Source: an uncultured Nitrosomonadales bacterium (GTDB taxonomy: Bacteria; Pseudomonadota; Gammaproteobacteria; Burkholderiales; Gallionellaceae). From it: a stretch of 64,000 nt of DNA. Numbering within the stretch: position 1 is the stretch's first letter; each line of letters starts with the position of its first letter. The notes beneath the pieces are model-generated. The model was not told the DNA's origin and did not search any database. It saw only the letters and a list, made by a program, of their open reading frames with translations. The stretch covers positions 1 through 64,000 of the forward strand of contig CAIWRI010000078.1 of assembly GCA_903915035.1 (NCBI GenBank), written 5' to 3'. Made by a program: the position numbers and the translations under genes. Below are positions 1 through 64,000 of this stretch, one piece after another.

Positions 1-2
1 AC

Positions 3-131
3 GCGATTGCGTGGAAATTAAATACCCGTCCACGTAAGTCACTCGGTTTCAAATGTCCGGTTGAACTGTTCATGCCAGACGCTTTTGACTTTAAGCTACA
101 TCACGCAGCACTTTTTGCACTTGGTGCTTGA
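3..131 (+). mobile_element. C-terminal end of an IS30-family transposase (window-truncated)
   Basis: Frame from nt 3 reads AIAWKLNTRPRKSLGFKCPVELFMPDAFDFKLHHAALFALGA*, with the LNxRPRKxLGxKxPxE motif typical of IS30 transposase C-termini; followed by ...TTGAAACCGCC, a plausible IS end. Confidence 0.8.
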
Positions 132-139
132 AACCGCCT

Positions 140-427
140 AGTTATAAAACGCTGGCTACGCCCGGTATTGCCGTGTCCTGCCCTGATCCTGCCCACCAAC
201 ACCAGTGTTATGGTCATGACCGCAGAATAGTTCTGGTACCCATTATCAACCCTTCAGCTACTGTACAGGACTTTGCATGCATGCTGATGCTCCAGCCCAT
301 GTCGGGGCCAACGGTTGATGTGCAAATGGAGTTTCTTGGCAATGCCGGAGCCACAAATAGTCCTTGCTCAAGCAACGGCTTGCCCGGCGGGAGCAGTGGT
401 CCGCTGGTGCCTGTTTTAGTGCAGTAG
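140..427 (+). pseudogene. TadG-like pilus assembly protein, C-terminal fragment truncated by the IS30-type element
   Basis: Reads ...RRIVLVPIINPSATVQDFACMLMLQPMSGPTVDVQMEFLGNAGATNSPC...GPLVPVLVQ*, resembling TadG C-termini; immediately upstream of tadE genes; no start codon of its own after the IS end. Confidence 0.55.
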
Positions 428-438
428 GAGAAAAGCAC

Positions 439-873
439 ATGACGAACAAACAATACGGCGTAGCCATCGTGGAATTTGCACTGGTGCTGCCGCTGCTGCT
501 GATACTCACTTTCATCACCACCGAATTTGGCCGTGCGCTGTATCAGTACAACATCCTCACCAAATCGGTGCGAGATGCAGCGCGCTATCTGTCGGTGCAG
601 ACGCCCGGCGATACGACGATATATCCCACTGCGAAAAACTTGGTGGTCTATGGCAATCCGGCAGGCACGGGTTCGACACTGGCCTATGGACTTAGCACGG
701 CGATGATATCTGATCCGGTATGGCAGTTGCAAGGCTTTTCCCCTGTAATCAACACGGTCACTATTACCATAACCGGCTATACCTTCAAACCACTGATTAC
801 CAGCGCCTTCGGCGTGAACTTTGGCAATATTAGCTATGCGCCCATCAGCGCCACCATGCGAGGTGCACTGTGA
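439..873 (+). CDS. TadE-family pseudopilin-like protein
   Basis: MTNKQYGVAIVEFALVLPLLLILTFITTEFGRALYQYN: TadE-type N-terminal motif. Confidence 0.85.
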   Translation: MTNKQYGVAIVEFALVLPLLLILTFITTEFGRALYQYNILTKSVRDAARYLSVQTPGDTTIYPTAKNLVVYGNPAGTGSTLAYGLSTAMISDPVWQLQGFSPVINTVTITITGYTFKPLITSAFGVNFGNISYAPISATMRGAL

Positions 874-1319
874 GAGAAAAACAAACAGGCGCCACCCTGA
901 TCGAGTTCGCGCTGGTGCTCCTTATCTTTCTGACCTTCTTTCTGGGTATCATCGACTTCTCGCGCATGCTGTGGACCTGGAATGCCGCGAACGAAGCCAC
1001 CCGCTGGGGTGCCAGAGTATCAGTCGTCTGTGACAAAGGTGCGACACGGGTGCTGACCGACATGCAGCAGTTTCTGCCGCAGTTGACGGCAGCCAATGTC
1101 AGGATTGACTGGTATGACAGTAGCGGCGCCATCAGCACATCCTGTGACCATACCAATTGTGCAGGCGTGAACGTGAGCATCACCAATCTCAATTATCAGT
1201 GGATCTCCCCCATCGCCGGTGCCTCAGCGCTCCCGTCGCTGGCTATGCCGGAATTTTCGACTTATTTGCCGCGGGAAGTGATGGGGCAGGACCCGAATAG
1301 CAGTGTGATATGCAACTAA
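870..1319 (+). CDS. TadE-family protein (second copy)
   Basis: REKQTGATLIEFALVLLIFLTFFLGIIDFSRMLWTWNAANEATRWGAR; overlaps the previous gene by 4 nt. Confidence 0.85.
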   Translation: MREKQTGATLIEFALVLLIFLTFFLGIIDFSRMLWTWNAANEATRWGARVSVVCDKGATRVLTDMQQFLPQLTAANVRIDWYDSSGAISTSCDHTNCAGVNVSITNLNYQWISPIAGASALPSLAMPEFSTYLPREVMGQDPNSSVICN

Positions 1320-1339
1320 TACCTGGACAGGAAACTATA

Positions 1340-2500
1340 ATGAAAATCACCGTCCTTTCGCCGTCATCACAATCCTTGCAGGAAATCAGCGCCATACTTG
1401 AGCACGGTGAAATCTCTCGTCTGGCCACACTGCATCAGGGTGGCGTCAGCCAGTTGCGCACACTGGTTGAACAGGAACAACCTGATGTCATCATTATGCA
1501 AGGAATCTGCCACGATGCCAGCGAGTTTGCCCCTGTCGAAGCCATCACCAACCATTACCCCAAAATAATGATCATCATGCTCAGCCAGGAACAAACTTCA
1601 GGGTTCCTGATCGGTGCCATGCGCGCGGGCGTGCGCGAAGTTCTGCCCTTGCCCCTGTTGAAAGGCGCATTGGAGACAGCGTTAGCGCGAGCTGAATCTA
1701 AATTAGGTCTGCGAGCAAGCCCGTTAAGCGCACGCATAATTGCATTCATACCCTGCAAGGGTGGCAGCGGCGCAACTTTTCTGTCCACCAATCTTGGCTA
1801 TCAGTTAGCTGCAACAGGCAAGAAGGTACTGCTGATTGATCTAAATTTACAATATGGCGAAGCCGTTCTGACAGTGCATGATCGCAAAGCCAGCAGCGAT
1901 ATCGCCGAAGTCGCGAGAAATTTATCTAGGCTGGATGCTTCGTTTTTGAGTGCATCTACCGTGCAAATCACAGCTAATTATGAAATTCTGGCCGCCCCCG
2001 AAGATCCCGCGCAATCAATGCAAATTGAACCTAAGCACCTGGATGCTATTCTGAACCTTGCTATCAATCAGTACGACTTCATCATCCTGGACGTGAGCAA
2101 AAATATGGATGATCTGAGTATCAGGGCTTTGGATCATGCCGACAGTATTTTTCTGGTTGCACAGACCTTAATGCCTCATGTACGCAATGCCAATCGAATG
2201 ATGACCCTGTTCCGCTCACTGGGATATTCAGAAGATAAGATTGAACTGCTGGTCAACCGCTATGGGAAAAATTCAGAGATTAGCCTGAGTGAACTGCAAA
2301 CCGTCCTGCATATCAACAAGATGCGCACCATACCCAACGGTTACAAGGAGGTGGCCAAAGCTATCAACCAAGGCATGCCGCTGGCAATGGTATTCAACAC
2401 AAGTTTGGTGCTCAAGGCAATTAACGAGTTGGCGGAATCCTTGCTGCCCAAGATTGAACATGCCCACACCGGACTGTTTAGCCGGTTGTTGAAAAGTTAA
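1340..2500 (+). CDS. cpaE: CpaE/TadZ-type pilus assembly ATPase (receiver-like + MinD/ParA-like domains)
   Basis: PCKGGSGATFLSTNLGYQLAATGKKVLLIDLNLQYG deviant Walker A; position in the tad operon. Confidence 0.85.
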   Translation: MKITVLSPSSQSLQEISAILEHGEISRLATLHQGGVSQLRTLVEQEQPDVIIMQGICHDASEFAPVEAITNHYPKIMIIMLSQEQTSGFLIGAMRAGVREVLPLPLLKGALETALARAESKLGLRASPLSARIIAFIPCKGGSGATFLSTNLGYQLAATGKKVLLIDLNLQYGEAVLTVHDRKASSDIAEVARNLSRLDASFLSASTVQITANYEILAAPEDPAQSMQIEPKHLDAILNLAINQYDFIILDVSKNMDDLSIRALDHADSIFLVAQTLMPHVRNANRMMTLFRSLGYSEDKIELLVNRYGKNSEISLSELQTVLHINKMRTIPNGYKEVAKAINQGMPLAMVFNTSLVLKAINELAESLLPKIEHAHTGLFSRLLKS

Positions 2501-2543
2501 GCGGTTTAACTACCGCGAGTTTCACGTTAAAAAGGAAAATGTC

Positions 2544-3959
2544 ATGGATATGAAGAGTTTCAGAGATTTTCTGACCGCAGGCAAGAAAGAAGAACAAAGA
2601 CCACTATCATCTCTGGTCTCCGAACGGACAGCATCGCGGCCTGCGGTATTTCCTGAATCTCAGCCTGTTGTATCTCCAGCAGTTGAAACCTATGTAAAGT
2701 TGAAAAACCAGTTGCACTTGCAGCTGCTTAATAAGGTGGATCTGGCCTCACTGGAATCCATGTCCGATCTCCAGTTGCGCCAGGAAATCGTCACCCTGGT
2801 TGAACAGTTGCTTGTTGAAAATCCGGCACAAATAAACACCCTGGAACGTCGCATGCTGGTGCGAGATATACAGAATGAAATGCTCGGACTCGGCCCGCTG
2901 GAATTGTTGATGGCTGATCCGGCTATATCCGACATTCTGGTCAATAGTTATAACCAAATATATGTCGAGCGTCAGGGCCGTCTGGAACTCACCAAGATCA
3001 GCTTCACCGATGATAAACACCTGTTGCGCATCATCGACAAAATCGTATCTCGCATAGGTCGACGCATTGATGAATCCAGTCCTATGGTCGATGCACGTTT
3101 GCCGGATGGTTCACGTGTCAACGCCATTATTCCGCCCATTGCACTGGATGGCCCGATGCTGTCGATTCGACGGTTCGCAGTAACCCCGCTGAAAATGACA
3201 GATCTGGTGACAGGCTATAAATCGCTGACGCAGGATATGGCTTTACTGCTGGAAGGGCTGGCCAGATCCAAAACTAATATGCTTATCTCAGGTGGAACCG
3301 GTTCAGGCAAGACCACTTTGCTCAATATACTCTCAGGCTACATTCCGGAAACTGAACGCATCATTACTATCGAAGATGCGGCGGAACTGCAATTGCAACA
3401 GCCTCATGTCATCAGACTGGAAACGCGCCCGGCGAATATTGAGGGCAAAGGTGAAGTCAATCAGCGCGCACTGGTACGCAATGCCTTGCGGATGCGCCCC
3501 GACCGGATCGTGATTGGTGAGGTGCGCGGTGCAGAAGCGGTGGATATGATGCAGGCCATGAATACCGGCCATGAAGGCTCGCTGACAACGATCCATGCCA
3601 ACACCCCGCGCGATGCCATTTCCCGCCTGGAAAACATGATCAGCATGGCAGGCTTGAATCTTCCTCACTCAGCGACCCGGCAGCAGATCGTTTCGGCCAT
3701 CACAGTGATCGTTCAGGGAAACAGGCTAACGGATGGTCAGCGCAAAATCACCAGCATTCAGGAAATCACCGGTATGGAAGGCGAAATCATTACCATGCAG
3801 GAAATTTTTGCCTTCAGGCAGACGGGTATTGATGAAAAGGGAAAAGTGACAGGTTATTTTCATGCTACCGGCATCCGGCCAAAATTCGCGGATAAGTTAC
3901 ACAGTCAAGGCATTACGCTGCCGGATACGCTATTTGATCCCGCCAATCACTACGAATGA
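2544..3959 (+). CDS. cpaF: CpaF/TadA secretion ATPase
   Basis: [14 protein letters not shown] Walker [30 protein letters not shown]: type II/IV secretion ATPase. Confidence 0.93.
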
Positions 3960-3972
3960 GAGTGAGAAGAAC

Positions 3973-4962
3973 ATGCACACACTTCTGGCTAACAGTTTTT
4001 TCCCCGTCTTCGCTATTGCGGTGTTCGTCGCCATCGTACTTTTTGTTGAAGGATTGTACTTGATATGGAATTCACACCATGGTCCTGAAGCGAAAAGGAT
4101 AGAGTTGCGTCTGCGTGCTTTATCAGCTAGTTCCGATAGCACTGAGCACACCGCAGTGCTGAAAAACCGGATGCTGAGCAATATTCCGGCAATTGAAAAA
4201 TTGCTGTTCAGTATTCCGCGCATTCATCAACTGGATCGTTTTATTTTGCAATCCGGGCTGGAATGGACAGTTGCAATGCTGTTATTGACTTCCCTGATGA
4301 TGGGGGCGGTATTTTACACGGCACTGTTATTTACCGCCGTATCACTGTCATTTCGTTTAGCAATAACGCTTGCAGCTACTTTAATGCCGTGGGCTTATGT
4401 ACAGTGGCGACGCAATAAACGTCTGCACAAAATAGAACAGCAATTACCCGATACGCTGGATCTGATCAGTCGTGCCTTACGTGCCGGTCATGCTTTGCCT
4501 TCCGGCCTGAAAATGGCAGGAAATGAAATGTTTGATCCAATTGCAAGAGAGTTTCGTATCACGCATGATGAAATCAACTTCGGTGTTTCGATGCAGCAGG
4601 CATTAACCAATTTTGGCGAACGTGTGCCGATCACGGATGTGCGCTATTTCATTGTCGCGGTACTTATTCAGCGTGAAGCGGGTGGCAATCTGGCTGAAAT
4701 ACTGGACAATCTGAGTAAATTGATCCGCAATCGTCTCAAGTTTCACGCCAGAATCAAAGTGCTGACGACCGAGGGGCGCATGTCGGCCTGGGTGTTGGGA
4801 ATCATGCCGTTCGGTCTGGCCGGGCTTCTCAATTATGCCAATCACGATTTTATCAGTGTGTTGTGGACTGATCCCGCCGGCATCAAGATCAGCAATGTTG
4901 TCCTGGGATTGATGGCAATGGGCGCCATCTGGTTGTACAAACTCCTGCAGATTCGTGCGTGA
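3973..4962 (+). CDS. tadB: TadB-like type II secretion F-family protein
   Basis: QLPDTLDLISRALRAGHALPSGLKMAGNEM; order cpaF-tadB-tadC. Confidence 0.85.
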   Translation: MHTLLANSFFPVFAIAVFVAIVLFVEGLYLIWNSHHGPEAKRIELRLRALSASSDSTEHTAVLKNRMLSNIPAIEKLLFSIPRIHQLDRFILQSGLEWTVAMLLLTSLMMGAVFYTALLFTAVSLSFRLAITLAATLMPWAYVQWRRNKRLHKIEQQLPDTLDLISRALRAGHALPSGLKMAGNEMFDPIAREFRITHDEINFGVSMQQALTNFGERVPITDVRYFIVAVLIQREAGGNLAEILDNLSKLIRNRLKFHARIKVLTTEGRMSAWVLGIMPFGLAGLLNYANHDFISVLWTDPAGIKISNVVLGLMAMGAIWLYKLLQIRA

Positions 4963-5083
4963 ATAATAAAGCAGATACAAGAAAAACAGGGGCAAGGGGT
5001 AAGGAACATCAAAGAAAAGCTGAGCCTAAGTTTTATGGCGAGTGCGTCACATCAGTTAAAGCAGAAAAGAAAGGCGGCATGCT

Positions 5084-5998
5084 ATGTGGATCTATTCAAT
5101 CATTATTTTCGTACTGGCAACCCTGGTAATGATATTGTTGTTCGACTGGTTAGTTCCCGATAAATCACAGCGGCGCTTGCAGGAACTGGTCGAATCTCCG
5201 GATAAAACTAACTGGATAAAGACGGTAGTTGATATAGCGAATCCGCTGGCTAAACTCTCCATTCCGGAAGGAAAATGGGAAAATTCGTCACTTCGCATCA
5301 GATTTATCAATGCCGGCATTCGAAGTCCCAACGCACCGGTCATTTTCTACGCGGTCAAAACAATACTGCCGTTCATTTTTGCCGGCATCGGTTATCTGAT
5401 ACTGGAAATAGCGGGAAAAAACCTTGAACGCAATACCTTGATTCTGGTTCTGCTGCTGATCTCGATGTTAGCCTATTACTTGCCTAACTTCGCATTTAGT
5501 TATGTTATCAAAGCGCGCAAGCGGGAAATTTTCGAGAACTTTCCGGATGCCGCTGATCTGATGCTCGTCTGCGTGGAAGCGGGACTGGGATTGGATGCCG
5601 CTCTGGTTAAAGTAGCTGATGAAATGAGAATCAGAAGCCAGGCGTTAACGGAAGAATTGCATCTGACCAACCTGGAAACGCGCGCCGGTAGCAGCCGGGA
5701 GCAAGCTTTGCGCAATTTGGGCTTGCGCACCGGGGTAGATGAAATTAATACTTTTGCCTCGTTGTTATCACAATCCGACAAGTTCGGCACGAGCATAGGC
5801 GAATCATTGCGCATATTTTCCGATGACTTGCGCTATAAACGACAAATACGCGCCGAAGAACTTGCTGCCAAATTGCCTACCAAAATGCTGTTTCCTCTGG
5901 TACTGTTCATCTTCCCGGCAATCAGTATGGTGATTCTTGGGCCGGCCGCTGTGCAGATTTATCGTGTGTTATTGCCGATGCTGGGCGGACAACATTAA
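5084..5998 (+). CDS. tadC: TadC-like type II secretion F-family protein
   Basis: FPDAADLMLVCVEAGLGLDAALVKVADEM...KLPTKMLFPLVLFIFPAISMVILGPAAVQIY. Confidence 0.85.
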   Translation: MWIYSIIIFVLATLVMILLFDWLVPDKSQRRLQELVESPDKTNWIKTVVDIANPLAKLSIPEGKWENSSLRIRFINAGIRSPNAPVIFYAVKTILPFIFAGIGYLILEIAGKNLERNTLILVLLLISMLAYYLPNFAFSYVIKARKREIFENFPDAADLMLVCVEAGLGLDAALVKVADEMRIRSQALTEELHLTNLETRAGSSREQALRNLGLRTGVDEINTFASLLSQSDKFGTSIGESLRIFSDDLRYKRQIRAEELAAKLPTKMLFPLVLFIFPAISMVILGPAAVQIYRVLLPMLGGQH

Positions 5999-6089
5999 TG
6001 CTGTCAATGAACTGGAATGCCGGCGCGCTGAACAGGTTTTATGATTCAGGCGAATATACCGGAAAAAAGTACGCTGCATGATCTGAAAG

Positions 6090-6992
6090 TTATCGGGTGC
6101 TGCGGCGAGCCGCAGTCCAGGCGAACAGGGACAACATCAGCAAACCGCTGCCGATCAGCAGCATGCCTGTCAGTTCGCTTAACTTGAATGCTTCATTCAA
6201 CATCAGCCGTGAAGACAGAATCGCCACAACCGGTGTGCCAAGTACCGACAAACAGGCTTCCCATGCAGGCACACGATCAAGAATCGTGATCCACAGCCAC
6301 CAGCATAATCCCGTCGTCACGATGGCCATGAAGATTAATATGCTGACATAGGACATATTCCAATCTGTCGATCGTTCCGGAACCAGCCATGCCAGCAGGA
6401 TCAGCGGTATGGCTCCTGCGAACATCTGCCAGGCGGTGAGTGAGAGTAAATCGACTTGTTGACGCGATCTCAGTCGCTTGACCAGCACCGTACCGATGGC
6501 CCAGCACAGCGCCGCTGTCAATCCCAGCACCTTGCTGAGCAGGCTGGAATGCATGTTCCAGGGCTCGATAATCAGCACCAGACCTGTCAGCGTACTCAGG
6601 GCGGCAAGCCACTGCGTTCCTTTAATACGCTCTCCCAAAACCGGCCAGGCAATCAACAGCGTCCAGATTGGCATGGTAAATACCAGGACGGCTGTTTTAC
6701 CCGGCCCCCCTTCGACCAGCGCCCATATTTGAAAGGCCATGAAGCCGGTCACTTGCGTGATACCGATGGCGCAGGTGGTCAGCGGCGCAATGAGACATAA
6801 GGGTTTACGCAGCAGTTTAAGCAGCAGAAAAAGCGCGATTGTGCCGCCTGCACAACGCTCCGCAGCAAAAGCAAATGGTGGCGCATATACCAGCGCCTGC
6901 TTGGCCAACACCCAGCTGTAGCCCCAGGTTACTGATAAAATAAAAAGTCCGAGCGGGAATATCCAGCGGGCTGCATGCCTGGAAAATGGCAT
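6090..6992 (-). CDS. EamA/DMT family transporter
   Basis: Ten-helix EamA-like protein (WGYSWVLAKQALVYAPPFAFAAERC...). Confidence 0.85.
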   Translation of the reverse strand: MPFSRHAARWIFPLGLFILSVTWGYSWVLAKQALVYAPPFAFAAERCAGGTIALFLLLKLLRKPLCLIAPLTTCAIGITQVTGFMAFQIWALVEGGPGKTAVLVFTMPIWTLLIAWPVLGERIKGTQWLAALSTLTGLVLIIEPWNMHSSLLSKVLGLTAALCWAIGTVLVKRLRSRQQVDLLSLTAWQMFAGAIPLILLAWLVPERSTDWNMSYVSILIFMAIVTTGLCWWLWITILDRVPAWEACLSVLGTPVVAILSSRLMLNEAFKLSELTGMLLIGSGLLMLSLFAWTAARRSTR

Positions 6993-7008
6993 TATTCGTT
7001 TAGAATGA

Positions 7009-9591
7009 TCAGGCAACGGCTCTGTGCTCAGCCATTTTTTCGGCGATATGCGCCAGTGACTCATCGACCTGATCGATAAGAATCAGGCATAATTCACCCG
7101 CTTTCAATCTCGACAGCGCTGTATCAATGGCCAGGAATTCGCCGGTAATTTCACTGGTTACTTTGACCCGACGGGCATTAACCAATCCCTGTCTTAGCAA
7201 ACCCAGCACCTCACCGTCCGGACGACCACGCTGACACTGATCCTGATACAGAATCACTTCGTCAAATACATCACCTAACATTTCTGTCTGAAGACGAATA
7301 TCCTCATCACGCCTGTCTCCTGCCCCGCTGATCACCACCATACGTTTGCTTGCCGGAATATTTTCTACCGCAGCAATCAATGCCCCGATTGCATCAGGAT
7401 TATGCCCGTAATCAGCGATCACCGAAGCACCGTGATAATCGAAGAAATTAAAACGCCCGGGGGCGGTCGCCGCATCATTGACGAAGCTTGACAGGCCGCG
7501 ACAAATCGTCTGCCAATCCAGCTTCAGTGCCCATGCCGAGGCAATCGACGCCATGGCATTCTCAATTTGAAAACCGATCGCGCCGTTATGCGTAATGGGA
7601 ATCCGGCTTAACGCAATACGCTGTTCGATTTTATTCTCAAACGCCACAATCTCATTGCCATCGACATAGACAACCCGGTGACCTTGTGCACGGTGTGCTG
7701 CCATCACCGGATGATAGCGATTCAGTGCAAAGAAGGTCACTGAGCCCGGACAGACATTTGCCATGCCAGCCGACATCGGATCTGCGGCATTGAGCACAGC
7801 AACGCCGTTGGGAGCCACATTCTGTACCACCACGCGTTTCACGACGCTCAAGTCTTCTACTGTATTGATGTAATTGAGCCCCAGATGATCGCCCATGCCG
7901 AGGTTAGTCACCACGGCAACATCGCAGCGGTCAAAGGCCAGTCCTTCGCGCAATACACCGCCACGCGCGGTTTCGAATACTGCCGCATCCACATCCGGAT
8001 GCAATAACACATTGCGCGCGCTTTTCGGGCCGCTGCAATCCCCGCTGTCAATGCGCCTGCCTTGTATATACACGCCGTCAGAATTGGTCATGCCAACACG
8101 CAATCCCTGACAGGAAAGCAGGTGTGCAATCAGGCGCACGGTGGTGGTTTTACCATTGGTGCCGGCGACAGCGACCAGCGGAATCCGGCCATCGTCACCT
8201 TCCTTGAACAAGGAGGCGATGATTGCCTCGCCAACGGCACGCGCCTTGCCAAAGGACGGTTGCAAATGCATGCGTAAGCCGGGTGCGGCATTCACTTCGA
8301 CAACCCCGCCACCCTGCTCTTCCAGAGGCAGCAAAATTGAGTCGCACACCACATCCACGCCGCAAATATCCAGTCCTATCATTTGTGCTGCGGCGACTGC
8401 GCTGGCCGCCATATCCGGATGGACATCATCAGTCACATCGGTTGCCGAACCGCCGGTACTCAAGTTCGCATTATTTCGCATCACTACGCAGATGCCTTTA
8501 TCAGGAACAGAATCAACCGTATAACCCTGAACCTCAAGGCGGGCGATTGCGATGCTGTCAATGCGGATTTTAGTCAACGAAGTTGCGTGCCCTGTGCTGC
8601 GTTTCGGATCGCTGTTGACCTGTTCAACCAGTTCTCGCACAGTATGCACGCCATCCCCGATCACCATAGGCGGATCGCGTCGCGCCGCAGCCACCATCTG
8701 GTTGCCTACCACAAGCATACGATAATCGTTACCCGGCATAAACCGTTCCACCAGCACTTCAGAACTGATTTCAGCCGCGGCCGCATAGGCGATATTCAAA
8801 TGCTCCCGCGTCACGATATTGACAGTGACTCCCTTACCCTGATTTCCATCCAGCGGTTTAACGACCACCGGACCTGCAATCTCGCACATCGCGGCCCAGG
8901 CATCGTCTGTATCAGACACGGGACGTCCCCGGGGGACGGGCACGCCTGCCGCTTCCAGCAGTTTCTTGGTCAGATCCTTATCCTGCGCAATCGCTTCACC
9001 TATGGCGCTGGAACGATCGGTTTCAGCTGCCTGTATCCGGCGCTGACGGCTACCCCAGCCGAGTTGCACCAATGAGCCTTCTGTCAGGCGGCGATAAGGA
9101 ATGCCACGTCTTAAGCCCGCTTCGACGATGGAACCGGTACTGGGTCCCAGACGCACATCCTCATCCAGTTCGCGCAACTCGGCCAGGGCCGTCGCAAGGT
9201 TGAAACCGGTGTTATCAAGCGCCGCACCACACAAAGCCTGAGCGTGTTTAAAAGCCAGTCTGCCGACGGCTTCATCGTTGTACTCAAAGACCACTTGATA
9301 GACGCCCGCTTCTTTGGTCGCTGTTGTCCGGGTAAACGCAACGGTGCAACCTGCCTGTGCCTGCAAGGACACTGCCGCTGTGCCCAGCACATGGGCCAGG
9401 CTAATCGACTCGGCACGACCGGGTAGCTGCAACAGGCCGATTTCCGGAAAATGTGCACGCAAGCGCCCCTCAAAAGTATTGATTCTGGCGATATCACATT
9501 CGAGGACAGAGCAGGATACGATCGCTTCAATGGCAGTATGCCGACTCCACAGATTAGGACCGCGCAGGGCGCGTATGCGAGACACTTCCAT
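7009..9591 (-). CDS. cphA: Cyanophycin synthetase
   Basis: ATP-grasp domain (VVVKPLDGNQGKGVTVNI) followed by Mur ligase-like domain (VAVAGTNGKTTTVRLIAHLL). Confidence 0.92.
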   Translation of the reverse strand: MEVSRIRALRGPNLWSRHTAIEAIVSCSVLECDIARINTFEGRLRAHFPEIGLLQLPGRAESISLAHVLGTAAVSLQAQAGCTVAFTRTTATKEAGVYQVVFEYNDEAVGRLAFKHAQALCGAALDNTGFNLATALAELRELDEDVRLGPSTGSIVEAGLRRGIPYRRLTEGSLVQLGWGSRQRRIQAAETDRSSAIGEAIAQDKDLTKKLLEAAGVPVPRGRPVSDTDDAWAAMCEIAGPVVVKPLDGNQGKGVTVNIVTREHLNIAYAAAAEISSEVLVERFMPGNDYRMLVVGNQMVAAARRDPPMVIGDGVHTVRELVEQVNSDPKRSTGHATSLTKIRIDSIAIARLEVQGYTVDSVPDKGICVVMRNNANLSTGGSATDVTDDVHPDMAASAVAAAQMIGLDICGVDVVCDSILLPLEEQGGGVVEVNAAPGLRMHLQPSFGKARAVGEAIIASLFKEGDDGRIPLVAVAGTNGKTTTVRLIAHLLSCQGLRVGMTNSDGVYIQGRRIDSGDCSGPKSARNVLLHPDVDAAVFETARGGVLREGLAFDRCDVAVVTNLGMGDHLGLNYINTVEDLSVVKRVVVQNVAPNGVAVLNAADPMSAGMANVCPGSVTFFALNRYHPVMAAHRAQGHRVVYVDGNEIVAFENKIEQRIALSRIPITHNGAIGFQIENAMASIASAWALKLDWQTICRGLSSFVNDAATAPGRFNFFDYHGASVIADYGHNPDAIGALIAAVENIPASKRMVVISGAGDRRDEDIRLQTEMLGDVFDEVILYQDQCQRGRPDGEVLGLLRQGLVNARRVKVTSEITGEFLAIDTALSRLKAGELCLILIDQVDESLAHIAEKMAEHRAVA

Positions 9592-9604
9592 TAGATATCC
9601 TTTA

Positions 9605-11767
9605 TTAATTGGCTGAAATATCAGCCACTTCAAACGTTGCAATACCGGCACGAATCAGGCTGGTCGAAATACCTAGCGCCCAGGCCGCAGCGACTGCCGC
9701 CAGTACATTTTCAAGTTGCGATTGATTGCTTTCGTCAGCCGAAATGGGAACCGCAGCAAGCTTGAGCAGTGCAGTCTCTTCCAGCCCCTCGCAAAGTACA
9801 ATGCGGCCATTTTTAATCAGCACCGCCCGACCGCCTGTCCGTCGATGTTTGGTCACAGCGACCAACTCACTCTCAAGCGCGAAATAAATAACTTCGCCGT
9901 CACAATATCCGGCCATCCCTGCCACCAGCGGATCAGATCCATTGAGCACAGCAACTCCATCGGATAAGACCACATCCACCTGAGTGCGCAACACATTGCA
10001 GACCTGCTCGGTGCTTTCGATGTAAAACTCGCCAAAATGTTTGGCCGGATCAAGATTGGTGATAATACCGATCTGACAGCGATCGTAGCCCAAACCTTCC
10101 GACAGGATGGTTTCGATGCTGTTTTCAATGACTGCCGCATCCACTGAACGGTTCAATAACACTTTTTGTGCAGACGCCCAGTTCGCGCAATCTTTCTTGT
10201 CGGCAAGCCGTTTGTCAAAAAACAGCCCGTCACGACTGGCAAGTCCGGTATAAAACCCCGCCAGTTTTAATAATCTGGTGACGATACGTGCAACCTGCGC
10301 TTTTCCCCGCGTACCGCAGATACCGATGACAGGAATACGTCCTGTTTCCTTATCGGCAAACAGACTGTCGACGATGGCGCGGCCCACCGGGCGCGGCTCA
10401 CCTGACACAGGTTTAAGGTGCATCAGCAAACCCGGGCCGGCATTGATTTCAACGATAGCTCCGCCTTGTTCGGCCAGAGGGCGTGAAATATCTTCGGCGA
10501 CCAGATCAACGCCGGCAATATCAAGACCGACGATACGCACGGCAAGCGACACCATTTCCGCCACCTCGGGATGCACCAGATCGGTAACGTCAAAAGCGAC
10601 ATTGCCGTTGCGCTGAATCAAAATCACCGTACCGGCCGGCGGCACCGATTCCGCTGTATAACCCTGACGTTTTATTTCAAATTGGGCTGCGGTACTTTCA
10701 TTGATATTGACCCTGTCCATGGGAAACTCTTCAGCATCTCCCCTGCGCGGATCACTATTGATCTGTTCCTCAATCAGCAGATTGATCGACGAAATGCCAT
10801 TGGCAATCAGCGATACGCTCTCCCCGCGGGTTGCAGCAGCCAGTTTTCCGCCAACCACCAGCAACCGATGTTCATTGCCGCGGATAAAACGCTCGACGAT
10901 AACCTCGCTGCCTTGTTCATCCGCCAGCACAAAAGCGCGCTCTACTTCTTCACGTGTCATCAACTCGGTAGACACACCGCGCCCGTGGTTGCCGTCGGAC
11001 GGCTTGACGACCACCGGCAAACCGATGTCTTCCGCCGCATCCCACGCATCCTCCGGACTGTCAACGATGCGCCCTTCCGGCACCGGTACGCCGCAGGCCT
11101 GCAGCAGGTTTTTGGTCAAATCCTTATCCTGTGAAATACTCTCGGCGATCGCACTGGTCTGGTCAGTTTCTGCCGTCCAGATGCGGTGCGCATTTTTGCC
11201 ATAACCCAATTGCACCAGATTACCGCCGGTCAGGCGCATCGAGGGAATGCCTCTTTCAGTTGCTGCATCGACGATGCAAGCGGTGCTGGGTCCAAGACAG
11301 AGAGAATCGACCATCTCATTGAGTTTTAAAACGGTGGCAGCCACGTCAAAAGGTTCATCCTGCATCGCCGCGAGTATTAATTCGCGTGCGGCATGCAGCG
11401 CGGCACGAGAAACGGTTTCGTTGCGCGAACGCACAACCACCTTATAAACCCCGCGCACCGACGTTTCACGCGCCTTGCCAAAACCGCTCTGCATCCCCGC
11501 CAGATTTTGCAGTTCGATGGTGACATGTTCAAGAATATGTCCGGGCCAGGTGCCCTCGCGCAAACGTTGCAAAAATCCGCCGCGCTCACCAATGCCGCAG
11601 CGGTGCTCAATCAAGCTTGGCAACCAGGCTGTCAGACGCTCATAAAAACCGGGTATGGTATTGGAAGGAGAATCTTCCAGCACACCGATATCCAGCCAAA
11701 CCTCAAGCACAGGACGATAAGTCCAGATATTCGGACCTTGCAGCGGTAATATTTTGAGAAACTCCAT
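9605..11767 (-). CDS. Cyanophycin synthetase-like paralog (shorter, CphA'-type)
   Basis: MEFLKILPLQGPNIWTYRPVLEVWLDIG...VVVKPSDGNHGRGVS...; Mur-like P-loop region reads GICGTRGKAQVARIV rather than GTNGKTTT. Confidence 0.88.
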   Translation of the reverse strand: MEFLKILPLQGPNIWTYRPVLEVWLDIGVLEDSPSNTIPGFYERLTAWLPSLIEHRCGIGERGGFLQRLREGTWPGHILEHVTIELQNLAGMQSGFGKARETSVRGVYKVVVRSRNETVSRAALHAARELILAAMQDEPFDVAATVLKLNEMVDSLCLGPSTACIVDAATERGIPSMRLTGGNLVQLGYGKNAHRIWTAETDQTSAIAESISQDKDLTKNLLQACGVPVPEGRIVDSPEDAWDAAEDIGLPVVVKPSDGNHGRGVSTELMTREEVERAFVLADEQGSEVIVERFIRGNEHRLLVVGGKLAAATRGESVSLIANGISSINLLIEEQINSDPRRGDAEEFPMDRVNINESTAAQFEIKRQGYTAESVPPAGTVILIQRNGNVAFDVTDLVHPEVAEMVSLAVRIVGLDIAGVDLVAEDISRPLAEQGGAIVEINAGPGLLMHLKPVSGEPRPVGRAIVDSLFADKETGRIPVIGICGTRGKAQVARIVTRLLKLAGFYTGLASRDGLFFDKRLADKKDCANWASAQKVLLNRSVDAAVIENSIETILSEGLGYDRCQIGIITNLDPAKHFGEFYIESTEQVCNVLRTQVDVVLSDGVAVLNGSDPLVAGMAGYCDGEVIYFALESELVAVTKHRRTGGRAVLIKNGRIVLCEGLEETALLKLAAVPISADESNQSQLENVLAAVAAAWALGISTSLIRAGIATFEVADISAN

Positions 11768-11945
11768 CAGATTTTCCTGGTGAATTTATAGGTAGCAGAC
11801 TACGAGCTTAACGCAACCCGCTGTATTTTGGTTTACATGAATATCATATCAGGAAAAATATTACGCATCGAACTGGTGACGATATTACCAGAGGAGACGG
11901 CAAAATAGTTTGTTCGCGTGTGGTAATGTAGTAATATTGCGGGCA

Positions 11946-14225
11946 ATGAATATTCCGCTCCCCCCCCCATTGGCAATCTCATTTCCTGACGCATGGCACG
12001 ACAGCGTGTTACCGCATCTCTCAGACAACGAAGCAATTGTGGCCTGGTTGGAAATCAATCTCGATGCCAGACTGAACTTCTCGCAAGAACTGTTACTGAT
12101 TAGCGACCGGCGCTTGTTATGTTTTAGCGGCGGGCAAGCACAGGTATTCCCTTTTCACGCAGGACTGACCATGGACTGCCACGATCATGGCGGGATCGGC
12201 AGGATAGAACTCTTCGAAGGTGAAGTCCGCCTGGCCTGCTGGTTTTATACACTGGCACACAATGTTCAGGCGATGCGTTTCATCAAACAGTTTGAGCAGC
12301 AACTCAGTTGCCATCTGACCGGCATCGCGGTGACTGAAGCTGCGCCTGAGCTATGTCCGGATTGCCTGACGCCTATGGAGCTCAGTGTATGTCCGCAATG
12401 CAACAGCACTATCAATGCCCCGCCGCGAATCTGGACATTGCTGCGTTTATGGCGTTTTGCAAAATCCTATCAGTGGCAATTGATTTCCGGTTTTTTATTA
12501 ATGCTGGCTTCGACCGCTGCAACGCTGGTGCCGCCTTATCTGACCATGCCGCTGATGGACAAGGTGCTGATTCCCTATCAGAACGGCCAGCCGATTGATT
12601 TTGTGGTGGTAAGCTGGTTGTTATCCGGCCTGTTGGGTTCCGCATTGCTGGCCTGGAGTCTGGGCTGGGCAAAAACTTATATCCTGGCACTGGTCAGCGA
12701 ACGCATTGGTGCCGATTTGCGCACGATCACTTATGAGCATCTGCTGCGCCTGTCACTGGAATATTTCGGCGGGAAACGCACAGGCGACCTGATGTCACGC
12801 ATCGGTTCGGAGTCAGATCGAATTTGCGTCTTTTTGTCGTTGCATCTGCTTGATTTTGCAACTGATGTTCTGATGATACTGATGACAGCGGCGATTCTTT
12901 TTTCGATTAATCCGTATCTTGCGCTGGTTACGCTGGTGCCGCTGCCGTTCATCGCCTGGATGATCCATAACGTGCGTGACCGCTTGCGCACCGGTTTTGA
13001 AAAGATTGATCGAGTCTGGTCGGAAGTGAGCAATGTACTGGCCGATACCATACCCGGCATCCGGGTGGTCAAGGCCTTCGCCCAGGAAGGTCGCGAGGCG
13101 GAACGTTTCCGTGTCGCCAACCACCACAACCTGCAAGTGAATGACCGCATCAACAAAATCTGGTCTTTATTCACCCCCAGTGTCTCATTCCTGACCGAAA
13201 TCGGCTTGCTGGTGGTCTGGGCCTTCGGCATCTGGCAGGTATCAAACAACCAGATTACCGTCGGGGTGCTGACGGCCTTCCTGGCTTACATCAGCCGTTT
13301 TTATGCGCGTCTGGATTCGATGAGTCGCATTGTTTCAGTCACGCAAAAAGCTGCCGCCGGTGCCAAACGTATTTTTGATATTCTCGATCATGTCTCCAGC
13401 GTTCCTGAGCCGGTTAATCCTGTGCATCTGAACAAGATAGAAGGCCGGATTGAACTCAAGGACGCAGGATTCAGATATGGCAATCGTGCCGTCATCAAAG
13501 GATTAAATCTCACCATCAAACCTGGCGAGATGATAGGCCTGGTCGGACACAGCGGCTCCGGGAAAAGCACGCTGGTCAATCTGATGTGCCGCTTTTATGA
13601 TGTCTCGGAAGGCGCAATCAGCATAGACGGAGTCAACATACGTTCGCTGCCTGTCTCAGAATATCGCCGCCACATCGGACTGGTATTGCAAGATCCCTTC
13701 CTGTTCTTTGGCAGCATTGCCGAGAACATCGCCTATGGAAAACCGGATGCAAGCCGTGCTGACATTGTCGCGGCCGCTCATGCCGCCCATGCGCATGAAT
13801 TTATCCTGCGTCTGCCGCACGGTTATGATTCCTTAGTCGGTGAACGCGGTCATGGTTTGTCCGGCGGTGAACGCCAGCGTATCTCAATTGCCCGTGCATT
13901 GCTGATTGACCCGCGCATTTTGATACTGGATGAAGCGACGGCATCGGTCGATACCGAAACGGAAAAGGAAATCCAGAAAGCGCTGGACAATCTGGTACAT
14001 GGCCGTACCACCATCGCCATCGCTCACCGCCTGTCCACTTTACATAAGGCGGATCGTCTGGTGGTGCTCGATAAAGGTGAAATCGTTGAAATAGGCAGTC
14101 ATGATGAACTGATGGCAAGTGAAGGTGCTTATTACCGCCTGTATCAGGCACAGGCCCGCAATGTCGATAGCGAACTTGACGATCTGACCAGCCGCGTTGC
14201 AGTAGACAGAAAGGTGAGCGCATGA
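11946..14225 (+). CDS. ABC transporter (TMD-NBD fusion), cyanophycin-locus-associated type
   Basis: Walker [17 protein letters not shown], signature LSGGERQRISIARALL, N-terminal extension with CPDC/CPQC cysteines; adjacent to cphA and DUF1854. Confidence 0.88.
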   Translation: MNIPLPPPLAISFPDAWHDSVLPHLSDNEAIVAWLEINLDARLNFSQELLLISDRRLLCFSGGQAQVFPFHAGLTMDCHDHGGIGRIELFEGEVRLACWFYTLAHNVQAMRFIKQFEQQLSCHLTGIAVTEAAPELCPDCLTPMELSVCPQCNSTINAPPRIWTLLRLWRFAKSYQWQLISGFLLMLASTAATLVPPYLTMPLMDKVLIPYQNGQPIDFVVVSWLLSGLLGSALLAWSLGWAKTYILALVSERIGADLRTITYEHLLRLSLEYFGGKRTGDLMSRIGSESDRICVFLSLHLLDFATDVLMILMTAAILFSINPYLALVTLVPLPFIAWMIHNVRDRLRTGFEKIDRVWSEVSNVLADTIPGIRVVKAFAQEGREAERFRVANHHNLQVNDRINKIWSLFTPSVSFLTEIGLLVVWAFGIWQVSNNQITVGVLTAFLAYISRFYARLDSMSRIVSVTQKAAAGAKRIFDILDHVSSVPEPVNPVHLNKIEGRIELKDAGFRYGNRAVIKGLNLTIKPGEMIGLVGHSGSGKSTLVNLMCRFYDVSEGAISIDGVNIRSLPVSEYRRHIGLVLQDPFLFFGSIAENIAYGKPDASRADIVAAAHAAHAHEFILRLPHGYDSLVGERGHGLSGGERQRISIARALLIDPRILILDEATASVDTETEKEIQKALDNLVHGRTTIAIAHRLSTLHKADRLVVLDKGEIVEIGSHDELMASEGAYYRLYQAQARNVDSELDDLTSRVAVDRKVSA

Positions 14226-14683
14226 GCAATTTCAGCTTAATACGAAATCCTGCCGGCCGCCTGGTGCTGACGCTGGAAGGACAGTCTTATGAGGGTGTCG
14301 TACCGGTGCGCGCCTTCCCGATTGCAGCGCCGGATGAGAGCATTTCATTGTTGAGTCCGGATGGACATGAACTGCTTTGGATAGAAAAGCTGATCAGCCT
14401 GCCTGAAAATATCAGCGAACTGATCGTGGAGGATCTGGCCTGCCGTGAATTTATGCCTGAAGTGCAGCGCATCAAAAATGTATCGAGCTTCGCCACACCC
14501 AGCACCTGGCAGGTTGAAACCGATCGCGGTGACACAGAATTACTGCTTAAGGCTGAGGAACACATCCGCCGCCTGACAGCAACCTCGCTGCTTGTCACCG
14601 ACAGCCACGGCGTTTCATTTTTAATCCGCGACACAGAGCAACTGGATATGCACAGCCGCAAACTGCTGGATCGTTTTTTATAA
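14222..14683 (+). CDS. DUF1854 family protein (cyanophycin-associated)
   Basis: Overlaps the ABC transporter gene by 4 nt; RLVLTLEGQSYEGVVPVRAFPIAAPDESISLLSPDGHELLWI is DUF1854-like. Confidence 0.75.
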   Translation: MSNFSLIRNPAGRLVLTLEGQSYEGVVPVRAFPIAAPDESISLLSPDGHELLWIEKLISLPENISELIVEDLACREFMPEVQRIKNVSSFATPSTWQVETDRGDTELLLKAEEHIRRLTATSLLVTDSHGVSFLIRDTEQLDMHSRKLLDRFL

Positions 14684-14684
14684 T

Positions 14685-15359
14685 TTAACTGCCGGGTCGG
14701 ACACCAATCCAGATATTGTGGCGATTACCCCGCTTTGATTGATGCGAGCCTGCGCGTTGCTGTGTCACCGCAAAACCTGCCTTATTCATGCGCTGCGTAA
14801 ACGCATCATCCGTGCATGCCGACCAGACCGTGAGCACACCGCCTGCTTTGAGCGCGGCATAGGCCAGTGCAAGCCCGGCATTGCTGTATAGCGCATTATT
14901 ATTTTCACAGGTGAAGGAACTCGGGCCATTATCCACATCCAGCATGATGGCGTCGAATTGATGAGATACCTGCATCACCCGTGCGACATCCATTTCCTGC
15001 ACCTGCACACGCGCATCAGCCAGCGGAAAGCCGGAAAGCCGCCCCATGTAATCGCGGTTCCAGCGCACCACAGCAGGAATTAGTTCAGATACCGTGACCT
15101 GCGCATCAGATCCTGTGTGAAGAAGTACCGCCGCCAGTGTAAAACCCATACCGAGCCCACCCACCAGCAAATGCGGATTTTTCCGTCCTGCAATGCACTT
15201 GCAGGCGATTTCCGCCAGCACCTCCTCTGAATGGTGCGCGCGACTGTTCATCAACTCGCCCGCTTTATCCACCCGGATAGAAAATTCGTCGCCGCGCTGG
15301 TATAGGCGCAGAGTCGTTCCCGCCCAGAGCGCGGTGTCGATCAATATAAATGGAAGCAT
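14685..15359 (-). CDS. Spermidine synthase-like methyltransferase-fold protein
   Basis: PHLLVGGLGMGFTLAAVL...VTVSELIPAVVRWNRDYMG...DAIMLDVDNGPSSFT. Confidence 0.75.
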   Translation of the reverse strand: MLPFILIDTALWAGTTLRLYQRGDEFSIRVDKAGELMNSRAHHSEEVLAEIACKCIAGRKNPHLLVGGLGMGFTLAAVLLHTGSDAQVTVSELIPAVVRWNRDYMGRLSGFPLADARVQVQEMDVARVMQVSHQFDAIMLDVDNGPSSFTCENNNALYSNAGLALAYAALKAGGVLTVWSACTDDAFTQRMNKAGFAVTQQRAGSHQSKRGNRHNIWIGVRPGS

Positions 15360-15574
15360 AATTTTTTCGTTAAGAGCTGTTTTTACAGCAGGCTGACATC
15401 ATAATTCAGTGCCTGAAGTTACGGGCTGCTATTTGTCATGATGATCTGCACGCTTACCGGTAGACTATAACGGTATTCCCGTGGTACTTTTGCCGGCAAA
15501 TCATGCGCTAACGCTGAAAATCAGTGTTGCATGATCGTTTTATACCTTTATTGTTATCTCACTGTGGAAACAGC

Positions 15575-16726
15575 ATGGCTCTTGCTCAACATTCATCCGC
15601 CATAAAATATATTCCGGCCGTTTTGTTACTATCCGCTCTGGCGGCCTGGTATTTCACCCGCACCGTCCCGCTCCAGATTAAACTGGTCAGCGTGACACGC
15701 GGTACGGTTGAGGCAACCGTCAACAATACCCGAGCAGGCACGGTAAAAGCCTGCCATCGCGCCAAGCTCTCAGCGCCTTCAGGCGGTCAGATAGCACAAC
15801 TGCTAGTCAAAAAAGGGGACAGAGTCAAGACCGGGCAGCTTCTGCTGAAATTATGGGATAAGGACTTGCAGGCGCAATTAGCCCTTGCACAGGAACAACT
15901 CATCACGGCGCAAACGCAAGCTGTGCAGTCCTGCCTTCAGGATGAGCTGGCCGACAGGGAATTTAAACGGGCCGCTCAATTACAGTTGAAAGGTTTTATC
16001 TCCAGCGAGGGGCTGGATCAAAAATCCTCGTCAGCTCAAGTATTACATGCCGGATGCAATGCGGCAAAAAGTCGGATTGAAGAAGCGAAGTCACACATTA
16101 CCGCAGCAAAAACCGGACTGGACAGACTCCTTTTGCGCGCACCGTTTGACGGCATTATTGCTGAAATCAGCGGTGAGCTTGGCGAATATGCCACCCCTTC
16201 CCCGCCCGGCATCCCAACCCCGCCTGCAATTGATCTGATTGACGACCACTGTCTGTTTGTCAGTGCGCCTATCGACGAAGTGGATGCTGCCGGTATCAAA
16301 TCCGGACAACTTGCGCGTATTAGCCTTGATGCGATTAAAGGTAAATCTTTCGCAGGACGTGTCAAACGCCTTGCGCCTTATGTGCTGGAAATCGAAAAGC
16401 AGGCGCGTACCGTGGAGGTTGAAGTGGATTTTATTGCGCCGCCGACGGACGAAAATCTGCTGACCGGCTATAGTGCCGATGTAGAAATCGTTCATGCCCG
16501 TCATCTCAAGGTATTGCGTATTCCCACTCAGAGTCTGCTGGAAGGTCATAAAGTATTACTCTATAAAGCGGACGGCATGCTGACAGCGCGCGCGGTAACA
16601 ACGGGTCTTGCCAACTGGGATGAAACAGAAATCACCGCGGGGCTAAGCGAAGGTGATCAAATCGTGCTCAATACCGATCAGAGCGGCATCAAAGCCGGTA
16701 TAAGAGTTCAGCCGGAAGAGAAATAA
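15575..16726 (+). CDS. HlyD/MacA-type periplasmic adaptor
   Basis: Biotinyl-lipoyl-like hairpin architecture, KLSAPSGGQIAQLLVKKGDRVKTGQLLLKL. Confidence 0.85.
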   Translation: MALAQHSSAIKYIPAVLLLSALAAWYFTRTVPLQIKLVSVTRGTVEATVNNTRAGTVKACHRAKLSAPSGGQIAQLLVKKGDRVKTGQLLLKLWDKDLQAQLALAQEQLITAQTQAVQSCLQDELADREFKRAAQLQLKGFISSEGLDQKSSSAQVLHAGCNAAKSRIEEAKSHITAAKTGLDRLLLRAPFDGIIAEISGELGEYATPSPPGIPTPPAIDLIDDHCLFVSAPIDEVDAAGIKSGQLARISLDAIKGKSFAGRVKRLAPYVLEIEKQARTVEVEVDFIAPPTDENLLTGYSADVEIVHARHLKVLRIPTQSLLEGHKVLLYKADGMLTARAVTTGLANWDETEITAGLSEGDQIVLNTDQSGIKAGIRVQPEEK

Positions 16727-16777
16727 TGATCCTGCACTTCATTCCCTGCAGCTTGCACCTTGTTCCTTGCCTTTAAA

Positions 16778-17452
16778 ATGATTGAATTTATCAATATCCG
16801 TCGCAGTTTCAGCATAGGCGATCAGCGGGTTACCGCCTTGCACGACATCAATTTGAACATCGCAGCGGGCGACTATGTCTCTATCATGGGGCCGTCCGGC
16901 TCGGGCAAATCCACGCTGCTGAATCTGATCGGCCTGCTGGATCGTCCTACCTCCGGAACTTACAAACTGGACAGCGGCGATGTCACGGCATTAAATGACG
17001 CACAACAAGCCCGTGTTCGCAGCGAAAAAATTGGTTTCGTATTTCAGTCCTTTCATCTGGTGCCACGACTGACTGCCGCGATGAACATCGAACTGCCGCT
17101 GATACTGGCGGGCATACCGGCAGCTGAACGCAAGCTGCGCGTAGCACAATTACTGGCAAATTACGGCCTGACGGACAGAGCCTCCCACAGACCTGACCAG
17201 CTCTCCGGCGGGCAGCGGCAACGCGTGGCGATTGCCCGTGCCACCAGCATGCATCCTGCCGTGCTGCTGGCGGATGAGCCGACCGGCAATCTTGATCAAA
17301 CTACCGGCCGCGAAGTCATCAAATTACTCGAACAATTAAGCTTGCAGAATGTCACGCTGATACTCGTCACCCACGATCCGGCTCTGGCTGGACGAGCCAG
17401 TCGTCAGCTGCGCATGGTGGACGGTCAGATTATCAGCCAGACCATGTCATGA
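16778..17452 (+). CDS. MacB/LolD-type ABC transporter ATP-binding protein
   Basis: [37 protein letters not shown]. Confidence 0.92.
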
Positions 17453-18657
17453 AATATATTGATGTCGTGCAGTTTGCCGCCACAAGTCTGCTCGGCAGCC
17501 GCGCACGAACCGGGCTGATGATCCTCGCCATGTCCATCGGCGTCGCTGCTGTAGTGGTGCTAACCGCCTTGGGCGAAGGCGCAAGAATTTACGTGGTTAA
17601 TCAGTTCTCCTCGCTTGGCACTAATCTGGTTCTGGTCTTTCCGGGGCGTACTGAAACAGCCGGCGTCAACCCCGGCATGCTGCTAGGCCAGATTCCGCGC
17701 GAAATTTCCCTCGATGATGCGCAAGCACTATTGAAGAGCCGTGCTATCGCCCGCATCACACCGATGACAATAGGTTCTTCACAAATCTCAAAAGAAGCAA
17801 AAAACCGCGATGTGGTGGTATTGGGCTCTACGGCTAACTTACTGGAAGTGCGCCACATGAGCCTGGAACAGGGACAATTCCTGCCCGAAGGTGACATGCA
17901 TTCGAATCTGCCTGTCTGCGTGCTGGGCAGCAAAATAAATCATGAATTATTTGGCAGAAAATCGGCTGTGGGTGCCTGGGTCAGACTGGGCGACCGGCGA
18001 TTTCGCGTGATCGGCATTCTGGCAACTCAGGGCGAATCAATGGGTTTTAATACCGACGAAATCGTCATCGTGCCGGTCGCCTCCGCCCATATGCTGTTCA
18101 ACACCTCAGGACTGTTCCGCATTCTGATCGAAGCAAAAAACCGCGAAGCAATAGAACCGGCCAGAAAAGATGCTGAATCCATCCTGTTTGCCCGACACAA
18201 CGGGGAAAAAGATGTGACAGTAGTCACGCAAGACGCCGTACTGGCGACATTCGACCGGATCTTGCGTGCACTGACACTGGCGGTCGGCGGCATCGCCGCA
18301 ATCAGTCTGGCGGTAGCGGGAATTTTAATTATGAATGTGATGTTAATCGCCGTTTCGCAACGGGTGCAGGAAATCGGCCTGCTCAAAGCCTTGGGCGCAC
18401 CGGCAGTAAAAATCCGCAGCTTGTTCTTTGCAGAAGCGGTTATCTTATCCGCGATCGGCAGCTTTGCCGGTCTGCTGCTGGGTGAGGCGGGTGTACTGGT
18501 GATTGCAAAAATTTATCCCGCCTTGCCGGTGACGGCCCCTTGGTGGGCTGTGCTGGCGGCAATAGGCACATCACTTGTCACAGGAATATCATTCAGCGTC
18601 TGGCCGGCACGCCGCGCTGCACAACTGGACCCCGTGACGGCACTGGCCGGTCGCTAA
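17449..18657 (+). CDS. MacB-type ABC transporter permease (FtsX-like)
   Basis: ARTGLMILAMSIGVAAVVVLTALGEGAR; C-terminal FtsX-like domain; 4-nt overlap with the ATPase gene. Confidence 0.9.
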   Translation: MKYIDVVQFAATSLLGSRARTGLMILAMSIGVAAVVVLTALGEGARIYVVNQFSSLGTNLVLVFPGRTETAGVNPGMLLGQIPREISLDDAQALLKSRAIARITPMTIGSSQISKEAKNRDVVVLGSTANLLEVRHMSLEQGQFLPEGDMHSNLPVCVLGSKINHELFGRKSAVGAWVRLGDRRFRVIGILATQGESMGFNTDEIVIVPVASAHMLFNTSGLFRILIEAKNREAIEPARKDAESILFARHNGEKDVTVVTQDAVLATFDRILRALTLAVGGIAAISLAVAGILIMNVMLIAVSQRVQEIGLLKALGAPAVKIRSLFFAEAVILSAIGSFAGLLLGEAGVLVIAKIYPALPVTAPWWAVLAAIGTSLVTGISFSVWPARRAAQLDPVTALAGR

Positions 18658-18689
18658 GCACTTAAAACGCTGCGGACTTCGTAACAATC

Positions 18690-19032
18690 GCTGTTAAATA
18701 GCCGGGTGCTCGCCAGCTTCATGTCGGCGGGGCATCATCTGGAATCCTGGCAACAAGAATCCGCTCAGGCCATTGCAAAACGGCTGTTGGTCGCCAGCAT
18801 GGCCTGTGTCACCGTGTGGCAAATCGCTGCCGACAACAAAGAGGCCACCGAATTACGGCTATTTTTGATCAAACTCAGCGGCAGACAAAGAAGGCACAAA
18901 TTCACAAATCTGGCACTTCTGGCAGGCTTGTGGGTGTTTCTCTCCATGATTGAAATCATGGAAGCCTACTCTCTGGAAAAACTGGATGGCTTAAAAACAA
19001 CCGCCCGGCAATTTTTCAAAAAAGATGTGTAG
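18690..19032 (+). pseudogene. Transposase C-terminal remnant (IS4-like)
   Basis: LESWQQESAQAIAKRLLVASMACVTVWQIA...LRLFLIKLSGR...LLAGLWVFLSMIEIMEAYSLEKL resembles IS4-type transposase C-termini; no N-terminal part present. Confidence 0.5.
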
Positions 19033-19067
19033 ATACTTATGCCGCCCGGGAGAGGGGATAGAGGAGA

Positions 19068-19172
19068 AGGCGGGTTGCCCGCCGCGCCGTTGTCGCCCAG
19101 ATTAAAAGGCAGGAACACCGTGGCCGCTTCCGCCAGTCTGGTCACCCGCTGTTGCTCACCGCAAAATGCCAC
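19068..19172 (-). pseudogene. Fragment of type I restriction subunit HsdR
   Basis: EQQRVTRLAEAATVFLPFNLGDNGAAGNPP matches the HsdR FLPFNxGxxGGAGNPP motif; flanking sequence does not continue the gene. Confidence 0.55.
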
Positions 19173-19205
19173 AGCGCCCCGTTAGGAAAGGACAGCAAGG
19201 GTTCT

Positions 19206-19251
19206 GCAGGTCGGGATTTATCCTGACTTGTCGGGTTGAAACCCGACCTGC
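19206..19251. repeat. 46-bp double-hairpin palindromic repeat
   Basis: GCAGGTCGGGATTTATCCTGACTTGTCGGGTTGAAACCCGACCTGC: outer arms pair and each half is itself near-palindromic. Confidence 0.7.
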
Positions 19252-19395
19252 CTCCAGGATTACGGTCAAAGCTGGTCGCGCAAGCGGTTCAGCAGCGTTT
19301 CACCGGCCCGCGCGCCGTGATTGTTGGTCAGCGTCGTGTTCGCAAATCCCAGTAACCAGCTGCCGGTCTGCCACCGGCGAAATTGCTTTTATGTC

Positions 19396-19432
19396 TGAGT
19401 AACTGATGTTACACCGTAACATCAGTTACTCA
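19396..19432. terminator. Perfect 17-bp-arm hairpin overlapping the 3' end of the RND gene
   Basis: TGAGTAACTGATGTTAC-acc-GTAACATCAGTTACTCA; exact inverted repeat containing the TAA stop of the minus-strand RND gene; no strong U-tract. Confidence 0.5.
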
Positions 19433-22400
19433 CTTATCAGCGGTTGACCGGCTTCGACATTTTTCTCTTCCGCAAATATCGGGAACAGCAATGGCAACAA
19501 CAACAAGGTAAACAGTGTTGCCGAGACAATGCCGCCTACAATCACCACGGCAAACGGGCGCTGGGTCTCCGAACCGATGCCATGCGACAGCGCGGCCGGC
19601 AAAAGACCGATCCCCGCCATCATCGCTGTCATCAAAATAGGACGCAAGCGCGACACGGCGCCTTCCATCACACTCATGGCCAGCGTATGACCATTGCGCA
19701 TTCCGTCGATAAACTGCTCAACCATGATCACCCCGTTCTGCACCGAAATACCGGCAACCGCGATAAAGCCTACTGCAGCAGATACCGACAGATGCAATCC
19801 GGCAAGCCCTAACCCCGCCAGTCCGCCGATCAGCGTAAAGGGCACCATCATCAGCACCAGCAAGGCTTTTCGTGTGGATTTGAAAGCCCAGAACAGCAGC
19901 ACAAAGATCATCAGGATGGATAAGGGCACAATCACTTTCAGGCGTTTAACCGCGCGCTGCTGATTTTCAAACTGACCGCCCCAAGTCAGAATATAACCCG
20001 GCGGCAAAGTTACCTGCGCTTTGACTTTATCCATCGCTTCAGCGACAAAACTGCCCTGATCGCGTCCCAGCAGATTCGCCTTCACCGCCACTACCCGTCC
20101 GCCCGCCTCGCGCCCGATGCGTGCAGCACCCTGACGCACATCGATTTTAGCAATCGAGCCCAGCGGAATCGACCCGCCACCGGGTATGGCAATCGGCAGA
20201 TCGCGCACGTCATCCACGGCATCGCGATAGCGCTCGGCAATGCGCACCGTGACATCGAAACTCCGGTCACCTTCATAAAAAGTATTCACCGTACTGCTCG
20301 CCAGCACTGTCTGTATGGTGGCATTAACATCATTGATATTCAGCCCGTAACGCGACATGCGCTGCCGGTCCAGCACGATGTTAAGTTCAGTCTGACCACC
20401 TACCTTGATGGCAGCCACATCAGCCGAGCCCTTGATTCCCGCCAGTATGCCAGCCACTTGCGTTGATTTATCTTCCAGAATTTCAAGATCGGGACCGAAT
20501 ATCTTCACCGAAATCTCTCCCTTCACGCCGGACAAGGCTTCTTCCACATTGTCCTGTATCACCTGTGAAAAATTGGTGGGAACACCGGGAATTTCCCCGA
20601 TTTTGCGCGTCATATCGGCAATCATCGCCTCCTTGTCGGCAAAGCGCCAGCCATCATGCGGGTTGAGATCCGCCATAATTTCCAGATTGTTCGGCCCCTT
20701 GGGATCGGTGCCATCGTCCGGACGCCCGACCTGCGTCGCAACGTTGTTAACCTCAGGATAACTGTTCAGGATCTTGCGCACCTGACGTTCGACTTCCTTG
20801 GTTTTATCCAGCGCGGTAGCCGGTGGCAGTGTAATCGTCAGCCAGATATTGCCTTCATCCAGTTTGGGCAAAAATTCGCTGCCCAGCAAGGGAGACAGCG
20901 CCAGCGTCACCGCCAGCAAGGCCACCGATACAGCGACGATCAGCTTGCGCCGCAGATTTGCCCAGTTAAGCAAAATGCGGTAGTTGCTTTGCAATTTATG
21001 CATCCATTCGCTGTGTTTCTCGGCCAGGTCATGCTTTCTTACCGCATAGCTTAGCAACGTGGGCAGCAGGGTCAGCGTCAGGATGATCGCGCCCAGCAGT
21101 GCAAAGGTCAGGGTAAAGGCGACAGGCGAAAATATCTTGCCTTCGACGCGCTGAAAAGTAAAAATCGGCAAAAAGGCCAGAATGATGATGGCTTTGGAAA
21201 ACAGAATAGGCTTACCCATCTCGACGCTGTTTTGTTTGATCAGATGAAGCCGCCAGCCGTAGGATTGATGCTGTTTACTCTCATCGAGCTTGGCTAATGC
21301 CAGTTTCACCATCAAGGCTTCGACCATCACCACCGCGCTGTCGATGATGATACCGAAGTCGACCGCACCGAGTGAGATCAGATTGGCCGATACGCCGCGC
21401 GCATCAATCAAAATAAAGGCAAACAGCAGCGCCAGCGGAATGATGGCGGCCACTGCCAGCGCCGCGTACCAGTTGCGCAGGAACAGTATCAGTATTGCCA
21501 CCACTAAAATGGCACCGACAATCAGATTCTCACTCACGGTGTGTACCGTGTGTTTGACCAGATCTGTTCTATCGTAGTATGGAACAATCTTCACCCCGAC
21601 AGGCAGGCTCAGCGACAGCGCGGCAATGCGCTCCTTAATACCTTCGACCACCGTGCTGGCATTTTGCCCCTTGGTCATCTGTACGATGCCCTGCACCACG
21701 TTGTCATGTCCGTTAAACGCTACTATCCCTGAACGCGGACGGCTGCCGATGGCTACCGTTGCAACGTTGCCCACCGTCACTGTTTTACCATTAGCGGCTG
21801 TCACCACCACGCGAGAAATATCGTCGAGCGATTTGAAAAGCCCGATGCTGCGCACCACCAGCGCTTCATCGCCGCGCTTTAATATCCCCCCCCCGGTGTT
21901 GCTGCTGTTAGCCCCCACAGCCGTAGCTACCTGGTCGATAGTGACATTGAATTTTCGCAGCAGCGAGGGAATCACTTGTATCTGGTATTCCTTGACCGTG
22001 CCGCCAAAACTGACCACATCCGCCACACCCTGCACCTGACGCAGTGCCGGACGCAACACCCAGTCCTGCAAGGCACGCGCCTCATAGGGCGGCATGCTCT
22101 GGGGCACATCCAGTACATAGCGATACACTTCGCCGACCGCATTGGTCAGCGGCGACATGCTGGGCTGTACACCTGCCGGCAAGGTGACATTTTGCAATTT
22201 TTCCAGCACCTGCTGGCGCGCAAAATAATCATCGGTATGATCGGCGAAAGTCAGCGTGATGTCAGACAAACCGGTGAGCGATACCGAACGCATCTGCGTC
22301 ATGTGCGGCACGCCGTTCATTTCACGCTCAATCGGCAGTGTGACGCTGCGCTCAATCTCTTCAGGTGCCTGGCCTGGCATCTGAGAGACAATTTCCACCT

Positions 22401-22536
22401 GCACATCCTGCACATCGGGAAAGGCTTCAATCGGCAGATCCTGCAAGGCACGCACACCGAAAATCAGCAGCACCAGTACACCGGCCAGCACAAACACGCG
22501 CTGGTGCAGTGTGAAAGTAATCAATTTATCGAGCAT
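19426..22536 (-). CDS. CzcA/CusA family heavy-metal efflux RND transporter
   Basis: LDKLITFTLHQRVFVLAGVLVLLIFGVRALQDLPIEAFPDVQDVQVEIVSQMPGQAPEEIERSVTLPIE; 1036 aa RND architecture. Confidence 0.92.
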   Translation of the reverse strand: MLDKLITFTLHQRVFVLAGVLVLLIFGVRALQDLPIEAFPDVQDVQVEIVSQMPGQAPEEIERSVTLPIEREMNGVPHMTQMRSVSLTGLSDITLTFADHTDDYFARQQVLEKLQNVTLPAGVQPSMSPLTNAVGEVYRYVLDVPQSMPPYEARALQDWVLRPALRQVQGVADVVSFGGTVKEYQIQVIPSLLRKFNVTIDQVATAVGANSSNTGGGILKRGDEALVVRSIGLFKSLDDISRVVVTAANGKTVTVGNVATVAIGSRPRSGIVAFNGHDNVVQGIVQMTKGQNASTVVEGIKERIAALSLSLPVGVKIVPYYDRTDLVKHTVHTVSENLIVGAILVVAILILFLRNWYAALAVAAIIPLALLFAFILIDARGVSANLISLGAVDFGIIIDSAVVMVEALMVKLALAKLDESKQHQSYGWRLHLIKQNSVEMGKPILFSKAIIILAFLPIFTFQRVEGKIFSPVAFTLTFALLGAIILTLTLLPTLLSYAVRKHDLAEKHSEWMHKLQSNYRILLNWANLRRKLIVAVSVALLAVTLALSPLLGSEFLPKLDEGNIWLTITLPPATALDKTKEVERQVRKILNSYPEVNNVATQVGRPDDGTDPKGPNNLEIMADLNPHDGWRFADKEAMIADMTRKIGEIPGVPTNFSQVIQDNVEEALSGVKGEISVKIFGPDLEILEDKSTQVAGILAGIKGSADVAAIKVGGQTELNIVLDRQRMSRYGLNINDVNATIQTVLASSTVNTFYEGDRSFDVTVRIAERYRDAVDDVRDLPIAIPGGGSIPLGSIAKIDVRQGAARIGREAGGRVVAVKANLLGRDQGSFVAEAMDKVKAQVTLPPGYILTWGGQFENQQRAVKRLKVIVPLSILMIFVLLFWAFKSTRKALLVLMMVPFTLIGGLAGLGLAGLHLSVSAAVGFIAVAGISVQNGVIMVEQFIDGMRNGHTLAMSVMEGAVSRLRPILMTAMMAGIGLLPAALSHGIGSETQRPFAVVIVGGIVSATLFTLLLLPLLFPIFAEEKNVEAGQPLISE

Positions 22537-23688
22537 TTAATCGGCACCTGACAGTTCGGCATTGAGCAGCAAGGTGCCGGTGGTCACGACGCGCTCACCC
22601 TTTGTCAAACCTTGTCTGACGAAGCTGTCTTCATGCCCTTGCAGTCCCAGCACAACCCTGCGACGTTGCAAGACACCCGGGCTGTTTTCAACAAACACGT
22701 AGCTGTACAGCCCTTGCGTGACGATAGCGGTATTCGGAACACGCGGATATTTATCAAGCATGCTGGCAACGGGCGCGACGCGTGCATACATTTCTGGCTT
22801 AAGCCTGAAGTGAGAATTGTTAATTTCGCAACGCACCTGGATACGCCGTGTCACAGGATCCATTGCACCAACAATGGCAGTAATCTTGCCGGAAAAAAAG
22901 GCATCCGCATAGGCATCCACATCGACCACCACAGACTGATCCAGTCTCACTTTATCGATATCCTGCTCGGGCAGATCTATCATTCCCCATACATGTAATG
23001 GATCTGTAATCACGAATAACGGTGCGGCAGCACCCGGTGCCACCTCACTATCGGCATTAACCTGCCGCTCGCTAACCACCCCGCTGCGAGGCGCCAACAG
23101 CACATATTTGCTGCTGGACTTGTCGGAATTTAAGTTTTTCAGTCTGGCGCGTGCCCGGATAGCTTCGGCTTCTGCCTGGTGCGCATCCGATTCAGCACTT
23201 TCCATATCCTTCTGTGCCATGCCATTTGCCGCAAACAGCAGTTTGGCGCGTGCCAGCACTTGCTGTTTGAGTTGCAAATCAGCTTCTGCACGATTATTGT
23301 CTGCTACCGCCTGAGCATAGTCGGGCGAATCAATCACCAGCAGTGCATCGCCTTTTTTCACCTGTTTGCCCACATCAGCCAGGATACTCACTACCCTGCC
23401 GGCAACCGACGTAAATACCCGTGCAGTACGATTATCGTCGTAAACAATGCGTGCATTTAAAGGTTCAACCAGCGGTTCAGGATAAGCCTCAACCGGTAGA
23501 ATTTTGACATAGGACAGCTGCGGGGCATCGACTGCAAAACGGATGGTATCGGAAGATTTTTTTTCGACAGACACTGCCTCAATAAGCGGCTTTACTACCA
23601 CATGGCTTTTCTGCCAGAAAAAATAGCCGGCAATGATTAATACCAGCAGGATTGCCAAAATACTATTTTTTTTAACCCTTGTGATCAT
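22537..23688 (-). CDS. Efflux RND periplasmic adaptor (CzcB/CusB-like)
   Basis: MITRVKKNSILAILLVLIIAGYFFWQKS...GRVVSILADVGKQVKKGDALLVIDSPDYAQA. Confidence 0.88.
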   Translation of the reverse strand: MITRVKKNSILAILLVLIIAGYFFWQKSHVVVKPLIEAVSVEKKSSDTIRFAVDAPQLSYVKILPVEAYPEPLVEPLNARIVYDDNRTARVFTSVAGRVVSILADVGKQVKKGDALLVIDSPDYAQAVADNNRAEADLQLKQQVLARAKLLFAANGMAQKDMESAESDAHQAEAEAIRARARLKNLNSDKSSSKYVLLAPRSGVVSERQVNADSEVAPGAAAPLFVITDPLHVWGMIDLPEQDIDKVRLDQSVVVDVDAYADAFFSGKITAIVGAMDPVTRRIQVRCEINNSHFRLKPEMYARVAPVASMLDKYPRVPNTAIVTQGLYSYVFVENSPGVLQRRRVVLGLQGHEDSFVRQGLTKGERVVTTGTLLLNAELSGAD

Positions 23689-25219
23689 GAAGCACTCCTT
23701 GTACAGAATATTCAGCCTTGTTCCACCAACCACCGCCCAGCGCCTGATACAGTGCAGCCGTATCGCCCAGTCGGGATGCCTGCGCCTGAACCAGAGCAAG
23801 TTGCGTCAGTTGATAAGCCTGCTCGGCAAGCAAAACATTTTGATAAGCGATATAGCCCAAACGATGTTGCTCGCGCGTCAAATTCAGCAGCTTTTTATTC
23901 GCCTGTGCAGACGCTGCGGCAGCTTTGAGGGCATCGGCGTCCGTCTCAATTTTGTGCAGGGTATCGGCGACATTTTGCAGTGCAGCGATCACCGTACTGC
24001 GATACTGTGCACCGGCCTGAACCAGCACTTGTTCAGCGGCTTTCGACTGCGCCTTGAGGGTGCCTCCATCAAATATGGTCTGCGCAATATTGCCGGTCAG
24101 ACTAAAAAAGCCACCACCGGAGCGGAACATCCAGTCTGGCGTCGTCGCCATACCACCCATCACGGCCTGAACCGAAAATTGCGGCAGGCGGTTGGCTATG
24201 GCAACACCATATTGTGCGCTGGCGTCATGCAACTGCGCCTCGGCAATCCGTACATCCGGACGCTGCTCAACCAATCTTGAGGGCAGACTTAGCGGCAAGT
24301 CTTCAGGCAAATGCAAGTCGGCAAGCTCAAAAATTTCTTCTACATCCTTGTCAGGTGTATTCCCCGCCAGCGCACGTATCAGATCCCGGGTCTGCTCCAG
24401 TTGATTGCGCAAGGGCGGCAACGACTGGTCGGCCTGAGCTAATGCCGCTTCCTGCGCGGCTACATCGATCTCACTCAAAAATCCGAGCTTCAACTGCTGA
24501 CGCAGGATCTGAAGATTTTCACGATTGATGGCAATCACCCGTTCCACGGCAGCTAACTGCGCGCGCACACTGGCTTCTTCAAAAGCTGCTGCAACCACGT
24601 TTGACACCAGCGTGATGTAAGTCGCCTGCAATTGCATTTGCTGCACCTGTGCTTGCGCTTGCGCTGACTCAACGCGTCGCTTTTGCATGCCGAATATGTC
24701 AGGCACATAGCCGATATTCAACTGGGCAACATGAAAGTTGTAATAAGCCGGACCAACAGGAGTGCTCGTCGTTTGAATATCAGTACCGTTTGCCTGTAAA
24801 CCGGGGGCCCCTCCGCCATTATTGCCGGCAAGTTTGTTGCGCGAGGGCGAATAATTCACGCCTACGGTCGGATAAAAAAAACCCTGCTGTGCAATGACGC
24901 CCTGCTGCGCGACACGCAATGCCGCCTGTGCGGCTTCGACATCGGGATTGGCCTGCAAGGCACGCGCGATCAGCGCATTTAATTTTGCCGACTGAAACAG
25001 CGTCCACCAGTCATCGGGGATTTGTTTTGATGCATCAAAAGACTGCGGCTTACCCATCAGCGTATCAGTCGCTGAAGTTTTAACAGGCATGGCTAGCGGC
25101 GCATAGCTTATCGCTATCGGTGCTGCCTGCGACTTGAAATCCGGCCCTGCTGCACATCCCACCAGCGCCAGCGGAATCAAAATAGCAATTTTTCTGTACA
25201 AAATAACGAACCCGGCCAT
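23672..25219 (-). CDS. NodT-family outer membrane efflux lipoprotein
   Basis: Lipobox-like LALVGCAAGPDF; two OEP-like repeats. Confidence 0.88.
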   Translation of the reverse strand: MAGFVILYRKIAILIPLALVGCAAGPDFKSQAAPIAISYAPLAMPVKTSATDTLMGKPQSFDASKQIPDDWWTLFQSAKLNALIARALQANPDVEAAQAALRVAQQGVIAQQGFFYPTVGVNYSPSRNKLAGNNGGGAPGLQANGTDIQTTSTPVGPAYYNFHVAQLNIGYVPDIFGMQKRRVESAQAQAQVQQMQLQATYITLVSNVVAAAFEEASVRAQLAAVERVIAINRENLQILRQQLKLGFLSEIDVAAQEAALAQADQSLPPLRNQLEQTRDLIRALAGNTPDKDVEEIFELADLHLPEDLPLSLPSRLVEQRPDVRIAEAQLHDASAQYGVAIANRLPQFSVQAVMGGMATTPDWMFRSGGGFFSLTGNIAQTIFDGGTLKAQSKAAEQVLVQAGAQYRSTVIAALQNVADTLHKIETDADALKAAAASAQANKKLLNLTREQHRLGYIAYQNVLLAEQAYQLTQLALVQAQASRLGDTAALYQALGGGWWNKAEYSVQGVLHDHKG

Positions 25220-25390
25220 ATTTAATTACGAAGCTAAGCCATCTAGCAAAGGAGGCGAATACTAGCAGAATTTGATTAAATTTATATGACGGGATCTTGA
25301 TAATTTATAAGTCATTGTTTTGCAACGGTAGATCTGATAAACAACGGATAAACACGGGCTGAACTTTGCTCAATGACCTTCGCTGCCGCA

Positions 25391-25426
25391 CATGAAAAAA
25401 CCCGTCAAAGCGGGCTTTTTCATTAA
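25391..25426 (-). terminator. Intrinsic terminator downstream of clpB
   Basis: AAAAAACCCGtcaaagCGGGCTTTTTC; on the minus strand the stem is followed by a T-run. Confidence 0.65.
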
Positions 25427-25455
25427 AAATATTTTTACCTACGCATTGATAAGGC

Positions 25456-28041
25456 TCAACCCTTATCGAAGCGCATCACTCCCGTTTTGCAATCCACAGC
25501 GATGGTATCTTTCGCCGCGAAACGCCCTTCCAGAATCAGTTTGGCCAGCGGATTTTCAAGCTGGCTCTGAATCGCGCGTTTTAAGGGTCTCGCGCCATAG
25601 ACAGGATCAAACCCGGCACTGGAAATTTCAGACAAGGCTGCTTCGGTAACGATAAGCTTCATTTCCAGTGCTCCCAGTCGTTTTTCCAGATACTGCAACT
25701 GAATGCGCGCGATAGATTTGATGTTTTTCTCATCCAGCGCATGGAACACCACCACCTCGTCAATACGGTTGATGAATTCAGGCCTGAAATAGCTTTTTAC
25801 TTCACCCATTACTGCCAGTTTAATCACCTGATAATCATCGCCTGACATCTGCTGTATCATCTGACTACCCAGATTAGAGGTCATCACGATCACGGTATTC
25901 TTGAAATCCACCGTGCGCCCCTGACCATCCGTCATGCGACCATCGTCCAGTGCTTGCAGCAGCACGTTGAAGACATCGGGATGCGCTTTTTCCACTTCAT
26001 CGAGCAAAATCACCGAATACGGTTTGCGACGCACCGCTTCCGTCAAACCGCCGCCTTCTTCATAGCCCACGTAGCCCGGCGGCGCACCAATCAGTCGTGC
26101 AACCGAATGCTTCTCCATATACTCAGACATATCGAGGCGGATCAGATGATCTTCCGAATCAAACATAAAGCCTGCCAGCGCCTTGCAAAGTTCTGTTTTT
26201 CCGACACCGGTCGGCCCCAGAAACAAGAAGGAACCGTAAGGTTTATTCGGATCTGACAGCCCCGAGCGCGAACGTCTGATCGCATCCGACACCAGACGCA
26301 CGGCTTCGTCCTGTCCCACCACGCGCTCATGCAGCTTATCTTCCATCTTGAGCAGTTTGTCGCGCTCTCCGGTCATCATTTTGGAAACAGGTATTCCGGT
26401 GGCACGACTAACCACTTCGGCGATTTCTTCAGCGCCTACCTGAGTGCGCAGCAGGCGATTTCTTGGTTTATCCCCTTTTTCTTCGGCGTGTGCAGCTTCT
26501 TTTAGCTTAGCTTCCAGTTGCGGCAACTGACCGTATTGCAGTTCAGCCACCTGCTCCAGACGGCCTTCGCGTTGCAGCCTGACAATTTCAGCACGCACCC
26601 GCTCTATCTCTTCCTTGAGTAGCGCCGTGCCTTGCGCCGCACCTTTTTCTGTTTTCCAAATTTCATCCAGATCGGCGTATTCCCGACCCAGCTTTTCAAT
26701 TTCCGCTTCGATCAGCGCATGGCGTTTTTTCGAGGCTTCATCCTTTTCCTTTTTGACGGCTTCCCGCTCAATCTTGAGCTGGATCAGACGGCGCTCCAGC
26801 TTATCCATCACTTCAGGCTTGGAATCAATTTCCATTCTGACCCGTGCGGCGGCTTCGTCGATCAGATCAATCGCCTTGTCCGGCAAAAAACGATCCGTAA
26901 TATAACGGTTGGATAATTCAGCTGCGGCGATGATGGCAGGATCGGTAATATCCACGCCGTGATGCAACTCATAGCGCTCCTGCAAGCCGCGCAAGATAGC
27001 GATGGTAGATTCTACCGAAGGCTCTTCCACCAGCACTTTTTGAAAACGACGTTCAAGCGCGGCATCCTTCTCGACATACTTGCGATATTCATCCAGCGTG
27101 GTAGCTCCGATGCAATGCAATTCGCCGCGCGCTAAGGCCGGTTTCAACATATTGCCCGCATCCATCGCGCCTTCCGCCTTGCCCGCGCCTACCATAGTGT
27201 GCAGCTCGTCGATGAAGACGATAGTTTGCCCTTCATCCATCGCCAGTTCTTTGAGCACATTTTTAAGACGCTCCTCAAATTCACCGCGATATTTGGCGCC
27301 TGCCAGCAGTGCGGCCATATCCAGACTCAACACTTTTTTACCCTTGAGCGATTCGGGCACTTCGCCGTTGACGATGCGCTGCGCCAGGCCTTCGACAATC
27401 GCAGTTTTACCCACACCCGGCTCGCCTATCAGTACCGGATTATTCTTGGTGCGGCGCTGCAAAACCTGAATTGCGCGGCGTATCTCGTCATCTCTGCCGA
27501 TCACAGGATCCAGCTTGCCCTGCCTTGCTCTGTCTGTCAGATCAATGGTGTATTTTTTCAAGGACTCGCGCTGACCTTCCGCTTCCTGAGAGCCTACCGA
27601 CTCGCCGCCGCGTACCGTAGCGATAGCCACTTCCAGCGGCGCACGCGCAATCCCGTTAGCCTTTAAAAGCCGCCCTGTCTCGCCCTTATCACCAGTTGCC
27701 GCAAGCAAAAACATCTCGCTGGCAATAAACTGATCGCCGCGCTTTTGCGACTCCTTGTCGGTCAAATTAAACAGATTGGAAAGATCGCGTCCGACTTGCA
27801 CCTCGCCACCATGTCCTTCCACCTTGGGCAGACGGGATACCGCCTCGCTGAGCGCCATTTTCAGCGCATTGACATTGCCACCGGCACGTGCCAGCAGCGA
27901 ACCTGCTCCGCTGTCCGCATCATTAAGCATGGCCAACAGCAGATGTTGCGGCTCAATAAACTGGGAATCACCACCCACGGCAAGACTTTGTGCATCGGAC
28001 AGGGCTTGCTGTAACTTGGTCGTAAACTTGTCAAAACGCAT
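25456..28041 (-). CDS. clpB: ATP-dependent chaperone ClpB
   Basis: Two AAA domains [18 protein letters not shown] and [15 protein letters not shown], coiled-coil middle domain; 861 aa. Confidence 0.97.
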
Positions 28042-28141
28042 GGCACACTCCTTCTAAGTTAACAATCGATTGAAGCACAAGTGGGGGGACGATTAGAAAA
28101 TTTCAAGTCGCTTGCCTTATACTACGCTTCTTTGACTACAA

Positions 28142-28993
28142 TTGAGAGAAACCGTGGCGATACTAGATCTTGCTTTTATTATTGGGCAAAATGCGCACAA
28201 TGCACTGACTGAAGACATCTTAAGCGGCGATCTAACCGCACAATTATTACCCGAAACGGCAACTGCCCGTGCACAAGTGATTACCCGCCAGTCAGGCATA
28301 CTCTGTGGAACGCAATGGTTTGATGCCTGCTTCATGTCACTTGATCCGGCCTGCAAAATTACCTGGCAGGCCAAAGACGGCGACACCATACACCCGGGAC
28401 AGCTTTTGTGCGAATTGAATGGCGGCACGCGCGCCTTGCTCACCGGTGAACGCAGCGCATTGAACCTGCTACAGACGCTGTCCGCCACAGCCACTCGCAC
28501 CCGGCGCTATGTTGATGTCGTAACAGGTTTAAATGTCAAAATCATGGATACGCGCAAAACCCTGCCGGGACTGCGCCATGCGCAGAAATATGCGGTCAGG
28601 ACTGGCGGCGGATATAATCAGCGCGCGGGACTGTATGACGGAATTCTCATTAAGGAAAATCATATTGCCGCAGCAGGCAGCATCGCCGCCGTACTCGATG
28701 CCGCCTTCAAACTAGCTCCTGTCGGCGTATCCATACAGATCGAAGTGGAGAACATGATGCAACTGGACGAAGCGCTGGATGCAGGTGCGAAGCTTATTCT
28801 GCTCGACAATTTCGATCTGGACGCGCTGCTTGCCGCTGTACAACACACCGCTGGACGCGCAGAACTGGAAGCTTCTGGCGGCATTACGCTGGCGGGTTTG
28901 CGTGAAATTGCCGAAACTGGTGTCGATCGCATCTCCATCGGCGCGCTGACCAAGGACATCGACGCACTGGATTTATCAATGAGAATGATTTAG
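28142..28993 (+). CDS. nadC: Nicotinate-nucleotide pyrophosphorylase (carboxylating)
   Basis: MDTRKTLPGLRHAQKYAVRTGGGYNQRAGLYDGILIKENHI. Confidence 0.95.
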   Translation: MRETVAILDLAFIIGQNAHNALTEDILSGDLTAQLLPETATARAQVITRQSGILCGTQWFDACFMSLDPACKITWQAKDGDTIHPGQLLCELNGGTRALLTGERSALNLLQTLSATATRTRRYVDVVTGLNVKIMDTRKTLPGLRHAQKYAVRTGGGYNQRAGLYDGILIKENHIAAAGSIAAVLDAAFKLAPVGVSIQIEVENMMQLDEALDAGAKLILLDNFDLDALLAAVQHTAGRAELEASGGITLAGLREIAETGVDRISIGALTKDIDALDLSMRMI

Positions 28994-29029
28994 CAAGTGG
29001 CAAACTATGATAGACAATCAGGGGTTATC

Positions 29030-29119
29030 ATGACTGAATCATTGCATCTCGTCTGCCCGCATTGTGACGGCATTAATCGCGTACCCGAAGTGGCTTCGCA
29101 TCAGGATTTGACAGGGTAA
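29030..29119 (+). pseudogene. Thioredoxin 2 (TrxC) N-terminal stub
   Basis: MTESLHLVCPHCDGINRVPEVASHQDLTG* matches the CPHC...NRVP zinc-ribbon start of TrxC; no catalytic domain follows. Confidence 0.6.
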
Positions 29120-29341
29120 CCCCAAAACAGGGCAAACCCGCTCACAATTTCTTTATCAGCGTGCTCCTGCATTTGCTGGCTTAGTGCTTTAACGAATACC
29201 GATCAGGGCTCGCGTCTCATTTATACTGCATGGCTGAAACGACATGAAGGGACTGACCGAATAACAGGATCTCGCTCCGCAGATACGAGAGCCGCACTTG
29301 TTGATTACTTCTGCTTTCCAAGTTGAAAGTGCTTTAACACC

Positions 29342-30181
29342 TCAATTCTCACTCATCGCCTCGCCCATGCGGACGGGCATTGCAGCAGTCCATTGCGCAT
29401 TAAACTGCAGCATATTCTTTTTGAACAGCAACACCACCGTTGAACCCAACAAAAAGCGCCCCATTTCATCGCCTTTCTTCAGGTTGATCTGCTGATCCGC
29501 ATATTGCCACTGACGAATATCACGGCTGCGCGGCGGATTGATCACACCATGCCAGACAGTCGCCATACTGCCGACAATAGTCGCCCCCACCAGCGTCAGC
29601 ACAAACTGACCGTAGTCAGAATCAAACACGCACACAACGCGTTCATTGCGGGCAAACAAACCCGGCACGCCGCGTGCCGTCACAGGATTGACCGAAAACA
29701 ACTCACCGGGCACATAGATCATGCGTAACAGTCGCCCGTCGCAGGGCATATGAATGCGGTGATAATCTTTCGGACTCAGATAAATGGTGGCAAAACTGCC
29801 CTCGGTAAACTGCGCGGCAAGTTGGACATCGCCGCCGACCAGCGCAGTGGTCGAATAAGTATGACCTTTCGCCTGAAACAACAGGTCGTGCTCAATCGCG
29901 CCAAACTGGCTGATCGCGCCATCAACCGGACAAACAAAAGCTGAGGATGAAAGCGGTCTCGCCCCCGGCTTTAACGCACGCGTAAAAAAATCATTGAAGG
30001 TCGCATAACTGTGACTATCGGTATTGGCAGCTTCCATCATGTTCACCTGATAGCGCCCGATGAACCAGTTAATCAAGGAAGGCACCCATATGCCGCGCCG
30101 ACTGGCCACTTTACCGGCAAATTCGGTGAGCAGCTGTTTAGGCAGCAGGTATTGCAAGAGCACTGCGAGATGGTCGATCAC
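29342..30181 (-). CDS. psd: Phosphatidylserine decarboxylase
   Basis: ARPLSSSAFVCPVDGAISQFG, YLSPKDYHRIHMPCDG, LGSTVVLLF cleavage motif. Confidence 0.95.
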   Translation of the reverse strand: MIDHLAVLLQYLLPKQLLTEFAGKVASRRGIWVPSLINWFIGRYQVNMMEAANTDSHSYATFNDFFTRALKPGARPLSSSAFVCPVDGAISQFGAIEHDLLFQAKGHTYSTTALVGGDVQLAAQFTEGSFATIYLSPKDYHRIHMPCDGRLLRMIYVPGELFSVNPVTARGVPGLFARNERVVCVFDSDYGQFVLTLVGATIVGSMATVWHGVINPPRSRDIRQWQYADQQINLKKGDEMGRFLLGSTVVLLFKKNMLQFNAQWTAAMPVRMGEAMSEN

Positions 30182-30494
30182 ATTAGCCTGCCTGAAAATA
30201 AAAAAGTGAGTGCATTATACCCAATCAAGTCGCAAAAATTAGCTGGTAATAAGCACTTTCCAATAGCGCCCAAAGCATTCCCGACGCATAATGCAGCGCA
30301 CGGATTGATTATTACTTGAGTTTCGCCACCCGCTATGCAAGCAGCGGGGAACTGAAGTTCAGAAAGGATTGTTCAGTGCAAGTATCTGTCGCTAAACAGG
30401 CTTGAGCAACGGATTGCAGCAATAAACCAGCCACAGACCGCTAGAATGTCCGGCAAACAACAAGCTGATACACGCAAACGATGGAAAAATAATA

Positions 30495-31226
30495 GTGATT
30501 AAGCGCACGATAAAATTGGCAGAAATTTCAGTTGTAAAACGCCCGCTTCCTACCGCGGAGACGCCACTCATCCCCGCCTATCTGCAGCAAACCTATTGGT
30601 GGGCCTACCTGCATCCAAGGGCAGTACACTTCTTCGAGCGCAGCTGGTTAATCAACCTTATTCTGCTCGGCAATTACCGTCGCCTCTCTGGCATTGCGCT
30701 TGACGCTCTGGGCGACGCCCTTGACGGAGCCACCCTCCAGGTCGCCTGTGTGTATGGTGACTTCACTGAACAACTGCGCCGTCGCTTGTCAGCTTGCGGG
30801 CGGCTGGAGGTGGTCGATGTGTTACCCATCCAGCTCGTCAACCTTGCGCGCAAACTGCCCTCCGATCCGCGCGTGCAACTGACCTGCGCCAACGCGGAAA
30901 ACATCGGCGGCGAAGCTGCGCGTTACGAGCGCGCAGTGCTTTTCTTCCTCCTTCACGAACAACCGGAAGCGGTACGCCGTGCCACATTGGCAGAGGTGTG
31001 GCGACTGGTCAAGCCGGGTGGCAGTATCGTCATTATCGACTACCATTGTCCTGACTGGTGGCAGCCTCTGCGCTGGCCGCTAGCCGCCGTGCTGCAGACT
31101 CTGGAGCCGTATGCGCTTGATCTGTGGCGACATGAGTTGTGTCATTTCCTGCCTGCTCCCGCTCATATTCTCCGCCAGCAAACCTACTATGGCGGCATCT
31201 ATCAACTACTCGAACTCCGCCGCTAA
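30495..31226 (+). CDS. rquA: RquA-type methyltransferase-like rhodoquinone biosynthesis protein
   Basis: PAYLQQTYWWAYLHPRAVHFFERSWLINLILLGNYRRL...LQVACVYGDFT: RquA-like motifs. Confidence 0.78.
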   Translation: MIKRTIKLAEISVVKRPLPTAETPLIPAYLQQTYWWAYLHPRAVHFFERSWLINLILLGNYRRLSGIALDALGDALDGATLQVACVYGDFTEQLRRRLSACGRLEVVDVLPIQLVNLARKLPSDPRVQLTCANAENIGGEAARYERAVLFFLLHEQPEAVRRATLAEVWRLVKPGGSIVIIDYHCPDWWQPLRWPLAAVLQTLEPYALDLWRHELCHFLPAPAHILRQQTYYGGIYQLLELRR

Positions 31227-31255
31227 ACCGGCCATAGGCTATCCGGCATATTGTT

Positions 31256-31711
31256 TTGATGTTTAACCGGCGTTATTATTCGTTCCAGTGGCTTGGCAGT
31301 GGTTGCGTCATTACCATGCCTGTTAACAGCATTTTTCAGCAGGACACTGCCGGCAAGCGGCATCGCCCGGTAGCAATGACAGAGCGCTCGGTGACCAAGG
31401 CAGAGCACTCGGTGAAAAGCACAGAGCGCTCGGTAGCAATGGCCGAGCACTCGGTGGAAAGCACAGAGCGCTCGGCGGAAAACACAGAGCGCTCGGTGAA
31501 AATGGCAGAGCGCTCGGTGGAAATGGCAGAGCGCTCGGCGGAAAGCACAGAGCGCTCGGCGAACAAGACAGAGCACTCGGCGAACAAGACAGAGCGCTCG
31601 GTGGAGAAGGCCGAGCACTCGCTGGAAACCACCGAGCACTCGGCAGCGATGGCATATCACTCGGTGAAAGTGACCAACCATTTCGTGATAATCACAACCC
31701 GATTGAGCTGA
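31256..31711 (+). CDS. Hypothetical protein made of TERSVxx/AERSVxx heptad repeats
   Basis: ORF spanning an in-frame 21-bp tandem repeat; coding status uncertain because long ORFs also exist on the opposite strand. Confidence 0.4.
   Translation: MMFNRRYYSFQWLGSGCVITMPVNSIFQQDTAGKRHRPVAMTERSVTKAEHSVKSTERSVAMAEHSVESTERSAENTERSVKMAERSVEMAERSAESTERSANKTEHSANKTERSVEKAEHSLETTEHSAAMAYHSVKVTNHFVIITTRLS
31378..31690. repeat. 21-bp minisatellite, about 14 units, core GAG(C)(G/A)CTCGG
   Basis: Units such as ACAGAGCGCTCGGTGAAAATG / GCAGAGCGCTCGGTGGAAATG / GCAGAGCGCTCGGCGGAAAGC in uninterrupted 21-nt register. Confidence 0.93.
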
Positions 31712-31880
31712 ATTCCCTGTTGAAAAATTGTTCTCTACGCTAACTCATGATCTTAAGGTGGAAGCCAAATGATCCGGAGCCCGGGCGTAGCCCCCTTACG
31801 GCAATATCCCGCGCATGCCGGTAAACAAAATCAGCCGCCGGCTCCACAATATTCATTTCGCCATCAGGAATGCCGGCATG

Positions 31881-32786
31881 CTATACGCCGCGCATCAGCC
31901 ACCACCAGATAGTCAGTGTGACAAAGGAAATCATCAGCCCCATTGCCACCATCAGCGTGGCAAAAGGCGGATCAAGATCATGTTCGGTCGCCAGGATGGC
32001 CGCTGTAATCATCGGCGGCATGGCCGATTCAAACAGGGTGATTTGTATTGCCTGGCCGTGAGCGCCAAGCACTGGCACATATAAAATAAACAGTAGCAGC
32101 GGCGCTAACAATAATTTGAATCCCAGACCGACTGCCAGCTTCAGGCCATTTCCGGCCAGATGGCCCAGACGCAACTGAAAACCGACTGAGAGCAAAGCCA
32201 GCGGCGCCAGGGTATCGCCCATGCGTTTCAATACGACGCTCAGCCACTCAGGATAAGCCAGCGGAATGAGCAGCAGCGCGATGACCAGTGCGATAAAGGG
32301 CGGAAACAGCGTGATACGTTTGAGCATCGCACCCACCGTAGGCGGACCTTCGGAATAAATCCCCGCAACCAGTATCCCCAGCGTGGCCAGCACCAGAAAC
32401 GAGCCTAACTGATCGACGATAATGCCGGTGGCCAGCCCCTGATGTCCGTAATACGCCTCTATCATCGGCAAGCCAAGATAAGAGGTATTGCCCAGCCCGC
32501 CGGTCAGAATCAGTGCACCCACCGTGCGGCGCGGCCACTTCAGCCAGCGTCCGACAGAATAGAAAAAACCGGCCGACAGCGAAAACAGCAACCAGGCCAT
32601 TCCCGCCATTAAGCCTATATCACCGCCCAGCTTCAGTTCATGCACATACAACAGCGTCAATGACGGCAGCGAGACATAAATGATGTAACTGTTGAGCACC
32701 GCAGGCGTATTGATTGGCATGCGCTTGTAGCGATGCAGCAACACACCGGCGACAAAACACAGAACCAGTAATATCAGGTTATTCAT
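31881..32786 (-). CDS. AEC family transporter
   Basis: PINTPAVLNSYIIYVSLPSLTLLYVHELKLGG; ten-TM auxin-efflux-carrier-type protein. Confidence 0.85.
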   Translation of the reverse strand: MNNLILLVLCFVAGVLLHRYKRMPINTPAVLNSYIIYVSLPSLTLLYVHELKLGGDIGLMAGMAWLLFSLSAGFFYSVGRWLKWPRRTVGALILTGGLGNTSYLGLPMIEAYYGHQGLATGIIVDQLGSFLVLATLGILVAGIYSEGPPTVGAMLKRITLFPPFIALVIALLLIPLAYPEWLSVVLKRMGDTLAPLALLSVGFQLRLGHLAGNGLKLAVGLGFKLLLAPLLLFILYVPVLGAHGQAIQITLFESAMPPMITAAILATEHDLDPPFATLMVAMGLMISFVTLTIWWWLMRGV

Positions 32787-32804
32787 AAGCGCTTAAACGC
32801 GTTT

Positions 32805-34247
32805 TCATGCCGGAATATGCGCTGCAATAAACGCCTTGAGCGTCGCCACGTCAGCCTCCATCACGTCGACGCGTTGCGGCAGGTTTTCAATCCCCGCCAT
32901 GGACGCAGGACGTTCAGGTTTGCGCCCCAAGGCTTCAAGGATGGTTTCTTCAAACTTGGCAGGCAATGCGGTTTCCAGACAGATCAGCGGCAAACCGGGA
33001 CGGCGCTGCTCCAGCCCCACTTTCAGCCCGTCGGCGGTATGCGTATCCACCATCACGCCGTATTCCTCCCATAATTCCCTTATCGTCTTGAGCCTGTCAA
33101 AGTGCGAACTCTTGCCGGAACTAATGCCAAACCCGGGCAAGGCATCCCAGTACGCCGTGTGTTTTATATCGAACGCGGCCGTATCGGCGGCATTATCCAC
33201 CCGGCTCCAGAATTCGCGCACCTGAGCGCCATCGCGTCCGACCAGATCGAAGATGAAGCGCTCAAAATTGGATGCCTTGGAAATATCCATCGACGGACTG
33301 CTGGTCTGATAGGTATGATCGGTGCCTCGCGGACGATACGCGCCGGTACGGAAAAATTCATCCAGCACGTCGTTTTCATTCGTGGCCAGGATCAACTGAC
33401 CTATCGGCAAGCCCATCATGCGCGCGATGTGTCCCGCACAGATATTGCCAAAGTTACCCGAAGGCACCGAGAAGGCAACCTGCTCATCATTGGATTGGGT
33501 CGCCGCAAAATATCCCTTGAAGTAATACACAATCTGCGCCGACACACGCCCCCAGTTGATCGAATTAACGGTACCTATCTTATGCGCGGCCTTGAAGGCG
33601 TGATCGTTGGATACGGCTTTCACCATATCCTGAGCATCGTCGAACATGCCGTTGATGGCGATGTTATGGATATTCTCATCCTGCAGCGAATACATTTGCG
33701 CGCGCTGAAAGGCGGACATTTTGCCATCAGGCGACAACATGAACACGCGAATGCCCCGCTTGCCGCGCATCGCATATTCGGCGGCGGAACCCGTGTCACC
33801 TGAAGTTGCGCCCAGAATATTCAGCTCTTCATGCTGCTTATTCAGTGCATATTCGAACAGATTGCCCAGCAACTGCATTGCCATGTCCTTGAACGCCAGC
33901 GTAGGTCCGTTGGACAATTCCAGAATATGTACGCCCGGCAGCAGCGTGCGCAAAGGGGTAATCTGTGAAAAATCCGAATCCGCACGACCGTTGTTGTACA
34001 CCTCAGCGGTATAGGTTTTGTCGATAAGCGCTTTCAGATCATCAGCGGGAATATCCGTTGCAAATTTGGCGAGCACGGCGAAGGCCAGTTCAGCGTAAGA
34101 CAGATTGCGCCAAACATCCAGTTCCGCTCTTGTCACTTGCGGATATTCTTCCGGCAGATACAATCCTCCGTCCGGTGCCAGGCCTGCCAGCAGAATTTCA
34201 GTAAAGGTCTTGGCGGGCGCATTGCCGCGTGTGGAAATATATTTCAT
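32805..34247 (-). CDS. thrC: Threonine synthase
   Basis: MKYISTRGNAPAKTFTEILLAGLAPDGGLYLPE; GPTLAFKDMAMQLLG. Confidence 0.96.
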   Translation of the reverse strand: MKYISTRGNAPAKTFTEILLAGLAPDGGLYLPEEYPQVTRAELDVWRNLSYAELAFAVLAKFATDIPADDLKALIDKTYTAEVYNNGRADSDFSQITPLRTLLPGVHILELSNGPTLAFKDMAMQLLGNLFEYALNKQHEELNILGATSGDTGSAAEYAMRGKRGIRVFMLSPDGKMSAFQRAQMYSLQDENIHNIAINGMFDDAQDMVKAVSNDHAFKAAHKIGTVNSINWGRVSAQIVYYFKGYFAATQSNDEQVAFSVPSGNFGNICAGHIARMMGLPIGQLILATNENDVLDEFFRTGAYRPRGTDHTYQTSSPSMDISKASNFERFIFDLVGRDGAQVREFWSRVDNAADTAAFDIKHTAYWDALPGFGISSGKSSHFDRLKTIRELWEEYGVMVDTHTADGLKVGLEQRRPGLPLICLETALPAKFEETILEALGRKPERPASMAGIENLPQRVDVMEADVATLKAFIAAHIPA

Positions 34248-34355
34248 CGGTCACTCACTTTAATCATTCTATGAACGGCGGAATCCAGTTGTTGCAAAGA
34301 CGCCCCGCATCGGATCAAACCACGTTGTCGCCTTCGCCGGTTCGTCTTTGAGCCG

Positions 34356-34377
34356 AATTCCGGCCTGCACCGGAATA
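34356..34377. repeat. Short dyad ATTCCGGcctgcaCCGGAAT, REP-like intergenic element
   Basis: Between hom and thrC; resembles ATTCCGGCCTGCGCCGGAAT-type proteobacterial repeats. Confidence 0.5.
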
Positions 34378-34385
34378 ACAGTTTA

Positions 34386-35699
34386 TTATTTACCCAGCTC
34401 TTCCATGCGCAACATGGTTACCTTGCCGACGACCACGCCCAAAGCCTCAATTTTCACAATTGCCGCATTGATATATTTTTCACGCGTCTGATGGGTAAGC
34501 AGAATCAGATCGGCCTGTGTTTCGCCCTCGCCGGGTTCCTTCTGAATCACGGCATCAATGGAAATCTGCTCATCGGCCAGAATACGCGTGATGTCAGCCA
34601 GCACGCCCATCTTGTCGGCAACCCGCAGGCGCAGATAATAACTGGAGATCACCTCACCGATAGCCAGAATCGGCAAATCAACCAGGGCGTCAGGCTGGAA
34701 GGCCAGATGCGGCACACGATTTTCCGGATCAGCAGTATGCATGCGAGTGATATCCACCAGATCCGCGATGACTGAACTGGCGGTAGGTTCCGCTCCCGCG
34801 CCCTTGCCGTAATACAATGTGGAACCGACGGCATCGCCCTGCACCAGCACCGCGTTCATCGGGCCTTCCACATTAGCGATCAGACGTTTGGCGGGAATCA
34901 GCGTGGGATGCACGCGTAACTCAACACCTTCTTCGGTGCGCTTGGTGATGCCCAGCAGCTTGATGCGATAGCCCAGTTGTTCGGCATAGCGGATATCAAT
35001 CGAATCCAGTTTGGAAATGCCTTCAATATAAGCCTTATCGAATTGCACCGGAATACCGAAAGCCAGCGAGGCTAGCAGCGTAATCTTGTGCGCGGCATCC
35101 ACGCCCTCAACGTCAAAGGTCGGATCAGCCTCGGCATAGCCCAGGCGTTGCGCTTCCTTCAAGACAGTGTCAAAAGCCAACCCCTTGTCGCGCATTTCGG
35201 ACAAGATGAAATTGGTCGTGCCGTTGATGATCCCGGCGATCCACTCAATGCGGTTCGCCGTCAGGCCTTCTCTGACCGCCTTGACGATAGGAATGCCGCC
35301 CGCTACCGCCGCCTCGAACGCAACCATTACGCCCTTGTCTTGCGCTGCCTTGAAGATTTCATTGCCGTTTGTCGCCAGCAGCGCCTTGTTGGCGGTGACC
35401 ACATGCTTGCCGTTAGCGATCGCCTGCATCACCAGATCTTTGGCTACGCCGTAACCGCCGATCAGTTCGATAACGATATCCACCTCCGGATCGTTCACCA
35501 CGGAAAAAGCGTCCTCAGTCACACGGCAGGCACCCCCGGTGACTTGTCGTGCCAGTGCCATATTTTTATCCGCAACAACAACGATGCGAATCGGTCGCCC
35601 TGCACGCCGGGTAATTTCTTCGGCGTTGCGCTGCAATACCGCAAAGGTACCGCCACCGACGGTGCCGATGCCCAGCAGTCCTACATTGATTGGTTTCAT
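34386..35699 (-). CDS. hom: Homoserine dehydrogenase
   Basis: INVGLLGIGTVGGGTFAVLQRNAEEI; C-terminal ACT domain. Confidence 0.96.
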   Translation of the reverse strand: MKPINVGLLGIGTVGGGTFAVLQRNAEEITRRAGRPIRIVVVADKNMALARQVTGGACRVTEDAFSVVNDPEVDIVIELIGGYGVAKDLVMQAIANGKHVVTANKALLATNGNEIFKAAQDKGVMVAFEAAVAGGIPIVKAVREGLTANRIEWIAGIINGTTNFILSEMRDKGLAFDTVLKEAQRLGYAEADPTFDVEGVDAAHKITLLASLAFGIPVQFDKAYIEGISKLDSIDIRYAEQLGYRIKLLGITKRTEEGVELRVHPTLIPAKRLIANVEGPMNAVLVQGDAVGSTLYYGKGAGAEPTASSVIADLVDITRMHTADPENRVPHLAFQPDALVDLPILAIGEVISSYYLRLRVADKMGVLADITRILADEQISIDAVIQKEPGEGETQADLILLTHQTREKYINAAIVKIEALGVVVGKVTMLRMEELGK

Positions 35700-35759
35700 A
35701 AATTAGTTCCTGGTTGTTAGTTGGAGACGCGCCGTTTTATCAAACGGCTGGCGACTGTA

Positions 35760-36986
35760 TTATTTGCTGTATCTGTTGCGGTAATGTTCCAGAAAGCGCG
35801 CGATGCGGGTGAAGGCTTCGTTCAAATCATCCATGGTCGGCAAAAATACCAGGCGCAGGTGATCGGTTTGCTTCCAATTGAAGCCACTACCCTGCACCGC
35901 CAGCACCTTTTCAGTCTCCAGCAATTCGAGAATAAACTGCTGATCATCTGCAATTGGATACATCTCGGGATCAAAGCGAGGGAACAGATACAGACCGGCT
36001 TTCGGTTTGACGCAGGAAACGCCGGGGATCGCTGTCAGCAACTGATAAGCCAGATCGCGCTGCTTGCACAGGCGACCGGTCGGAGCCACCAGATCGTTGA
36101 TACTCTGATAGCCACCCAGCGCAGTCTGAATCGCGAATTGTCCGGGCACATTTGAACACAAGCGCATCGACGCTAAAATTGTCAGCCCGTTGATATAGTC
36201 CTGTGCATGCTTCTTCTCGCCTGACACGACCAGCCAGCCGGAACGATAGCCGCAGGCACGGTAGTTTTTCGACAGGCCGTTTAAAGTCACAAACAGCACA
36301 TCATTCGCAAGCGAGGCAATTGAGGTATGAATCGCACCGTCGTACAACATTTTGTCGTAAATCTCATCGGCAAAGATGATCAGATGATGTTCGCGTGCAA
36401 TCTGAATAATCTCTTTGAGAATATCGTCGGAATACAGAGCTCCGGTCGGATTGTTCGGATTGATGATGACAATGGCACGCGTGCGCCCGGTAATTTTTGA
36501 CTTGATATCCGCCAGGTCAGGCATCCATTCATTAGCCTCATCACACAGATAATGACGCGCAGTTCCGCCGGCAAGGGTGACTGCTGCCGTCCATAGCGGA
36601 TAGTCAGGCGCCGGCACCAGCACTTCGTCGCCGGTATTGAGCAAGCCCTGCATCGCCATCACGATCAACTCGGACGCGCCATTGCCGATGTAAATATCTT
36701 CCAGCCCCACGCCCGCTATTTTTTTCGACTGACAATAATGCATGATTGCCTTGCGCGCGGCGAACATCCCTTTTGAGTCGGAATAACCGGACGAATTCGG
36801 CAGATTCAAGATCACATCCTGCTGAATTTCTTCCGGCACTTCAAAGCCGAAAGGCGCCAGATTGCCGATATTCAGCTTGATGATGCGCTGGCCTTCCTCT
36901 TCCATTTGTTTGGAGCGTTCCATCACCGGTCCGCGGATGTCATAACAAACGTTGGCCAGCTTATCGGACTTTAATATTGGTTTCAC
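35760..36986 (-). CDS. PLP-dependent aminotransferase (alanine transaminase AlaA-type)
   Basis: Class I/II aminotransferase motifs IVIINPNNPTGALYSDD, LSKNYRACGYRSGW. Confidence 0.9.
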   Translation of the reverse strand: MKPILKSDKLANVCYDIRGPVMERSKQMEEEGQRIIKLNIGNLAPFGFEVPEEIQQDVILNLPNSSGYSDSKGMFAARKAIMHYCQSKKIAGVGLEDIYIGNGASELIVMAMQGLLNTGDEVLVPAPDYPLWTAAVTLAGGTARHYLCDEANEWMPDLADIKSKITGRTRAIVIINPNNPTGALYSDDILKEIIQIAREHHLIIFADEIYDKMLYDGAIHTSIASLANDVLFVTLNGLSKNYRACGYRSGWLVVSGEKKHAQDYINGLTILASMRLCSNVPGQFAIQTALGGYQSINDLVAPTGRLCKQRDLAYQLLTAIPGVSCVKPKAGLYLFPRFDPEMYPIADDQQFILELLETEKVLAVQGSGFNWKQTDHLRLVFLPTMDDLNEAFTRIARFLEHYRNRYSK

Positions 36987-37177
36987 TTAATTTTTACTCA
37001 AGGTAAGCGCACGGAACTAGCGCGAAAGTCGGCGATTTTACCCTTGCTATCCGCGCACAGCAAATTTGTACGACATGAAATCCCAAAAATCTGAAAAATT
37101 CGACCTTCAATTTGACGTACCGCATCGTCAGGCTCTACACTTACTACCCTATTCAGTCTTGACTTGCGAGTTTACAA

Positions 37178-37546
37178 ATGAAATTTCATCTGGCAAATCC
37201 GGGCAACACCAAACTTTTCACAGGTTATGCCGCCGATCACGTCATGGTTAATCGCGAGCGCTACAGCAGCAGTATCGTGGTGCGCGCAGATGAAATCCGC
37301 ACCGACTGGCAGATTGCCAGCTTCGATGAATTAAATGAAGCGCATTTCGAATACTTTCTGGCACTGCAACCAGAGGTGCTGTTATTGGGTACCGGCACCA
37401 GGCAGCAATTTCCTCACCCGCGGCTGTATCGAGCCCTGACCAATGCCGGCATTGGCATAGAATGCATGGATACGCCTGCCGCCTGCCGCACTTATAACAT
37501 TCTGGTAGAGGAAGACCGGAAAGTGGTCGCGGCAATACTGTTTTGA
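37178..37546 (+). CDS. Mth938-like domain protein (DUF498)
   Basis: PEVLLLGTGTRQQFPHPRLYRALTNAGIGIECMDTPAACRTYNILVEEDRKVVAAIL. Confidence 0.88.
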   Translation: MKFHLANPGNTKLFTGYAADHVMVNRERYSSSIVVRADEIRTDWQIASFDELNEAHFEYFLALQPEVLLLGTGTRQQFPHPRLYRALTNAGIGIECMDTPAACRTYNILVEEDRKVVAAILF

Positions 37547-37552
37547 AAAGGG

Positions 37553-37614
37553 CAAGTAGTCAGTAGCAAGTAGTCAGTGAGGGCAGGTTTCCACTCACTA
37601 CTTACCACTCACTA
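37553..37614. repeat. AGTAGTCAGTG/CACTCACTACT inverted short-repeat cluster
   Basis: CAAGTAGTCAGTAGCAAGTAGTCAGTGAGGGCAGGTTTCCACTCACTACTTACCACTCACT between DUF498 and moxR. Confidence 0.7.
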
Positions 37615-37630
37615 TGTTGAGAGGAATTCC

Positions 37631-38545
37631 ATGAACCTGAACAACGTCATCCGGCAGGTCGAGAGTGTCATTTTAGGCAAGCCGCAGCAAATCCGTTTTG
37701 CGCTTACCTGTCTGCTGGCACGCGGTCATTTACTGATAGAAGATTTGCCCGGTGTCGGCAAAACCACCCTGGCTCAGGTGCTGGCGCGCACACTGGGTTT
37801 ACAGTTTTCACGCATTCAGTTTACCAGCGATCTGTTGCCAGCTGACATCCTTGGCGTATCGGTATACGAACGGGCCAAAACCGATACAACAACCGGACAG
37901 TTTATCTTTCATGCAGGGCCCATTTTTGCACAAATGCTGCTGGCGGATGAAGTCAACCGGGCCACGCCCAAAGCCCAAAGCGCCTTGCTCGAAGCGATGG
38001 AAGAGCATCAGGTGACCATAGAAGGCACAACGCGACAGCTCCCCTCCCCGTTCTTCGTTATCGCCACGCAAAATCCTTCCTGCCAGATTGGTACTTTTCC
38101 ACTTCCGGAATCACAACTCGACCGGTTTTTGATGCGTATCCAGATGGGCTATCCCGACAGCGAAGCGGAGCGAGGCTTATTGTCCGGTGTGGACCGGCGC
38201 GAAATCATCGCCAAACTCACCCCGCAAATGGATGACGCGGAATTGCGATCCTTGCAACAGCGCACCAGGCAGGTATTCGTCTCTGCTGCACTGTTAGATT
38301 ATGTGCAAGCCATTTTGCGCTACACCCGCGAGTCATCCCGCTATACGCACGGTTTGAGTCCCAGGGCGGGCCTGACCCTGTTGTCTGCCGCACGCGGCTG
38401 GGCAATGCTCGATGGACGCGATGCAGTGTTACCTGAAGATGTACAGATGATTTTGCCCGGCGTGGTTAGCCACCGTTTGCAGAGCGACTATGCAAAATCA
38501 GACAGCGCGGCACGCGAATTGATCGAAGCTATTCCTATCCCCTGA
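37631..38545 (+). CDS. MoxR-family AAA ATPase
   Basis: LLIEDLPGVGKTTLAQVLARTLGLQFSRIQFTSDLLPADILG. Confidence 0.94.
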   Translation: MNLNNVIRQVESVILGKPQQIRFALTCLLARGHLLIEDLPGVGKTTLAQVLARTLGLQFSRIQFTSDLLPADILGVSVYERAKTDTTTGQFIFHAGPIFAQMLLADEVNRATPKAQSALLEAMEEHQVTIEGTTRQLPSPFFVIATQNPSCQIGTFPLPESQLDRFLMRIQMGYPDSEAERGLLSGVDRREIIAKLTPQMDDAELRSLQQRTRQVFVSAALLDYVQAILRYTRESSRYTHGLSPRAGLTLLSAARGWAMLDGRDAVLPEDVQMILPGVVSHRLQSDYAKSDSAARELIEAIPIP

Positions 38546-38549
38546 CGCC

Positions 38550-39506
38550 GTGCGCAGCGCACTTAAACTTCGCCTTAGCAAATGGCTGTTCCGCCCTAAG
38601 ATTGAACACGGCAGCATCGTACTCACTCAGCGCCGTATCTTCATTTTACCGACCCGGCAAGGTCTGGCACTGGTGCTTCTGCTCATCGTCATGCTGCTGG
38701 GTGACATTAACTACAGCCTGAGCCTGGGCTATATGCTGACTTTTTTGCTGGCGATGATGTCTGTGCTGTCCATGTTGCACGCCTTCCGTAATCTGGCACA
38801 GCTGGAAATAAGCGCAGGCCGCGTTGAACCCGTCTTCAGCGGTGAGACAGCGCGTTTTCTGCTGCATTTCAACAGCAAAATTCCCCGCTACCAATTGGTA
38901 TTGCAAGGCCGTGATTCAGTCTGTTTCGACCTTCCTGCGGGACGGAACAGTGAAATCATCTATCCTGCACTGGCGACAAAACGCGGCAGGCTAAGCGCAG
39001 GCCGGTTGACACTCTACACAGAGTTTCCGCTTGGCCTGTTTCACGCCTGGTGTTATCTGCATTTCGACACTTGGGCCCTGATCTATCCAAATCCCTGCGC
39101 CAGCGCACCGCTGCCCATAGGCGAAACACCGGACAGTACGGGCAAACGTAGCGTGACAGGTGATGATGATTTTGCCGGCTTGCGCAACTACGTATCGGGT
39201 GATGCACTGCCGCGCATTGCCTGGAAAGCTTATGCACGGGGACATGCCTTGCAGGTAAAACAGTTCGCAACTCAGCTCGGCGAAGAAATCGTTTTGCGTC
39301 TGACTGATGCACCGGAACCCGGACTGGAAGGGAAGCTGTCACGCATGACACGCTGGGTGCTGGATGCAGAGCGACAAGGATTGCGCTATGGTTTGAACCT
39401 GCCGGATAGCGAATTGAATGCCGGCAACGGCACAGCGCATCGCGATGAATGTCTGCGCCGTCTGGCCTTGTACGGCTTGAGCGACGCCTCACCAAACCCG
39501 CCATGA
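38550..39506 (+). CDS. DUF58 domain protein
   Basis: DDFAGLRNYVSGDALPRIAWKAYAR motif; follows moxR. Confidence 0.88.
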   Translation: MRSALKLRLSKWLFRPKIEHGSIVLTQRRIFILPTRQGLALVLLLIVMLLGDINYSLSLGYMLTFLLAMMSVLSMLHAFRNLAQLEISAGRVEPVFSGETARFLLHFNSKIPRYQLVLQGRDSVCFDLPAGRNSEIIYPALATKRGRLSAGRLTLYTEFPLGLFHAWCYLHFDTWALIYPNPCASAPLPIGETPDSTGKRSVTGDDDFAGLRNYVSGDALPRIAWKAYARGHALQVKQFATQLGEEIVLRLTDAPEPGLEGKLSRMTRWVLDAERQGLRYGLNLPDSELNAGNGTAHRDECLRRLALYGLSDASPNPP

Positions 39507-41431
39507 ACAAGCAACTCATCTACGGCTTATTGCTGTCTGTGGTGATGGTGATCGCGCCTCATGTAATTCATCTGCCGCTATGGGTCAGCGCCTTGTCCGC
39601 CTGCCTGCTCGCATGGCCGGCTTATCTTGCCGCACGCGGCGAACCCTTACCGTCGCACTGGCTGTTGATTGCCATCAGCATCGCCGCGACTGGCGGCATA
39701 CTGATCGAATATCACAGCCTGTTCGGACGTGAGGCCGGCGTCACCCTGCTGATCGTACTGTCCACGCTAAAATTGATGGAACTCAAGACAAAACGCGACG
39801 CGATGGCGCTGATATACCTGTGCTGCTTTATTATCATCACCAATTTTTTATATTCACAGAGCCTCGTCACGGGACTGTACATGTTAGCCTGTTTGCTTAT
39901 CATCAGCCAAGTCTGGGTACAGCTGCACATGTACCCAGGCCCCTTCAAAACGCGCCTGAAAATTGCGTGCACGCTGCTGCTGCAAGCGATCCCGCTCACT
40001 GTCATTCTGTTTGTGCTGTTCCCGCGACTCCCCGGTCCGCTATGGGGATTACCGCAGGACGCCTTTTCCCGCAGCGGACTGGATGACATGATGTCGCCAG
40101 GCAGTCTGGGTCGCCTGGCACTGTCCGACGCCGTCGCATTTCGCGTCGCCTATCCGGGGCCTCCGCCACGCCGTGATCAGATGTACTGGCGCGGACCGGT
40201 ATTATGGAATTTCGACGGACGCACCTGGACGCAAGGAAAGTCTGTGCAAATTTTCTCAGCTCAATTGAGCGATACCACACAGCCGATTAGCTACAACGTT
40301 ACGCTGGAGGCGGATAACAAGATCTGGCTGTTCGCACTCGATATGCCGGATAGCCTGTCTATCCCATATCGCAGAATGAATGACGCACAGTTGCTAAATC
40401 CTGAGCCGGTAACTACCCGACTGCGCTATCAGGCACGCTCCTATCTTAGCTATCACGCTAACTTGCTGGAATCCGCAGCACAACTTCAGCGCGCATTGCA
40501 ACTGCCGGCAGGATTTAATCCGAAATCGCGCAGGCTTGCTGCCAACTGGCGTGCAAATGGAAGTGATAGCCGGATTATCAGCAGCGCTCTGGGCTTTTTT
40601 AACCGGCAAAATTTTCACTACACACTAGACGCGCCGCCGCTCGGACTCAATGGAATAGATGACTTTTTATTCACCACCCGGGCGGGATTTTGTGAGCATT
40701 ATGCTTCGGGCTTTGTATTTTTGATGCGCGCAGCCGGCATTCCGGCACGTGTCGTCACCGGATACCAGGGCGGTGAATATAACGCGTTCGGCAACTACTA
40801 CATCGTGCGACAATCCGACGCACATGCCTGGGCGGAAGTCTGGCTGCAAGATCGCGGCTGGCTTCGCATTGATCCGACCGCGGCGATTGCGCCTGAACGT
40901 GTGGAACAAAACTTGTCTGCCGCCTTACCTGACAATACGGTTCTGCCATTCATGGCGAGAAACCCGCCGCAATGGTTGCGTGAATTGAGCCTGAACTGGG
41001 ATGCTATTTCCTACCAGTGGAACAGCTTCGTTATCGGCTACGACAACGAGCGTCAGTTCGCCTTCATGAACCGTTTAGGTCTGGCGTCCGTCAGGTGGCA
41101 GGCGCTCAGTATGATGACAGGCATCGCGTTAATTATCGGACTGTTTGCGCTGTATATGCTGCGTCACTTGATCAGCCTAAAACAGGATAAAACACAGGCT
41201 GCCTGGCTGAAATTTTGTCGCAAGCTGGCAAGGTCGGGATTGCCCAGGCTGCCTTACGAAGGCCCGCAAGCTTATGCGATACGCGTCTGTATCGCCCGTC
41301 CGGATTTAGCTGTTTCAATTAAAACTATCGCCAACCGGTATATCGCGCTGCGCTATGGTATTCCCCAACCTGAGAATACACAGCGTGATTTTCTGCAGCT
41401 TGTCGCGCAGTTCCGCCCATCCGCAAACTAA
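39503..41431 (+). CDS. TgpA-type transglutaminase domain membrane protein
   Basis: N-terminal TM segments then RAGFCEHYASGFVFLMRAAGIPARVVTGYQGGEYN...DAHAWAEVWL. Confidence 0.92.
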   Translation: MNKQLIYGLLLSVVMVIAPHVIHLPLWVSALSACLLAWPAYLAARGEPLPSHWLLIAISIAATGGILIEYHSLFGREAGVTLLIVLSTLKLMELKTKRDAMALIYLCCFIIITNFLYSQSLVTGLYMLACLLIISQVWVQLHMYPGPFKTRLKIACTLLLQAIPLTVILFVLFPRLPGPLWGLPQDAFSRSGLDDMMSPGSLGRLALSDAVAFRVAYPGPPPRRDQMYWRGPVLWNFDGRTWTQGKSVQIFSAQLSDTTQPISYNVTLEADNKIWLFALDMPDSLSIPYRRMNDAQLLNPEPVTTRLRYQARSYLSYHANLLESAAQLQRALQLPAGFNPKSRRLAANWRANGSDSRIISSALGFFNRQNFHYTLDAPPLGLNGIDDFLFTTRAGFCEHYASGFVFLMRAAGIPARVVTGYQGGEYNAFGNYYIVRQSDAHAWAEVWLQDRGWLRIDPTAAIAPERVEQNLSAALPDNTVLPFMARNPPQWLRELSLNWDAISYQWNSFVIGYDNERQFAFMNRLGLASVRWQALSMMTGIALIIGLFALYMLRHLISLKQDKTQAAWLKFCRKLARSGLPRLPYEGPQAYAIRVCIARPDLAVSIKTIANRYIALRYGIPQPENTQRDFLQLVAQFRPSAN

Positions 41432-41888
41432 TTTCAAAAATTGCGCTATCGTACTGCTATTAACGCTGTCTGTTGCGCAGTGTCCTTTATGACTTCAGCA
41501 TTACCTGCATTGCCCTGAACAAATGCGCATAACCCGCCGCAATCAGATAGCGGAAAACAGCCAATTTATTTTCACCACAGAACGAATCAGGCATCTGATT
41601 AAAAAAATTATAAATATTAAAAAACATAGTGTTATATGAATTTTATAGGCCGTTACAAGGATTGCTTTTAGCTGACTAGGAAAGCGCCTATATCTTGATC
41701 TGTTTAATCAGTTTATCCTTTTAAGCATTAATATATTTTGCATTCATTCCCCAGAAAAGAGACGCATTATTCGTAGTTACATTTCAACATGCAAAATTAC
41801 TTTTCTTAAAAAAGTGCTTCACATACAACTTGTGTATCTCGCACGCCTCACGCAGATATTAGATTAAATCCAGCCTTTAGGAAATATT

Positions 41889-43205
41889 ATGACGGCATCC
41901 TCGCCACGTGTACTAGTTGCAATGGACTTATCACCTGACCGGCTTTTATATCTGGACTCGTTGATAAAGACCGATGGCGCTACGCTGGTTTATGTCAAGG
42001 ATGATTGTCAGGCGCTGCATGAAGCAATAATACATCCGTGCCAAGTGGCTTTGATTGATGAAATATTGCCCGGTATCGGCGGTATCGCGCTTTGCCGTCA
42101 GCTCATCAACTTACCGGCAGCACCTGTTACGACAATACTGCTGCTTAACAATGCAAGCGGACAGAGCCCTGCTGTAAATCCCGGCGCACTGCATTGCCTG
42201 GCAGGTGTCACTGATATTGATACAATATATCTGCATTTACGCAAACACTTTCCTTGTTCACGACCGCTTGCTTCATCCACACTGTTTAGTGACACTCATG
42301 ATAAAGCGCCGTTGCTAAATGACTCGCTCGATGTCATGCCCTATGCCATCATTCTGAGCAATTCACGCCATCAGGTTATTGAAAGTAATGCTGCAGTATC
42401 AAGACTGACCGGAATCAACAAGGGAAAGTTAAAACAGCTTTCCCTGTCCGATGTTTTTGCATTGCTTGATTTCAATATTGTCACTTCGGTTATTTTACAA
42501 AAACTATCAACGGAAGGTGATTGGCAGGGCGAAGTGCATGCGCGTCATGGTAACGGCGAGATGCGGGTGTATTGGTTGCATGCACTCCAACTTTCGGGCA
42601 ATGATCCGAAAAACCCCATTAATAACGTTTTTTTCCTGTCCGACATTACCGTGCTTATTCAGCGTGAACATCGCATGCGGGCACTGGCCGAAACCGATGC
42701 GCTTACAGGCCTTGCCAATCGCAACTTGTTCATTTCCTGTCTGGACACGGCGGTTGGCACAGCCGACCTGCATAATGCGCCCGCCGTACTGTTTATTGAC
42801 CTGGATGGCTTCAAAGCGGTCAACGACCAATTAGGTCACGGTACCGGTGACAAACTGCTGTGTGACGTGGCCAAAGTTCTGCAAGCTTGCGTTCGTGTCA
42901 ATGACATCGTTGCGCGCATCGGTGGCGACGAATTCGTCTTGTTACTCATCGGCGCGACGCACGCGACACTGGTAGAAACAGCACAGCGTATTAATGAGCA
43001 CTTGTCGTTCGATTTCCTCGACAAGAAAAACCAGCCTATTGGTGTGACGTGCAGCATCGGCGTTGCTGTCTATCCCCGCGATGGTGACAATGCAAAAAGT
43101 CTGCTGAAATTAGCGGATCAGGCGATGTATACCGCCAAGGAAAACGGGAAAAACAGCTTTTGTTTCGCATCTCCAGATGCCGACCAGGTTTTAATTGGAA
43201 ACTGA
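41889..43205 (+). CDS. Receiver-PAS-GGDEF diguanylate cyclase
   Basis: ARIGGDEFVLLL with upstream RVND inhibitory-site motif; receiver-like LIDEILPGIGG. Confidence 0.92.
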   Translation: MTASSPRVLVAMDLSPDRLLYLDSLIKTDGATLVYVKDDCQALHEAIIHPCQVALIDEILPGIGGIALCRQLINLPAAPVTTILLLNNASGQSPAVNPGALHCLAGVTDIDTIYLHLRKHFPCSRPLASSTLFSDTHDKAPLLNDSLDVMPYAIILSNSRHQVIESNAAVSRLTGINKGKLKQLSLSDVFALLDFNIVTSVILQKLSTEGDWQGEVHARHGNGEMRVYWLHALQLSGNDPKNPINNVFFLSDITVLIQREHRMRALAETDALTGLANRNLFISCLDTAVGTADLHNAPAVLFIDLDGFKAVNDQLGHGTGDKLLCDVAKVLQACVRVNDIVARIGGDEFVLLLIGATHATLVETAQRINEHLSFDFLDKKNQPIGVTCSIGVAVYPRDGDNAKSLLKLADQAMYTAKENGKNSFCFASPDADQVLIGN

Positions 43206-43206
43206 C

Positions 43207-44997
43207 ATGAAAAATACAGCATTCGAAATTCTGAAATCAATGAGTCTGCTTTATGTTGAGGATGATGCCGAGACACGTGAAGAACTTGTTATGATGCTAA
43301 AACCCTGGGTAGGCGAATTATATATCGCAGCCGACGGGCAGGCTGGACTGGATTTATACAGGGAAAAAATCCCCGATATCGTTGTGACCGATATCCAGAT
43401 GCCACAGTTAAGCGGGCTGGCGATGAGCGCCGAAATCCAGCATATCAACCCGGAGCAACTCATCGTCATTGTCAGTGCTTACAACGATGTGGAATATCTG
43501 TTTCGCGCCATTGAGCTCGGTATCGGGCACTACATCACCAAACCGCTCAATGTCAATCGTCTGCTGGAAAAACTTGCGCAACTGGCCAATATTCATCTGG
43601 CATTGAAGGAGCGTCGTCAGAATCAGATACTGCTCGAACAATACAAAAACCTGGTTGATCAAAGTGCCATTGTCTGCAAGATTGATCTGAACGGTAAAAT
43701 CAGCTATGTCAACGACAAACTATGCAAAATCAGCGGATTCACGCGACAGGAAATGCTCGGTCAGGACATCGCGTTTCTGCATTATGAACAGGAGCGTGGT
43801 GAAGAATGGAGCCAGGCTGTTTCCGGACAAAAGTGGTCGGGCATCAGCCATAACCGCACAAAACAGGGAACCGGGTACATCGTTGAGCGCAGCATTGTTC
43901 CTGTCATCATTGAAAGTGGCGAAATAACTGAAATCATCGTCCTGGACGTGAATATCAACCCTTTTTTTGACAACTACGAACACGTTAGTGTATCACTTGA
44001 GCTTAGCAACAGCTCTTTGCAAGAGCAGCGCCACTTCCTGGCTGAATACAAACGCGCGCTGGAACTGGGTACCTGCGTTTGTTTCGTTGATTGTAATTTA
44101 CACATCCTCAGCATCAACCAACCCTTCGAGCAGCTACTCGGTTATACCTCTGCCGAAATCACTGGCAAATCGGTTGAGCAGATTATCCCCAACCTGTCTG
44201 ACCGTGACAATCTGGTTAATATTCTGAGCGACTCGCTTGAGGAACTCAACAGCCGGATTATTTGCTTTAGCACGTGCAATGGAGCCGCGTTGCAATTTCG
44301 AGTGAGCTGCGTGGCGCTGCACGAGATGACCGGTGAAATTAAATCTGTCATCATGATCTGTCACGACATTTCCGAATATCACCGCCTGAGCCTGGATATT
44401 GTGCAATCACAACGAGATCTGCTCTACATGATGGGAGATGTCGTTGAGAGTCGTAGCGAGGAGACGGGGCAGCATGTCCGACGTGTCGCCATGATTTCCA
44501 GGTTTCTGGCGCTAAAGGTAGGTCTTGATCAGGAGACCGCCAATATGATTGAGGCTGCAGCTCCCATGCATGACATTGGCAAGGTCGGCATACGCGATGC
44601 AGTGCTTAATAAACCCGGTCAGCTTGATAATTTGGAATACAAAGAAATGATGCGACATGCGGAAATTGGCCACGTCATTCTGAGCAAAGTGAAACGCCCC
44701 CTCATCAAGCTGGCCTCTGTCATCGCACAGCAGCACCACGAGCGCTGGGATGGCAAAGGCTATCCGAATGGTCTCAGCGGAGAACAAATACATATCGCAG
44801 GACGTATTGTATCGATAGCTGATGTGCTCGATGCATTATCTACCGAGCGTATTTACAAACCGGCATGGAGCGAACAATCTGTGCGTGATTACTTTCTGGT
44901 TCAGCGCGGCGAACAGTTTGATCCCAATCTGATTGATTTGCTGCTTACTCATTGGGAAGCCATCCAGGATCTGCGTAACGGCATTACCACCATCTGA
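43207..44997 (+). CDS. Response regulator with PAS domains and HD-GYP phosphodiesterase
   Basis: REC DIVVTDIQMPQLSGLAM; HDIGKVGI and HHERWDGKGYPNGL. Confidence 0.93.
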   Translation: MKNTAFEILKSMSLLYVEDDAETREELVMMLKPWVGELYIAADGQAGLDLYREKIPDIVVTDIQMPQLSGLAMSAEIQHINPEQLIVIVSAYNDVEYLFRAIELGIGHYITKPLNVNRLLEKLAQLANIHLALKERRQNQILLEQYKNLVDQSAIVCKIDLNGKISYVNDKLCKISGFTRQEMLGQDIAFLHYEQERGEEWSQAVSGQKWSGISHNRTKQGTGYIVERSIVPVIIESGEITEIIVLDVNINPFFDNYEHVSVSLELSNSSLQEQRHFLAEYKRALELGTCVCFVDCNLHILSINQPFEQLLGYTSAEITGKSVEQIIPNLSDRDNLVNILSDSLEELNSRIICFSTCNGAALQFRVSCVALHEMTGEIKSVIMICHDISEYHRLSLDIVQSQRDLLYMMGDVVESRSEETGQHVRRVAMISRFLALKVGLDQETANMIEAAAPMHDIGKVGIRDAVLNKPGQLDNLEYKEMMRHAEIGHVILSKVKRPLIKLASVIAQQHHERWDGKGYPNGLSGEQIHIAGRIVSIADVLDALSTERIYKPAWSEQSVRDYFLVQRGEQFDPNLIDLLLTHWEAIQDLRNGITTI

Positions 44998-45013
44998 GTT
45001 AAGGAACTGAAAT

Positions 45014-46411
45014 ATGATGAAATACTTCCCGCTGACCGCCTGCCTGCTTGCTTTTTCCACTATGTCCATGGCAGAGAACCAGTTTGACAACCTGACGCTG
45101 GAACAGGCTGTGCAGATTGCACTTCACAATCATCGCTCCTTGCAGGTGTCCGCGGCAAATCTGGAGATAGCAGAAGCACGGTATCAGCAAGCAATGGCCT
45201 CATTTCAACCCAACCTGAATCTGGAGGCAGGTTTTCAACGCAACAATCAGGATCGCACTTTCACCTTTAACGGTGCAGTGCAAACGCCGGCTATGGCATT
45301 GCCGCTGGGCCCGGGCGGCGCACTCGTATCGATTCCCGGTCAGCCGCTACCCATCAATATGGATGTCAAGATGTTCGACCGCGATGTCACAAAAGCCAGT
45401 CTGACGCTGAGCTATCCTTTATATACCGGCGGAAAACAACAGGCTGTTGAGGATATGGCTGACAAGGGGGTTTTGATTGCCCGCGTAGAAAAACACAAGA
45501 GCGAACTGGACGTGGTTCATGATATCAAAAAGTATTACCACGGTGCCCAATTTGCGCGACAGATGGCGCAAATGACGAGCGAAACACTGGAACGTTTTGA
45601 AGTATTGTCAGAGCTGACCGAGCGGTTTTACCAGAGCGATTCACTCAAGGTCAAAAAGACCGACTACCTGCGCGCCAAGACCACGACGGAGGTAACCCGC
45701 GCCATGTTACATGAGGCCAACTACGCCAGTACCCTGACCCGCAACGCCCTGATCAATGCCATGGGTTTGCCGCTCAATAGCACTTTAAATCTGGCATCCG
45801 AGCCGCCCTTGCCTGCCTTCGACGCTACATTGGATCACTTGCTTCAGGACGCCATGACCTTCAACCCCGACAAGCAGCGTCTCGAACTGGCGGTACAGAT
45901 AGCCGATGATAAAATCAATGAGGCAAACAGCGGCTACCTGCCCGAGGCGGGCCTTGAAGCCACCTCTTATCAATACTGGAATAGCTATAACAGCGGTCTG
46001 TTCAACAACGACAACCGTAGTGGCTGGGTGATCGGAGTTGGTGTCAAGTGGAAGCTGTTCGATGCCGGACTGACTCGGGCAGGGGTGTCTGCCGCACATG
46101 CCGGAAAGATGCGCCTGGAAGCTCAGAAAGTGTTGCTCGATAATGGCCTCGCGCTACAGATAAAGGATGATTTTTTGCGCATACAGCGCTCTCGTGCAGA
46201 GGTTGACGACAATATTCATGCGTTGGGCTACGCCGAAGAAAACCGCAAGTTGCAGGTGCGCGCCTACCAGGAAGAGATGGTTGAAACCAAAGAGGTGATT
46301 GAAGCTCAGCTCATTGAGAGTTATGCAAATGCCAGTCTGTTTCGCGCCCGGCATGACCTGCAAATTGCCCTGTCTGATCTCGATTATCAGGTTGGCGAGG
46401 CTTTGCACTGA
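45014..46411 (+). CDS. TolC family outer membrane protein
   Basis: Signal peptide, LTLEQAVQIALHNHRSLQVSAANLEIAEARYQQAMA, OEP repeats. Confidence 0.88.
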   Translation: MMKYFPLTACLLAFSTMSMAENQFDNLTLEQAVQIALHNHRSLQVSAANLEIAEARYQQAMASFQPNLNLEAGFQRNNQDRTFTFNGAVQTPAMALPLGPGGALVSIPGQPLPINMDVKMFDRDVTKASLTLSYPLYTGGKQQAVEDMADKGVLIARVEKHKSELDVVHDIKKYYHGAQFARQMAQMTSETLERFEVLSELTERFYQSDSLKVKKTDYLRAKTTTEVTRAMLHEANYASTLTRNALINAMGLPLNSTLNLASEPPLPAFDATLDHLLQDAMTFNPDKQRLELAVQIADDKINEANSGYLPEAGLEATSYQYWNSYNSGLFNNDNRSGWVIGVGVKWKLFDAGLTRAGVSAAHAGKMRLEAQKVLLDNGLALQIKDDFLRIQRSRAEVDDNIHALGYAEENRKLQVRAYQEEMVETKEVIEAQLIESYANASLFRARHDLQIALSDLDYQVGEALH

Positions 46412-46413
46412 TC

Positions 46414-47307
46414 ATGAAACTATTTCATCGCCTCTGTCTTGCCATGCTCCTGCTAGGACCGGGTATGCTCAATGCCGCACCCGTGCAACTTTTTGCCATG
46501 GGATTCTATTTGCCGGTGATCCGCGATGTGCCGCGCAAGGACGTGGAAATATCACTGCGCTTCTGGATTGATGAGTTATGCAAATCCTTGAATGTTGGCT
46601 GTAGCCCGGTGCGTTTTTACGAAGATCAGGCAGAAATGAAACAGGCCATGAACGACGGGACAATCAACTTTGTGGTGGCCCCGGCAATGGGTTTAGTGAC
46701 GCACTTTCGCCCTGAAGAACTGGTTGACGGCGTTTCTGGTTATAAACCCGAAAGTGATGATCTGTTGCTGGTGGTTCGCAGTGCTGCTGCCATCCATTCT
46801 CCTGTCGATCTGGTGGGCAAGCGCATTATTCTGCTGGATAGCGATGAACTATCAAACGTCTACCTGGCAACCTTGTTGATGAAACTCGGCCTGAAACCTG
46901 ACATTGCTCAGTTAGCCACGATTAGCTATGAGAGGATTTCCAGCAAACAGGTTTATCAGTTGTTTTTCGACAAGGCGGACGCGGCACTGATTTATCGCAA
47001 CGGGTATGAGACTGCGCTGGAACTTAATCCACAAATCGGCAAACGCCTGCAAGTACTGGAAAGCTATACTTTCAAGACTCATTCTCCCTATAGCGCATTC
47101 TTTTCCTCTCGCGTGCCCGCAGAAAACCGCGAGTTGATTATCAAGGCGGCGCTGAAAATGGGCACGACAGCGCGTGGTCGTCAGGTGCTGCAGCTCTACC
47201 ATTCCAGCGAAATGGATCGTACCAGTACAAATTTTTTGATTCCCTATCGAAATTTATTAAATGAATATAATACGTTGAGAAAAAAACAGCGGGCGCGGAA
47301 AATATGA
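46414..47307 (+). CDS. PhnD-like periplasmic substrate-binding protein
   Basis: Signal peptide; PVDLVGKRIILLDSDELSNVYLATLLMKLGL: PhnD-type fold. Confidence 0.75.
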   Translation: MKLFHRLCLAMLLLGPGMLNAAPVQLFAMGFYLPVIRDVPRKDVEISLRFWIDELCKSLNVGCSPVRFYEDQAEMKQAMNDGTINFVVAPAMGLVTHFRPEELVDGVSGYKPESDDLLLVVRSAAAIHSPVDLVGKRIILLDSDELSNVYLATLLMKLGLKPDIAQLATISYERISSKQVYQLFFDKADAALIYRNGYETALELNPQIGKRLQVLESYTFKTHSPYSAFFSSRVPAENRELIIKAALKMGTTARGRQVLQLYHSSEMDRTSTNFLIPYRNLLNEYNTLRKKQRARKI

Positions 47308-48899
47308 CCCGAAAAGGGAAGCGCTTCGGCCAGTTTACCAGGAGCCGTATTGTCTTCCGCGTGTTTGCGATATTCGGCACGCTGCTGCTGGCCACGACAA
47401 TAATATATGGCCTGCTCATTATTCCACTGCAGAAAGAATCATTGCGCAAAATTCTGTATTCGCAAGCCGCCAGCGTGTCACGTTCCATCATTCAGGCCTG
47501 TACGGATGCCTTGCTGACCGGCGACTCGGGATTTATTGTCGCACACATGTTGCAGGTCGTGACCAATAACGACAGCATCCAGTCTATCATTCTCGCGCCC
47601 AAACAGGGGGTTGCACTGGCTATCACATCAAAAGGCTGGCGCGCACTCGAAATGAATGATTTTCGTCCTGCGGATTTTGAACGCGAATCTTACGGCCTGC
47701 ACCTTGACCCGGACGGCACCTCATTCTATCGCTACATTACACCCATACTGTTCAGCGGCGTAAGCTGGGGCGCGCTGCAGATCAACTTCAATACACGGGA
47801 ATACGATGTCAACATCAGCCAGATGTATCGCCAGATGCTCTATATATCACTGATCTCATTACTGTCTATTTTACCCATAGGGTACTTCTTTGCGCTCTGG
47901 GTAACACGGCCGATTTCCATCCTCAGCGAGGCAGCGGCGCGTGTGAGTAACGGCGACCTTAGTGCGCATGTTGAAACGGGCCGGGATGATGAGATCGGCC
48001 AGCTCGCGCTCAACTTCAACCAGATGGTCGATGCGCTGCAACTAAACCGGAATATACTGGAAAGCTATAATCAGGAACTTGAATTCACGGTAGCGGCACG
48101 CACCCGCGATCTGGATGAGTTGAATAAAACGCTGGACCGGCGTGTGCATGATGAAATTAATAAACGAAAGCTGCAGGAAGCGTTGCTCATACAGCAATCA
48201 CGGCTTGCGGCAATGGGTGAGATGATCGGTGCCATCGCGCATCAGTGGCGACAGCCGTTGAATGCCCTCAGTCTGGTATTACAGAATATACACATGCAGC
48301 ATCAGGCGGGGATTTTGACTGAAGATTCGATGCTGCGCATGGAGGAAAAAGCGGCGCGACTGGTGGCGCGTATGTCAGCCACCATAGACGATTTCAGGAA
48401 CTTTTTTAAACCTTCCTCGCATCCGAAACCATTTGATTTGGAAAAATCTGTCCAGTCCGCTGTCGACATCATGGATGGCTTGTTCAATAAATACAATATT
48501 CAGGTGGTGATGGAATTTGATGAAAGTATAGAAGTGTTCGGCAATGCAAGTGAGTTCGCGCAGGTTGTGCTTAATCTGCTCTCCAACGCAAAAGATGCGC
48601 TGCTCGACTCAAAACAGCTCAATTCTCACATCATTCTGCGGATGACGCGCAGAGCTGAGCGCATTCACATCGACGTTGAAGACAACGGTGGCGGCATTCC
48701 CGCAGCCATCGTGGAAAACATCTTCAATCCTTATTTCACCACGAAAGAAGAAGGGAAAGGCAGCGGCATAGGCCTTTATATGTCGAAAATGATCGTGGAA
48801 GGCAATCTGCACGGACATCTGAGCGTAATAAACACGGCAACAGGTGCCTGCTTTACTATCGATTTGCCGTCCACCCGCCTGCCCAAGGGGAACGCCTAA
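47304..48899 (+). CDS. HAMP-domain sensor histidine kinase
   Basis: GAIAHQWRQPLNALSLVLQNI H-box; NLLSNAKDAL N-box; DNGGGIPAAIVENIFNPYFTTKEEGKGSGIGLYMSKMIVE. Confidence 0.94.
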   Translation: MTRKGKRFGQFTRSRIVFRVFAIFGTLLLATTIIYGLLIIPLQKESLRKILYSQAASVSRSIIQACTDALLTGDSGFIVAHMLQVVTNNDSIQSIILAPKQGVALAITSKGWRALEMNDFRPADFERESYGLHLDPDGTSFYRYITPILFSGVSWGALQINFNTREYDVNISQMYRQMLYISLISLLSILPIGYFFALWVTRPISILSEAAARVSNGDLSAHVETGRDDEIGQLALNFNQMVDALQLNRNILESYNQELEFTVAARTRDLDELNKTLDRRVHDEINKRKLQEALLIQQSRLAAMGEMIGAIAHQWRQPLNALSLVLQNIHMQHQAGILTEDSMLRMEEKAARLVARMSATIDDFRNFFKPSSHPKPFDLEKSVQSAVDIMDGLFNKYNIQVVMEFDESIEVFGNASEFAQVVLNLLSNAKDALLDSKQLNSHIILRMTRRAERIHIDVEDNGGGIPAAIVENIFNPYFTTKEEGKGSGIGLYMSKMIVEGNLHGHLSVINTATGACFTIDLPSTRLPKGNA

Positions 48900-49136
48900 T
48901 TGGTTTTTTAGATTCAAGGAGGAAATAATTATCATCGCTAACAGACAGCGATCTTAAGATTGATAGCAGAATGCCACGAAACTCACCTGGCGTGTATTTT
49001 CATCTCGACAATCCGGACTATTTCTGAAAACCTCAACCCGACAAAACAGCGAACCTTTTTCAATTAAGCCAGCCTGCCCTTGTCCGGCCTGGCTAAATGC
49101 TATAATCTGCATCACATAAAAAAGACTGTATTGATC

Positions 49137-49580
49137 ATGTTCATCACCCGCCGCCTCGAATTTGATGCAGGACATCGCATCCCTAATCACAACAGCCAAT
49201 GCAGGCATCTGCACGGTCACCGCTATGCACTGGAAATTACCCTGTCGGGCGAGATCATCGAACCCGATGGCCTGTCTGAGCAAGGCATGGTCATGGATTT
49301 TTCCGATGTCAAACGCATTGCGCAGGAAAAAATCGTCAATCTATGGGATCACGCTTTCCTGGTGTATCGCGGCGACAAACAGGTATGCGAGTTTCTGGCC
49401 GGCATGCCTGACCATAAAACCGTCATCTTTGACGTGGTGCCGACCGCAGAAAATCTGGCTCAGGCAGCCTTCAATATTCTTAATCCTGCCTATCACGACA
49501 GTTATGGCAATCACCTGCGGCTTGAACGTATTCGTTTGTTTGAAACCCCGAATAACTGGGCGGATTGCGTGCGCAGTTAG
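49137..49580 (+). CDS. queD: 6-carboxy-5,6,7,8-tetrahydropterin synthase / 6-pyruvoyl tetrahydropterin synthase family (QueD-like)
   Basis: RRLEFDAGHRIPNHNSQCRHLHGHRYALEITLSG. Confidence 0.88.
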   Translation: MFITRRLEFDAGHRIPNHNSQCRHLHGHRYALEITLSGEIIEPDGLSEQGMVMDFSDVKRIAQEKIVNLWDHAFLVYRGDKQVCEFLAGMPDHKTVIFDVVPTAENLAQAAFNILNPAYHDSYGNHLRLERIRLFETPNNWADCVRS

Positions 49581-49669
49581 TTTTTTGATAAATTGCTGGA
49601 CAGAAAGCGCGGTTTAAGTCAGAATACGCGCCTTCGAGAAATTGGCTTATGTCAGTTCTACGCGAGAAT

Positions 49670-49759
49670 GGAAGTGTGGCCGAGCGGTTTAAGGCACTAG
49701 TCTTGAAAACTAGCGAGGATGAGAGTCCTCCGTGAGTTCGAATCTCACCGCTTCCGCCA
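49670..49759 (+). tRNA. tRNA-Ser (UGA), CCA encoded
   Basis: GGAAGTGTGGCCGAGCGGTTTAAGGCACTAGTCTTGAAAACTAGC...GGTTCGAATCTCACC-like T-arm...GCTTCCGCCA; anticodon loop CTTGAAA, long variable arm. Confidence 0.96.
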
Positions 49760-49976
49760 TAATGCGCTCGAAAAATCCTGTTTTTAATTATTAAAATTCA
49801 ACTCAGTTAACACTCTGCAAGCAATCAGCTTGACCTAATTTCCTTCCTGCACCAAGATGTAAACTCGATCGTTTTTTACCCTGCCTGATTAAAGACGGCA
49901 AAGGTGTTAAAGAAGGTGTATGCCTACCGTTACACCCCCATCCTAATACTGCTTCGTCCAGCAAATACCGAAATTG

Positions 49977-52007
49977 CTATTCCACACCCAGCGCCTTGAA
50001 CACTGCATCCACGGGATCTGAGTAAAAACTGGTCTGGAATTTTGCAAACAGTTCGCCGGGTACGGTTGGAATATCGGTCACGCTCGACATCGGCAGCAAG
50101 ATACGTTTAGCACCGGCATCAAATGCCACCTGCAAACTTTCTGCCAGGCTGCGTGCCTGTGTAATGGTACCGCCCAGACTCATATCGCCCATCACAACCA
50201 TTTGGCTTTGCATCGATTTGCCCAGTGTTGCCGAACACAGTGCAATGAAGTTGGCGAGCGTCAATGTTTCTGGCGCGCCGGAATTTTGCAACTCGACCAA
50301 ATGTAGATGGTAATCATGGTCTCCGGGCTTGATCGCCCCGCTCACCCGTGACGCATGCGCTTTGAAATAGTCGAACGCCACACGCGATGGCTCTCGGGAA
50401 TGATTGCCGGAAATTGACAGCTTGCCATTGCCGGCGATAGACTGAATTTCCAGTCGATACACACCCGGCATACCATTGACACCGATACTGATGGTGTGCA
50501 ATGTCCCCGGGTTGGGTCTGCCGTCCGGAATCAGCGAACCACCGCCCTGTTCCGGAACCGATATAAAGCGTTCCTGCCCGTCTTCCAGATCAATGTAGCT
50601 GAAATGAACATCGTAAAACTCCATACCGCCGATTTTCTTGAGCTGTTCTTTTATCCGGCGACGTGTTTCAAGCGCATATTCCAGCGCACGGCGCACGCTC
50701 TCCTTGTCGTAAATACCATGAGGACAAGTTAATTTGAGCAGACCGGACACGGTACGACGCACCGCAATCGTATCGCGCTGATTCAGGTTATTACCTAGCT
50801 TGAACCACTTGTCGATGGCATCGGCAAAACTGCGCTTACGCATCTCGCGCATCCATTCCGCCAGATAGTCCACGATCATGCCGTACTGGTTAGTGAAAAA
50901 TTCCGGACGCATTTTGGGGATTTCCCAGCCGGGTACATAGGCATGAAACCGGTCAAAGAAGGCCGAATCAATCATCGCAGTCGGGAACGGTTCCAGCAGA
51001 TGACTGGTTTTAACCATCTGTTCAACTGACTGATTGATGTTACCGACGAACACCATGGACGCGCTGGCATTAATTGATTCACGCCCGCGCGAGAATGAGC
51101 CGCTAGCCATGTAGTCCTTCATGATCTGAATGCCGTCTTGTTCCTTAAAGTTGATACCCGCCACTTCATCGAACGCGACCACATCCCATAAGCCGACCAG
51201 ACCGATCTTGCGCGAACCCATGTTGTAGAACAGATTGGCGACCGTGGTTTGCCCGCCGGACACCAGAATACTGTTCGGGCTGATTTCCTTGTAGATATGA
51301 CTTTTACCGGTGCCACGCGGACCTAACTCACACAGATTGTAGTTGTTTTCCACCAGCGGAATCATGCGTGCCAGTAAATGCCATTTCACCCGCTGAGTAA
51401 AACAGGTAGGCTCCATTCCGGTTGAACGGAGCAGTCCGTCTATCCATTGTTCCCCGGTAAAGCCTTTACGTGCTTCGAACAACGCCTCCATATCCATGTT
51501 AGGCATTTGAATCGGCTTCAAATCCGATATCGAAAACGGTGACCCCTTCTGATTCTCCTCGAAATGATAGCGAATCGTCACGATGCACCAGATTCCGCCG
51601 ACCAGCAGCTTCTCAAAATTGCGCACATCCGAATCAGGAATCTCCGCATCCCGTATCGACAGGTTGGATAGCATCGCCTCGTAGGTATCGCGCTTCTCGT
51701 TCAGCTTGACCGTCACCTTGTCGATGACCTTATAGCTGCCACTCTCGCGGATCTTCGACTTTATCTTCTCCGCTTCATCCGGACGAACGTAGTTTTCCGC
51801 CAGCACCCGCTTCACATTGGTCAAACCTGCCTCGATGGTCGCCGGATCATCGGATGCACAATACATGCCGAGTAAATATTCCAGCACATAGACAGGCACA
51901 TTTGCGCCTTCCTTGATAAGCTTGGTCAGATCCTTGCGGACCACCTTGCCGGGTAGAAATTCGTTCAAAAGCGCATCAAGGCTTTTTTCCTGATTCGAAT
52001 CTATCAT
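49977..52007 (-). CDS. brxL: BREX type 1 Lon-like protease BrxL
   Basis: LGPRGTGKSHIYKEISPN; C-terminal Lon-like MSLGGTITQARSLAESLQVAFDAGAKRILLPMSSVTDIPTVP; 676 aa; adjacent to pglZ. Confidence 0.93.
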   Translation of the reverse strand: MIDSNQEKSLDALLNEFLPGKVVRKDLTKLIKEGANVPVYVLEYLLGMYCASDDPATIEAGLTNVKRVLAENYVRPDEAEKIKSKIRESGSYKVIDKVTVKLNEKRDTYEAMLSNLSIRDAEIPDSDVRNFEKLLVGGIWCIVTIRYHFEENQKGSPFSISDLKPIQMPNMDMEALFEARKGFTGEQWIDGLLRSTGMEPTCFTQRVKWHLLARMIPLVENNYNLCELGPRGTGKSHIYKEISPNSILVSGGQTTVANLFYNMGSRKIGLVGLWDVVAFDEVAGINFKEQDGIQIMKDYMASGSFSRGRESINASASMVFVGNINQSVEQMVKTSHLLEPFPTAMIDSAFFDRFHAYVPGWEIPKMRPEFFTNQYGMIVDYLAEWMREMRKRSFADAIDKWFKLGNNLNQRDTIAVRRTVSGLLKLTCPHGIYDKESVRRALEYALETRRRIKEQLKKIGGMEFYDVHFSYIDLEDGQERFISVPEQGGGSLIPDGRPNPGTLHTISIGVNGMPGVYRLEIQSIAGNGKLSISGNHSREPSRVAFDYFKAHASRVSGAIKPGDHDYHLHLVELQNSGAPETLTLANFIALCSATLGKSMQSQMVVMGDMSLGGTITQARSLAESLQVAFDAGAKRILLPMSSVTDIPTVPGELFAKFQTSFYSDPVDAVFKALGVE

Positions 52008-52016
52008 CGTCCGTTC

Positions 52017-54620
52017 CTAAAAATCATTTGAAAACGCCAGATCCACGCGCAGCGGCAGGCGCATCACTTCCACCTTGGTTTGCACATCACGCGCTATCAG
52101 GAAATAATCTTTGTTGCGGTCATAGCTTCCCGATCTCACGGTCAGAATCACGGTGCGTTTACGGCTATCCATCAAATCCGAATCGCTATCAAAGGTCAGC
52201 GATTGCTCGTCACTGATAAATTCCTCGCCATCGCGCAGAGAAATCTGCACCATGCGTGGCAGTATGCGTGCTGAAACAGCCTCATCCTGAATAAACTCGA
52301 ATCGTTGCCGGTTAGTCACCACTTTAATCGACGCACCTAGGATACTGAAGTTTACGAAGCGCGTCTTTGCCTTATCCGATTCACTGGCACGCAAGGTAAT
52401 CACCGGCACAACCACTTCCTGCGGCATCGCACTACCATGCACAAATCGCGCACCACCGGCAAAATGAAAACGTGCAGCCCCCTTGGGCAACCAGAAGTCC
52501 ATACTGCCGTCGCCGGGCTCAGTGCCCGCCGTGACCGATGTGTTTCCACACCAGGCTTTACTGTTCACGCCAATACCTTGACCTATCAAATAGCGTTTTT
52601 TAGCTTTCAATATGCCAGCAGGCTTTTCATCCAGCGTCGATTTATCTGCAACTTCTAGCGCCGACTCCTGATACATAAAGCCGTGATCTGCCGTCAGTAA
52701 AACAACCGAACCATTCAGGCTGTTGATGATGAAAGTAGCCAGCCTTCCCAACTCCTCCAGCGCATCATTAACCGCTGCAAAGGTCTTGGTCTCCGATGCC
52801 TGCTTATCACCGATCATGTCAATCAGGTCGTGGTAGATATACACCAGTTGCTGGTCACGAACGAATTCACGCCCCTTGTCTTTACCCAGTGCCAGCAAAT
52901 CTTCGGCTTTAATCGCCACGCCGCCATATTTCTCAAGATGAGCATTACGTTGTTCGCTGGTCGAAACGATAACGCCATCTGCACTTAAATCGCAATTGCC
53001 ATTCAGTTTATATGCCAGCTTGTTATGAGGCAGCAGCGATGCCATACCCAACGCAGTGTAACTTGGCAGCACGCCGAGCATGGCCGACAAGGAAGCCTTC
53101 AGACGGTTGCGGCTATTGATGATTCGCGTCAACTCTTCGGCGGCCTCGTAACGGAATGCGTCCGAAATCACAACGAACACCCGCTTTGCGCCACCGTCCA
53201 GCACGGGTTTAACATGCTTTACATAGAAGTCAGGCTGATTGATTAGCTCTTCAACTTTCCACTTTCCTAACAGACCATTTTCACCTTCCAGCACTTTGCA
53301 CCATGCGGATGTCAGTTGCGGAATAAACCAGCCGGAATAAGCACTTTCAATCCGTTCAATCAATTCGTGCAGCACAGCCCAGCCCATCGGTTCAACAGCG
53401 GAAGCAGCAAAATTGAACTGACGATACAGTTGGTCAAAACGAAAAAGTTCAGTTTGATACGCCGTCAATCCTTCGGTTGCATTGGCAAAACTGAATCCTG
53501 CCTCATGTGCGGCCTTTAGTTCAAAGAAGCCGTGTGCCGCTTCCAGCGCATCATAGCTCGCAGCCAGTGCGCGGGTAATATCGTTATCCTGAGCCAGCAG
53601 GCGATTAGCCCAATGACCATCGCGGCGGCGCGCCATCAACGAGCGTACTACATTCGATTCAGCGCCCGAGGCGGCGATAATTTGATCCTTGATATGCTTG
53701 ATGATGCGCTGCTCAACCACCGCGAAGGTCATCACATCAGAGAGTGCCGCGCCTGACAGACTACCCAGCATCCCGGCAATATCCAATTCTTTGGCTATCT
53801 GCTCAGACAAGGCGTTATAGCTGGCAAAATGCGCCATATCTGAACGCCACCGGGCAACGAATACCGCTGCATTCGCTGTTTTATTGGGCAAAACGAAATG
53901 AGCGAGTTGACCGGGGCAATTGCCGGACAATGAGCGTGTAAAATCCGTCACCAGCAAGTGAATCAATAAGTCCGGCAATGAAGGCGTGGATTGGACGTAG
54001 CCAAACTCACACTCGATATTTGACCAGAGGGCCAATTCCAGCTCATTACCCTGAATCTCCAACCATGGCCGGGACTCAATATTCAAGTCAGCCATGCCTT
54101 CCACCACCAACCCTGAAAACAAACGAAGCAATATCGCTGTCAGTTCAGGTTGATCCGCACGCGCCAGCACCGCCAGCATCTTGCGGTCGATATCTTCTGC
54201 CGTATCGGTTGGCACGACCAGTCGCTTGAGTTTCTCAACACGATCTTTAGCGCGCAGAAATTTGGCACGCAGCTTCAAATGCGCTCGCAATGTTTGCGAT
54301 GTCAACCCCAAGTCTTCCAGCAGAATGGATGCGGCATCGGCACTGAACGATTTGCTGCGCAGGCGAATGTCCAGCAGCCAATCTTTGGTGAGTTCAGGTT
54401 CCGGCTTATTGCTGTAGAGCAGCCATTTTTGCTTTGGTGCGTGTTCGATATCCAGCTTAACTTTGAGCGCAGGAAGATTATCAGTGCGCACTACCTGTAC
54501 GCCAGGCAATGGAAGGCTATCTACGACAGATGAAAATTCGGCATCGACATCGTGCCAAAACACCACGGCGTTATTAGCATACAGTGCAGAAAGGGAGTCT
54601 ACGATTCGTTGAGTGCTCAA
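52017..54620 (-). CDS. pglZ: BREX phosphatase PglZ
   Basis: RVFVVISDAFRYEAAEELTR and NGSVVLLTADHGFMYQESALEV; 867 aa. Confidence 0.93.
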   Translation of the reverse strand: MSTQRIVDSLSALYANNAVVFWHDVDAEFSSVVDSLPLPGVQVVRTDNLPALKVKLDIEHAPKQKWLLYSNKPEPELTKDWLLDIRLRSKSFSADAASILLEDLGLTSQTLRAHLKLRAKFLRAKDRVEKLKRLVVPTDTAEDIDRKMLAVLARADQPELTAILLRLFSGLVVEGMADLNIESRPWLEIQGNELELALWSNIECEFGYVQSTPSLPDLLIHLLVTDFTRSLSGNCPGQLAHFVLPNKTANAAVFVARWRSDMAHFASYNALSEQIAKELDIAGMLGSLSGAALSDVMTFAVVEQRIIKHIKDQIIAASGAESNVVRSLMARRRDGHWANRLLAQDNDITRALAASYDALEAAHGFFELKAAHEAGFSFANATEGLTAYQTELFRFDQLYRQFNFAASAVEPMGWAVLHELIERIESAYSGWFIPQLTSAWCKVLEGENGLLGKWKVEELINQPDFYVKHVKPVLDGGAKRVFVVISDAFRYEAAEELTRIINSRNRLKASLSAMLGVLPSYTALGMASLLPHNKLAYKLNGNCDLSADGVIVSTSEQRNAHLEKYGGVAIKAEDLLALGKDKGREFVRDQQLVYIYHDLIDMIGDKQASETKTFAAVNDALEELGRLATFIINSLNGSVVLLTADHGFMYQESALEVADKSTLDEKPAGILKAKKRYLIGQGIGVNSKAWCGNTSVTAGTEPGDGSMDFWLPKGAARFHFAGGARFVHGSAMPQEVVVPVITLRASESDKAKTRFVNFSILGASIKVVTNRQRFEFIQDEAVSARILPRMVQISLRDGEEFISDEQSLTFDSDSDLMDSRKRTVILTVRSGSYDRNKDYFLIARDVQTKVEVMRLPLRVDLAFSNDF

Positions 54621-54663
54621 TCAGGTAACCTCTTGTTAAATTAGTAAAACAGCTTGTTACACT

Positions 54664-54690
54664 ATTTGTGCAAGCAGTGCTTGCACAAAT
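54664..54690. promoter_or_regulatory. Perfect 12-bp inverted repeat with 3-nt loop upstream of pglZ
   Basis: ATTTGTGCAAGC-agt-GCTTGCACAAAT in the only sizeable gap of the pglX-brxL block. Confidence 0.6.
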
Positions 54691-54725
54691 TGCTATTCAT
54701 CTGTTTTTATTGTTGCTACCAGAAC

Positions 54726-55304
54726 TTAAGAGCCAACCAATTTGATAAATTCATCATGAAACAGCTTCACGCTTGGGCAAGCTGGATGTTCAGCAGCACT
54801 GGCAATCGTAAAGCCATAATGTTTGCACATTTTTTTTGCGAATCCCGGCTTGTTACTACCCGGGCCACGTCTTTCTTTCTCTTTAGCTAGTTCCTTCAAT
54901 CGGTCCCAGGGCATCCCGACAGTATCTTCTGGCAAGTCTTCCTGCACATCCGGTAGTTTCAGCCACGATTGCAAAGCTTTACTATCCGCCAGAAACCAAG
55001 CTTCAATGGCCTTCACAGCAACAAAAATGAGATTGGTATGTTCCGTGCCAATGCGTTCCGTCACCACTGCAACACTTGATGCATTTTCAAGGTCAGTCAA
55101 AATCACAATATGATCCGGGCTTGAACGCTTTAGTTGTATTACCATCGGAATAATATTCTGTGGTAAAAGATTACCACCTCCTTTAGCATCAATCACGGGC
55201 GAGCAAATTTCGATGCCTTGGCTTTTGGCCCAGCTTTGAAAAGCGGGAGATTCCACTACAATTTTTTCAGTGTCACCCTCCACGATAAAACCTACTTTTA
55301 CCAT
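54726..55304 (-). CDS. TOPRIM/DUF4276-like protein, partner of the upstream ATPase (cassette 1)
   Basis: VKVGFIVEGDTEKIVVE...HIVILTDLENASS...KAIEAWFLADSKAL. Confidence 0.65.
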   Translation of the reverse strand: MVKVGFIVEGDTEKIVVESPAFQSWAKSQGIEICSPVIDAKGGGNLLPQNIIPMVIQLKRSSPDHIVILTDLENASSVAVVTERIGTEHTNLIFVAVKAIEAWFLADSKALQSWLKLPDVQEDLPEDTVGMPWDRLKELAKEKERRGPGSNKPGFAKKMCKHYGFTIASAAEHPACPSVKLFHDEFIKLVGS

Positions 55305-56410
55305 GGCAAACCACCATCAAAGAAGTTCATCAGCCAAGCAGTATCAAGGTTTAAATTACCAAGATCACCACTATGCTGTGCGGCATTTTTAACCACTGTC
55401 TTACCATCCTCTTTATTGACCAACCAAAGCTCCTCTTTGGTGGAAGCTCGAACCAAAGACTCGCTGTGCGTTGTCACTAATACAGGATGCTCTGAGCTGG
55501 CATTATCCCGCATCAACCGTACAAGTTCCGCAATGGCCTTCGGATGAATACCACGCTCAGGCTCTTCAATCAGCGTCAACCCATATCCCTTGGCACGACT
55601 TAGCACAGCAGCCATGATGCACAGCGCATAGATTGTTCCATCTGAAATCAAATTTGCCGGAAAATGTGCCTTTGTACCCTCCTCCTTAAACTTGATGATT
55701 GTTCTTCCATCCAAGCGTTGCTGTTCTGTGCCAACACTTTCCATTCCGGGAACCAGCAACTCCATCCAATCTATAATTTCAGAACGGATTTCCGTATTTT
55801 TTTCCAATGCAGCCAGGATGGTCGCCACATTATGACCAAACGGACTCAATTCACTACCATCGGTACTTGAAGCATCCGGTTCCTTTGCGCCCAAGGGATC
55901 GAACCTAAATACGCGAATATTGATCAAGTATTGGTAAAGTGCTGACTGGGGTAATAACATCAAGCCTGACATTTCCGAAGGAAAGTTCGGTACTTGGACC
56001 AAGTTTCCATCAACCGCTTGCACCTGAGGAGGCTCTCCTTTCTTTCTAAGTAATACGGGTTTGCCATCAATTAACAACTTTTCCTCAAGCGATGGCATGG
56101 TATCCATCTCATGAACCTTCAAGGTGTAGTCAATACGTTCATCCGTCATGCTCGCAACAATAGAAAACTCAAATGTGCGGGCGTTATTCCCCCGGAGTTT
56201 GTAGCAGTGCAACTGAGGATATCCATTAAACTTACGTATGGCTGCACTTGCTCCAGATTGAATAACTAGACTAACGAAGGCTAGTGAATCCGCTAAATTA
56301 CTTTTTCCAGCCCCATTGGGGCCAGCCAGAACGCTATATGGTGAAAGTTGCGCAAGGGATAAATTGGCGATACTTTTAAAACCGCTGATCTTGATCTGCT
56401 TAATTTTCAT
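55298..56410 (-). CDS. RecF/OLD-like AAA ATPase (cassette 1)
   Basis: IKISGFKSIANL, LAGPNGAGKSNLADSLAFVS, LTLIEEPERGIHPKAI, VLVTTHSESLV. Confidence 0.88.
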   Translation of the reverse strand: MKIKQIKISGFKSIANLSLAQLSPYSVLAGPNGAGKSNLADSLAFVSLVIQSGASAAIRKFNGYPQLHCYKLRGNNARTFEFSIVASMTDERIDYTLKVHEMDTMPSLEEKLLIDGKPVLLRKKGEPPQVQAVDGNLVQVPNFPSEMSGLMLLPQSALYQYLINIRVFRFDPLGAKEPDASSTDGSELSPFGHNVATILAALEKNTEIRSEIIDWMELLVPGMESVGTEQQRLDGRTIIKFKEEGTKAHFPANLISDGTIYALCIMAAVLSRAKGYGLTLIEEPERGIHPKAIAELVRLMRDNASSEHPVLVTTHSESLVRASTKEELWLVNKEDGKTVVKNAAQHSGDLGNLNLDTAWLMNFFDGGLPW

Positions 56411-56565
56411 TCTTCTTCCTTTCCGCCCGTCACCGCTTTTACATCAGATAATAAGTCGCCAAACTTGCCGTAATTTACCTTAACGCCATCGTCCAGATCC
56501 AGTTGGATGCGCATGTCGGCATAGTGACGGAGCTGTTCGTCGAAGTTGGTCTGTGATTGACTCAT
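56407..56565 (-). CDS. Standalone duplicate of the PglX C-terminal tail (tail copy 1)
   Basis: MSQSQTNFDEQLRHYADMRIQLDLDDGVKVNYGKFGDLLSDVKAVTGGKEEE*; ATG overlaps the previous gene stop (ATGA) and its stop overlaps the next ATG (ATGA). Confidence 0.8.
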   Translation of the reverse strand: MSQSQTNFDEQLRHYADMRIQLDLDDGVKVNYGKFGDLLSDVKAVTGGKEEE

Positions 56566-57380
56566 GCCAGCAACCCCATTGCCTGCCATAGAACATTCAG
56601 GTCAGCGGGCACCGTACGTGTTCGCAAAATGGCAAGGCGACGCTCCTTTGCCGGCTTTTGGCCCAGCAGACGATTCAACACCTGATGCACGACCTGCGGA
56701 TAAAAGTCTTTCGCATAAAGCCATTGGGCACAGAGTTTGCTCACGTCTTCAGAAGCCAGCTTTGCTTCCAAAGCATGCACACCATTCAAAACCGCATCGG
56801 CATCCAGTGTTCCATGCCACTCCTTGAATTTGACTCTAAGTGCAGCATCGTCCGGCATGGGCGGACTGCCAAGCACCGCATCAGGGAAACCCATGTTTCG
56901 AAGCTGTCGCCACAGCGGACGAACACCATGCCAAAGCGCTGCATGCCTCACCCAACCCTGCAGATCAGTCAATAACTCAAGACGAAACTGTGCCTCGCCA
57001 CCTGCAATCTTTGCCCGTTGCTTTTCCGGGAAGGCGGCCCACAGTTCCGGCGGATCAATCAGATAACTCTCAAGACAAAAGCGCGGCAAGACCGACAGGT
57101 TAGGACACGCAGCCTGTTTCTCTACAATATCTGCCTCAGTCCATTCATCACGGTCAACCAAGCCCTGCCAATGTGGCTCCTTCATTAACATCTTGACGAC
57201 ATCAGACTTGTTGCCAGCGGCGACCAGAAGCCATGTCTTTTCCCATTCAGGAAACTTGCGCCCCAGGAAAATGCGAAACGCATCGACATCATCGGTTCCC
57301 TCAACCAGAAGGACACGCAGGCCGGCTTTTCCAATGAACTGCGTTTTGATCTGCTTGATGCGCTCCTCCAGCGCACTCAT
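56562..57380 (-). CDS. DUF4435/TOPRIM-like protein, AriB-like (cassette 2)
   Basis: GLRVLLVEGTDDVDAFRIFLGRKF...VLPRFCLESYLIDPPELW. Confidence 0.65.
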   Translation of the reverse strand: MSALEERIKQIKTQFIGKAGLRVLLVEGTDDVDAFRIFLGRKFPEWEKTWLLVAAGNKSDVVKMLMKEPHWQGLVDRDEWTEADIVEKQAACPNLSVLPRFCLESYLIDPPELWAAFPEKQRAKIAGGEAQFRLELLTDLQGWVRHAALWHGVRPLWRQLRNMGFPDAVLGSPPMPDDAALRVKFKEWHGTLDADAVLNGVHALEAKLASEDVSKLCAQWLYAKDFYPQVVHQVLNRLLGQKPAKERRLAILRTRTVPADLNVLWQAMGLLA

Positions 57381-58432
57381 GTGACGCCCCCAAGCTCAAT
57401 ACGCTTACCGGATGCCTCGTAACGCTGCCATATGTCAGGCTGATGGGACGTAATGATAAGTTGCCCGCCAATGTCCGCCACCAACTTTTCAAGACTGGAC
57501 AACAAGCCATTCACCAAGGAAGGGTGCAGATACAAATCCGGCTCGTCAATCAGAATCACCGCACCTTTTTCCGCCCAGCGTGCCAGCAGGTACAACAAGA
57601 TCAACACTTGGTGTTCTCCCGCGCTCAAATCATCCAGTCCATGCGATTGACCACGCTTATTTTTTAACTTCACACTTAAACGGTTTTCACCGGGTTGAAT
57701 GTCCGGGTCTATCTCTTTTCCTGACAAAAAACCATTCAGCAAGCGAACAATCTCGTGGTACTTGTGCAACTGTGTGGTTTTGAGCGTAATGAGGTAGGCT
57801 TCTAACTGATCCTTCCAATCTTCACTCGCCAGGTACTTGGGCAACCAACGCCTGCCTGGTAACTCAGCTGTGTGATCGCCTACATTACGCCGTGCAGCAA
57901 CCCAGCGACGTTCCTCAGCATCCAAAAACACCACGTTAGGCACATCCACCTTATCGAATGACAAGATCATTTTTTTGCGCGCATCGGCCCACTCTTGAAC
58001 CCACGGTTCTGATGGAAGAAAAACTTCCCGTTTTGGGTTGCCCGGCTTACCTGTGCGTGCTACACCTTCACCCAGCCATTGCACATCGGTGTGCTGGGAA
58101 CGCATGGACTCACACCAAGCCAAGTCACCAAAAATCAACCCTATAACTTGACCATCGCTTGGCACTCCACTCAACACCACGGCACATCCACCCCAGCGTT
58201 GCAGCCACTCGCGAGCCACATGACTTTTAGGAAGTGACTTACGCTGATCCAACCAAAAGCCCAATGCGTCCCAAAGCATTGCCACTGCGCGCAATACGGT
58301 GGATTTACCGCAACCATTGGGGCCAGACAGCAAAGCGCGGGCTTCAACACTGTCGTCCCAATCGTTGACGAAGTTGATACAGTTGTCACCAAACGGCCCA
58401 ACATCCTTGAAATACAAAGAGTTAATTTTCAT
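57377..58432 (-). CDS. AAA ATPase, AriA-like (cassette 2)
   Basis: LLSGPNGCGKSTVLRAVAMLWDALG, LDDLSAGEHQVLILLYLLARWAEKGAVILIDEPDLYLHPSL, LIITSHQPDIW. Confidence 0.85.
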   Translation of the reverse strand: MKINSLYFKDVGPFGDNCINFVNDWDDSVEARALLSGPNGCGKSTVLRAVAMLWDALGFWLDQRKSLPKSHVAREWLQRWGGCAVVLSGVPSDGQVIGLIFGDLAWCESMRSQHTDVQWLGEGVARTGKPGNPKREVFLPSEPWVQEWADARKKMILSFDKVDVPNVVFLDAEERRWVAARRNVGDHTAELPGRRWLPKYLASEDWKDQLEAYLITLKTTQLHKYHEIVRLLNGFLSGKEIDPDIQPGENRLSVKLKNKRGQSHGLDDLSAGEHQVLILLYLLARWAEKGAVILIDEPDLYLHPSLVNGLLSSLEKLVADIGGQLIITSHQPDIWQRYEASGKRIELGGVT

Positions 58433-58641
58433 TCTTCTTCCTTTCCGCCCGTCACAGCTTTTACATCAGATAATAAGTCACCAAACTTACCATAATTCAC
58501 CTTCACACCATCATCAAGATCGAGCTGGATGCGCATGTCGGCATAGTGGCGAAGTTTTTCGTCATAGGCTAACAGCTCGACGTGTTTTTTGCGCATTGTC
58601 GCACTATTGAATATGCTGCCTGAAGTAGCCCATTTATTCAT
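58429..58641 (-). CDS. Standalone duplicate of the PglX C-terminal tail (tail copy 2)
   Basis: MNKWATSGSIFNSATMRKKHVELLAYDEKLRHYADMRIQLDLDDGVKVNYGKFGDLLSDVKAVTGGKEEE*; stop overlaps the next ATG. Confidence 0.8.
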   Translation of the reverse strand: MNKWATSGSIFNSATMRKKHVELLAYDEKLRHYADMRIQLDLDDGVKVNYGKFGDLLSDVKAVTGGKEEE

Positions 58642-58649
58642 GGCATGGA

Positions 58650-59390
58650 TCAATGAATGACTTCACTTAATGCACGCTCCAACTCCAGTTTAAATGCCTT
58701 GAAACTTGGCATAAACGAGGCTCTCGCTTCATCTATCGGGTTCTCGTCCAACCACTCACAGAGTTCATTGGCGGATTTATGTGCGCCGAATGCCGCATCA
58801 AGTTTCTTCTTGGGATGATTGGCAGACTCTACGTTGCCCGGTAACTCTTCGAGTTTGCGGCAATTTTGATAAGGTTTATTTTGTGCGGCACACAATAACC
58901 AAGCTTCCGAAGTCGGCTTTGGTAGCATTGGTACACCTCTGGAAAATTCAGCCCTGTTAAATCCATTCACCATAGCGTCCCACTTCGTCTCCCAAATTCC
59001 AGACATGGTAGATCGCGTTCCATCGCAGTCACGAAACAGCACGGCAAGAACCTGATCTTCACGTTCAGATTCAATTTGCAAGGCAATATCCGCAAGCATC
59101 CATGCGTTGATGTAAAAATATCCAGTTTCTTGAGCTCGTTTTTTACCAACGAAGGAAAAACTTCGATGCTCTTTCTTGCGTGCTTCCTCTCGCTCTTCTA
59201 ATGCGGCCTTACCAACATATTGATATCCACCCGGTATAGAACACAACGAGTAATCCAAACGAGATTCAAGCATCTGATCCAAGAGCACAGTCATAGGGCC
59301 AATCTGCAAGTCTCCATCCGAACAATTGCCCTGAGCATTATTACATTGCCCCAAATCGGTTGGGCCTTCCCCACTCAACACGACAATCAT
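58650..59390 (-). CDS. DUF4276/TOPRIM-like protein (cassette 3)
   Basis: MIVVLSGEGPTDLGQ...VLAVLFRDCDGTRS...PKPTSEAWLLCAAQ. Confidence 0.6.
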   Translation of the reverse strand: MIVVLSGEGPTDLGQCNNAQGNCSDGDLQIGPMTVLLDQMLESRLDYSLCSIPGGYQYVGKAALEEREEARKKEHRSFSFVGKKRAQETGYFYINAWMLADIALQIESEREDQVLAVLFRDCDGTRSTMSGIWETKWDAMVNGFNRAEFSRGVPMLPKPTSEAWLLCAAQNKPYQNCRKLEELPGNVESANHPKKKLDAAFGAHKSANELCEWLDENPIDEARASFMPSFKAFKLELERALSEVIH

Positions 59391-60559
59391 TCCTTGGCCT
59401 CTGCCTCGGCACGTTGCCTTTCGGCGAAATCATCCGCGTCATCCAGCGCGATACATTCCTCGGTAAGCTGTACCAGGTCGGTATCAACAAATGCCTCACC
59501 TGCGCCCATAAATTTGAGCTTCTTCCCAATGTTCGGAATCTCAAAGAACCGGCGTATGCGGCTTAAGCCAGCGGTATTCTTATAGACGTACTGTACAGAC
59601 TTCCGCGCTTCATCATCTTCCAAATAATTCAAAATCATCGGACTATGTGTCGTCACAATAATTTGCTGTTGAGCATTCACTAATATATCAACCAACTTTT
59701 CGATTATTTCAGGATTGATGCCATTCTCGATCTCGTCCAGCAAAACTAGCGGATGATCAGATTCTGCCTGAGCCAAAATCGCTAATATTCGCAACACCCC
59801 ATCGCTCAAGTGCGTTGCTTCCGTTTCCAGAGTTTGTTCTCCGAACTGTTCAACCACCATGAGTTTTTTCCAACCAGCCCGCATACTTGCAACCCTGAAG
59901 TCAATCAGATTTGGGTAAAACAACTTTAATAACACCAGTAAGTGAGCTTTCGCATCTCCTTTTATGTTATGTAGGAAACCAGAAAGTTTTTCCCCACCCG
60001 CACCGATGTCCTTATCATCTGTTCTTGCACGCTTGCGCAGCAAATGCGGAGAAAGTAACTCCAACGAACGGGTACGTCTGAGTACATCACGAAATTCCAG
60101 AATTGATGGCGGAAGCTCACTATCCTTGAGTTGAGAAATAATTGAGCCTTGAAAAATAAATGAAATTGGCTGTTTTCGTCCTTCAGTGTGGTACTCGTGC
60201 CCACGGGAAGTAAAAATAAGTTCATTATCTAATTGGACTCTTTCCCACGAACAGCGCAAGTCAGAGCGGTTAAAGCCAGCATGCCAATTCAGAAGTTGTC
60301 CCGCCTGAGTACGATATTGGACTCGTATGAGTATATTGCTTGCCTTGAAAAGTTTGCAGTTCAAATCCTGTGCTGTCCAGCCACGGGAATCCAGCCAACT
60401 CAATACATTGCCAGTCATTAACTGAGAAATGAAATCGATCCCTTGGAGTATCGTGCTTTTACCCACCCCATTCATCCCGATAAAACAATTGAATTTACTG
60501 AGTGGAAAAGCCAGATTTCCAGCAGACTTAAAATTGGTTATGAATATATTTTCAATCAT
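59387..60559 (-). CDS. RecF/OLD-like AAA ATPase (cassette 3)
   Basis: IFITNFKSAGNLAFPL, CFIGMNGVGKSTILQGID, PLVLLDEIENGINPEII, IIVTTHSPMILNYL. Confidence 0.87.
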   Translation of the reverse strand: MIENIFITNFKSAGNLAFPLSKFNCFIGMNGVGKSTILQGIDFISQLMTGNVLSWLDSRGWTAQDLNCKLFKASNILIRVQYRTQAGQLLNWHAGFNRSDLRCSWERVQLDNELIFTSRGHEYHTEGRKQPISFIFQGSIISQLKDSELPPSILEFRDVLRRTRSLELLSPHLLRKRARTDDKDIGAGGEKLSGFLHNIKGDAKAHLLVLLKLFYPNLIDFRVASMRAGWKKLMVVEQFGEQTLETEATHLSDGVLRILAILAQAESDHPLVLLDEIENGINPEIIEKLVDILVNAQQQIIVTTHSPMILNYLEDDEARKSVQYVYKNTAGLSRIRRFFEIPNIGKKLKFMGAGEAFVDTDLVQLTEECIALDDADDFAERQRAEAEAKE

Positions 60560-63500
60560 CAGAACTACCTCCAGTCACTGCTTTTACATCAGATAATAAG
60601 TCGCCAAACTTGCCGTAGTTCACCTTCACGCCATCGTCCAGATCCAGTTGGATGCGCATGTCGGCATAGTGGCGGAGTTTTTCGTCGTAGGCTAACAGCT
60701 CAACATGTTTCTTGCGCAGCACTTCGATTTGTTTGTTGATCTTGTTACGGGCAGCGGTCACAGTGGCGGCGTCACGATCCTTGGTCAGCATCTCGATACG
60801 TGACTGGATTTTACTGGTCAGCGGCACGACATATTCGGCGCGCATCCGCGCAAGGGTGCCTTCGTGATAACGATGCAGATAGACCAGTGCCTGAAACGCT
60901 CCTTGCTTACCGCTGGAGAACAGCCAGTAGATCGGGCGTTTCTTGTACATTTGCAGGTGATTCTTGTAAAAGCTGGTCGCGAGATAACGGCGGATAGTTT
61001 CTTCCAATGTTTCGTTGCCCTTCATACCCAGACTTTCCGCCAACCACTGTAGATTAGTGGCAAGTAGTGAGTGGTTAGTGGTCAGTGGCGAGTGGTCAGA
61101 AAGACAGTGGTCAGTGGTCAGTGGCGAGTGGCCAGAAAGACAGTGGTCACTAATCACTGTTTCTCCACTAGTCACTGAACACTGGTCACTAATCACTGCT
61201 TCTCCACTGGTCACTGAACACTGGTCACTAATCACTGTTTCTCCACTGTTCACTGTTTCTCCACTGTTCACTGTTTCTCCACTAATCACTGTTTCTCCAC
61301 TGTCCACTGCCTTGTCTCCCCATACGGCCAGCAGGAATTCGCTGATACGATTAGCGGCATCATCCTCAAACCAGAACTCGTCGGTAAGCGGCACGATACC
61401 ATCGGCGTCGGCGGGGAACAGATTTTGTAGGGGCGAATTCATTCGCCCTTGGGCGGATAAATCCGCCCCTACCCCATTGTAGATTTCCCAGAACCGTTCA
61501 TTTCCCGAATGCGCGTAAATCAACCCCGGCCTATCCAGTCGATACCGCCCCATCATGCAACCGATAGCATAGGAGATCAGGCGCTGGCAATCTTTCTCGC
61601 GGTCGGCACGAGCGAGGGTGATCTGTTCTTCGGGAACTTCGGGGGACAGTTCGTCTTGCAGACCGTAGGCTTCGATGAAAATGCGGTTGTTTTGTTCTTC
61701 CAATGTTTTCGTTATGCTAATATTGTCATTTAACACTAATAGCCAACTATTCCACGTCGCCTCAATACTTTTGCATTTTATGGGGGTTGCCACCAAAGGG
61801 TTATAAATATAATCCCATGAAGTTTCTACCCAATCCCAGTCTTGTTTCGCTAAATCAACAATTGTTGAAGTATTGGATTCAATTTCTTCAAAATAGGGTT
61901 CCAGTAAAGTTAGATTAAATGGCAATGCTGCGATATTACCTGGCTGAAAATTTAAAGTAGGGTTTATAGAACACAAAAATTCAAACGTCGGTTTTGCAGA
62001 CAAAAATGCCAAAACGAGATTGTGAAATTTTTCATCAGGAAATGCTGATGAGCCACCATTATCAAACAAAAAACCTTTTTCGCACTTTCGAGCACTAAAG
62101 AATGCTGAAGTAACTGCTGACCAAGTTACTGACGGCTTGAAATACTTGTCCCTATTAATTATTCGTCCGGTAGAGTTAACCTTCGAGCCGGACACTAAAT
62201 CTATATAGTCACATATTGTTTTTCCATTATTTTCATAATTAATGACATACATATTGTTGCCATACCATTTTTTAAAACCACCACCTTTATTGTATGGAAA
62301 AAACTTCTTATTACTTGCAAGTGCTTCCGGTGCAGTCCCATAACCAAATCCTATTTTCTGGATAGAAACCTCAGACCAATTTCGAACAAATAATTCATTC
62401 TTTGTTGTGTTCATCCCCGCACAAGGTCGAGTGAAGGCACCTAAAGAAGAGCTTTTTTCAAATATGTCACGAACCGCATGCCCTAACCAATATGCCACAG
62501 GACTTCCCGGAATTTTTTTAAAATCATCCGGCTTCACTATTTTGAGACGATTATTTTGAACGGGAAATTTTAAAGGAACCCCCTCTTCGTTTACATCATC
62601 ATTTTTACAGTATGAAAAGCTACCCTCATAAGCATCAATGTGCTTATTCCAAAATATGGTAGCAGCGGTACCAAATGCAATGCCCATTACCCCATTGCCC
62701 ATATGTACCATACAATAGAGCGTTTTTTTACCTAGTAAATTATTCCGCATCACTTCAAACGACGACAAGAACATCCAGCTCTGCATCGTTACCATGCTAT
62801 TCAAACCTGTTGCTTTGCACCAACCAAAGCCACGTTCGATAAACATAGCAAACAAATCAGCCTTACTATTTGGAAATCGCTCCCCTGAAAAACTCTTTAA
62901 CTCAGGGTTCATCCCCTTACCGCCCATATACGGCGGATTCGCTACAACAGCATCAAACTGCATTCCCAGAACTTTCGCCTGCCCAACCAGCGGCAACAAC
63001 TGTTGTACTGCCGACTCGGAGAGCAGATCGCCGTTCTTGATAGCCAGCTGCAAGCTCTCCGCCATCGTCGCCAGTTTTACATTCAACGCCTGCGGGATTT
63101 GTATCAACGAGCCGAAGGTCTTTGCATGAGTGAAGGTATCGATCAGCATGCGTACGGCTTGAGCTTCCTCAGACACGGCACGGACGGAGCTGTTTGATTT
63201 CAATGCTGGTGACTCGTCAAAGCTCATTTGCGGACGACTGCCGGGAAAGAGATCGTCATCCCCGAAGCCACTCGTTAACGCCTTTGCGGACAAGGGAAAT
63301 AAAGCCTGAACGATTGCATCCACATCCAGCCCACGACTCTCCTGCAAAGCCAGCACATTGAGAGTTGGCGGATTATCGAGCAGACGGCGATCATCGGCAC
63401 GAGCCTTCATCAGCAATGCAAATCCAGCCAGTTGCGCGGCGCGATCATCGATATCCAGACCGAAAAGATTCTTTTCCAGAATCAGACGGGGAATGTCGCG

Positions 63501-64000
63501 TAAACGATAGCCGCGTTCCAGATAGATACCCTTCAGTACCTCATATCCTTCAACCAAAATGTGACCGGAGCCGCAGGCAGGATCGAGCATCGTGATAGTT
63601 TCAGGATTCAGACTGCCGCCATCTTCACCCATGCGAGTCTGAATAAGCGCATCCAACTGAGCCTGAACTTCCGGCGTTTGCTCGGCAGGTTCTATGTAAT
63701 AAGCCCATTCACTCTTCAGCGTTGAAGCAGGATTCGCCATCAACCACAGGCGACCGACGCTGTTTTGCACAAGATATTTAACAATCCAGTTAGGGGTAAA
63801 TAGCTGGGTGGCGGCGGGAATATCCTCGCTCTTAACCACTTTGCCGATCACTTCATCCTTCTTCTCACTGATGTAAAACTGGTACAGCCAACCGATAATC
63901 TCGACTTCCTGCCAGTCTTCTTCGGGAATAGCAGCTACCAGCTTGGCGATGACTGAATCAGTGCGCAACAGATTGTCCGGCAACAGCAACTCGGTTTCAT
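60552..64000 (-). CDS. pglX: BREX adenine-specific DNA methyltransferase PglX (5' part beyond the window)
   Basis: LDPACGSGHILVEGYEVL and VVANPPYMGGKGMN; frame remains open to the window edge past the ORF-track TTG. Confidence 0.93.
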   Translation of the reverse strand, partial: ETELLLPDNLLRTDSVIAKLVAAIPEEDWQEVEIIGWLYQFYISEKKDEVIGKVVKSEDIPAATQLFTPNWIVKYLVQNSVGRLWLMANPASTLKSEWAYYIEPAEQTPEVQAQLDALIQTRMGEDGGSLNPETITMLDPACGSGHILVEGYEVLKGIYLERGYRLRDIPRLILEKNLFGLDIDDRAAQLAGFALLMKARADDRRLLDNPPTLNVLALQESRGLDVDAIVQALFPLSAKALTSGFGDDDLFPGSRPQMSFDESPALKSNSSVRAVSEEAQAVRMLIDTFTHAKTFGSLIQIPQALNVKLATMAESLQLAIKNGDLLSESAVQQLLPLVGQAKVLGMQFDAVVANPPYMGGKGMNPELKSFSGERFPNSKADLFAMFIERGFGWCKATGLNSMVTMQSWMFLSSFEVMRNNLLGKKTLYCMVHMGNGVMGIAFGTAATIFWNKHIDAYEGSFSYCKNDDVNEEGVPLKFPVQNNRLKIVKPDDFKKIPGSPVAYWLGHAVRDIFEKSSSLGAFTRPCAGMNTTKNELFVRNWSEVSIQKIGFGYGTAPEALASNKKFFPYNKGGGFKKWYGNNMYVINYENNGKTICDYIDLVSGSKVNSTGRIINRDKYFKPSVTWSAVTSAFFSARKCEKGFLFDNGGSSAFPDEKFHNLVLAFLSAKPTFEFLCSINPTLNFQPGNIAALPFNLTLLEPYFEEIESNTSTIVDLAKQDWDWVETSWDYIYNPLVATPIKCKSIEATWNSWLLVLNDNISITKTLEEQNNRIFIEAYGLQDELSPEVPEEQITLARADREKDCQRLISYAIGCMMGRYRLDRPGLIYAHSGNERFWEIYNGVGADLSAQGRMNSPLQNLFPADADGIVPLTDEFWFEDDAANRISEFLLAVWGDKAVDSGETVISGETVNSGETVNSGETVISDQCSVTSGEAVISDQCSVTSGETVISDHCLSGHSPLTTDHCLSDHSPLTTNHSLLATNLQWLAESLGMKGNETLEETIRRYLATSFYKNHLQMYKKRPIYWLFSSGKQGAFQALVYLHRYHEGTLARMRAEYVVPLTSKIQSRIEMLTKDRDAATVTAARNKINKQIEVLRKKHVELLAYDEKLRHYADMRIQLDLDDGVKVNYGKFGDLLSDVKAVTGGSSDD
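61053..61311. repeat. In-frame variable short repeat block (18-, 36- and 39-nt units) inside pglX
   Basis: AGTGGTCAGTGGCGAGTGGTCAGAAAGAC... and CACTAATCACTG(T/C)TTCTCCACT... units; encodes GETVNS, DHCLSxHSPLTT, SDQCSVTSGEAVI repeats. Confidence 0.9.
61427..61472. repeat. 46-bp double-hairpin palindromic repeat inserted in-frame in pglX
   Basis: GTAGGGGCGAATTCATTCGCCCTTGGGCGGATAAATCCGCCCCTAC; encodes GVGADLSAQGRMNSPL. Confidence 0.85.

What the first reader, a model, noticed from the sequence alone, without database searches (positions are those of the whole stretch)
54726..60559. Three different ATPase + TOPRIM-like pairs stacked in one BREX operon
Three consecutive pairs (59387-60559/58650-59390, 57377-58432/56562-57380, 55298-56410/54726-55304) share one layout: ATPase first, overlapping small TOPRIM/DUF4276/DUF4435-like effector second. 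The proteins are too diverged to be simple duplicates. The layout recalls two-gene OLD/Gabija/PARIS-type defences, suggesting BREX acts as a chassis for interchangeable abortive-infection modules, perhaps triggered by anti-BREX proteins.
Basis: partly seen in the sequence, partly recalled or inferred. Interest (0 to 1): 0.88.

Follow-up and report, generated by a model that had tools for sequence, protein, structure and literature searches.

The report
Stacked BREX cassettes with pglX scars
A bacterial antiviral (BREX) operon carries three different two-gene defence pairs stacked in one slot, and the second and third pairs are each preceded by a copied fragment of the neighbouring methyltransferase gene's end, which suggests how such add-on defences are loaded, kept translated and moved between genomes.

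Summary
The three ATPase+effector pairs are real and lie between pglX and pglZ of a type 1 BREX operon (Gallionella-like bacterium): PDC-M25A/B, a PARIS-like AriA/AriB, and HEC-01A/B. BREX as a host for such pairs is already published. What is new is what joins them. Each pair follows a pglX 3' end: the gene's own, then two partial copies (identical protein over ~37 residues, DNA 76-85% identical). The copies are short ORFs whose start overlaps the previous effector's stop and whose stop overlaps the next ATPase's start. Of 71 pglX-pglZ slots, 13 of 54 cargo-bearing ones hold such fragments (13 of 28 slots of 2 kb or more, 0 of 26 smaller). Some are chimeras beginning with the pglZ start. Three pairs at sites without detected BREX neighbours also follow a pglX tail; one is bounded by 110 nt of pglX and 33 nt of pglZ. 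Best reading: cargo travels with the slot's edges, and in-frame scars act as translational relays. Coupling and recombination are inferred, not shown. TOPRIM is supported for pair 2, likely for pair 3, unresolved for pair 1. All relay-bearing slots come from metagenome or draft assemblies.

The parts
60552..63989 (-). pglX, BREX-1 methyltransferase; the part inside the window (the full ORF of 1323 aa runs on to about 64523 of the contig)
   Evidence: NCBIfam BREX_1_MTaseX 1201.6 bits, cut-off 500; full ORF in L009
60548..60718 (-). pglX 3' end, the reference tail; it contains the ATG of pair 1
   Evidence: repeat family D1; ATG embedded 8 nt before the end of the pglX stop codon
59387..60559 (-). 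pair 1 ATPase, PDC-M25A
   Evidence: PADLOC 527 bits
58650..59390 (-). pair 1 effector, PDC-M25B; fold unresolved
   Evidence: PADLOC 325 bits; structure
58429..58653 (-). relay ORF 1: TTG start overlapping the pair 1 effector stop, then a copy of the pglX tail (repeat copy 58425-58595), stop overlapping the pair 2 ATPase start
57377..58432 (-). pair 2 ATPase, AriA-like (PARIS)
   Evidence: PADLOC AriAB 5.9e-27, AriA 5.9e-21
56562..57380 (-). pair 2 effector, AriB-like (TOPRIM type by profile)
   Evidence: PADLOC AriB 5.8e-12
56407..56565 (-). relay ORF 2: ATG start overlapping the pair 2 effector stop, then a copy of the pglX tail (repeat copy 56403-56573), stop overlapping the pair 3 ATPase start
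55298..56410 (-). pair 3 ATPase, HEC-01A
   Evidence: PADLOC 534 bits
54726..55304 (-). pair 3 effector, HEC-01B (DUF4276-like, probable TOPRIM)
   Evidence: PADLOC 282 bits; VIA-align to OLD Z 7.9
52017..54620 (-). pglZ (type A), right edge of the slot
   Evidence: TIGR02687 986 bits, cut-off 270
49977..52007 (-). brxL
   Evidence: TIGR02653 1138 bits, cut-off 628

Best explanation
The pglX-pglZ gap of type 1 BREX is a cargo slot whose left edge is the 3' end of pglX and whose right edge is the 5' end of pglZ. In most of the loci examined the pglX 3' end itself contains an ATG that can start the next gene, so cargo would be translated by coupling to pglX. Cargo pairs therefore move with a piece of pglX tail, and sometimes a piece of pglZ head, attached. 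When a new pair enters an occupied slot, the old edge stays behind as a scar: a short ORF made of whatever start followed the incoming cargo, fused in frame to the old pglX tail. Such relay ORFs would carry ribosomes from one pair to the next. Here pair 1 sits behind pglX itself, and pairs 2 and 3 each sit behind a relay. Shown by sequence: the tail copies, their overlaps, chimeras with pglZ starts, recurrence in other genomes, tail-bearing pairs at sites without detected BREX neighbours. Inferred: translational coupling, recombination as the loading route, and that the three pairs act as backup (abortive-type) defences.
For: 171-nt repeat = pglX 3' end before each ATPase gene. 15 tail fragments (score 54 or more, control maximum 42) in 13 of 54 slots of at least 400 nt; 13 of 28 slots of 2 kb or more versus 0 of 26 smaller. 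11 of 15 fragments are in frame with a start that overlaps the previous stop by exactly 4 nt (ten, L074); ten of those eleven overlap the next start. Counting related loci once, 9 of 10 events are in frame, P=3.6e-4 against one in three. Chimeras of PglZ start and PglX end in L045, L047, L054 and L093. An ATG 8 or 4 nt before the end of the pglX stop codon in 58 of 71 loci. HEC-02-type pair in L142, with no BREX gene detected in 14 kb, aligned with BREX locus L143 over 1,706 nt that begin 110 nt before the pglX stop and end 33 nt inside pglZ; M25A/B behind a tail in L113 and another ATPase pair behind a tail in L141, likewise without detected BREX neighbours.
Against: All 13 slots with fragments are metagenome or draft assemblies (13 of 44 such slots, 0 of 10 isolate slots, P=0.095). 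Stacks without tails exist (L034, L057, L068). E. coli and plasmids show almost no tail copies (368 places in 367 records; 241 places in 239 records). L062 and L047 scars are not coupled in frame, and L035 has a 26-nt gap downstream. The tails at the sites without BREX in L141 and L142 are frameshifted or decayed. The sources of the 5' parts of the window's own two relays are unknown. No expression data.
Confidence: 0.6

Rival explanations
1. Passive scars only. The tails are leftovers of homologous recombination at pglX, or of internal deletion of tandem pglX copies. The ORFs are open because they are recent or inherited from pglX, and coupling is unimportant.
For: Lengths of the copies vary while the 3' end is constant. 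L031 keeps a PglX start after its cargo (score 80, control maximum 40). The synonymous bias of the copies is like that among pglX genes and may predate copying. L047, L141 and L142 scars are frameshifted or decayed.
Against: 11 of 15 fragments keep an exact 4-nt start/stop overlap in frame with the tail, ten of them also overlap the next start, also when the 5' part comes from another gene.
Confidence: 0.25
2. Functional peptides. The relay ORFs make PglX C-terminal micro-proteins that act as decoys or adapters, linking each ATPase/effector pair to the state of PglX, for instance to attack by an anti-BREX protein.
For: Relay 1 has 17 synonymous and 1 nonsynonymous codon differences from its own pglX over 50 codons. 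The function of the PglX C-terminal region is described as unknown in PMC11341690 (passages).
Against: The retained length varies from about 20 to 60 residues, and L045, L047 and L054 keep only about 20 PglX residues behind a PglZ start. L051, L072 and L074 pool 13 synonymous to 15 nonsynonymous differences (a subset chosen after seeing the data). Stacks without tails exist.
Confidence: 0.08
3. Ordinary BREX accessory genes. Three unrelated defence pairs were acquired at a known hot spot, and the tail copies are an incidental local duplication of no wider meaning.
For: The slot and such pairs are known (PMC11341690 passages; PMC12839542 sections 17 and 35 part 1). Stacks without tails exist: L034, L057, L068.
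Against: Tail fragments are tied to large slots (13 of 28 versus 0 of 26), occur in several families (titles) and accompany pairs at sites without detected BREX neighbours.
Confidence: 0.06

Closest known systems
OLD-ABC/TOPRIM backup effectors in BREX loci (PMC12839542; sections 17 and 35 part 1 read)
   Same: ATPase plus small effector pairs inside the BREX operon, proposed as backup suicidal effectors
   Different: Nothing on pglX tails, relays, chimeras or pairs that left BREX with slot edges (terms searched in the main text)
PARIS inside BREX (Salmonella StySA / D23580; PMC9009780 and PMC11341690, passages)
   Same: AriA/AriB-type pair between pglX and pglZ
   Different: One pair only, no tail copy reported; the window's AriB is a distant relative (5.8e-12)
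BREX with BrxU in the same slot (PMC11341690 passages; PMC8565348 searched for five terms, none found)
   Same: Accessory defence gene between pglX and pglZ
   Different: Single gene, no scars reported
PADLOC candidate systems PDC-M25, HEC-01 and HEC-02
   Same: Pairs 1 and 3, and the L143 pair, match these models over their whole length
   Different: The models define pairs only; nothing in them about BREX slot edges
Gene cassettes of integrons (recalled, not looked up)
   Same: Stacked cassettes with a shared boundary element
   Different: No integrase among the genes of the slot; the boundary is a gene end of variable length

Membership tests
BREX type 1 | PglX, PglZ type A and BrxL present in order | tested here: met
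   NCBIfam cut-offs passed for all three
BREX type 1 | brxA, brxB and brxC upstream | not tested
   A 1204-aa ORF lies upstream of pglX on the contig (L009); no family search was run on it, and the contig ends at 71894
PARIS | AriA ATPase followed by AriB effector | tested here: met
   AriAB 5.9e-27 and AriB 5.8e-12; distant, and no PDB chain was matched at E<=1
PARIS | Triggered by Ocr-type proteins, tRNA cleavage by AriB | not testable with these tools
   Needs bench work
PDC-M25 | Both components by full-length profile | tested here: met
   527 and 325 bits
HEC-01 | Both components by full-length profile | tested here: met
   534 and 282 bits
TOPRIM effector, pair 3 (HEC-01B) | TOPRIM fold | tested here: inconclusive
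   VIA-align OLD entries at ranks 2-5, Z 7.4-7.9, and PARIS 8ux9_A Z 6.7; Foldseek nothing at E<=0.001; one good model of five
TOPRIM effector, pair 1 (M25B) | TOPRIM fold | tested here: inconclusive
   Best OLD row Z 5.6 behind lumazine synthases at Z 7.2; invariant GEG and DxD positions in 14 sequences
TOPRIM effector, pair 2 (AriB-like) | AriB profile match with TOPRIM-type E and DxD motifs | tested here: met
   AriB 5.8e-12; invariant E27-G28 and D76xD78 in 10 sequences; reading these as TOPRIM motifs is recalled knowledge; no structure was predicted
Integron cassette array | Integrase gene with the cassettes | tested here: not met
   None of the nine proteins from brxL to pglX matches an integrase family in Pfam, PADLOC or NCBIfam; the rest of the genome was not searched

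The most novel reading that the evidence does not exclude
The pglX 3' end is a transplantable adapter. It carries ribosome-binding signal, start codon and recombination homology, so that defence pairs bounded by pglX tail and pglZ head behave as plug-in cassettes that can be stacked, lost by recombination between tail copies, and exported to sites outside BREX, with relay micro-ORFs keeping the whole stack translated as one unit.
Probability: 0.35. Interest if true: 0.8.

Novelty: new variant of a known kind. Interest (0 to 1): 0.66.

Why it matters
Accessory genes between pglX and pglZ are very common in BREX, but how they get in, stack and stay expressed is not explained in the papers seen here. 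Scars with defined edges are a record of cargo movement, show which pairs once lived in BREX, give a search handle for new defence pairs (a pglX tail away from BREX), and make loading and translational coupling directly testable.

Tried and rejected
Rejected: simple duplication of one pair (effectors unrelated). Rejected: chance repeats (control scans). Tried without result: PDB sequence search with the three effector profiles, no match at E<=1; Foldseek for both models, nothing at E<=0.001; papers on PDC-M25 or HEC-01 (only unrelated hits) and on Hma-embedded/DUF4276 with BREX/PADLOC (none). Searches for prior reports of tail copies or relays: with term searches inside PMC9009780, PMC8565348 and PMC12839542. 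Nothing was found, but only open-licence PMC texts are held and most of the listed papers were not opened.

Dropped before counts: two L078 matches (scores 48 and 40) and one L074 micro-fragment (score 44), all below the cut of 54 that I set after seeing the control maximum of 42; three loci without PglZ (L029, L042, L043). L081 has no pglX body (tail only) but is inside the 71 slots. L030, L031, L032, L033, L037 and L038 are the same loci as relatives L021, L026, L022, L024, L025 and L027. For the in-frame test, L030 and the first L054 copy were left out because no upstream stop could be assigned (11 of 13, P=2.1e-4; 11 of 14 would give 6.9e-4). One search had an error for L098 and was replaced. 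The match in G1191 (E 4e-4) looks like chance: it lies in the region of a 369-aa ORF.
Full report
WHAT IS THERE. The finding's six ORFs are present as described. They lie between pglX and pglZ of a type 1 BREX operon on the minus strand; PglX, PglZ type A and BrxL pass NCBIfam cut-offs. Pair 1 is PDC-M25A/B, pair 2 is AriA/AriB-like (PARIS), pair 3 is HEC-01A/B. The effectors have no detectable similarity to one another, so the pairs are best read as separate acquisitions, not duplicates. The host belongs to a Gallionella-like genus: the near relatives named are mostly Gallionella, Gallionellales and Gallionellaceae records.

THE REPEAT. A repeat search of 52000-64000 gave one long family: 171 nt at 60548-60718, 58425-58595 and 56403-56573. 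It is the 3' end of pglX. The first copy is pglX itself; the other two are short stand-alone ORFs. From LRHYADM to VTGG the protein is identical in all three. Over 42 codons copy 1 (58425-58595) has 14 nt and 0 aa differences from pglX, and copy 2 (56403-56573) has 15 nt and 4 aa differences. The stretch GACTTATTATCTGATGTAAAAGC is identical in all three, and all seven genus relatives differ from it there, encoding AEVKAV instead of SDVKAV. The starts overlap the preceding effector stop by 4 nt (TTGA, ATGA), and the stops overlap the next ATPase start (ATGA).

THE SLOT IN RELATIVES. Of 199 related genomes, 8 (own genome included) match the tail, and only the own genome has extra short-frame copies (it also has a second, distant pglX-like frame on contig 134). 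The seven relatives hold other cargo in the slot, among it a YhcG-type nuclease and Shedu SduA (families), unnamed genes, and M25A/B in two of the seven, L021 and L023.

HOW COMMON. A scan of genome contigs with the tail alignment returned 73 loci. With the window, 71 slots have both a pglX-type tail end and a pglZ start; slot size runs from -8 to 9,614 nt, and 54 are at least 400 nt. Searching each slot with its own last 60 PglX residues gave 15 fragments scoring 54 or more, where the best score in two controls per slot (reverse complement, reversed sequence) was 42. They fall in 13 slots: the window (2), L030, L035, L045, L047, L051, L054 (2), L062, L064, L072, L074, L078, L093. Fragments occur in 13 of 28 slots of 2 kb or more and in 0 of 26 slots of 400-2000 nt. 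In an order-wide sample of 399 genomes, 9 had a tail match (own included), and one besides the own had a short-frame copy (G602).

RELAY STRUCTURE. Eleven of the 15 fragments are in frame with a start codon that overlaps the previous stop by exactly 4 nt: ten, plus L074, where the previous ORF is itself a 49-aa remnant. Ten of these eleven overlap the next start by 4 or 8 nt; L035 does not (26-nt gap). The other four are L030 (tail fused to the end of a 504-aa cargo ORF), L047 (frameshift), the first L054 copy (decayed context) and L062 (not coupled). Counting related loci once, 9 of 10 events are in frame (P=3.6e-4 against one in three). In 58 of 71 loci the pglX end contains an ATG 8 or 4 nt before the end of its stop codon, and 28 of these 58 have a Shine-Dalgarno core at a suitable distance, against 261 of 2,700 random slot positions; pglX ends are G-rich, so part of this contrast is composition. 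This gives a reason why a cargo gene would be selected to keep a pglX end in front of it.

CHIMERAS. In L045, L054 and L047 the scar begins with 20-29 residues of the PglZ start and runs into the PglX end (PglZ scores 103, 134 and 85; control maximum 39). In L093 it begins with a PglZ-like start that matches the window's PglZ best (47, tied with L063; control maximum 33). The L064 scar begins like the SduA gene of L021 (by eye; SduA). L031 keeps a PglX start after its cargo (score 80; control maximum 40). The simplest reading is that two slots were joined, leaving the right edge of one fused to the left edge of the other. The sources of the 5' parts of the window's own relays are unknown.

PAIRS WITHOUT BREX NEIGHBOURS. 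Genome samples turned up tails with no pglX body. L113 (genome G390): a 29-aa ORF with the tail, then M25A/B, downstream of a gene that looks like a cobalamin adenosyltransferase (by eye); tblastn with the window's BREX proteins found only the tail and the M25 pair (and its ATPase relative) in these 20 kb. L114 (G254) shares the site and the tail but lacks M25A/B. L141 (G875, a 4.72-Mb contig): a frameshifted tail before a two-gene ATPase pair, with 312-nt repeats 99% identical on both sides. L142 (G936): a decayed tail, then a pair like that of L143 (HEC-02 type), then an ORF that starts like PglZ and continues as a methyltransferase. L142 and the BREX locus L143 (G970, same family) align at 81.2% over 1,706 nt, from 110 nt before the end of pglX to 33 nt inside pglZ: that is the slot with its two edges. 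In some searches the tail profiles found no other tail at E<=0.001 in G390, G875 or G936; whole contigs were not read, so BREX elsewhere in these genomes is not excluded.

SELECTION. Codon differences between ten copies and their nearest pglX are 73 synonymous to 30 nonsynonymous, against 625 to 187 among pglX genes (P=0.18); random change would be about 80% nonsynonymous. This does not separate function from ancestry, since divergence may predate copying. Of ten copies compared, four are nearest to their own pglX (window copy 2, L062, L064, L078), window copy 1 ranks its own second, and five rank it 7th to 38th: some scars look home-made, some imported.

EFFECTORS. AlphaFold models: M25B pLDDT 86.8; HEC-01B 79.7, with only one of five models good. 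Foldseek gave no PDB match at E<=0.001 for either. For HEC-01B, VIA-align put four OLD C-terminal entries at ranks 2-5 (Z 7.4-7.9) and PARIS 8ux9_A at Z 6.7; the tool warns that Z under 8 may mean only a common arrangement. For M25B, OLD came only at Z 5.6, behind lumazine synthases. So TOPRIM is likely for pair 3 and open for pair 1.

MECHANISM. Most likely the slot's cargo is translated by coupling through a chain of overlapping ORFs that begins in pglX; cargo comes with edge pieces; in-frame scars are kept because breaking them would uncouple what follows and expose the message to polarity (polarity of a stop codon inside a BREX operon is reported in passages of PMC9009780). The pairs themselves probably act as backup abortive systems, as PMC12839542 proposes for such pairs. 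None of this was tested at the bench. In the window the chain ends at the pair 3 effector: a gap of 105 nt separates it from pglZ.

LIMITS. All slots with fragments are from metagenome or draft assemblies (13 of 44 such slots, 0 of 10 isolate slots, P=0.095; the sorting into isolate and other was mine, from record titles). Misassembly is an unlikely source of diverged, in-frame, overlapping copies, but isolates are needed. E. coli (366 of 5,426 genomes with a match, 368 places in 367 records) and plasmids (239 records, 241 places) show almost no second places. L034, L057 and L068 stack pairs without tails.

Noticed in passing
window 61056-61310: Tandem repeats (families D2 and D3) lie inside pglX and encode a run of SGETVIS-like units; the relatives' PglX alignments skip about residues 897-952 there, so this looks like an in-frame repeat insertion in this pglX.
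   Followed up: no
window 54665-54689: A 25-nt inverted repeat (arms of 12 nt, TTTGTGCAAGCA) lies in the gap between the pair 3 effector and pglZ (sequence): a possible operator or terminator.
   Followed up: no
L028 (G000:C134:25000-44999), 3173-10372: The same genome has a second BREX-like locus with a split pglX: a 747-aa N-part, a 989-aa gene, then a 662-aa C-part, followed by a Schlafen-type gene, an ATPase pair, pglZ and brxL.
   Followed up: partly
L081, 6882-12159: In this Accumulibacter contig pglX is gone except for its tail, which follows brxC directly; M25A/B and pglZ remain.
   Followed up: partly
L114 (reverse complement), about 9530-9715: Where the sister site L113 has M25A/B, a short stretch with inverted-repeat ends (AAGGCTCTTAACGGATTCCTAGG) stands right after the ATPase start codon, like a small mobile element.
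   Followed up: no
L009 4748-5698: A 316-aa gene lies between the upstream 1204-aa ORF and pglX on the window's contig; its start resembles AbiEii-type nucleotidyltransferases (from memory, no family search).
   Followed up: no
CP104730.1 (Ligilactobacillus salivarius plasmid): The only row with two places among the 60 listed for the PglX tail; not examined, possibly two pglX genes.
   Followed up: no

Follow-up and report, generated by a model that had tools for sequence, protein, structure and literature searches.

The last 14 kb of the window (the whole stretch of 64,000 nucleotides analysed here, from an uncultured Nitrosomonadales bacterium) hold a type I BREX operon on the - strand. In the direction of transcription, the gene order is brxA, brxB, brxC, an AbiEi/AbiEii-type pair, pglX, PDC-M25A/B, a standalone copy of the pglX 3' end (tail 2), an AriA/AriB-like pair, another such copy (tail 1), HEC-01A/B, pglZ and brxL. 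The part from brxA to pglX lies partly outside the window on the same contig. The features in the window are as follows.

60552..64000, - strand: pglX, BREX-1 adenine methyltransferase, 3' part (NCBIfam NF033452, 1201 bits; PADLOC PglX, 1261 bits)
60567..60716, - strand: tail copy of pglX itself, the last 50 codons before the cassette-specific tip SSDD (repeat and tblastn match)
59387..60559, - strand: PDC-M25A, AAA/OLD-type ATPase, start codon 8 nt inside pglX (PADLOC PDC-M25A, E 7e-159)
58650..59390, - strand: PDC-M25B partner (PADLOC PDC-M25B, E 6e-98)
58429..58653, - strand: standalone tail 2 ORF, homology 58444-58598 (repeat, tblastn, ORF)
57377..58432, - strand: AriA-like ATPase, PARIS-like (PADLOC AriAB/AriA, E 6e-27 / 6e-21; PDB AriA 8ux9, E 4e-9)
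56562..57380, - strand: AriB-like partner (PADLOC AriB, E 6e-12, residues 22-120)
56407..56565, - strand: standalone tail 1 ORF, homology 56422-56550 (repeat, tblastn, ORF)
55298..56410, - strand: HEC-01A ATPase (PADLOC HEC-01A, E 4e-161)
54726..55304, - strand: HEC-01B partner, DUF4276-like (PADLOC HEC-01B, E 7e-85; Pfam DUF4276, E 2e-6, slightly under the cut-off)
52017..54620, - strand: pglZ, BREX-1 type A (TIGR02687, 986 bits)
49977..52007, - strand: brxL (TIGR02653, 1138 bits)

The operon was classified as type I BREX because pglX, the type A pglZ and brxL exceed their NCBIfam cut-offs and the ORFs upstream correspond to the brxA, brxB and brxC orthologues of related loci. The full pglX gene encodes 1323 aa and extends past the window to contig position 64523; its part in the window matches the PDB entry for PglX/BrxX (8c45, E 3e-276). 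About 80 extra residues, built of short repeats (SGETVISDQCSVT...), are inserted in frame into pglX at window positions 61056-61310, precisely where aligning it with the solved PglX leaves a break (query 896/977, chain residue 1052). The two subunits of PDC-M25 and of HEC-01 lie side by side, each matching its own PADLOC model. The AriA-like ATPase is related to the solved AriA (8ux9), and the PADLOC AriB match of its partner spans 100 of 272 residues, with no Pfam domain at 1e-3; we call this pair putatively PARIS-like and withhold the full PARIS label. The gap between brxC and pglX forms a second cargo bay (contig 60001-71894; L010 4747-6326; L numbers are our labels for the loci compared), which holds the AbiEi/AbiEii-type pair in the window locus and in Gallionellales-type relatives, and DUF262, M25A/B or other genes in L011, L080, L095 and L139. 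The same genome contains a second, divergent BREX (G000:C134, L018), in which pglX is split (747 + 662 aa) around an ORF of 989 aa and a Schlafen-like gene and an AAA pair lie ahead of pglZ.

A repeat search of the window returned one family of three direct repeats of 171 nt (56403-56573, 58425-58595 and 60548-60718), with the outer copies 76% and 85% identical to the middle copy; across the shared core, the DNA identity among the three tails is 82-92%. A tblastn search of the whole genome with the 50-aa tail gave three strong places, all on the - strand: 60567-60716 (100%; the open frame of 1327 aa that is pglX), 58444-58593 (100%; open frame of 77 aa) and 56422-56547 (93%; open frame of 64 aa). 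The sole further match (46%) was to the end of the second, divergent pglX on another contig. Both searches agree with the reading made earlier from the sequence alone (the sequence-only reading), in which the pglX 3' end is present three times, once in pglX and twice standing alone, and each copy does end, as claimed there, at the start codon of a different ATPase (M25A, AriA-like and HEC-01A). The standalone tails differ from pglX by 14 synonymous and 0 nonsynonymous differences over 30-33 codons; since the three tails differ almost solely at synonymous sites, chance likeness is excluded. Their tips differ, pglX ending in SSDD and both standalone tails in KEEE. The M25A gene overlaps pglX by 8 nt, and both standalone tails overlap the gene that follows (AriA-like or HEC-01A) by 4 nt (ATGA). 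At the opposite end, the tail 2 ORF begins on the stop codon of M25B (TTGA, TTG 58653-58651) and the tail 1 ORF on that of the AriB-like gene (ATGA, ATG 56565-56563); the ATG at 56565, which lies within the ORF reported earlier, is probably the functional start of tail 1. A breakpoint test of tail 1 against tail 2 of the window was not significant (p 0.15).

Other loci were collected by a genome-wide tail-alignment scan, by random sampling of four bacterial families and by adding a few loci from plasmids, which amounted to 110 distinct loci once duplicates were removed, and a tail match in a short closed frame was scored as a standalone tail. Such tails occur in 12 of the 91 loci with pglX and pglZ on one stretch, a proportion that describes this sample, drawn by similarity to the window tail, and is not an estimate for all BREX. 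Standalone tails were detected in L022, L038, L049, L050, L051, L063, L065, L069, L096, L102/L103, L123 and the window, and also in L045, where pglX is otherwise lost. The tails of L102/L103 belong to a divergent PglX group and have a sequence of their own, and the process is therefore not limited to one clade. Standalone tails are concentrated in loci with a pglX-pglZ gap of at least 4 kb (9/24 vs 3/67 with a smaller gap, p=2e-4) and were found in 0/29 loci with a gap below 1.5 kb. When the last 60 residues of each core gene were searched in the same way, a second C-terminal copy was found for pglX in 12/110 cases and for the five other core genes pooled (brxA, brxB, brxC, pglZ and brxL) in 0/363 (p=1.5e-8), by which a general duplication of core gene ends was rejected. 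A one-off duplication or an assembly artefact was likewise rejected, because standalone tails are seen in unrelated genomes. The sequence-only reading had named absence of the tails from other loci, or their random placement, as speaking against it; neither is the case, since they recur and sit between cargo modules. Its proposal that the number of tails equals the number of cassettes minus one holds in the window and in L022 but fails in L021, L056, L062 and L070, which have several cassettes and zero tails.

The tail search in E. coli gave 368 places in 367 records and 366 genomes, so second tail copies are nearly absent there; in the E. coli-group loci that were opened, the pglX-pglZ gap mostly holds one pair or is empty. 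The corresponding search of plasmids gave 229 places in 228 records. In L045 (6873-12073), the brxC frame is cut at 1071 codons right before a tail frame of 64 codons, which is followed by M25A/B and an intact pglZ and brxL. An Enterobacter plasmid (L013, 5869-6165) carries a pglX 3' remnant annotated as a hypothetical protein, then pglZ and brxL, with an adjoining IS5 copy.

The start sites of the cargo genes are closely tied to the pglX end. The next gene overlaps pglX by 1, 4 or 8 nt in 52 of 94 pglX genes. M25A has an overlap of -8 in 10 pglX copies and 2 standalone tails, the AriA-like gene one of -4 in 5 pglX copies and one standalone tail (plus L071), and HEC-01A one of -4 in one pglX copy and one standalone tail; each cassette keeps its own overlap, behind pglX and behind a standalone tail alike. 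A Shine-Dalgarno sequence (dG <= -5) lies inside the last codons of pglX for 54/54 next genes whose start does not lie beyond the pglX stop, and inside the tail for 7/7 standalone tails with overlapping starts, compared with 12% of control sites (p=2e-29; mean dG -8.95 at pglX ends vs -2.39 at controls). A cassette moved off pglX without the end piece would lose its start signal. On the upstream side, the tail frame begins on an NTGA overlap with the preceding stop, in the correct frame, in 9/12 usable cases (p 0.004), or 10/13 if L038 is included (p 0.002), which suggests that a standalone tail may act as a translational relay between pairs.

Every tail retains its stop end, and the 5' limit of homology is variable: the longest tails span about 50 codons and the shortest are mere tips of 7-12 codons (L030, L049 and L065), the tip being retained throughout. 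The 5' boundary differs in nearly every locus, fixed recombination-site boundaries are absent, and no integrase was found in the window cargo or in the family-scanned cargo proteins; an integron or site-specific integrative element was rejected on these grounds. The tails of L038 and L051 are joined to the opening ~25 codons of pglZ at a common GACGGC(G/A)AGTTC patch, and L123 has a decayed form of this fusion; a search of the tail prefixes for the starts of known genes gave recognisable results only for these pglZ fusions. Some tails are decayed (L096, L099, L100 and L123). The idea that older tails are shorter agreed with the window, L049 and L051 but not with L065, and was dropped.

Standalone 5' heads of pglX are present in five loci, where they lie in the brxC-pglX gap ahead of the full pglX, with other genes between. 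L063 has residues 1-91 of pglX and a further partial copy, L096 has residues 1-150, L040 1-52, L098 1-31 and L049 39 aa; the cases counted as heads are those verified by self-alignment, the N-terminal control having given numerous artefacts where ORF starts were over-long. Heads retain the start and lose the 3' side, and tails retain the stop and lose the 5' side. Both patterns would be expected of a pglX-homology anchor combined with an illegitimate join in the leftover end of the old pglX.

The modules M25A/B, AriA/B-like, HEC-01A/B and PDC-M38A/B (AAA + DUF3226) recur in the bay in varied order, as do a YhcG-type PDDEXK nuclease, a Schlafen/AlbA protein, a zeta-toxin-like kinase, Fic and a large sacsin-like protein. 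The order is M25-tail-Ari-tail-HEC in the window, Ari-tail-M38 in L022, and HEC-tail-M25-YhcG-Schlafen-(12-codon tail remnant)-Ari-YhcG in L049; the string tail-c32-Ari is common to L063 and L065, after different first cassettes. The cassettes flanking a tail are unrelated to each other in every case. Many stacked multi-cassette loci are without a tail, and some second-position cassettes have their own start region and no tail. Two E. coli loci that share ~90% identity over pglZ and the 3' part of pglX have unrelated pairs between these genes. The breakpoints fall at the stop of pglX and the start of pglZ, and no tail is left; plain tail-less exchange therefore also occurs. M25A and pglZ co-vary (Mantel r 0.88) to about the same degree as the core genes do with one another, unlike the YhcG-type module, whose correlation with the BREX core phylogeny is weak (r 0.16); since M25A largely co-varies with the core, the cassettes are not all freely exchanged. 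The loci fetched included no two near-identical genomes that differ in the presence of a tail, and no insertion was caught.

Whether a tail moves together with its cassette was judged from the 3' half of the tails. The L049 tail that precedes M25A is closer in this half to the pglX tails of L051 (0.94), L063 (0.90) and L055 (0.88) than to its own pglX (0.81), and these three nearest pglX tails themselves precede M25A. The 3' halves of the L049, L063 and L065 tails are nearer to foreign pglX tails than to their own pglX; the tails of L069, L096 and the window (in the window, the 3' half) are nearest to their own pglX. The three tails of the window are more alike mutually in the 3' half than to any outside tail. 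Their common 3' half would fit gene conversion or in-place duplication as well as import, and, being unseen elsewhere, points to local homogenisation. In a pooled test of all pglX tails, 3'-half similarity tracks the next cassette weakly (p 0.05), and the effect vanishes at deep divergence. Decayed tails were also observed outside BREX (L099 8738, L100 8935, L014 7882 and L015 8411, oriented coordinates): in L099 and L100, a tail remnant followed by M25A/B lies behind an RND efflux operon; in L014, a tail remnant with M25A/B lies beside a MoxR-type gene; and the relative L015 has the remnant alone.

The sequence-only reading had cassettes entering behind the pglX stop by homologous recombination through the conserved tail, each bringing its own tail. 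In part, the tail does travel with its cassette: the modules are permuted, tip and overlap geometry follow the cassette, and tail and M25A/B occur together outside BREX (L014, L099 and L100). The route proposed there leaves both the non-homologous junction upstream of each tail and the pglX heads unexplained, and the clean exchange in E. coli and the co-variation of M25A with the core speak against exchange borne by tails in general. One homologous and one illegitimate end would fit the junctions better than purely homologous recombination.

On balance, the standalone tails are probably the displaced ends of earlier pglX genes, produced by pglX-anchored loading of cargo and now serving as scar and translational relay. 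What follows on the source of the incoming DNA, the way it recombines and the selection that retains the tails is inferred. The pglX-pglZ interval would be a cargo bay, and cargo would arrive on DNA that also bears pglX. One end of the incoming piece would recombine homologously within pglX, and the other would join within what is left of the resident pglX end, with a short stretch of homology or none. The new cargo would then lie right behind a (hybrid) pglX, and the older cargo would retain the stop-side remnant of the former pglX; a join on the upstream side would instead leave a start-side remnant, the head, ahead of the new cargo. Retention of the tail's stop end would be due to the Shine-Dalgarno sequence and start codon that it holds for the first gene of the displaced cassette, and also to the in-frame start at the preceding stop, which would let ribosomes pass from pair to pair. 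Homology-facilitated illegitimate recombination after DNA uptake is known from laboratory transformation assays; with a homologous anchor and a short-homology join, it would yield both heads and tails, and is put forward here as a proposed route only.

Tails could also be the old junctions of in-place tandem duplications, formed when the pglX end crosses over unequally with the pglZ start, with the copies later replaced or diverged. The fusions of pglZ start and pglX tail (L038 and L051; decayed in L123) resemble such junctions, and the tails nearest to their own pglX (window in the 3' half, L069 and L096) are as expected; the cassettes on either side of a tail are, however, unrelated in every case, the heads would require a second, separate type of duplication, and the L049, L063 and L065 tails are nearer to foreign pglX tails in the 3' half. 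Tandem duplication explains single cases, not the flanking unrelated cargo or the heads, and we consider it unlikely as the general origin.

Two further explanations concern what the tails do. A free C-terminal piece of PglX might be a functional small protein that binds a BREX partner or the neighbouring ATPase, given that the tail ORFs are open, in frame and have coupled starts, and that the window tails differ from pglX at synonymous sites only; relaxed selection was not evident either, with a ratio of nonsynonymous to synonymous differences not above that of pglX tails (18:63 vs 157:657, p 0.56). This is improbable in view of remnants of down to 7-20 codons with the tip alone left, the shortest of which cannot fold as a piece of PglX, of changes at near-invariant pglX residues (C, C and A in L049, L063 and L069), and of the absence of a tail from most multi-cassette loci. 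There is about as little reason to regard the tails as passive scars, neutral leftovers of recombination with no role in translation: variable truncation, decay (L096, L099, L100 and L123) and the second-position cassettes with their own start region and no tail would be in keeping with this, but in-frame NTGA starts are above chance, and tails that overlap the next gene have kept its Shine-Dalgarno sequence and start codon.

The presence of cargo between pglX and pglZ is itself known. Accessory defence genes at this position in type I BREX have been published, PARIS in Salmonella included, and BrxU is listed as the commonest of them (PMC11341690, PMC9009780, PMC12839542); genes lie between pglX and pglZ in ~7000 of ~9000 genomes with linked pglX and pglZ (PMC11341690). 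The published accessory genes resemble those of the window in the pglX-pglZ bay, the OLD/AAA ATPase-nuclease pairs and PARIS. Within the text searched, these papers describe no repeated pglX tails, no pglX heads, no start-inside-pglX rule for cargo and no loading mechanism. In the openly licensed papers that were searched, pglX tails and heads likewise do not appear as scars, and neither this scar architecture nor a coupling of cargo starts to the inside of pglX was found.

The closest likeness is to the orphan cdiA-CT/cdiI and rhs modules, which are serial displaced modules carrying core-gene fragments (PMC3150448). In both systems, displaced modules of two genes, each with a variably truncated core fragment, form an array behind a core gene, and the orphan CDI/Rhs fragments, like the pglX tails, offer homology for recombination. 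Serial displaced modules headed by a core-gene fragment are present in the window, L049, L051 and L065; there is no exchange of a C-terminal domain, and the array begins with a full-length pglX. In CDI/Rhs, by contrast, it is the core protein's own C-terminal toxin that is exchanged, and orphan fragments are usually without start signals, whereas in the window pglX is whole, the cargo genes lie separately downstream of it and their start signal comes from the fragment.

More tentatively, pglX may be a two-sided loading dock, with 'pglX end + pair' as the moving unit and the pglX end as a portable translation start; we regard this as possible, with the odds somewhat against it. If true, BREX loci would be self-extending arrays in which pglX heads and tails record past loading, and tailed units could exit BREX and land elsewhere, as with M25A/B behind the RND efflux operon in L099 and L100. 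Most type I BREX loci have extra genes between pglX and pglZ, and tails and heads make their loading traceable from sequence. The start-inside-pglX rule explains the exact position of the cargo and its expression in step with BREX. Short ORFs ending in the PglX C-terminus provide a search key for new defence pairs, including pairs outside BREX, and the recurring scars hint at a route by which nested defence islands grow.

Follow-up and report, generated by a model that had tools for sequence, protein, structure and literature searches.

The window, a stretch of 64,000 nucleotides from an uncultured Nitrosomonadales bacterium (GCA_903915035.1, contig CAIWRI010000078.1), encodes pglX and two short open frames that resemble its 3′ end, here called tail 1 and tail 2. 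Both tails are probably cut-off ends of older pglX copies that were stranded when cassettes were inserted behind pglX, and that were kept mainly as carriers of ribosome-binding sites. The sequences show the anatomy of the locus, the recurrence of tails in other genomes, the cassette-specific ends of pglX, a remnant of a donor pglZ in one relative, and decay of the tails elsewhere.

Organization of the BREX locus

The locus is a type 1 BREX operon with the order pglX–[PDC-M25AB]–tail 2–[PARIS-like AriAB]–tail 1–[HEC-01AB]–pglZ–brxL. Based on gene content, we predict an anti-phage locus in which three ATPase/nuclease accessory cassettes are stacked between pglX and pglZ. The type 1 assignment rests on pglX, type A pglZ and brxL, which occur in one operon and have scores far above the cut-offs of NF033452, TIGR02687 and TIGR02653; brxA, brxB and brxC would fall past the window end at 64000. 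The features are as follows.

60552–63989, reverse strand: pglX, BREX-1 adenine methyltransferase (NCBIfam NF033452, E = 0; PADLOC PglX)
60552–60716, reverse strand: pglX 3′ end with homology to the stranded tails, RKKHVEL...SSDD and stop (repeat search, codon comparison)
60568–60572, reverse strand: GGAGG, Shine-Dalgarno-like site for the M25A ATPase, within the final pglX codons (sequence; enrichment before M25A-type starts)
59387–60559, reverse strand: cassette 3 gene A, OLD/ABC-type ATPase PDC-M25A (PADLOC PDLC04541, E = 7e-159)
58650–59390, reverse strand: cassette 3 gene B, PDC-M25B (PADLOC, E = 6e-98)
58429–58653, reverse strand: tail 2 open frame (pglX homology at 58429–58593)
58439–58443, reverse strand: AAGGA, Shine-Dalgarno-like site for the AriA-like ATPase, within the KEEE codons of tail 2 (sequence)
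57377–58432, reverse strand: cassette 2 gene A, AriA/PARIS-like ATPase whose start overlaps the tail 2 stop (ATGA) (PADLOC AriAB, E = 6e-27)
56562–57380, reverse strand: cassette 2 gene B, AriB-like, TOPRIM/DUF4435 type (PADLOC AriB, E = 6e-12)
56407–56565, reverse strand: open frame of tail 1, its start overlapping the AriB-like stop (ATGA; homology to pglX from about 56544)
56417–56421, reverse strand: AAGGA, Shine-Dalgarno-like site for the HEC-01A ATPase, within the KEEE codons of tail 1 (sequence)
55298–56410, reverse strand: cassette 1 gene A, HEC-01A ATPase whose start overlaps the tail 1 stop (ATGA) (PADLOC, E = 4e-161)
54726–55304, reverse strand: cassette 1 gene B, HEC-01B, DUF4276 (PADLOC, E = 7e-85; Pfam PF14103 just below cut-off)
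52017–54620, reverse strand: pglZ, BREX-1 type A (TIGR02687, E = 1e-296)
49977–52007, reverse strand: brxL (TIGR02653, E = 0)

The pglX frame continues past the window edge to give a 1327 aa open frame in the genome, with the C-terminus ...AVTGGSSDD. Its stop is overlapped over 8 nt by the ATG of PDC-M25A (ATGATTGA), and the identical overlap was found in other genomes. Tail 2 starts with a TTG that overlaps the M25B stop (alternative ATG codons are at 58641 and 58596), and a longer tail 1 frame starting at 56589 is possible. Both members of the PDC-M25 pair are present in cassette 3 and both members of the HEC-01 pair in cassette 1. In cassette 2, sequence matches place an AriA-type ATPase next to an AriB-type TOPRIM nuclease, the PARIS arrangement; a Pfam search with gene B gave no match, thus we regard the cassette as a divergent PARIS member. 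PARIS is triggered by Ocr-like anti-restriction proteins, and AriB cleaves tRNA. The interval between pglX and pglZ is at least 600 nt in 57 of the 68 cases surveyed.

Three diverged copies of the pglX end

A repeat search of the window returned one family with three 171-nt copies (56403–56573, 58425–58595 and 60548–60718), the outer ones being 76% and 85% identical to the middle one. They share a block of 36 codons (RHYADM...AVTGG), over which the 108 nt differ at 8 positions between tail 1 and pglX, 13 between tail 2 and pglX, and 12 between the tails. None of these differences changes an amino acid in any pair. The corresponding NG86 dS values are 0.42, 0.93 and 0.80, with dN of 0, and these supply, for the window copies, the codon alignment and dN/dS check proposed in an earlier note on this DNA. 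That note had reported about 15 synonymous differences over roughly 140 nt between tail 2 and pglX. Our recount over the 50 alignable codons (RKKHVEL...VTGG) gives 18 of 150 nt, all synonymous, and the coordinates hold. Its description of tail 1 as differing from pglX synonymously plus a Lys-to-Gln change is also borne out, the latter (DEKL/DEQL) lying just 5′ of the shared block; the DEQL form is present in a full-length pglX as well (L075). The final four residues are SSDD in pglX and KEEE in both tails, varying with the gene downstream.

Each of the three copies has another of them as its nearest relative, alone or tied, and the next closest pair is tail 2 and L098, with 13 nt differences. 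The tree has the topology (L098,(tail 2,(tail 1,pglX))), with support of 99/75 for the window trio and 100/88 for tail 1 plus pglX, although a tree built on 108 nt resolves little beyond this trio. Because the copies are mutual nearest relatives, the source alleles of the tails would belong to one narrow clade. Partial gene conversion or a shared local ancestor could also produce this kinship.

Among about 100 pglX ends compared, no full-length end lies nearer to either tail than that of the resident pglX, and for tail 2 L098 ties with it. The source alleles of the tails were not found full-length in this set, where the closest (L098 and L128) are 13–17 nt off over 108 nt, and the pieces 5′ of tail 1 (about 17 nt) and tail 2 (about 56 nt) gave no convincing match to a donor gene. 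The earlier suggestion that the tails came from diverged pglX alleles stands in modified form: each tail would be the displaced 3′ end of an allele that formerly preceded its cassette.

The same copies bear on whether the pglX end was duplicated in place, or by an insertion with a long target duplication, and then drifted. Mutual nearest kinship fits such an origin, and parts of the restriction-modification literature discuss long target duplications in which, as here, defence genes lie beside a repeated piece of a neighbouring gene. However, neutral drift in place should yield amino acid changes, and for about 12 tail-branch changes the probability of seeing none is about 1e-7. Synonymous divergence is large (dS 0.4–0.9), and the tails share a cassette-matched KEEE where pglX has SSDD, whereas a target duplication would copy one end. 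Rather than repeats of one sequence, the BREX tails are diverged alleles whose ends match their cassettes and whose 5′ breakpoints are ragged. In this set, no relative was found whose stranded tail equals its pglX end down to the last codons. We consider duplication in place very unlikely, in agreement with the earlier view that these are not recent tandem duplications.

Ongoing gene conversion between pglX and the tails could keep the proteins alike, with synonymous changes supplied by import of diverged alleles. In addition to the mutual kinship, the three copies share a 22-nt block (ACTTATTATCTGATGTAAAAGC) without differences, and the likeness to pglX is in the middle of the segment for tail 1 and at the 3′ end for tail 2. 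The pattern is nonetheless explicable without conversion: four changes unique to pglX and three unique to tail 1 persist, and 108 nt is too short to tell conversion from chance. We view this process as rather unlikely.

Stranded tails in other genomes

Stranded pglX tails were identified in about 14 further genomes (L007, L027, L032, L033, L041, L043, L046, L079, L117–L121 and L128). In other species, the cassettes directly follow full-length pglX: an AriA-like cassette with the same start/stop overlaps in L007, L015, L018, L034 and L055, HEC-01A with the same overlap in L027, and M25A with the same overlap in L011, L017, L035, L036, L082 and L098. Cassette order varies among genomes, as in L027 (pglX-HEC01-tail-M25-...-AriAB). 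The 3′ ends of tails are usually intact, reaching the native stop and fused to the start of the following cassette, and the 5′ breakpoints are ragged and differ from case to case. Between M25B and the tail, L128 carries the first ~47 nt of a pglZ; this stretch is identical to the L022/L091 pglZ at 41 of 47 positions and differs from the L128 pglZ itself. Judged by its sequence, this would be the predicted join of a donor pglX-M25AB-pglZ fragment with the resident pglX tail. In L033, the tail is joined in frame to a truncated upstream gene.

The recurrence of tails, the occurrence of cassettes behind full-length pglX, the ragged breakpoints and the pglZ remnant in L128 together argue that the tails are displaced ends of former pglX alleles rather than duplications made in place. 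Breakpoints also bear on whether cassettes entered by site-specific integration, using the 3′ end of pglX as their target and the tail as an attachment site. Integrases insert at tRNA genes and restore their 3′ end at the attachment site, and here too the target is always a 3′ end that is restored. But the 5′ breakpoint varies among independent cases, fragments of other genes are left at junctions, and the pglX–pglZ interval of the window contains no recognisable integrase or transposase, making this explanation extremely improbable.

In collections of E. coli and plasmid sequences, pglX ends are frequent, but the matches inspected include no stranded tail; ETEC1746 has two matches, with an ordinary locus at the one inspected. 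Viral contigs gave three weak or edge matches, none useful.

Selection or decay of the tails

The earlier note had offered purifying selection on expressed mini-proteins as one reason for synonymous-only divergence. The tails might be small functional proteins, for example soluble C-terminal pieces of PglX with affinity for DNA, for BREX partners or for phage DNA mimics like Ocr. Both window tails are intact and in frame, with start/stop overlaps at their 5′ and 3′ ends, and 36 codons are without amino acid change. The tail is a fragment of a solved PglX domain (9EWZ, 8C45), and alignment places it in the C-terminal domain near residues reported to contact DNA or Ocr (PMC11842806, PMC11341690); Ocr is sensed by PARIS (PMC12839542).

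Synonymous-only divergence is, however, equally expected from changes that arose in full-length pglX. Full-length pairs 5–16 nt apart have on average 11.1 synonymous and 2.8 nonsynonymous changes in the segment, and 28 of 247 pairs have no nonsynonymous change; thus, no selection on a peptide is needed. Changes that can be placed on the tails' own branches amount to only about 5 (about 3 for tail 1 and about 2 for tail 2), and tail lengths and N-termini are arbitrary. At near-invariant residues, stranded tails in BREX loci have changed more than full-length ends (odds ratio 6, p = 0.0013) with a much larger excess for tails outside BREX (odds ratio 41, p = 6e-12), in statistics that omit L030 and count each tail as independent even though a few have common ancestry. 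Such changes in other genomes include F22C, G34E, V17A, an L-to-P and G14W; none occurs in the two window tails, on which weak protein-level selection may act. Other stranded tails show an in-frame 14-codon deletion, a frameshift, or loss down to a ribosome-binding-site stub; only AAGGAxxGA-ATG is left in L041, L043 and before the second AriA-like gene of L027. Frameshifts or nonsynonymous changes in standalone tails had been named beforehand as the sign of neutral scars, and since both occur in other genomes the coding content of the tails looks scar-like. We conclude that a mini-protein function is unlikely. L030 was rejected as a stranded tail; it directly follows a long pglX frame and is probably a frameshifted pglX.

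Ribosome-binding sites and a proposed model for cassette gain

GGAGG is present in the last pglX codons at 9 of 12 M25A-type starts compared to 12 of 84 others (p = 3e-5), and AAGGA at 4 of 5 AriA/HEC-01A-type starts compared to 10 of 84 (p = 0.002), with cassette classes in these counts set partly from the overlap sequence itself. Bridging open frames occur in 10 of 13 cases (6.6 expected, p = 0.017); as this is barely above chance, the sequences are only suggestive of selection for translational relay through the tails.

In the model that we propose, the first gene of each cassette, starting within the last pglX codons, would borrow their ribosome-binding site, and a newly arriving cassette would carry its own pglX end. 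One flank of the incoming DNA would recombine homologously within pglX and the other would join illegitimately inside the resident pglX 3′ end. The incoming end would complete the resident pglX body, and the old 3′ end would shift downstream, still attached to the old cassette. After two such rounds, tail 1 would lie before HEC-01AB and tail 2 before AriAB. A relative with the window locus in its pre-insertion form was not found, and the order of events is therefore our inference. Synonymous differences would mainly predate stranding, having been gained in full-length pglX alleles under strong constraint. What is retained after stranding would be a translation-initiation leader (Shine-Dalgarno site, start/stop overlap and bridging open frame) rather than a functional peptide, and translation may re-initiate at cassette starts. 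Tail survival would be due mainly to the ribosome-binding site that each provides for the next cassette.

Comparison with known systems

By analogy, the array would work like the sequential displacement arrays of T6SS and Rhs loci. Sequential displacement was described for T6SS effector-immunity modules of Vibrio cholerae, citing Rhs arrays with an orphaned 3′ region (Kirchberger et al. 2017, PMC5361080). As in T6SS, new modules of the BREX array would come in at the 3′ portion of a conserved gene, moving older ones downstream and setting back the 3′ end of the gene that stood there before; for T6SS, the proposed mechanism is illegitimate recombination facilitated by homology (PMC5361080). Older modules lie downstream, each after a fragment of the anchor gene, in the window, L007, L027 and L128, and illegitimate junctions with a gene remnant are seen in L128 and L033. 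The T6SS arrays differ in that displacement affects the effector gene itself and leaves orphan immunity genes (PMC5361080), whereas the BREX anchor is a methylase, complete two-gene cassettes stay, and the conserved pglX end is stranded along with the cassette's ribosome-binding site.

OLD-ABC ATPase/TOPRIM (PARIS-like) backup effectors occur in BREX loci (NAR 2026, PMC12839542), as ATPase-nuclease pairs within the operon that are of the same gene class as the three window cassettes. The portions of that survey considered here hold no mention of stranded pglX tails, cassette stacking or a ribosome-binding site in the pglX end. The StySA BREX locus of Salmonella includes, as here, a pair of ATPase and DUF4435 genes, with no mention of a stranded pglX tail in the corresponding part of the report (PMC9009780).

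Implications

On balance, we favour the view that defence cassettes in type 1 BREX generally dock at the conserved 3′ end of pglX, that the last codons of this gene double as a cassette start signal, that tails record past insertions, and that cassettes outside BREX keep a decayed pglX tail. Cassettes would then tend to travel with a piece of pglX because its last codons double as their translation start signal. The model accounts for the gathering of several backup defence systems behind one methylase in BREX operons, and stranded tails would be a sequence mark for tracing each cassette gain, usable in systematic cassette searches. It also leads us to expect that the ribosome-binding site of the following gene partly dictates the C-terminal residues of PglX, a point relevant to moving or engineering BREX genes.

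Tails next to PDC-M25 and PDC-M38 type genes outside BREX (L123–L125 and L127) indicate that these genes formerly sat behind pglX. The neighbours of the tails in L123 and L124 were considered as a type I restriction locus and rejected as such; Pfam identifies an RND efflux pump and an outer-membrane factor (L123).

Organization of the pglX-pglZ interval

The latter half of a type 1 BREX operon lies on the minus strand of the window and comprises pglX, three two-gene cassettes, pglZ and brxL. Each cassette is a different ATPase/nuclease pair, and two stranded tails (short copies of the pglX 3' end, detached from the gene body) separate them:

60552-63989, minus: pglX, frame open past the window end
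adjoining pglX, minus: PDC-M25AB (cassette 3)
between cassettes 3 and 2, minus: tail 2
middle cassette, minus: AriAB (PARIS)-like pair (cassette 2)
between cassettes 2 and 1, minus: tail 1
adjoining pglZ, minus: HEC-01AB (cassette 1)

Counted across the whole genome, the pglX end is present in three copies only; a weak fourth match (45% identity) lies within a 674-aa frame on a different contig. The pglX coding frame includes tandem short repeats (61056-61310), a low-complexity stretch of SGETVISDQCSVT-like units immediately ahead of the conserved C-terminal domain. Also in frame is a palindromic element, GTAGGGGCGAATTCATTCGCCCTTGGGCGGATAAATCCGCCCCTAC (61428-61473), which resembles small dispersed repeats of environmental proteobacteria.

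Divergence of the tails

Over the 36 codons common to all three copies, there are 8 nucleotide differences between tail 1 and pglX, 13 between tail 2 and pglX, and 12 between the two tails, with no amino-acid change in any pair (dS 0.42-0.93, dN 0). An earlier note, based on the sequence alone, described tail 2 as differing from pglX only synonymously, and this holds over all 50 alignable codons (18 differences in 150 nt). The Lys/Gln difference that it reported for tail 1 is present immediately upstream of the shared codons; the Gln form also occurs in the full-length pglX of relative L075. The final four residues are SSDD in pglX and KEEE in both tails.

Two origins had been proposed for this pattern: import from diverged pglX alleles, or purifying selection on the tails as proteins. 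Synonymous-only divergence is not surprising in this part of pglX. When full-length pglX ends differing by 5-16 nt are compared (247 pairs; means of 11.1 synonymous and 2.8 nonsynonymous differences), 28 pairs have no nonsynonymous difference. Under unconstrained divergence of the tails in place, the probability that all ~12 changes on their branches are synonymous is ~1e-7; thus, the changes arose under constraint, and full-length pglX genes are the simplest place for this, as in the first proposal.

Selection on the tails themselves fares less well elsewhere. Near-invariant positions, defined from 86 full-length pglX ends, are altered in 7/208 cells in BREX stranded tails vs 9/1548 in full-length genes (odds ratio 6, p=0.0013), and in 11/57 in tails outside BREX (odds ratio 41, p=6e-12). 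Some tails also carry frameshifts or deletions, the kind of decay that the earlier note said would mark neutral scars. An open frame bridges the upstream stop and the tail in 10 of 13 cases, slightly above chance (6.6 expected, p=0.017), a weak excess that would fit selection to keep the array translated without a break. With L098 as outgroup, three changes are private to tail 1, two to tail 2, and five fall on the stem to tail 1 and pglX. For the window itself, the private changes are too few to decide whether the tails were stranded recently or have stayed under selection. Neither full-length donor alleles of the tails nor a less stacked, ancestral relative of the locus was found among the relatives searched, and the bases immediately 5' of each window tail had no clear match.

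Stranded tails in other genomes

Genome contigs and ~1,480 whole genomes yielded pglX ends from many beta- and gammaproteobacteria. Stranded tails occur in L007, L027, L032, L033, L041, L043, L046, L079, L117-L121 and L128, where they separate cassettes or lie elsewhere in the pglX-pglZ interval. Their 5' breakpoint varies by case, and they usually continue to the native stop and following gene. Of 68 environmental BREX loci in which a single contig holds both pglX and pglZ, 57 have an interval of 600 nt or more between them (median 1.9 kb, longest 8 kb); therefore, it is a general accessory-gene site. Cassette order varies among genomes. Published work describes OLD-ATPase/TOPRIM pairs in BREX loci (PMC12839542) and an ATPase and DUF4435 pair in Salmonella StySA BREX (PMC9009780).

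Four genomes of one family (L117-L120) share a 128-aa gene (with a PIN domain in L117) followed by the same 53-aa stranded tail; a divergent pglX precedes this gene in three of the four stretches. The genes beyond the tail differ, as if genes had been exchanged there. In the BREX loci of two Enterobacter plasmids (L109, L110), a C-terminal pglX frame immediately precedes pglZ and has an IS5-family element close by on its upstream side, so that pglX appears cut.

Retention and formation of the tails

Each cassette's start codon and predicted ribosome-binding site lie within the last pglX codons, which would explain why tails remain. In other species the same cassettes immediately follow full-length pglX with an identical overlap (ATGA where the gene is AriA-like or HEC-01A, ATGATTRA where it is M25A). 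GGAGG occurs in 9/12 pglX ends overlapping an M25A-type start vs 12/84 others (p=3e-5), and AAGGA in 4/5 overlapping an AriA/HEC-01A-type start vs 10/84 others (p=0.002). The KEEE or KDEE residues are the predicted ribosome-binding site read as protein (AAGGAxGAAGAATG). A stub with this type of site is all that remains of the tail in L027 (second AriA-like gene), L041 and L043.

The clearest junction is in L128 (genome G276), ordered pglX, M25A, M25B, tail, two further defence genes and, further on, pglZ. The gap between M25B and the tail consists of the opening ~47 nt of a pglZ gene, identical at 41/47 positions to the L022/L091 pglZ start; L128's own pglZ starts differently. This matches the expectation if a donor piece, pglX-M25AB-pglZ, had been joined by chance into the 3' end of a resident pglX. 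An in-frame deletion has since removed 14 codons from this tail. In L033, a truncated upstream gene is fused in frame with the stranded tail.

The pattern matches 'sequential displacement' of Vibrio T6SS effector-immunity modules, in which the former effector gene's 3' end is shifted back and homology-facilitated illegitimate recombination was proposed (PMC5361080). The open-licence literature searched gave no account of stranded pglX tails, nor of a ribosome-binding site placed within the end of pglX.

Cassettes outside BREX

A decayed pglX tail still precedes the same kinds of cassette outside BREX, directly upstream of PDC-M25-type ATPase/partner pairs in three stretches and ahead of an M38A-type ATPase and its neighbouring gene in a fourth:

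L123, 6738-8790: M25AB pair
L124, 6911-8957: pair with M25A gene
L127, ~8870-10881, minus: pair with M25A gene
L125, 11057-11317, minus: pglX remnant with internal deletion, 29 residues joined to KVNYGKFGDLL, ahead of the M38A-type ATPase

No pglX gene was found in the L123, L124 or L127 stretches. The neighbours of M25AB in L123 are RND efflux genes, and a glycosyltransferase gene lies close to the L125 remnant. L126 and L127 have the same tail and upstream genes; the M25AB pair of L127 is absent from L126, and the sequences break immediately after the ATPase start.

Follow-up and report, generated by a model that had tools for sequence, protein, structure and literature searches.

Gene content of the pglX-pglZ interval

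The window analysed here, a 64,000-nt stretch of DNA from an uncultured Nitrosomonadales bacterium, contains a BREX locus on the minus strand in which three two-gene modules and two short copies of the pglX 3' end lie between pglX and pglZ (Table 1). The order is pglX, M25AB, tail, AriA/B-like, tail, HEC-01AB and pglZ. In HEC-01 and PDC-M25, both PADLOC candidate systems, the A and B genes are paired and the profile matches are full-length. The AriA-like ATPase matches AriA in the PDB (E 4e-9, residues 229-339), and the PADLOC AriB match of its partner spans residues 22-120 only. Searches of Pfam, NCBIfam and PDB with this partner returned no family match and no meaningful structure match; the name DUF4435, under which the original prediction had listed it, thus lacks a Pfam match.

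Table 1. Genes and tail copies of the BREX locus in the window
Feature	Position	Strand	Remarks
pglX, BREX-1 methyltransferase	60552..64000	-	continues past window; 1323 aa in contig
pglX 3' end, parent-type tail	60555-60719	-	ends SSDD; stop/next-start overlap 8 nt
PDC-M25A ATPase, module I	59387..60559	-	PADLOC PDC-M25A E 7e-159
PDC-M25B, module I partner	58650..59390	-	PADLOC PDC-M25B E 6e-98
Tail copy 2 micro-ORF	58429..58653	-	pglX homology 58432-58596
AriA-like ATPase (PARIS-like), module II, 351 aa	57377..58432	-	PADLOC AriAB E 6e-27
AriB/DUF4435-like partner, module II	56562..57380	-	PADLOC AriB E 6e-12, partial
Tail copy 1 micro-ORF, 52 aa	56407..56565	-	pglX homology about 56410-56544
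HEC-01A ATPase, module III, 370 aa	55298..56410	-	PADLOC HEC-01A E 4e-161
HEC-01B (DUF4276), module III partner	54726..55304	-	PADLOC HEC-01B E 7e-85
pglZ, far side of insertion slot	52017..54620	-	Pfam PglZ E 5e-63
brxL	49977..52007	-	Pfam BrxL_ATPase E 2e-145

The tails had been described as intact frames joined to their neighbours by stop/start overlaps, and this description holds. Tail 1 starts at ATG 56565, which forms an overlap with the upstream stop codon (GC-ATGA-GT), and at its other end (stop at 56407) its TGA and the start codon of the 370-aa ATPase share a 4-nt overlap. Tail 2 ends in an ATGA overlap with the start of the 351-aa ATPase (58429-58432). Both retain start codons and intact frames, of 52 aa in tail 1 and of 70 aa in tail 2 when read from ATG 58641, or 74 aa from TTG 58653, which overlaps the upstream stop as TTGA. 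The stop/start overlap is not specific to the tails, because the same kind of overlap connects pglX to the next gene, in the window as in many further BREX loci.

Homology to PglX extends over 41 residues in tail 1 and 54 in tail 2. A core of 37 residues, LRHYADMRIQLDLDDGVKVNYGKFGDLLSDVKAVTGG, is identical in tail 1, tail 2 and the PglX of the window; at the DNA level 14, 8 and 13 of the 111 nt differ between copies, in every case synonymously. Chance similarity between tails and PglX is ruled out by genome-wide searches (E 1e-23 to 3e-32). Both tails match the PADLOC PglX model, and they align with the NCBIfam model NF033452 at positions 1178-1210 (tail 1, E 1e-11) and 1168-1210 (tail 2, E 6e-15). 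The methyltransferase and target-recognition domains are absent from both tails, which hold only the last 41-54 residues of PglX. Judged from their sequence, the tails are fragments of PglX and not PglX proteins. The first codons of tail 1 (MSQSQTN) are at most suggestive of a relic of the pglZ 5' end, an idea that rests on a start at the position where pglZ starts in another locus (L040), and were not counted as evidence.

Modules and gene fragments in other loci

The modules of the window were also found directly behind pglX, each with a characteristic overlap. M25A follows pglX with an overlap of 8 nt in the window and in L016, L021, L034 and L075, and follows isolated pglX pieces, referred to here as scars, with the same overlap in L018 and L031. 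HEC-01A has an overlap of 4 nt behind the full-length pglX of L018 and behind tail 1 of the window. For the AriA-like gene the overlap is likewise 4 nt, whether it follows the full-length pglX of L015, the 3' part of pglX contained in L040 or tail 2 of the window. The overlap length is therefore specific to the module and is the same behind pglX as behind scars. The order of the modules differs between the window and L018. Since each module of the window occurs elsewhere behind pglX with the same overlap, it is reasonable to conclude that the tails are pglX 3' ends that were left behind. On this comparison of junctions, the tail overlaps are apparently inherited from a pglX that formerly stood at the same spot.

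The pieces are biased towards gene ends. Among 56 loci with a complete pglX, the extra pglX pieces derive from the last ~5% or the first ~10% of the gene, the sole exception being a tandem second pglX in L050, and the extra pglZ pieces come mostly from the first ~10%, with one weak internal match in L033. Truncated pglX 3' ends lie between successive modules in the window and in L018, L025, L026, L037, L073, L090 and L170-L173. In L025 a micro-ORF, MSEQGITDALGTAFSSNSIVFW-LKADGKFGALLAKAKALTGGASDD*, is a chimera of the pglZ 5' end and the pglX 3' end, joined at a short similarity.

Scars occur in a minority of loci, and several are decayed. The relic ahead of the AriA-like gene in L018 has an in-frame TAA, the L090 scar has a frameshift and a stop, and no start codon precedes the tail in L026 and L031. 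Frame, start and conserved residues are not kept across the L018 relic, L026, L031, L073, L090, L174 and L175. Columns that are at least 95% conserved are altered in 5 of 5 scars outside the window versus 12 of 87 intact tails (Fisher P 1e-4). In L174 and L175, a decayed tail and M25AB adjoin RND/OprM-type genes and no BREX is present. Scars come after a DUF2281-PIN toxin-antitoxin pair in L170-L173 and after Schlafen-type and TOTE-type genes elsewhere.

The slot is hypervariable in congeners of the bacterium, in which brxL is 83-97% and pglZ 70-91% identical, yet the contents of the slot are quite different. One congener (L183) has M25AB genes 84 and 93% identical to those of the window, and the tail is absent. 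Almost no scars were present in plasmid records (229 tail places in 228 records) or in E. coli records (396 tail places in 395 records). The search of the order around Acidovorax gave no tail copies in short frames, and that around Halomonas gave one genome with two full-size frames. Among the loci examined, neither an empty site nor a strain pair capturing an insertion was found.

Origin of the tails

These results favour the interpretation, to which a probability of about 0.83 is given, that the tails mark the junctions between stacked defence modules, as scars formed from the ends of older pglX copies. The pglX-pglZ gap of type I BREX is an insertion slot. The first gene of a module begins within the final codons of pglX, so that the pglX 3' end also provides the module with its ribosome-binding site and its start codon. 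Incoming DNA would carry a segment of pglX plus module, the left end of which would pair with the resident pglX, and the right end would probably be fused by illegitimate joining, at a short stretch of homology, to the 3' end of the pglX already present; in the variant seen in L025, a pglZ 5' fragment would have served instead. The old pglX would be reduced to a tail that remains attached to the module it formerly drove, and two rounds would produce the arrangement of three modules and two tails in the window. We infer the order of events, the illegitimate joining of the right end and the coupled translation; one locus, L025, offers a readable junction that bears on the mechanism at either end.

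Some observations count against junction scars. The window tails are undecayed, and their cores differ from the window pglX only by synonymous changes, which is compatible with constraint, gene conversion or divergence in full-length donors before capture. The orthologous scars of L170 and L172 are not plainly neutral, because 8 synonymous and 4 nonsynonymous codon differences separate them. In five scars (both window tails, L018, L025 and L037) the start codon falls within a stop/start overlap and in the correct frame, which is tidier than random joining needs.

The tails may have been kept only as a translational device, with the ribosome-binding site and start of the following ATPase gene placed in their final codons and ribosomes handed on by their open frame. 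As a complete account this is possible but doubtful. In every tail the final codons are part of the region where translation of the following gene is initiated, as illustrated by the last codons of tail 2, GGAAAGGAAGAAGA-ATGA, ahead of the AriA-like gene, and a Shine-Dalgarno (SD)-like sequence lies inside these codons. The broken relic of L018 has lost its frame, but its SD-like AAGGA and the ATG persist. The predicted SD duplex is -10.8 kcal/mol behind the L018 scar and -5.8 behind both window tails, although the latter strength is unexceptional versus shuffled sequences (fraction 0.21-0.23). Such a device accounts for the last ~25 nt only and not for the 120-160 nt of a tail. It does not conflict with the origin of the tails as junction scars and forms a part of it. 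Of the roles originally proposed, merely loading ribosomes for the next gene is the nearest to what was found.

It is less likely that the tails were selected as homology arms, near-identical coding connectors that recombine and thereby swap or drop modules. The direct repeats are 123-150 nt long and 86-92% identical, include uninterrupted matches of 23-44 nt and are spaced by 2.0-2.1 kb, and both the different module order in L018 and the highly variable slots of the congeners are consistent with such exchange. However, no strain pair with a precise tail-to-tail loss or exchange was found, and scars are restricted to a minority of loci. The tails probably matter as DNA and RNA, by supplying the region where translation of the following module starts and by forming direct repeats, which could permit loss or exchange of modules while the PglX C-terminus is kept intact.

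The tail peptide itself is probably incidental. It had been proposed that the free tails are functional microproteins that either link ATPase-nuclease pairs with the BREX complex or act as competitors of PglX. The open frames, the identical 37-aa core, in which the copies differ by synonymous changes alone, and the high conservation of the PglX C-terminal region, which was proposed as a binding surface (PMC11341690), would agree with this. However, the scars of other loci include broken frames, missing start codons and mutations at near-invariant residues, some come after inserts other than ATPases and some lie outside BREX; the congener carries M25AB tail-free, and the predicted structure of an isolated tail is not confident (pLDDT 69, pTM 0.30). 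A docking or adaptor peptide is thus unsupported, is very improbable and was rejected as a general reading, although a constrained peptide retains some small probability for the two window tails. The tails are also not a property of ATPase-TOPRIM modules, because toxin-antitoxin, Schlafen-type and TOTE-type genes precede scars as well. Least probable of all, and hardly to be expected, is that the window tails are translated and selected as decoys or sensors. Two of the six residues of Salmonella PglX that form salt bridges with Ocr, the T7 anti-restriction protein, fall in the tail (K1201 and D1213), and the aligned residues are retained in both window tails. If this were the case, Ocr-like DNA mimics might be bound by the free tail, or the tail might report on PglX, with the adjacent PARIS-like module responding to inhibitors of this kind.

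Comparison with known systems

Genes lie between pglX and pglZ in ~7,000 of 9,000 genomes that have both together (PMC11341690). The arrangement in the window resembles the arrays of orphan immunity genes that follow T6SS effector genes in Vibrio cholerae (PMC5361080) and the orphan 3' regions of Rhs/CDI loci, where a conserved core gene acts as anchor, downstream modules are added successively, a displaced gene can leave its 3' end between modules, and illegitimate recombination facilitated by homology has been proposed as the mechanism. Unlike in those arrays, the leftover in the window is the conserved 3' end of a methyltransferase that carries the start signals of the next module, and the older modules stay complete, whereas those of T6SS and Rhs loci are reduced to immunity genes.

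In the parts of the sources consulted (PMC11341690, PMC9009780), the PARIS of Salmonella StySA/BREXSty places an AriA/AriB-type module in the same pglX-pglZ slot, and pEFER carries BrxU as an accessory system in this interval. Both are described there as one insert, with no pglX 3' relics reported, whereas in the window three modules are stacked and a relic precedes both the second and the third. BREX loci are also known to contain ATPase-TOPRIM dyads, the 'backup effector' modules of OLD-ABC ATPase and nuclease, and the sections seen of that survey (PMC12839542) mention neither pglX tail copies nor module joining. The PMC literature, outside which most subscription journals lie, yielded no published description of pglX 3' relics; the truncated pglX of PMC9716671 was rejected as a precedent, being a split gene.

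The locus shows how accessory defence systems can become packed inside BREX. The modules may be plug-compatible because the pglX 3' end also acts as a start signal for whichever module comes next. Scars would reveal which module formerly adjoined pglX and give the order of acquisition, and short pglX 3' or pglZ 5' pieces would be a signature for locating module borders. For annotation, short matches to PglX may be scars and not genes.

Anatomy of the locus and its slot

The minus strand of the window carries the terminal part of a type I BREX locus, in which modules of paired genes between pglX and pglZ are separated by two short ORFs, tail 1 and tail 2, that repeat the C-terminal end of the adjacent PglX; this stack was read from an assembled contig, and misassembly in MAGs can mimic stacking. 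Tail 1 has an ATGA overlap with the preceding gene at its start and another with HEC-01A at its end, and tail 2 ends in an ATGA overlap with the AriA-like gene. The original prediction that both copies retain intact frames and ATGA overlaps is borne out by the window coordinates (52 aa; 70 aa from the ATG).

Features of the BREX locus, from pglX to brxL
Feature	Position	Strand	Remarks
pglX	runs past window edge	minus	1323 aa in contig
PDC-M25A/B ATPase pair	between pglX and tail 2	minus	PADLOC
tail 2	ATG 58641 or TTG 58653	minus	70 aa from ATG; 74 aa from TTG, which overlaps the upstream stop
AriA-like ATPase and partner weakly matching AriB	between tail 2 and tail 1	minus	
tail 1	56407-56565	minus	52-aa frame
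HEC-01A/B, then pglZ, then brxL	after tail 1	minus	

Three congeneric loci (L183-L185; such handles denote the compared loci) share pglZ at 70-91% and brxL at 83-97% identity with the window, and their genes between pglX and pglZ are quite different from the window's. L183 has M25A (84% identity) and M25B (93%) but no tail, so the module does not need one. In a published survey, about 7,000 of 9,000 genomes had genes lying between pglX and pglZ (PMC11341690). A perfect palindrome (TTTGTGCAAGCA-C-TGCTTGCACAAA, 54665-54689) separates HEC-01B from pglZ and may be a terminator or a slot-border element; in L031 and L053, M25B is followed by similar palindromes. The window PglX exceeds the length of about 1200 aa found in most relatives because of an in-frame repetitive stretch (SGETVISGETVNSGETVN...SDHSPLTTN, about 61015-61280).

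Overlaps behind pglX and behind its probable scars

Overlaps were compared among 80 loci encoding a relative of the tail, a set chosen as most like the query and including many MAG contigs; how often scars (short pglX ends left at module borders) occur in it is therefore no population estimate. The next gene overlaps or almost touches the stop of full-length pglX in many of these loci, and the type of overlap tracks the module. PDC-M25A has an 8-nt overlap (GATGATTGA) with pglX in the window, L016, L021, L034 and L075, and the scars in L018 and L031 share this overlap with the PDC-M25A that follows them. The AriA-like gene has a 4-nt overlap behind full-length pglX (L015), a 3' part of pglX (L040) and window tail 2, as does HEC-01A behind full-length pglX (L018) and window tail 1. 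AriA-like or HEC-01A genes with other spacing, or located further downstream, are the exceptions (L047, L054, L057, L059, L032 and L041). As judged from these sequences, the overlaps of the tails are inherited from pglX. Every window module thus occurs elsewhere in the position behind pglX itself, the gene of which the tail is the remainder.

Distribution and decay of gene fragments

Each locus was searched with its own proteins (56 loci with complete pglX, 57 with complete pglZ). Extra pglX pieces come from the last 5% or so of the gene in the window (twice), L018, L025, L037, L073 and L090, and from about the first 10% in L018, L023, L053 and L073; the exception to this end bias is L050, with a large second pglX in tandem. 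Extra pglZ pieces come from about the first 10% (L024, L025, L057 and L083), apart from a single weak internal match in L033, and those in L057 resemble dispersed repeats. A micro-ORF in L025 runs from the pglZ start to the pglX stop, with about 22 pglZ and about 20 pglX codons meeting at a short similarity, and is a recombination joint rather than an evolved adaptor. The 5' pglX pieces lie upstream of full pglX (L018 4864-4980, L023 5173-5328, L053 5375-5451, L073 2491-2892) and are thus the mirror image of the tail scars, which lie beyond the opposite end of the gene. The L050 pair (5-5007) is joined stop to start and shows 62% identity across the portion of the first copy that is present. 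Two congeneric genomes, L008 and L011 (1510-1572), contain 21-aa tail fragments, one immediately preceding an M25A homologue.

Many scars would be unable to act as peptides. L018 contains a third relic, before an AriA-like gene, with an in-frame TAA, and the L090 scar has a frameshift and a stop. In L026 a partial pglX is followed by another tail copy, and no ATG, GTG or TTG was found ahead of the tail in L026 or L031. Substitutions at columns with 95% or higher conservation among intact tails occur in 5 of 5 scars outside the window and in 12 of 87 intact tails (Fisher P about 1e-4), with those of L073 falling partly outside the homology region and two inside it. Other types of insert also precede scars: a Schlafen-AlbA protein in L026, TOTE-type genes in L090 and, in four genomes (L170-L173), a DUF2281-PIN toxin-antitoxin pair that directly follows a divergent pglX and stands before a tail copy. 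A decayed tail stands before M25AB, beside RND/OprM-type genes, in L174 (4738-6790) and L175 (4944-6957); BREX was absent from the fetched stretch of both, and no full-length pglX of the tail's family was found in either genome.

Proposed origin of the tails

The anatomy, the module-specific overlaps behind pglX and scars, the end-biased fragments, the single chimeric joint, the decay elsewhere and the hypervariable slot are shown by the sequences, and the tails are most likely scars of pglX. Incoming DNA carrying pglX plus a module would pair at its left end with the resident pglX, and its right end would be fused with the 3' end of the older copy. With every round, the old module would shift one place towards pglZ, keeping a tail in front. 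The scheme is the one put forward for T6SS immunity-gene arrays, where it is called homology-facilitated illegitimate recombination (PMC5361080). The final tail codons hold an SD-like sequence and the start codon of the next gene, from which survival of the extreme 3' end, even in broken relics, would follow. As direct repeats, the copies span 123-150 nt at 86-92% identity, stand about 2 kb from one another and include perfect runs of 23-44 nt; such repeats could also help modules to be lost or exchanged, of which no case was observed. Roles as a translational device, including the predicted loading of ribosomes for the next ORF, and as a homology arm are partial ones within the scar reading, and their confidences overlap.

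The window tails themselves are intact. The pglX end, tail 1 and tail 2 have 37 identical residues in common, and their differences over 111 DNA positions (14 for pglX/tail 2, 8 for pglX/tail 1, 13 for tail 1/tail 2) are all synonymous. The nearest intact-tail relative of tail 1 is the window's own pglX (11 of 123 nt different), and those of tail 2 are L107 and the window pglX (15 nt different each). These copies fit recent capture, gene conversion and a constrained peptide alike. Between the orthologous scars of L170 and L172, 8 codons differ synonymously and 4 nonsynonymously, a divergence that is not plainly neutral. A structure model of the isolated tail has low confidence (pLDDT 69, pTM 0.30). 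A decoy or sensor role would be highly improbable, and is kept in play because K1201 and D1213 of Salmonella PglX, which form salt bridges with Ocr, align within the tail stretch. The genome of the window contains a second BREX-like locus (L095, G000:C134 35210-42779), which encodes a separate BrxL and has a PglX tail that is divergent.
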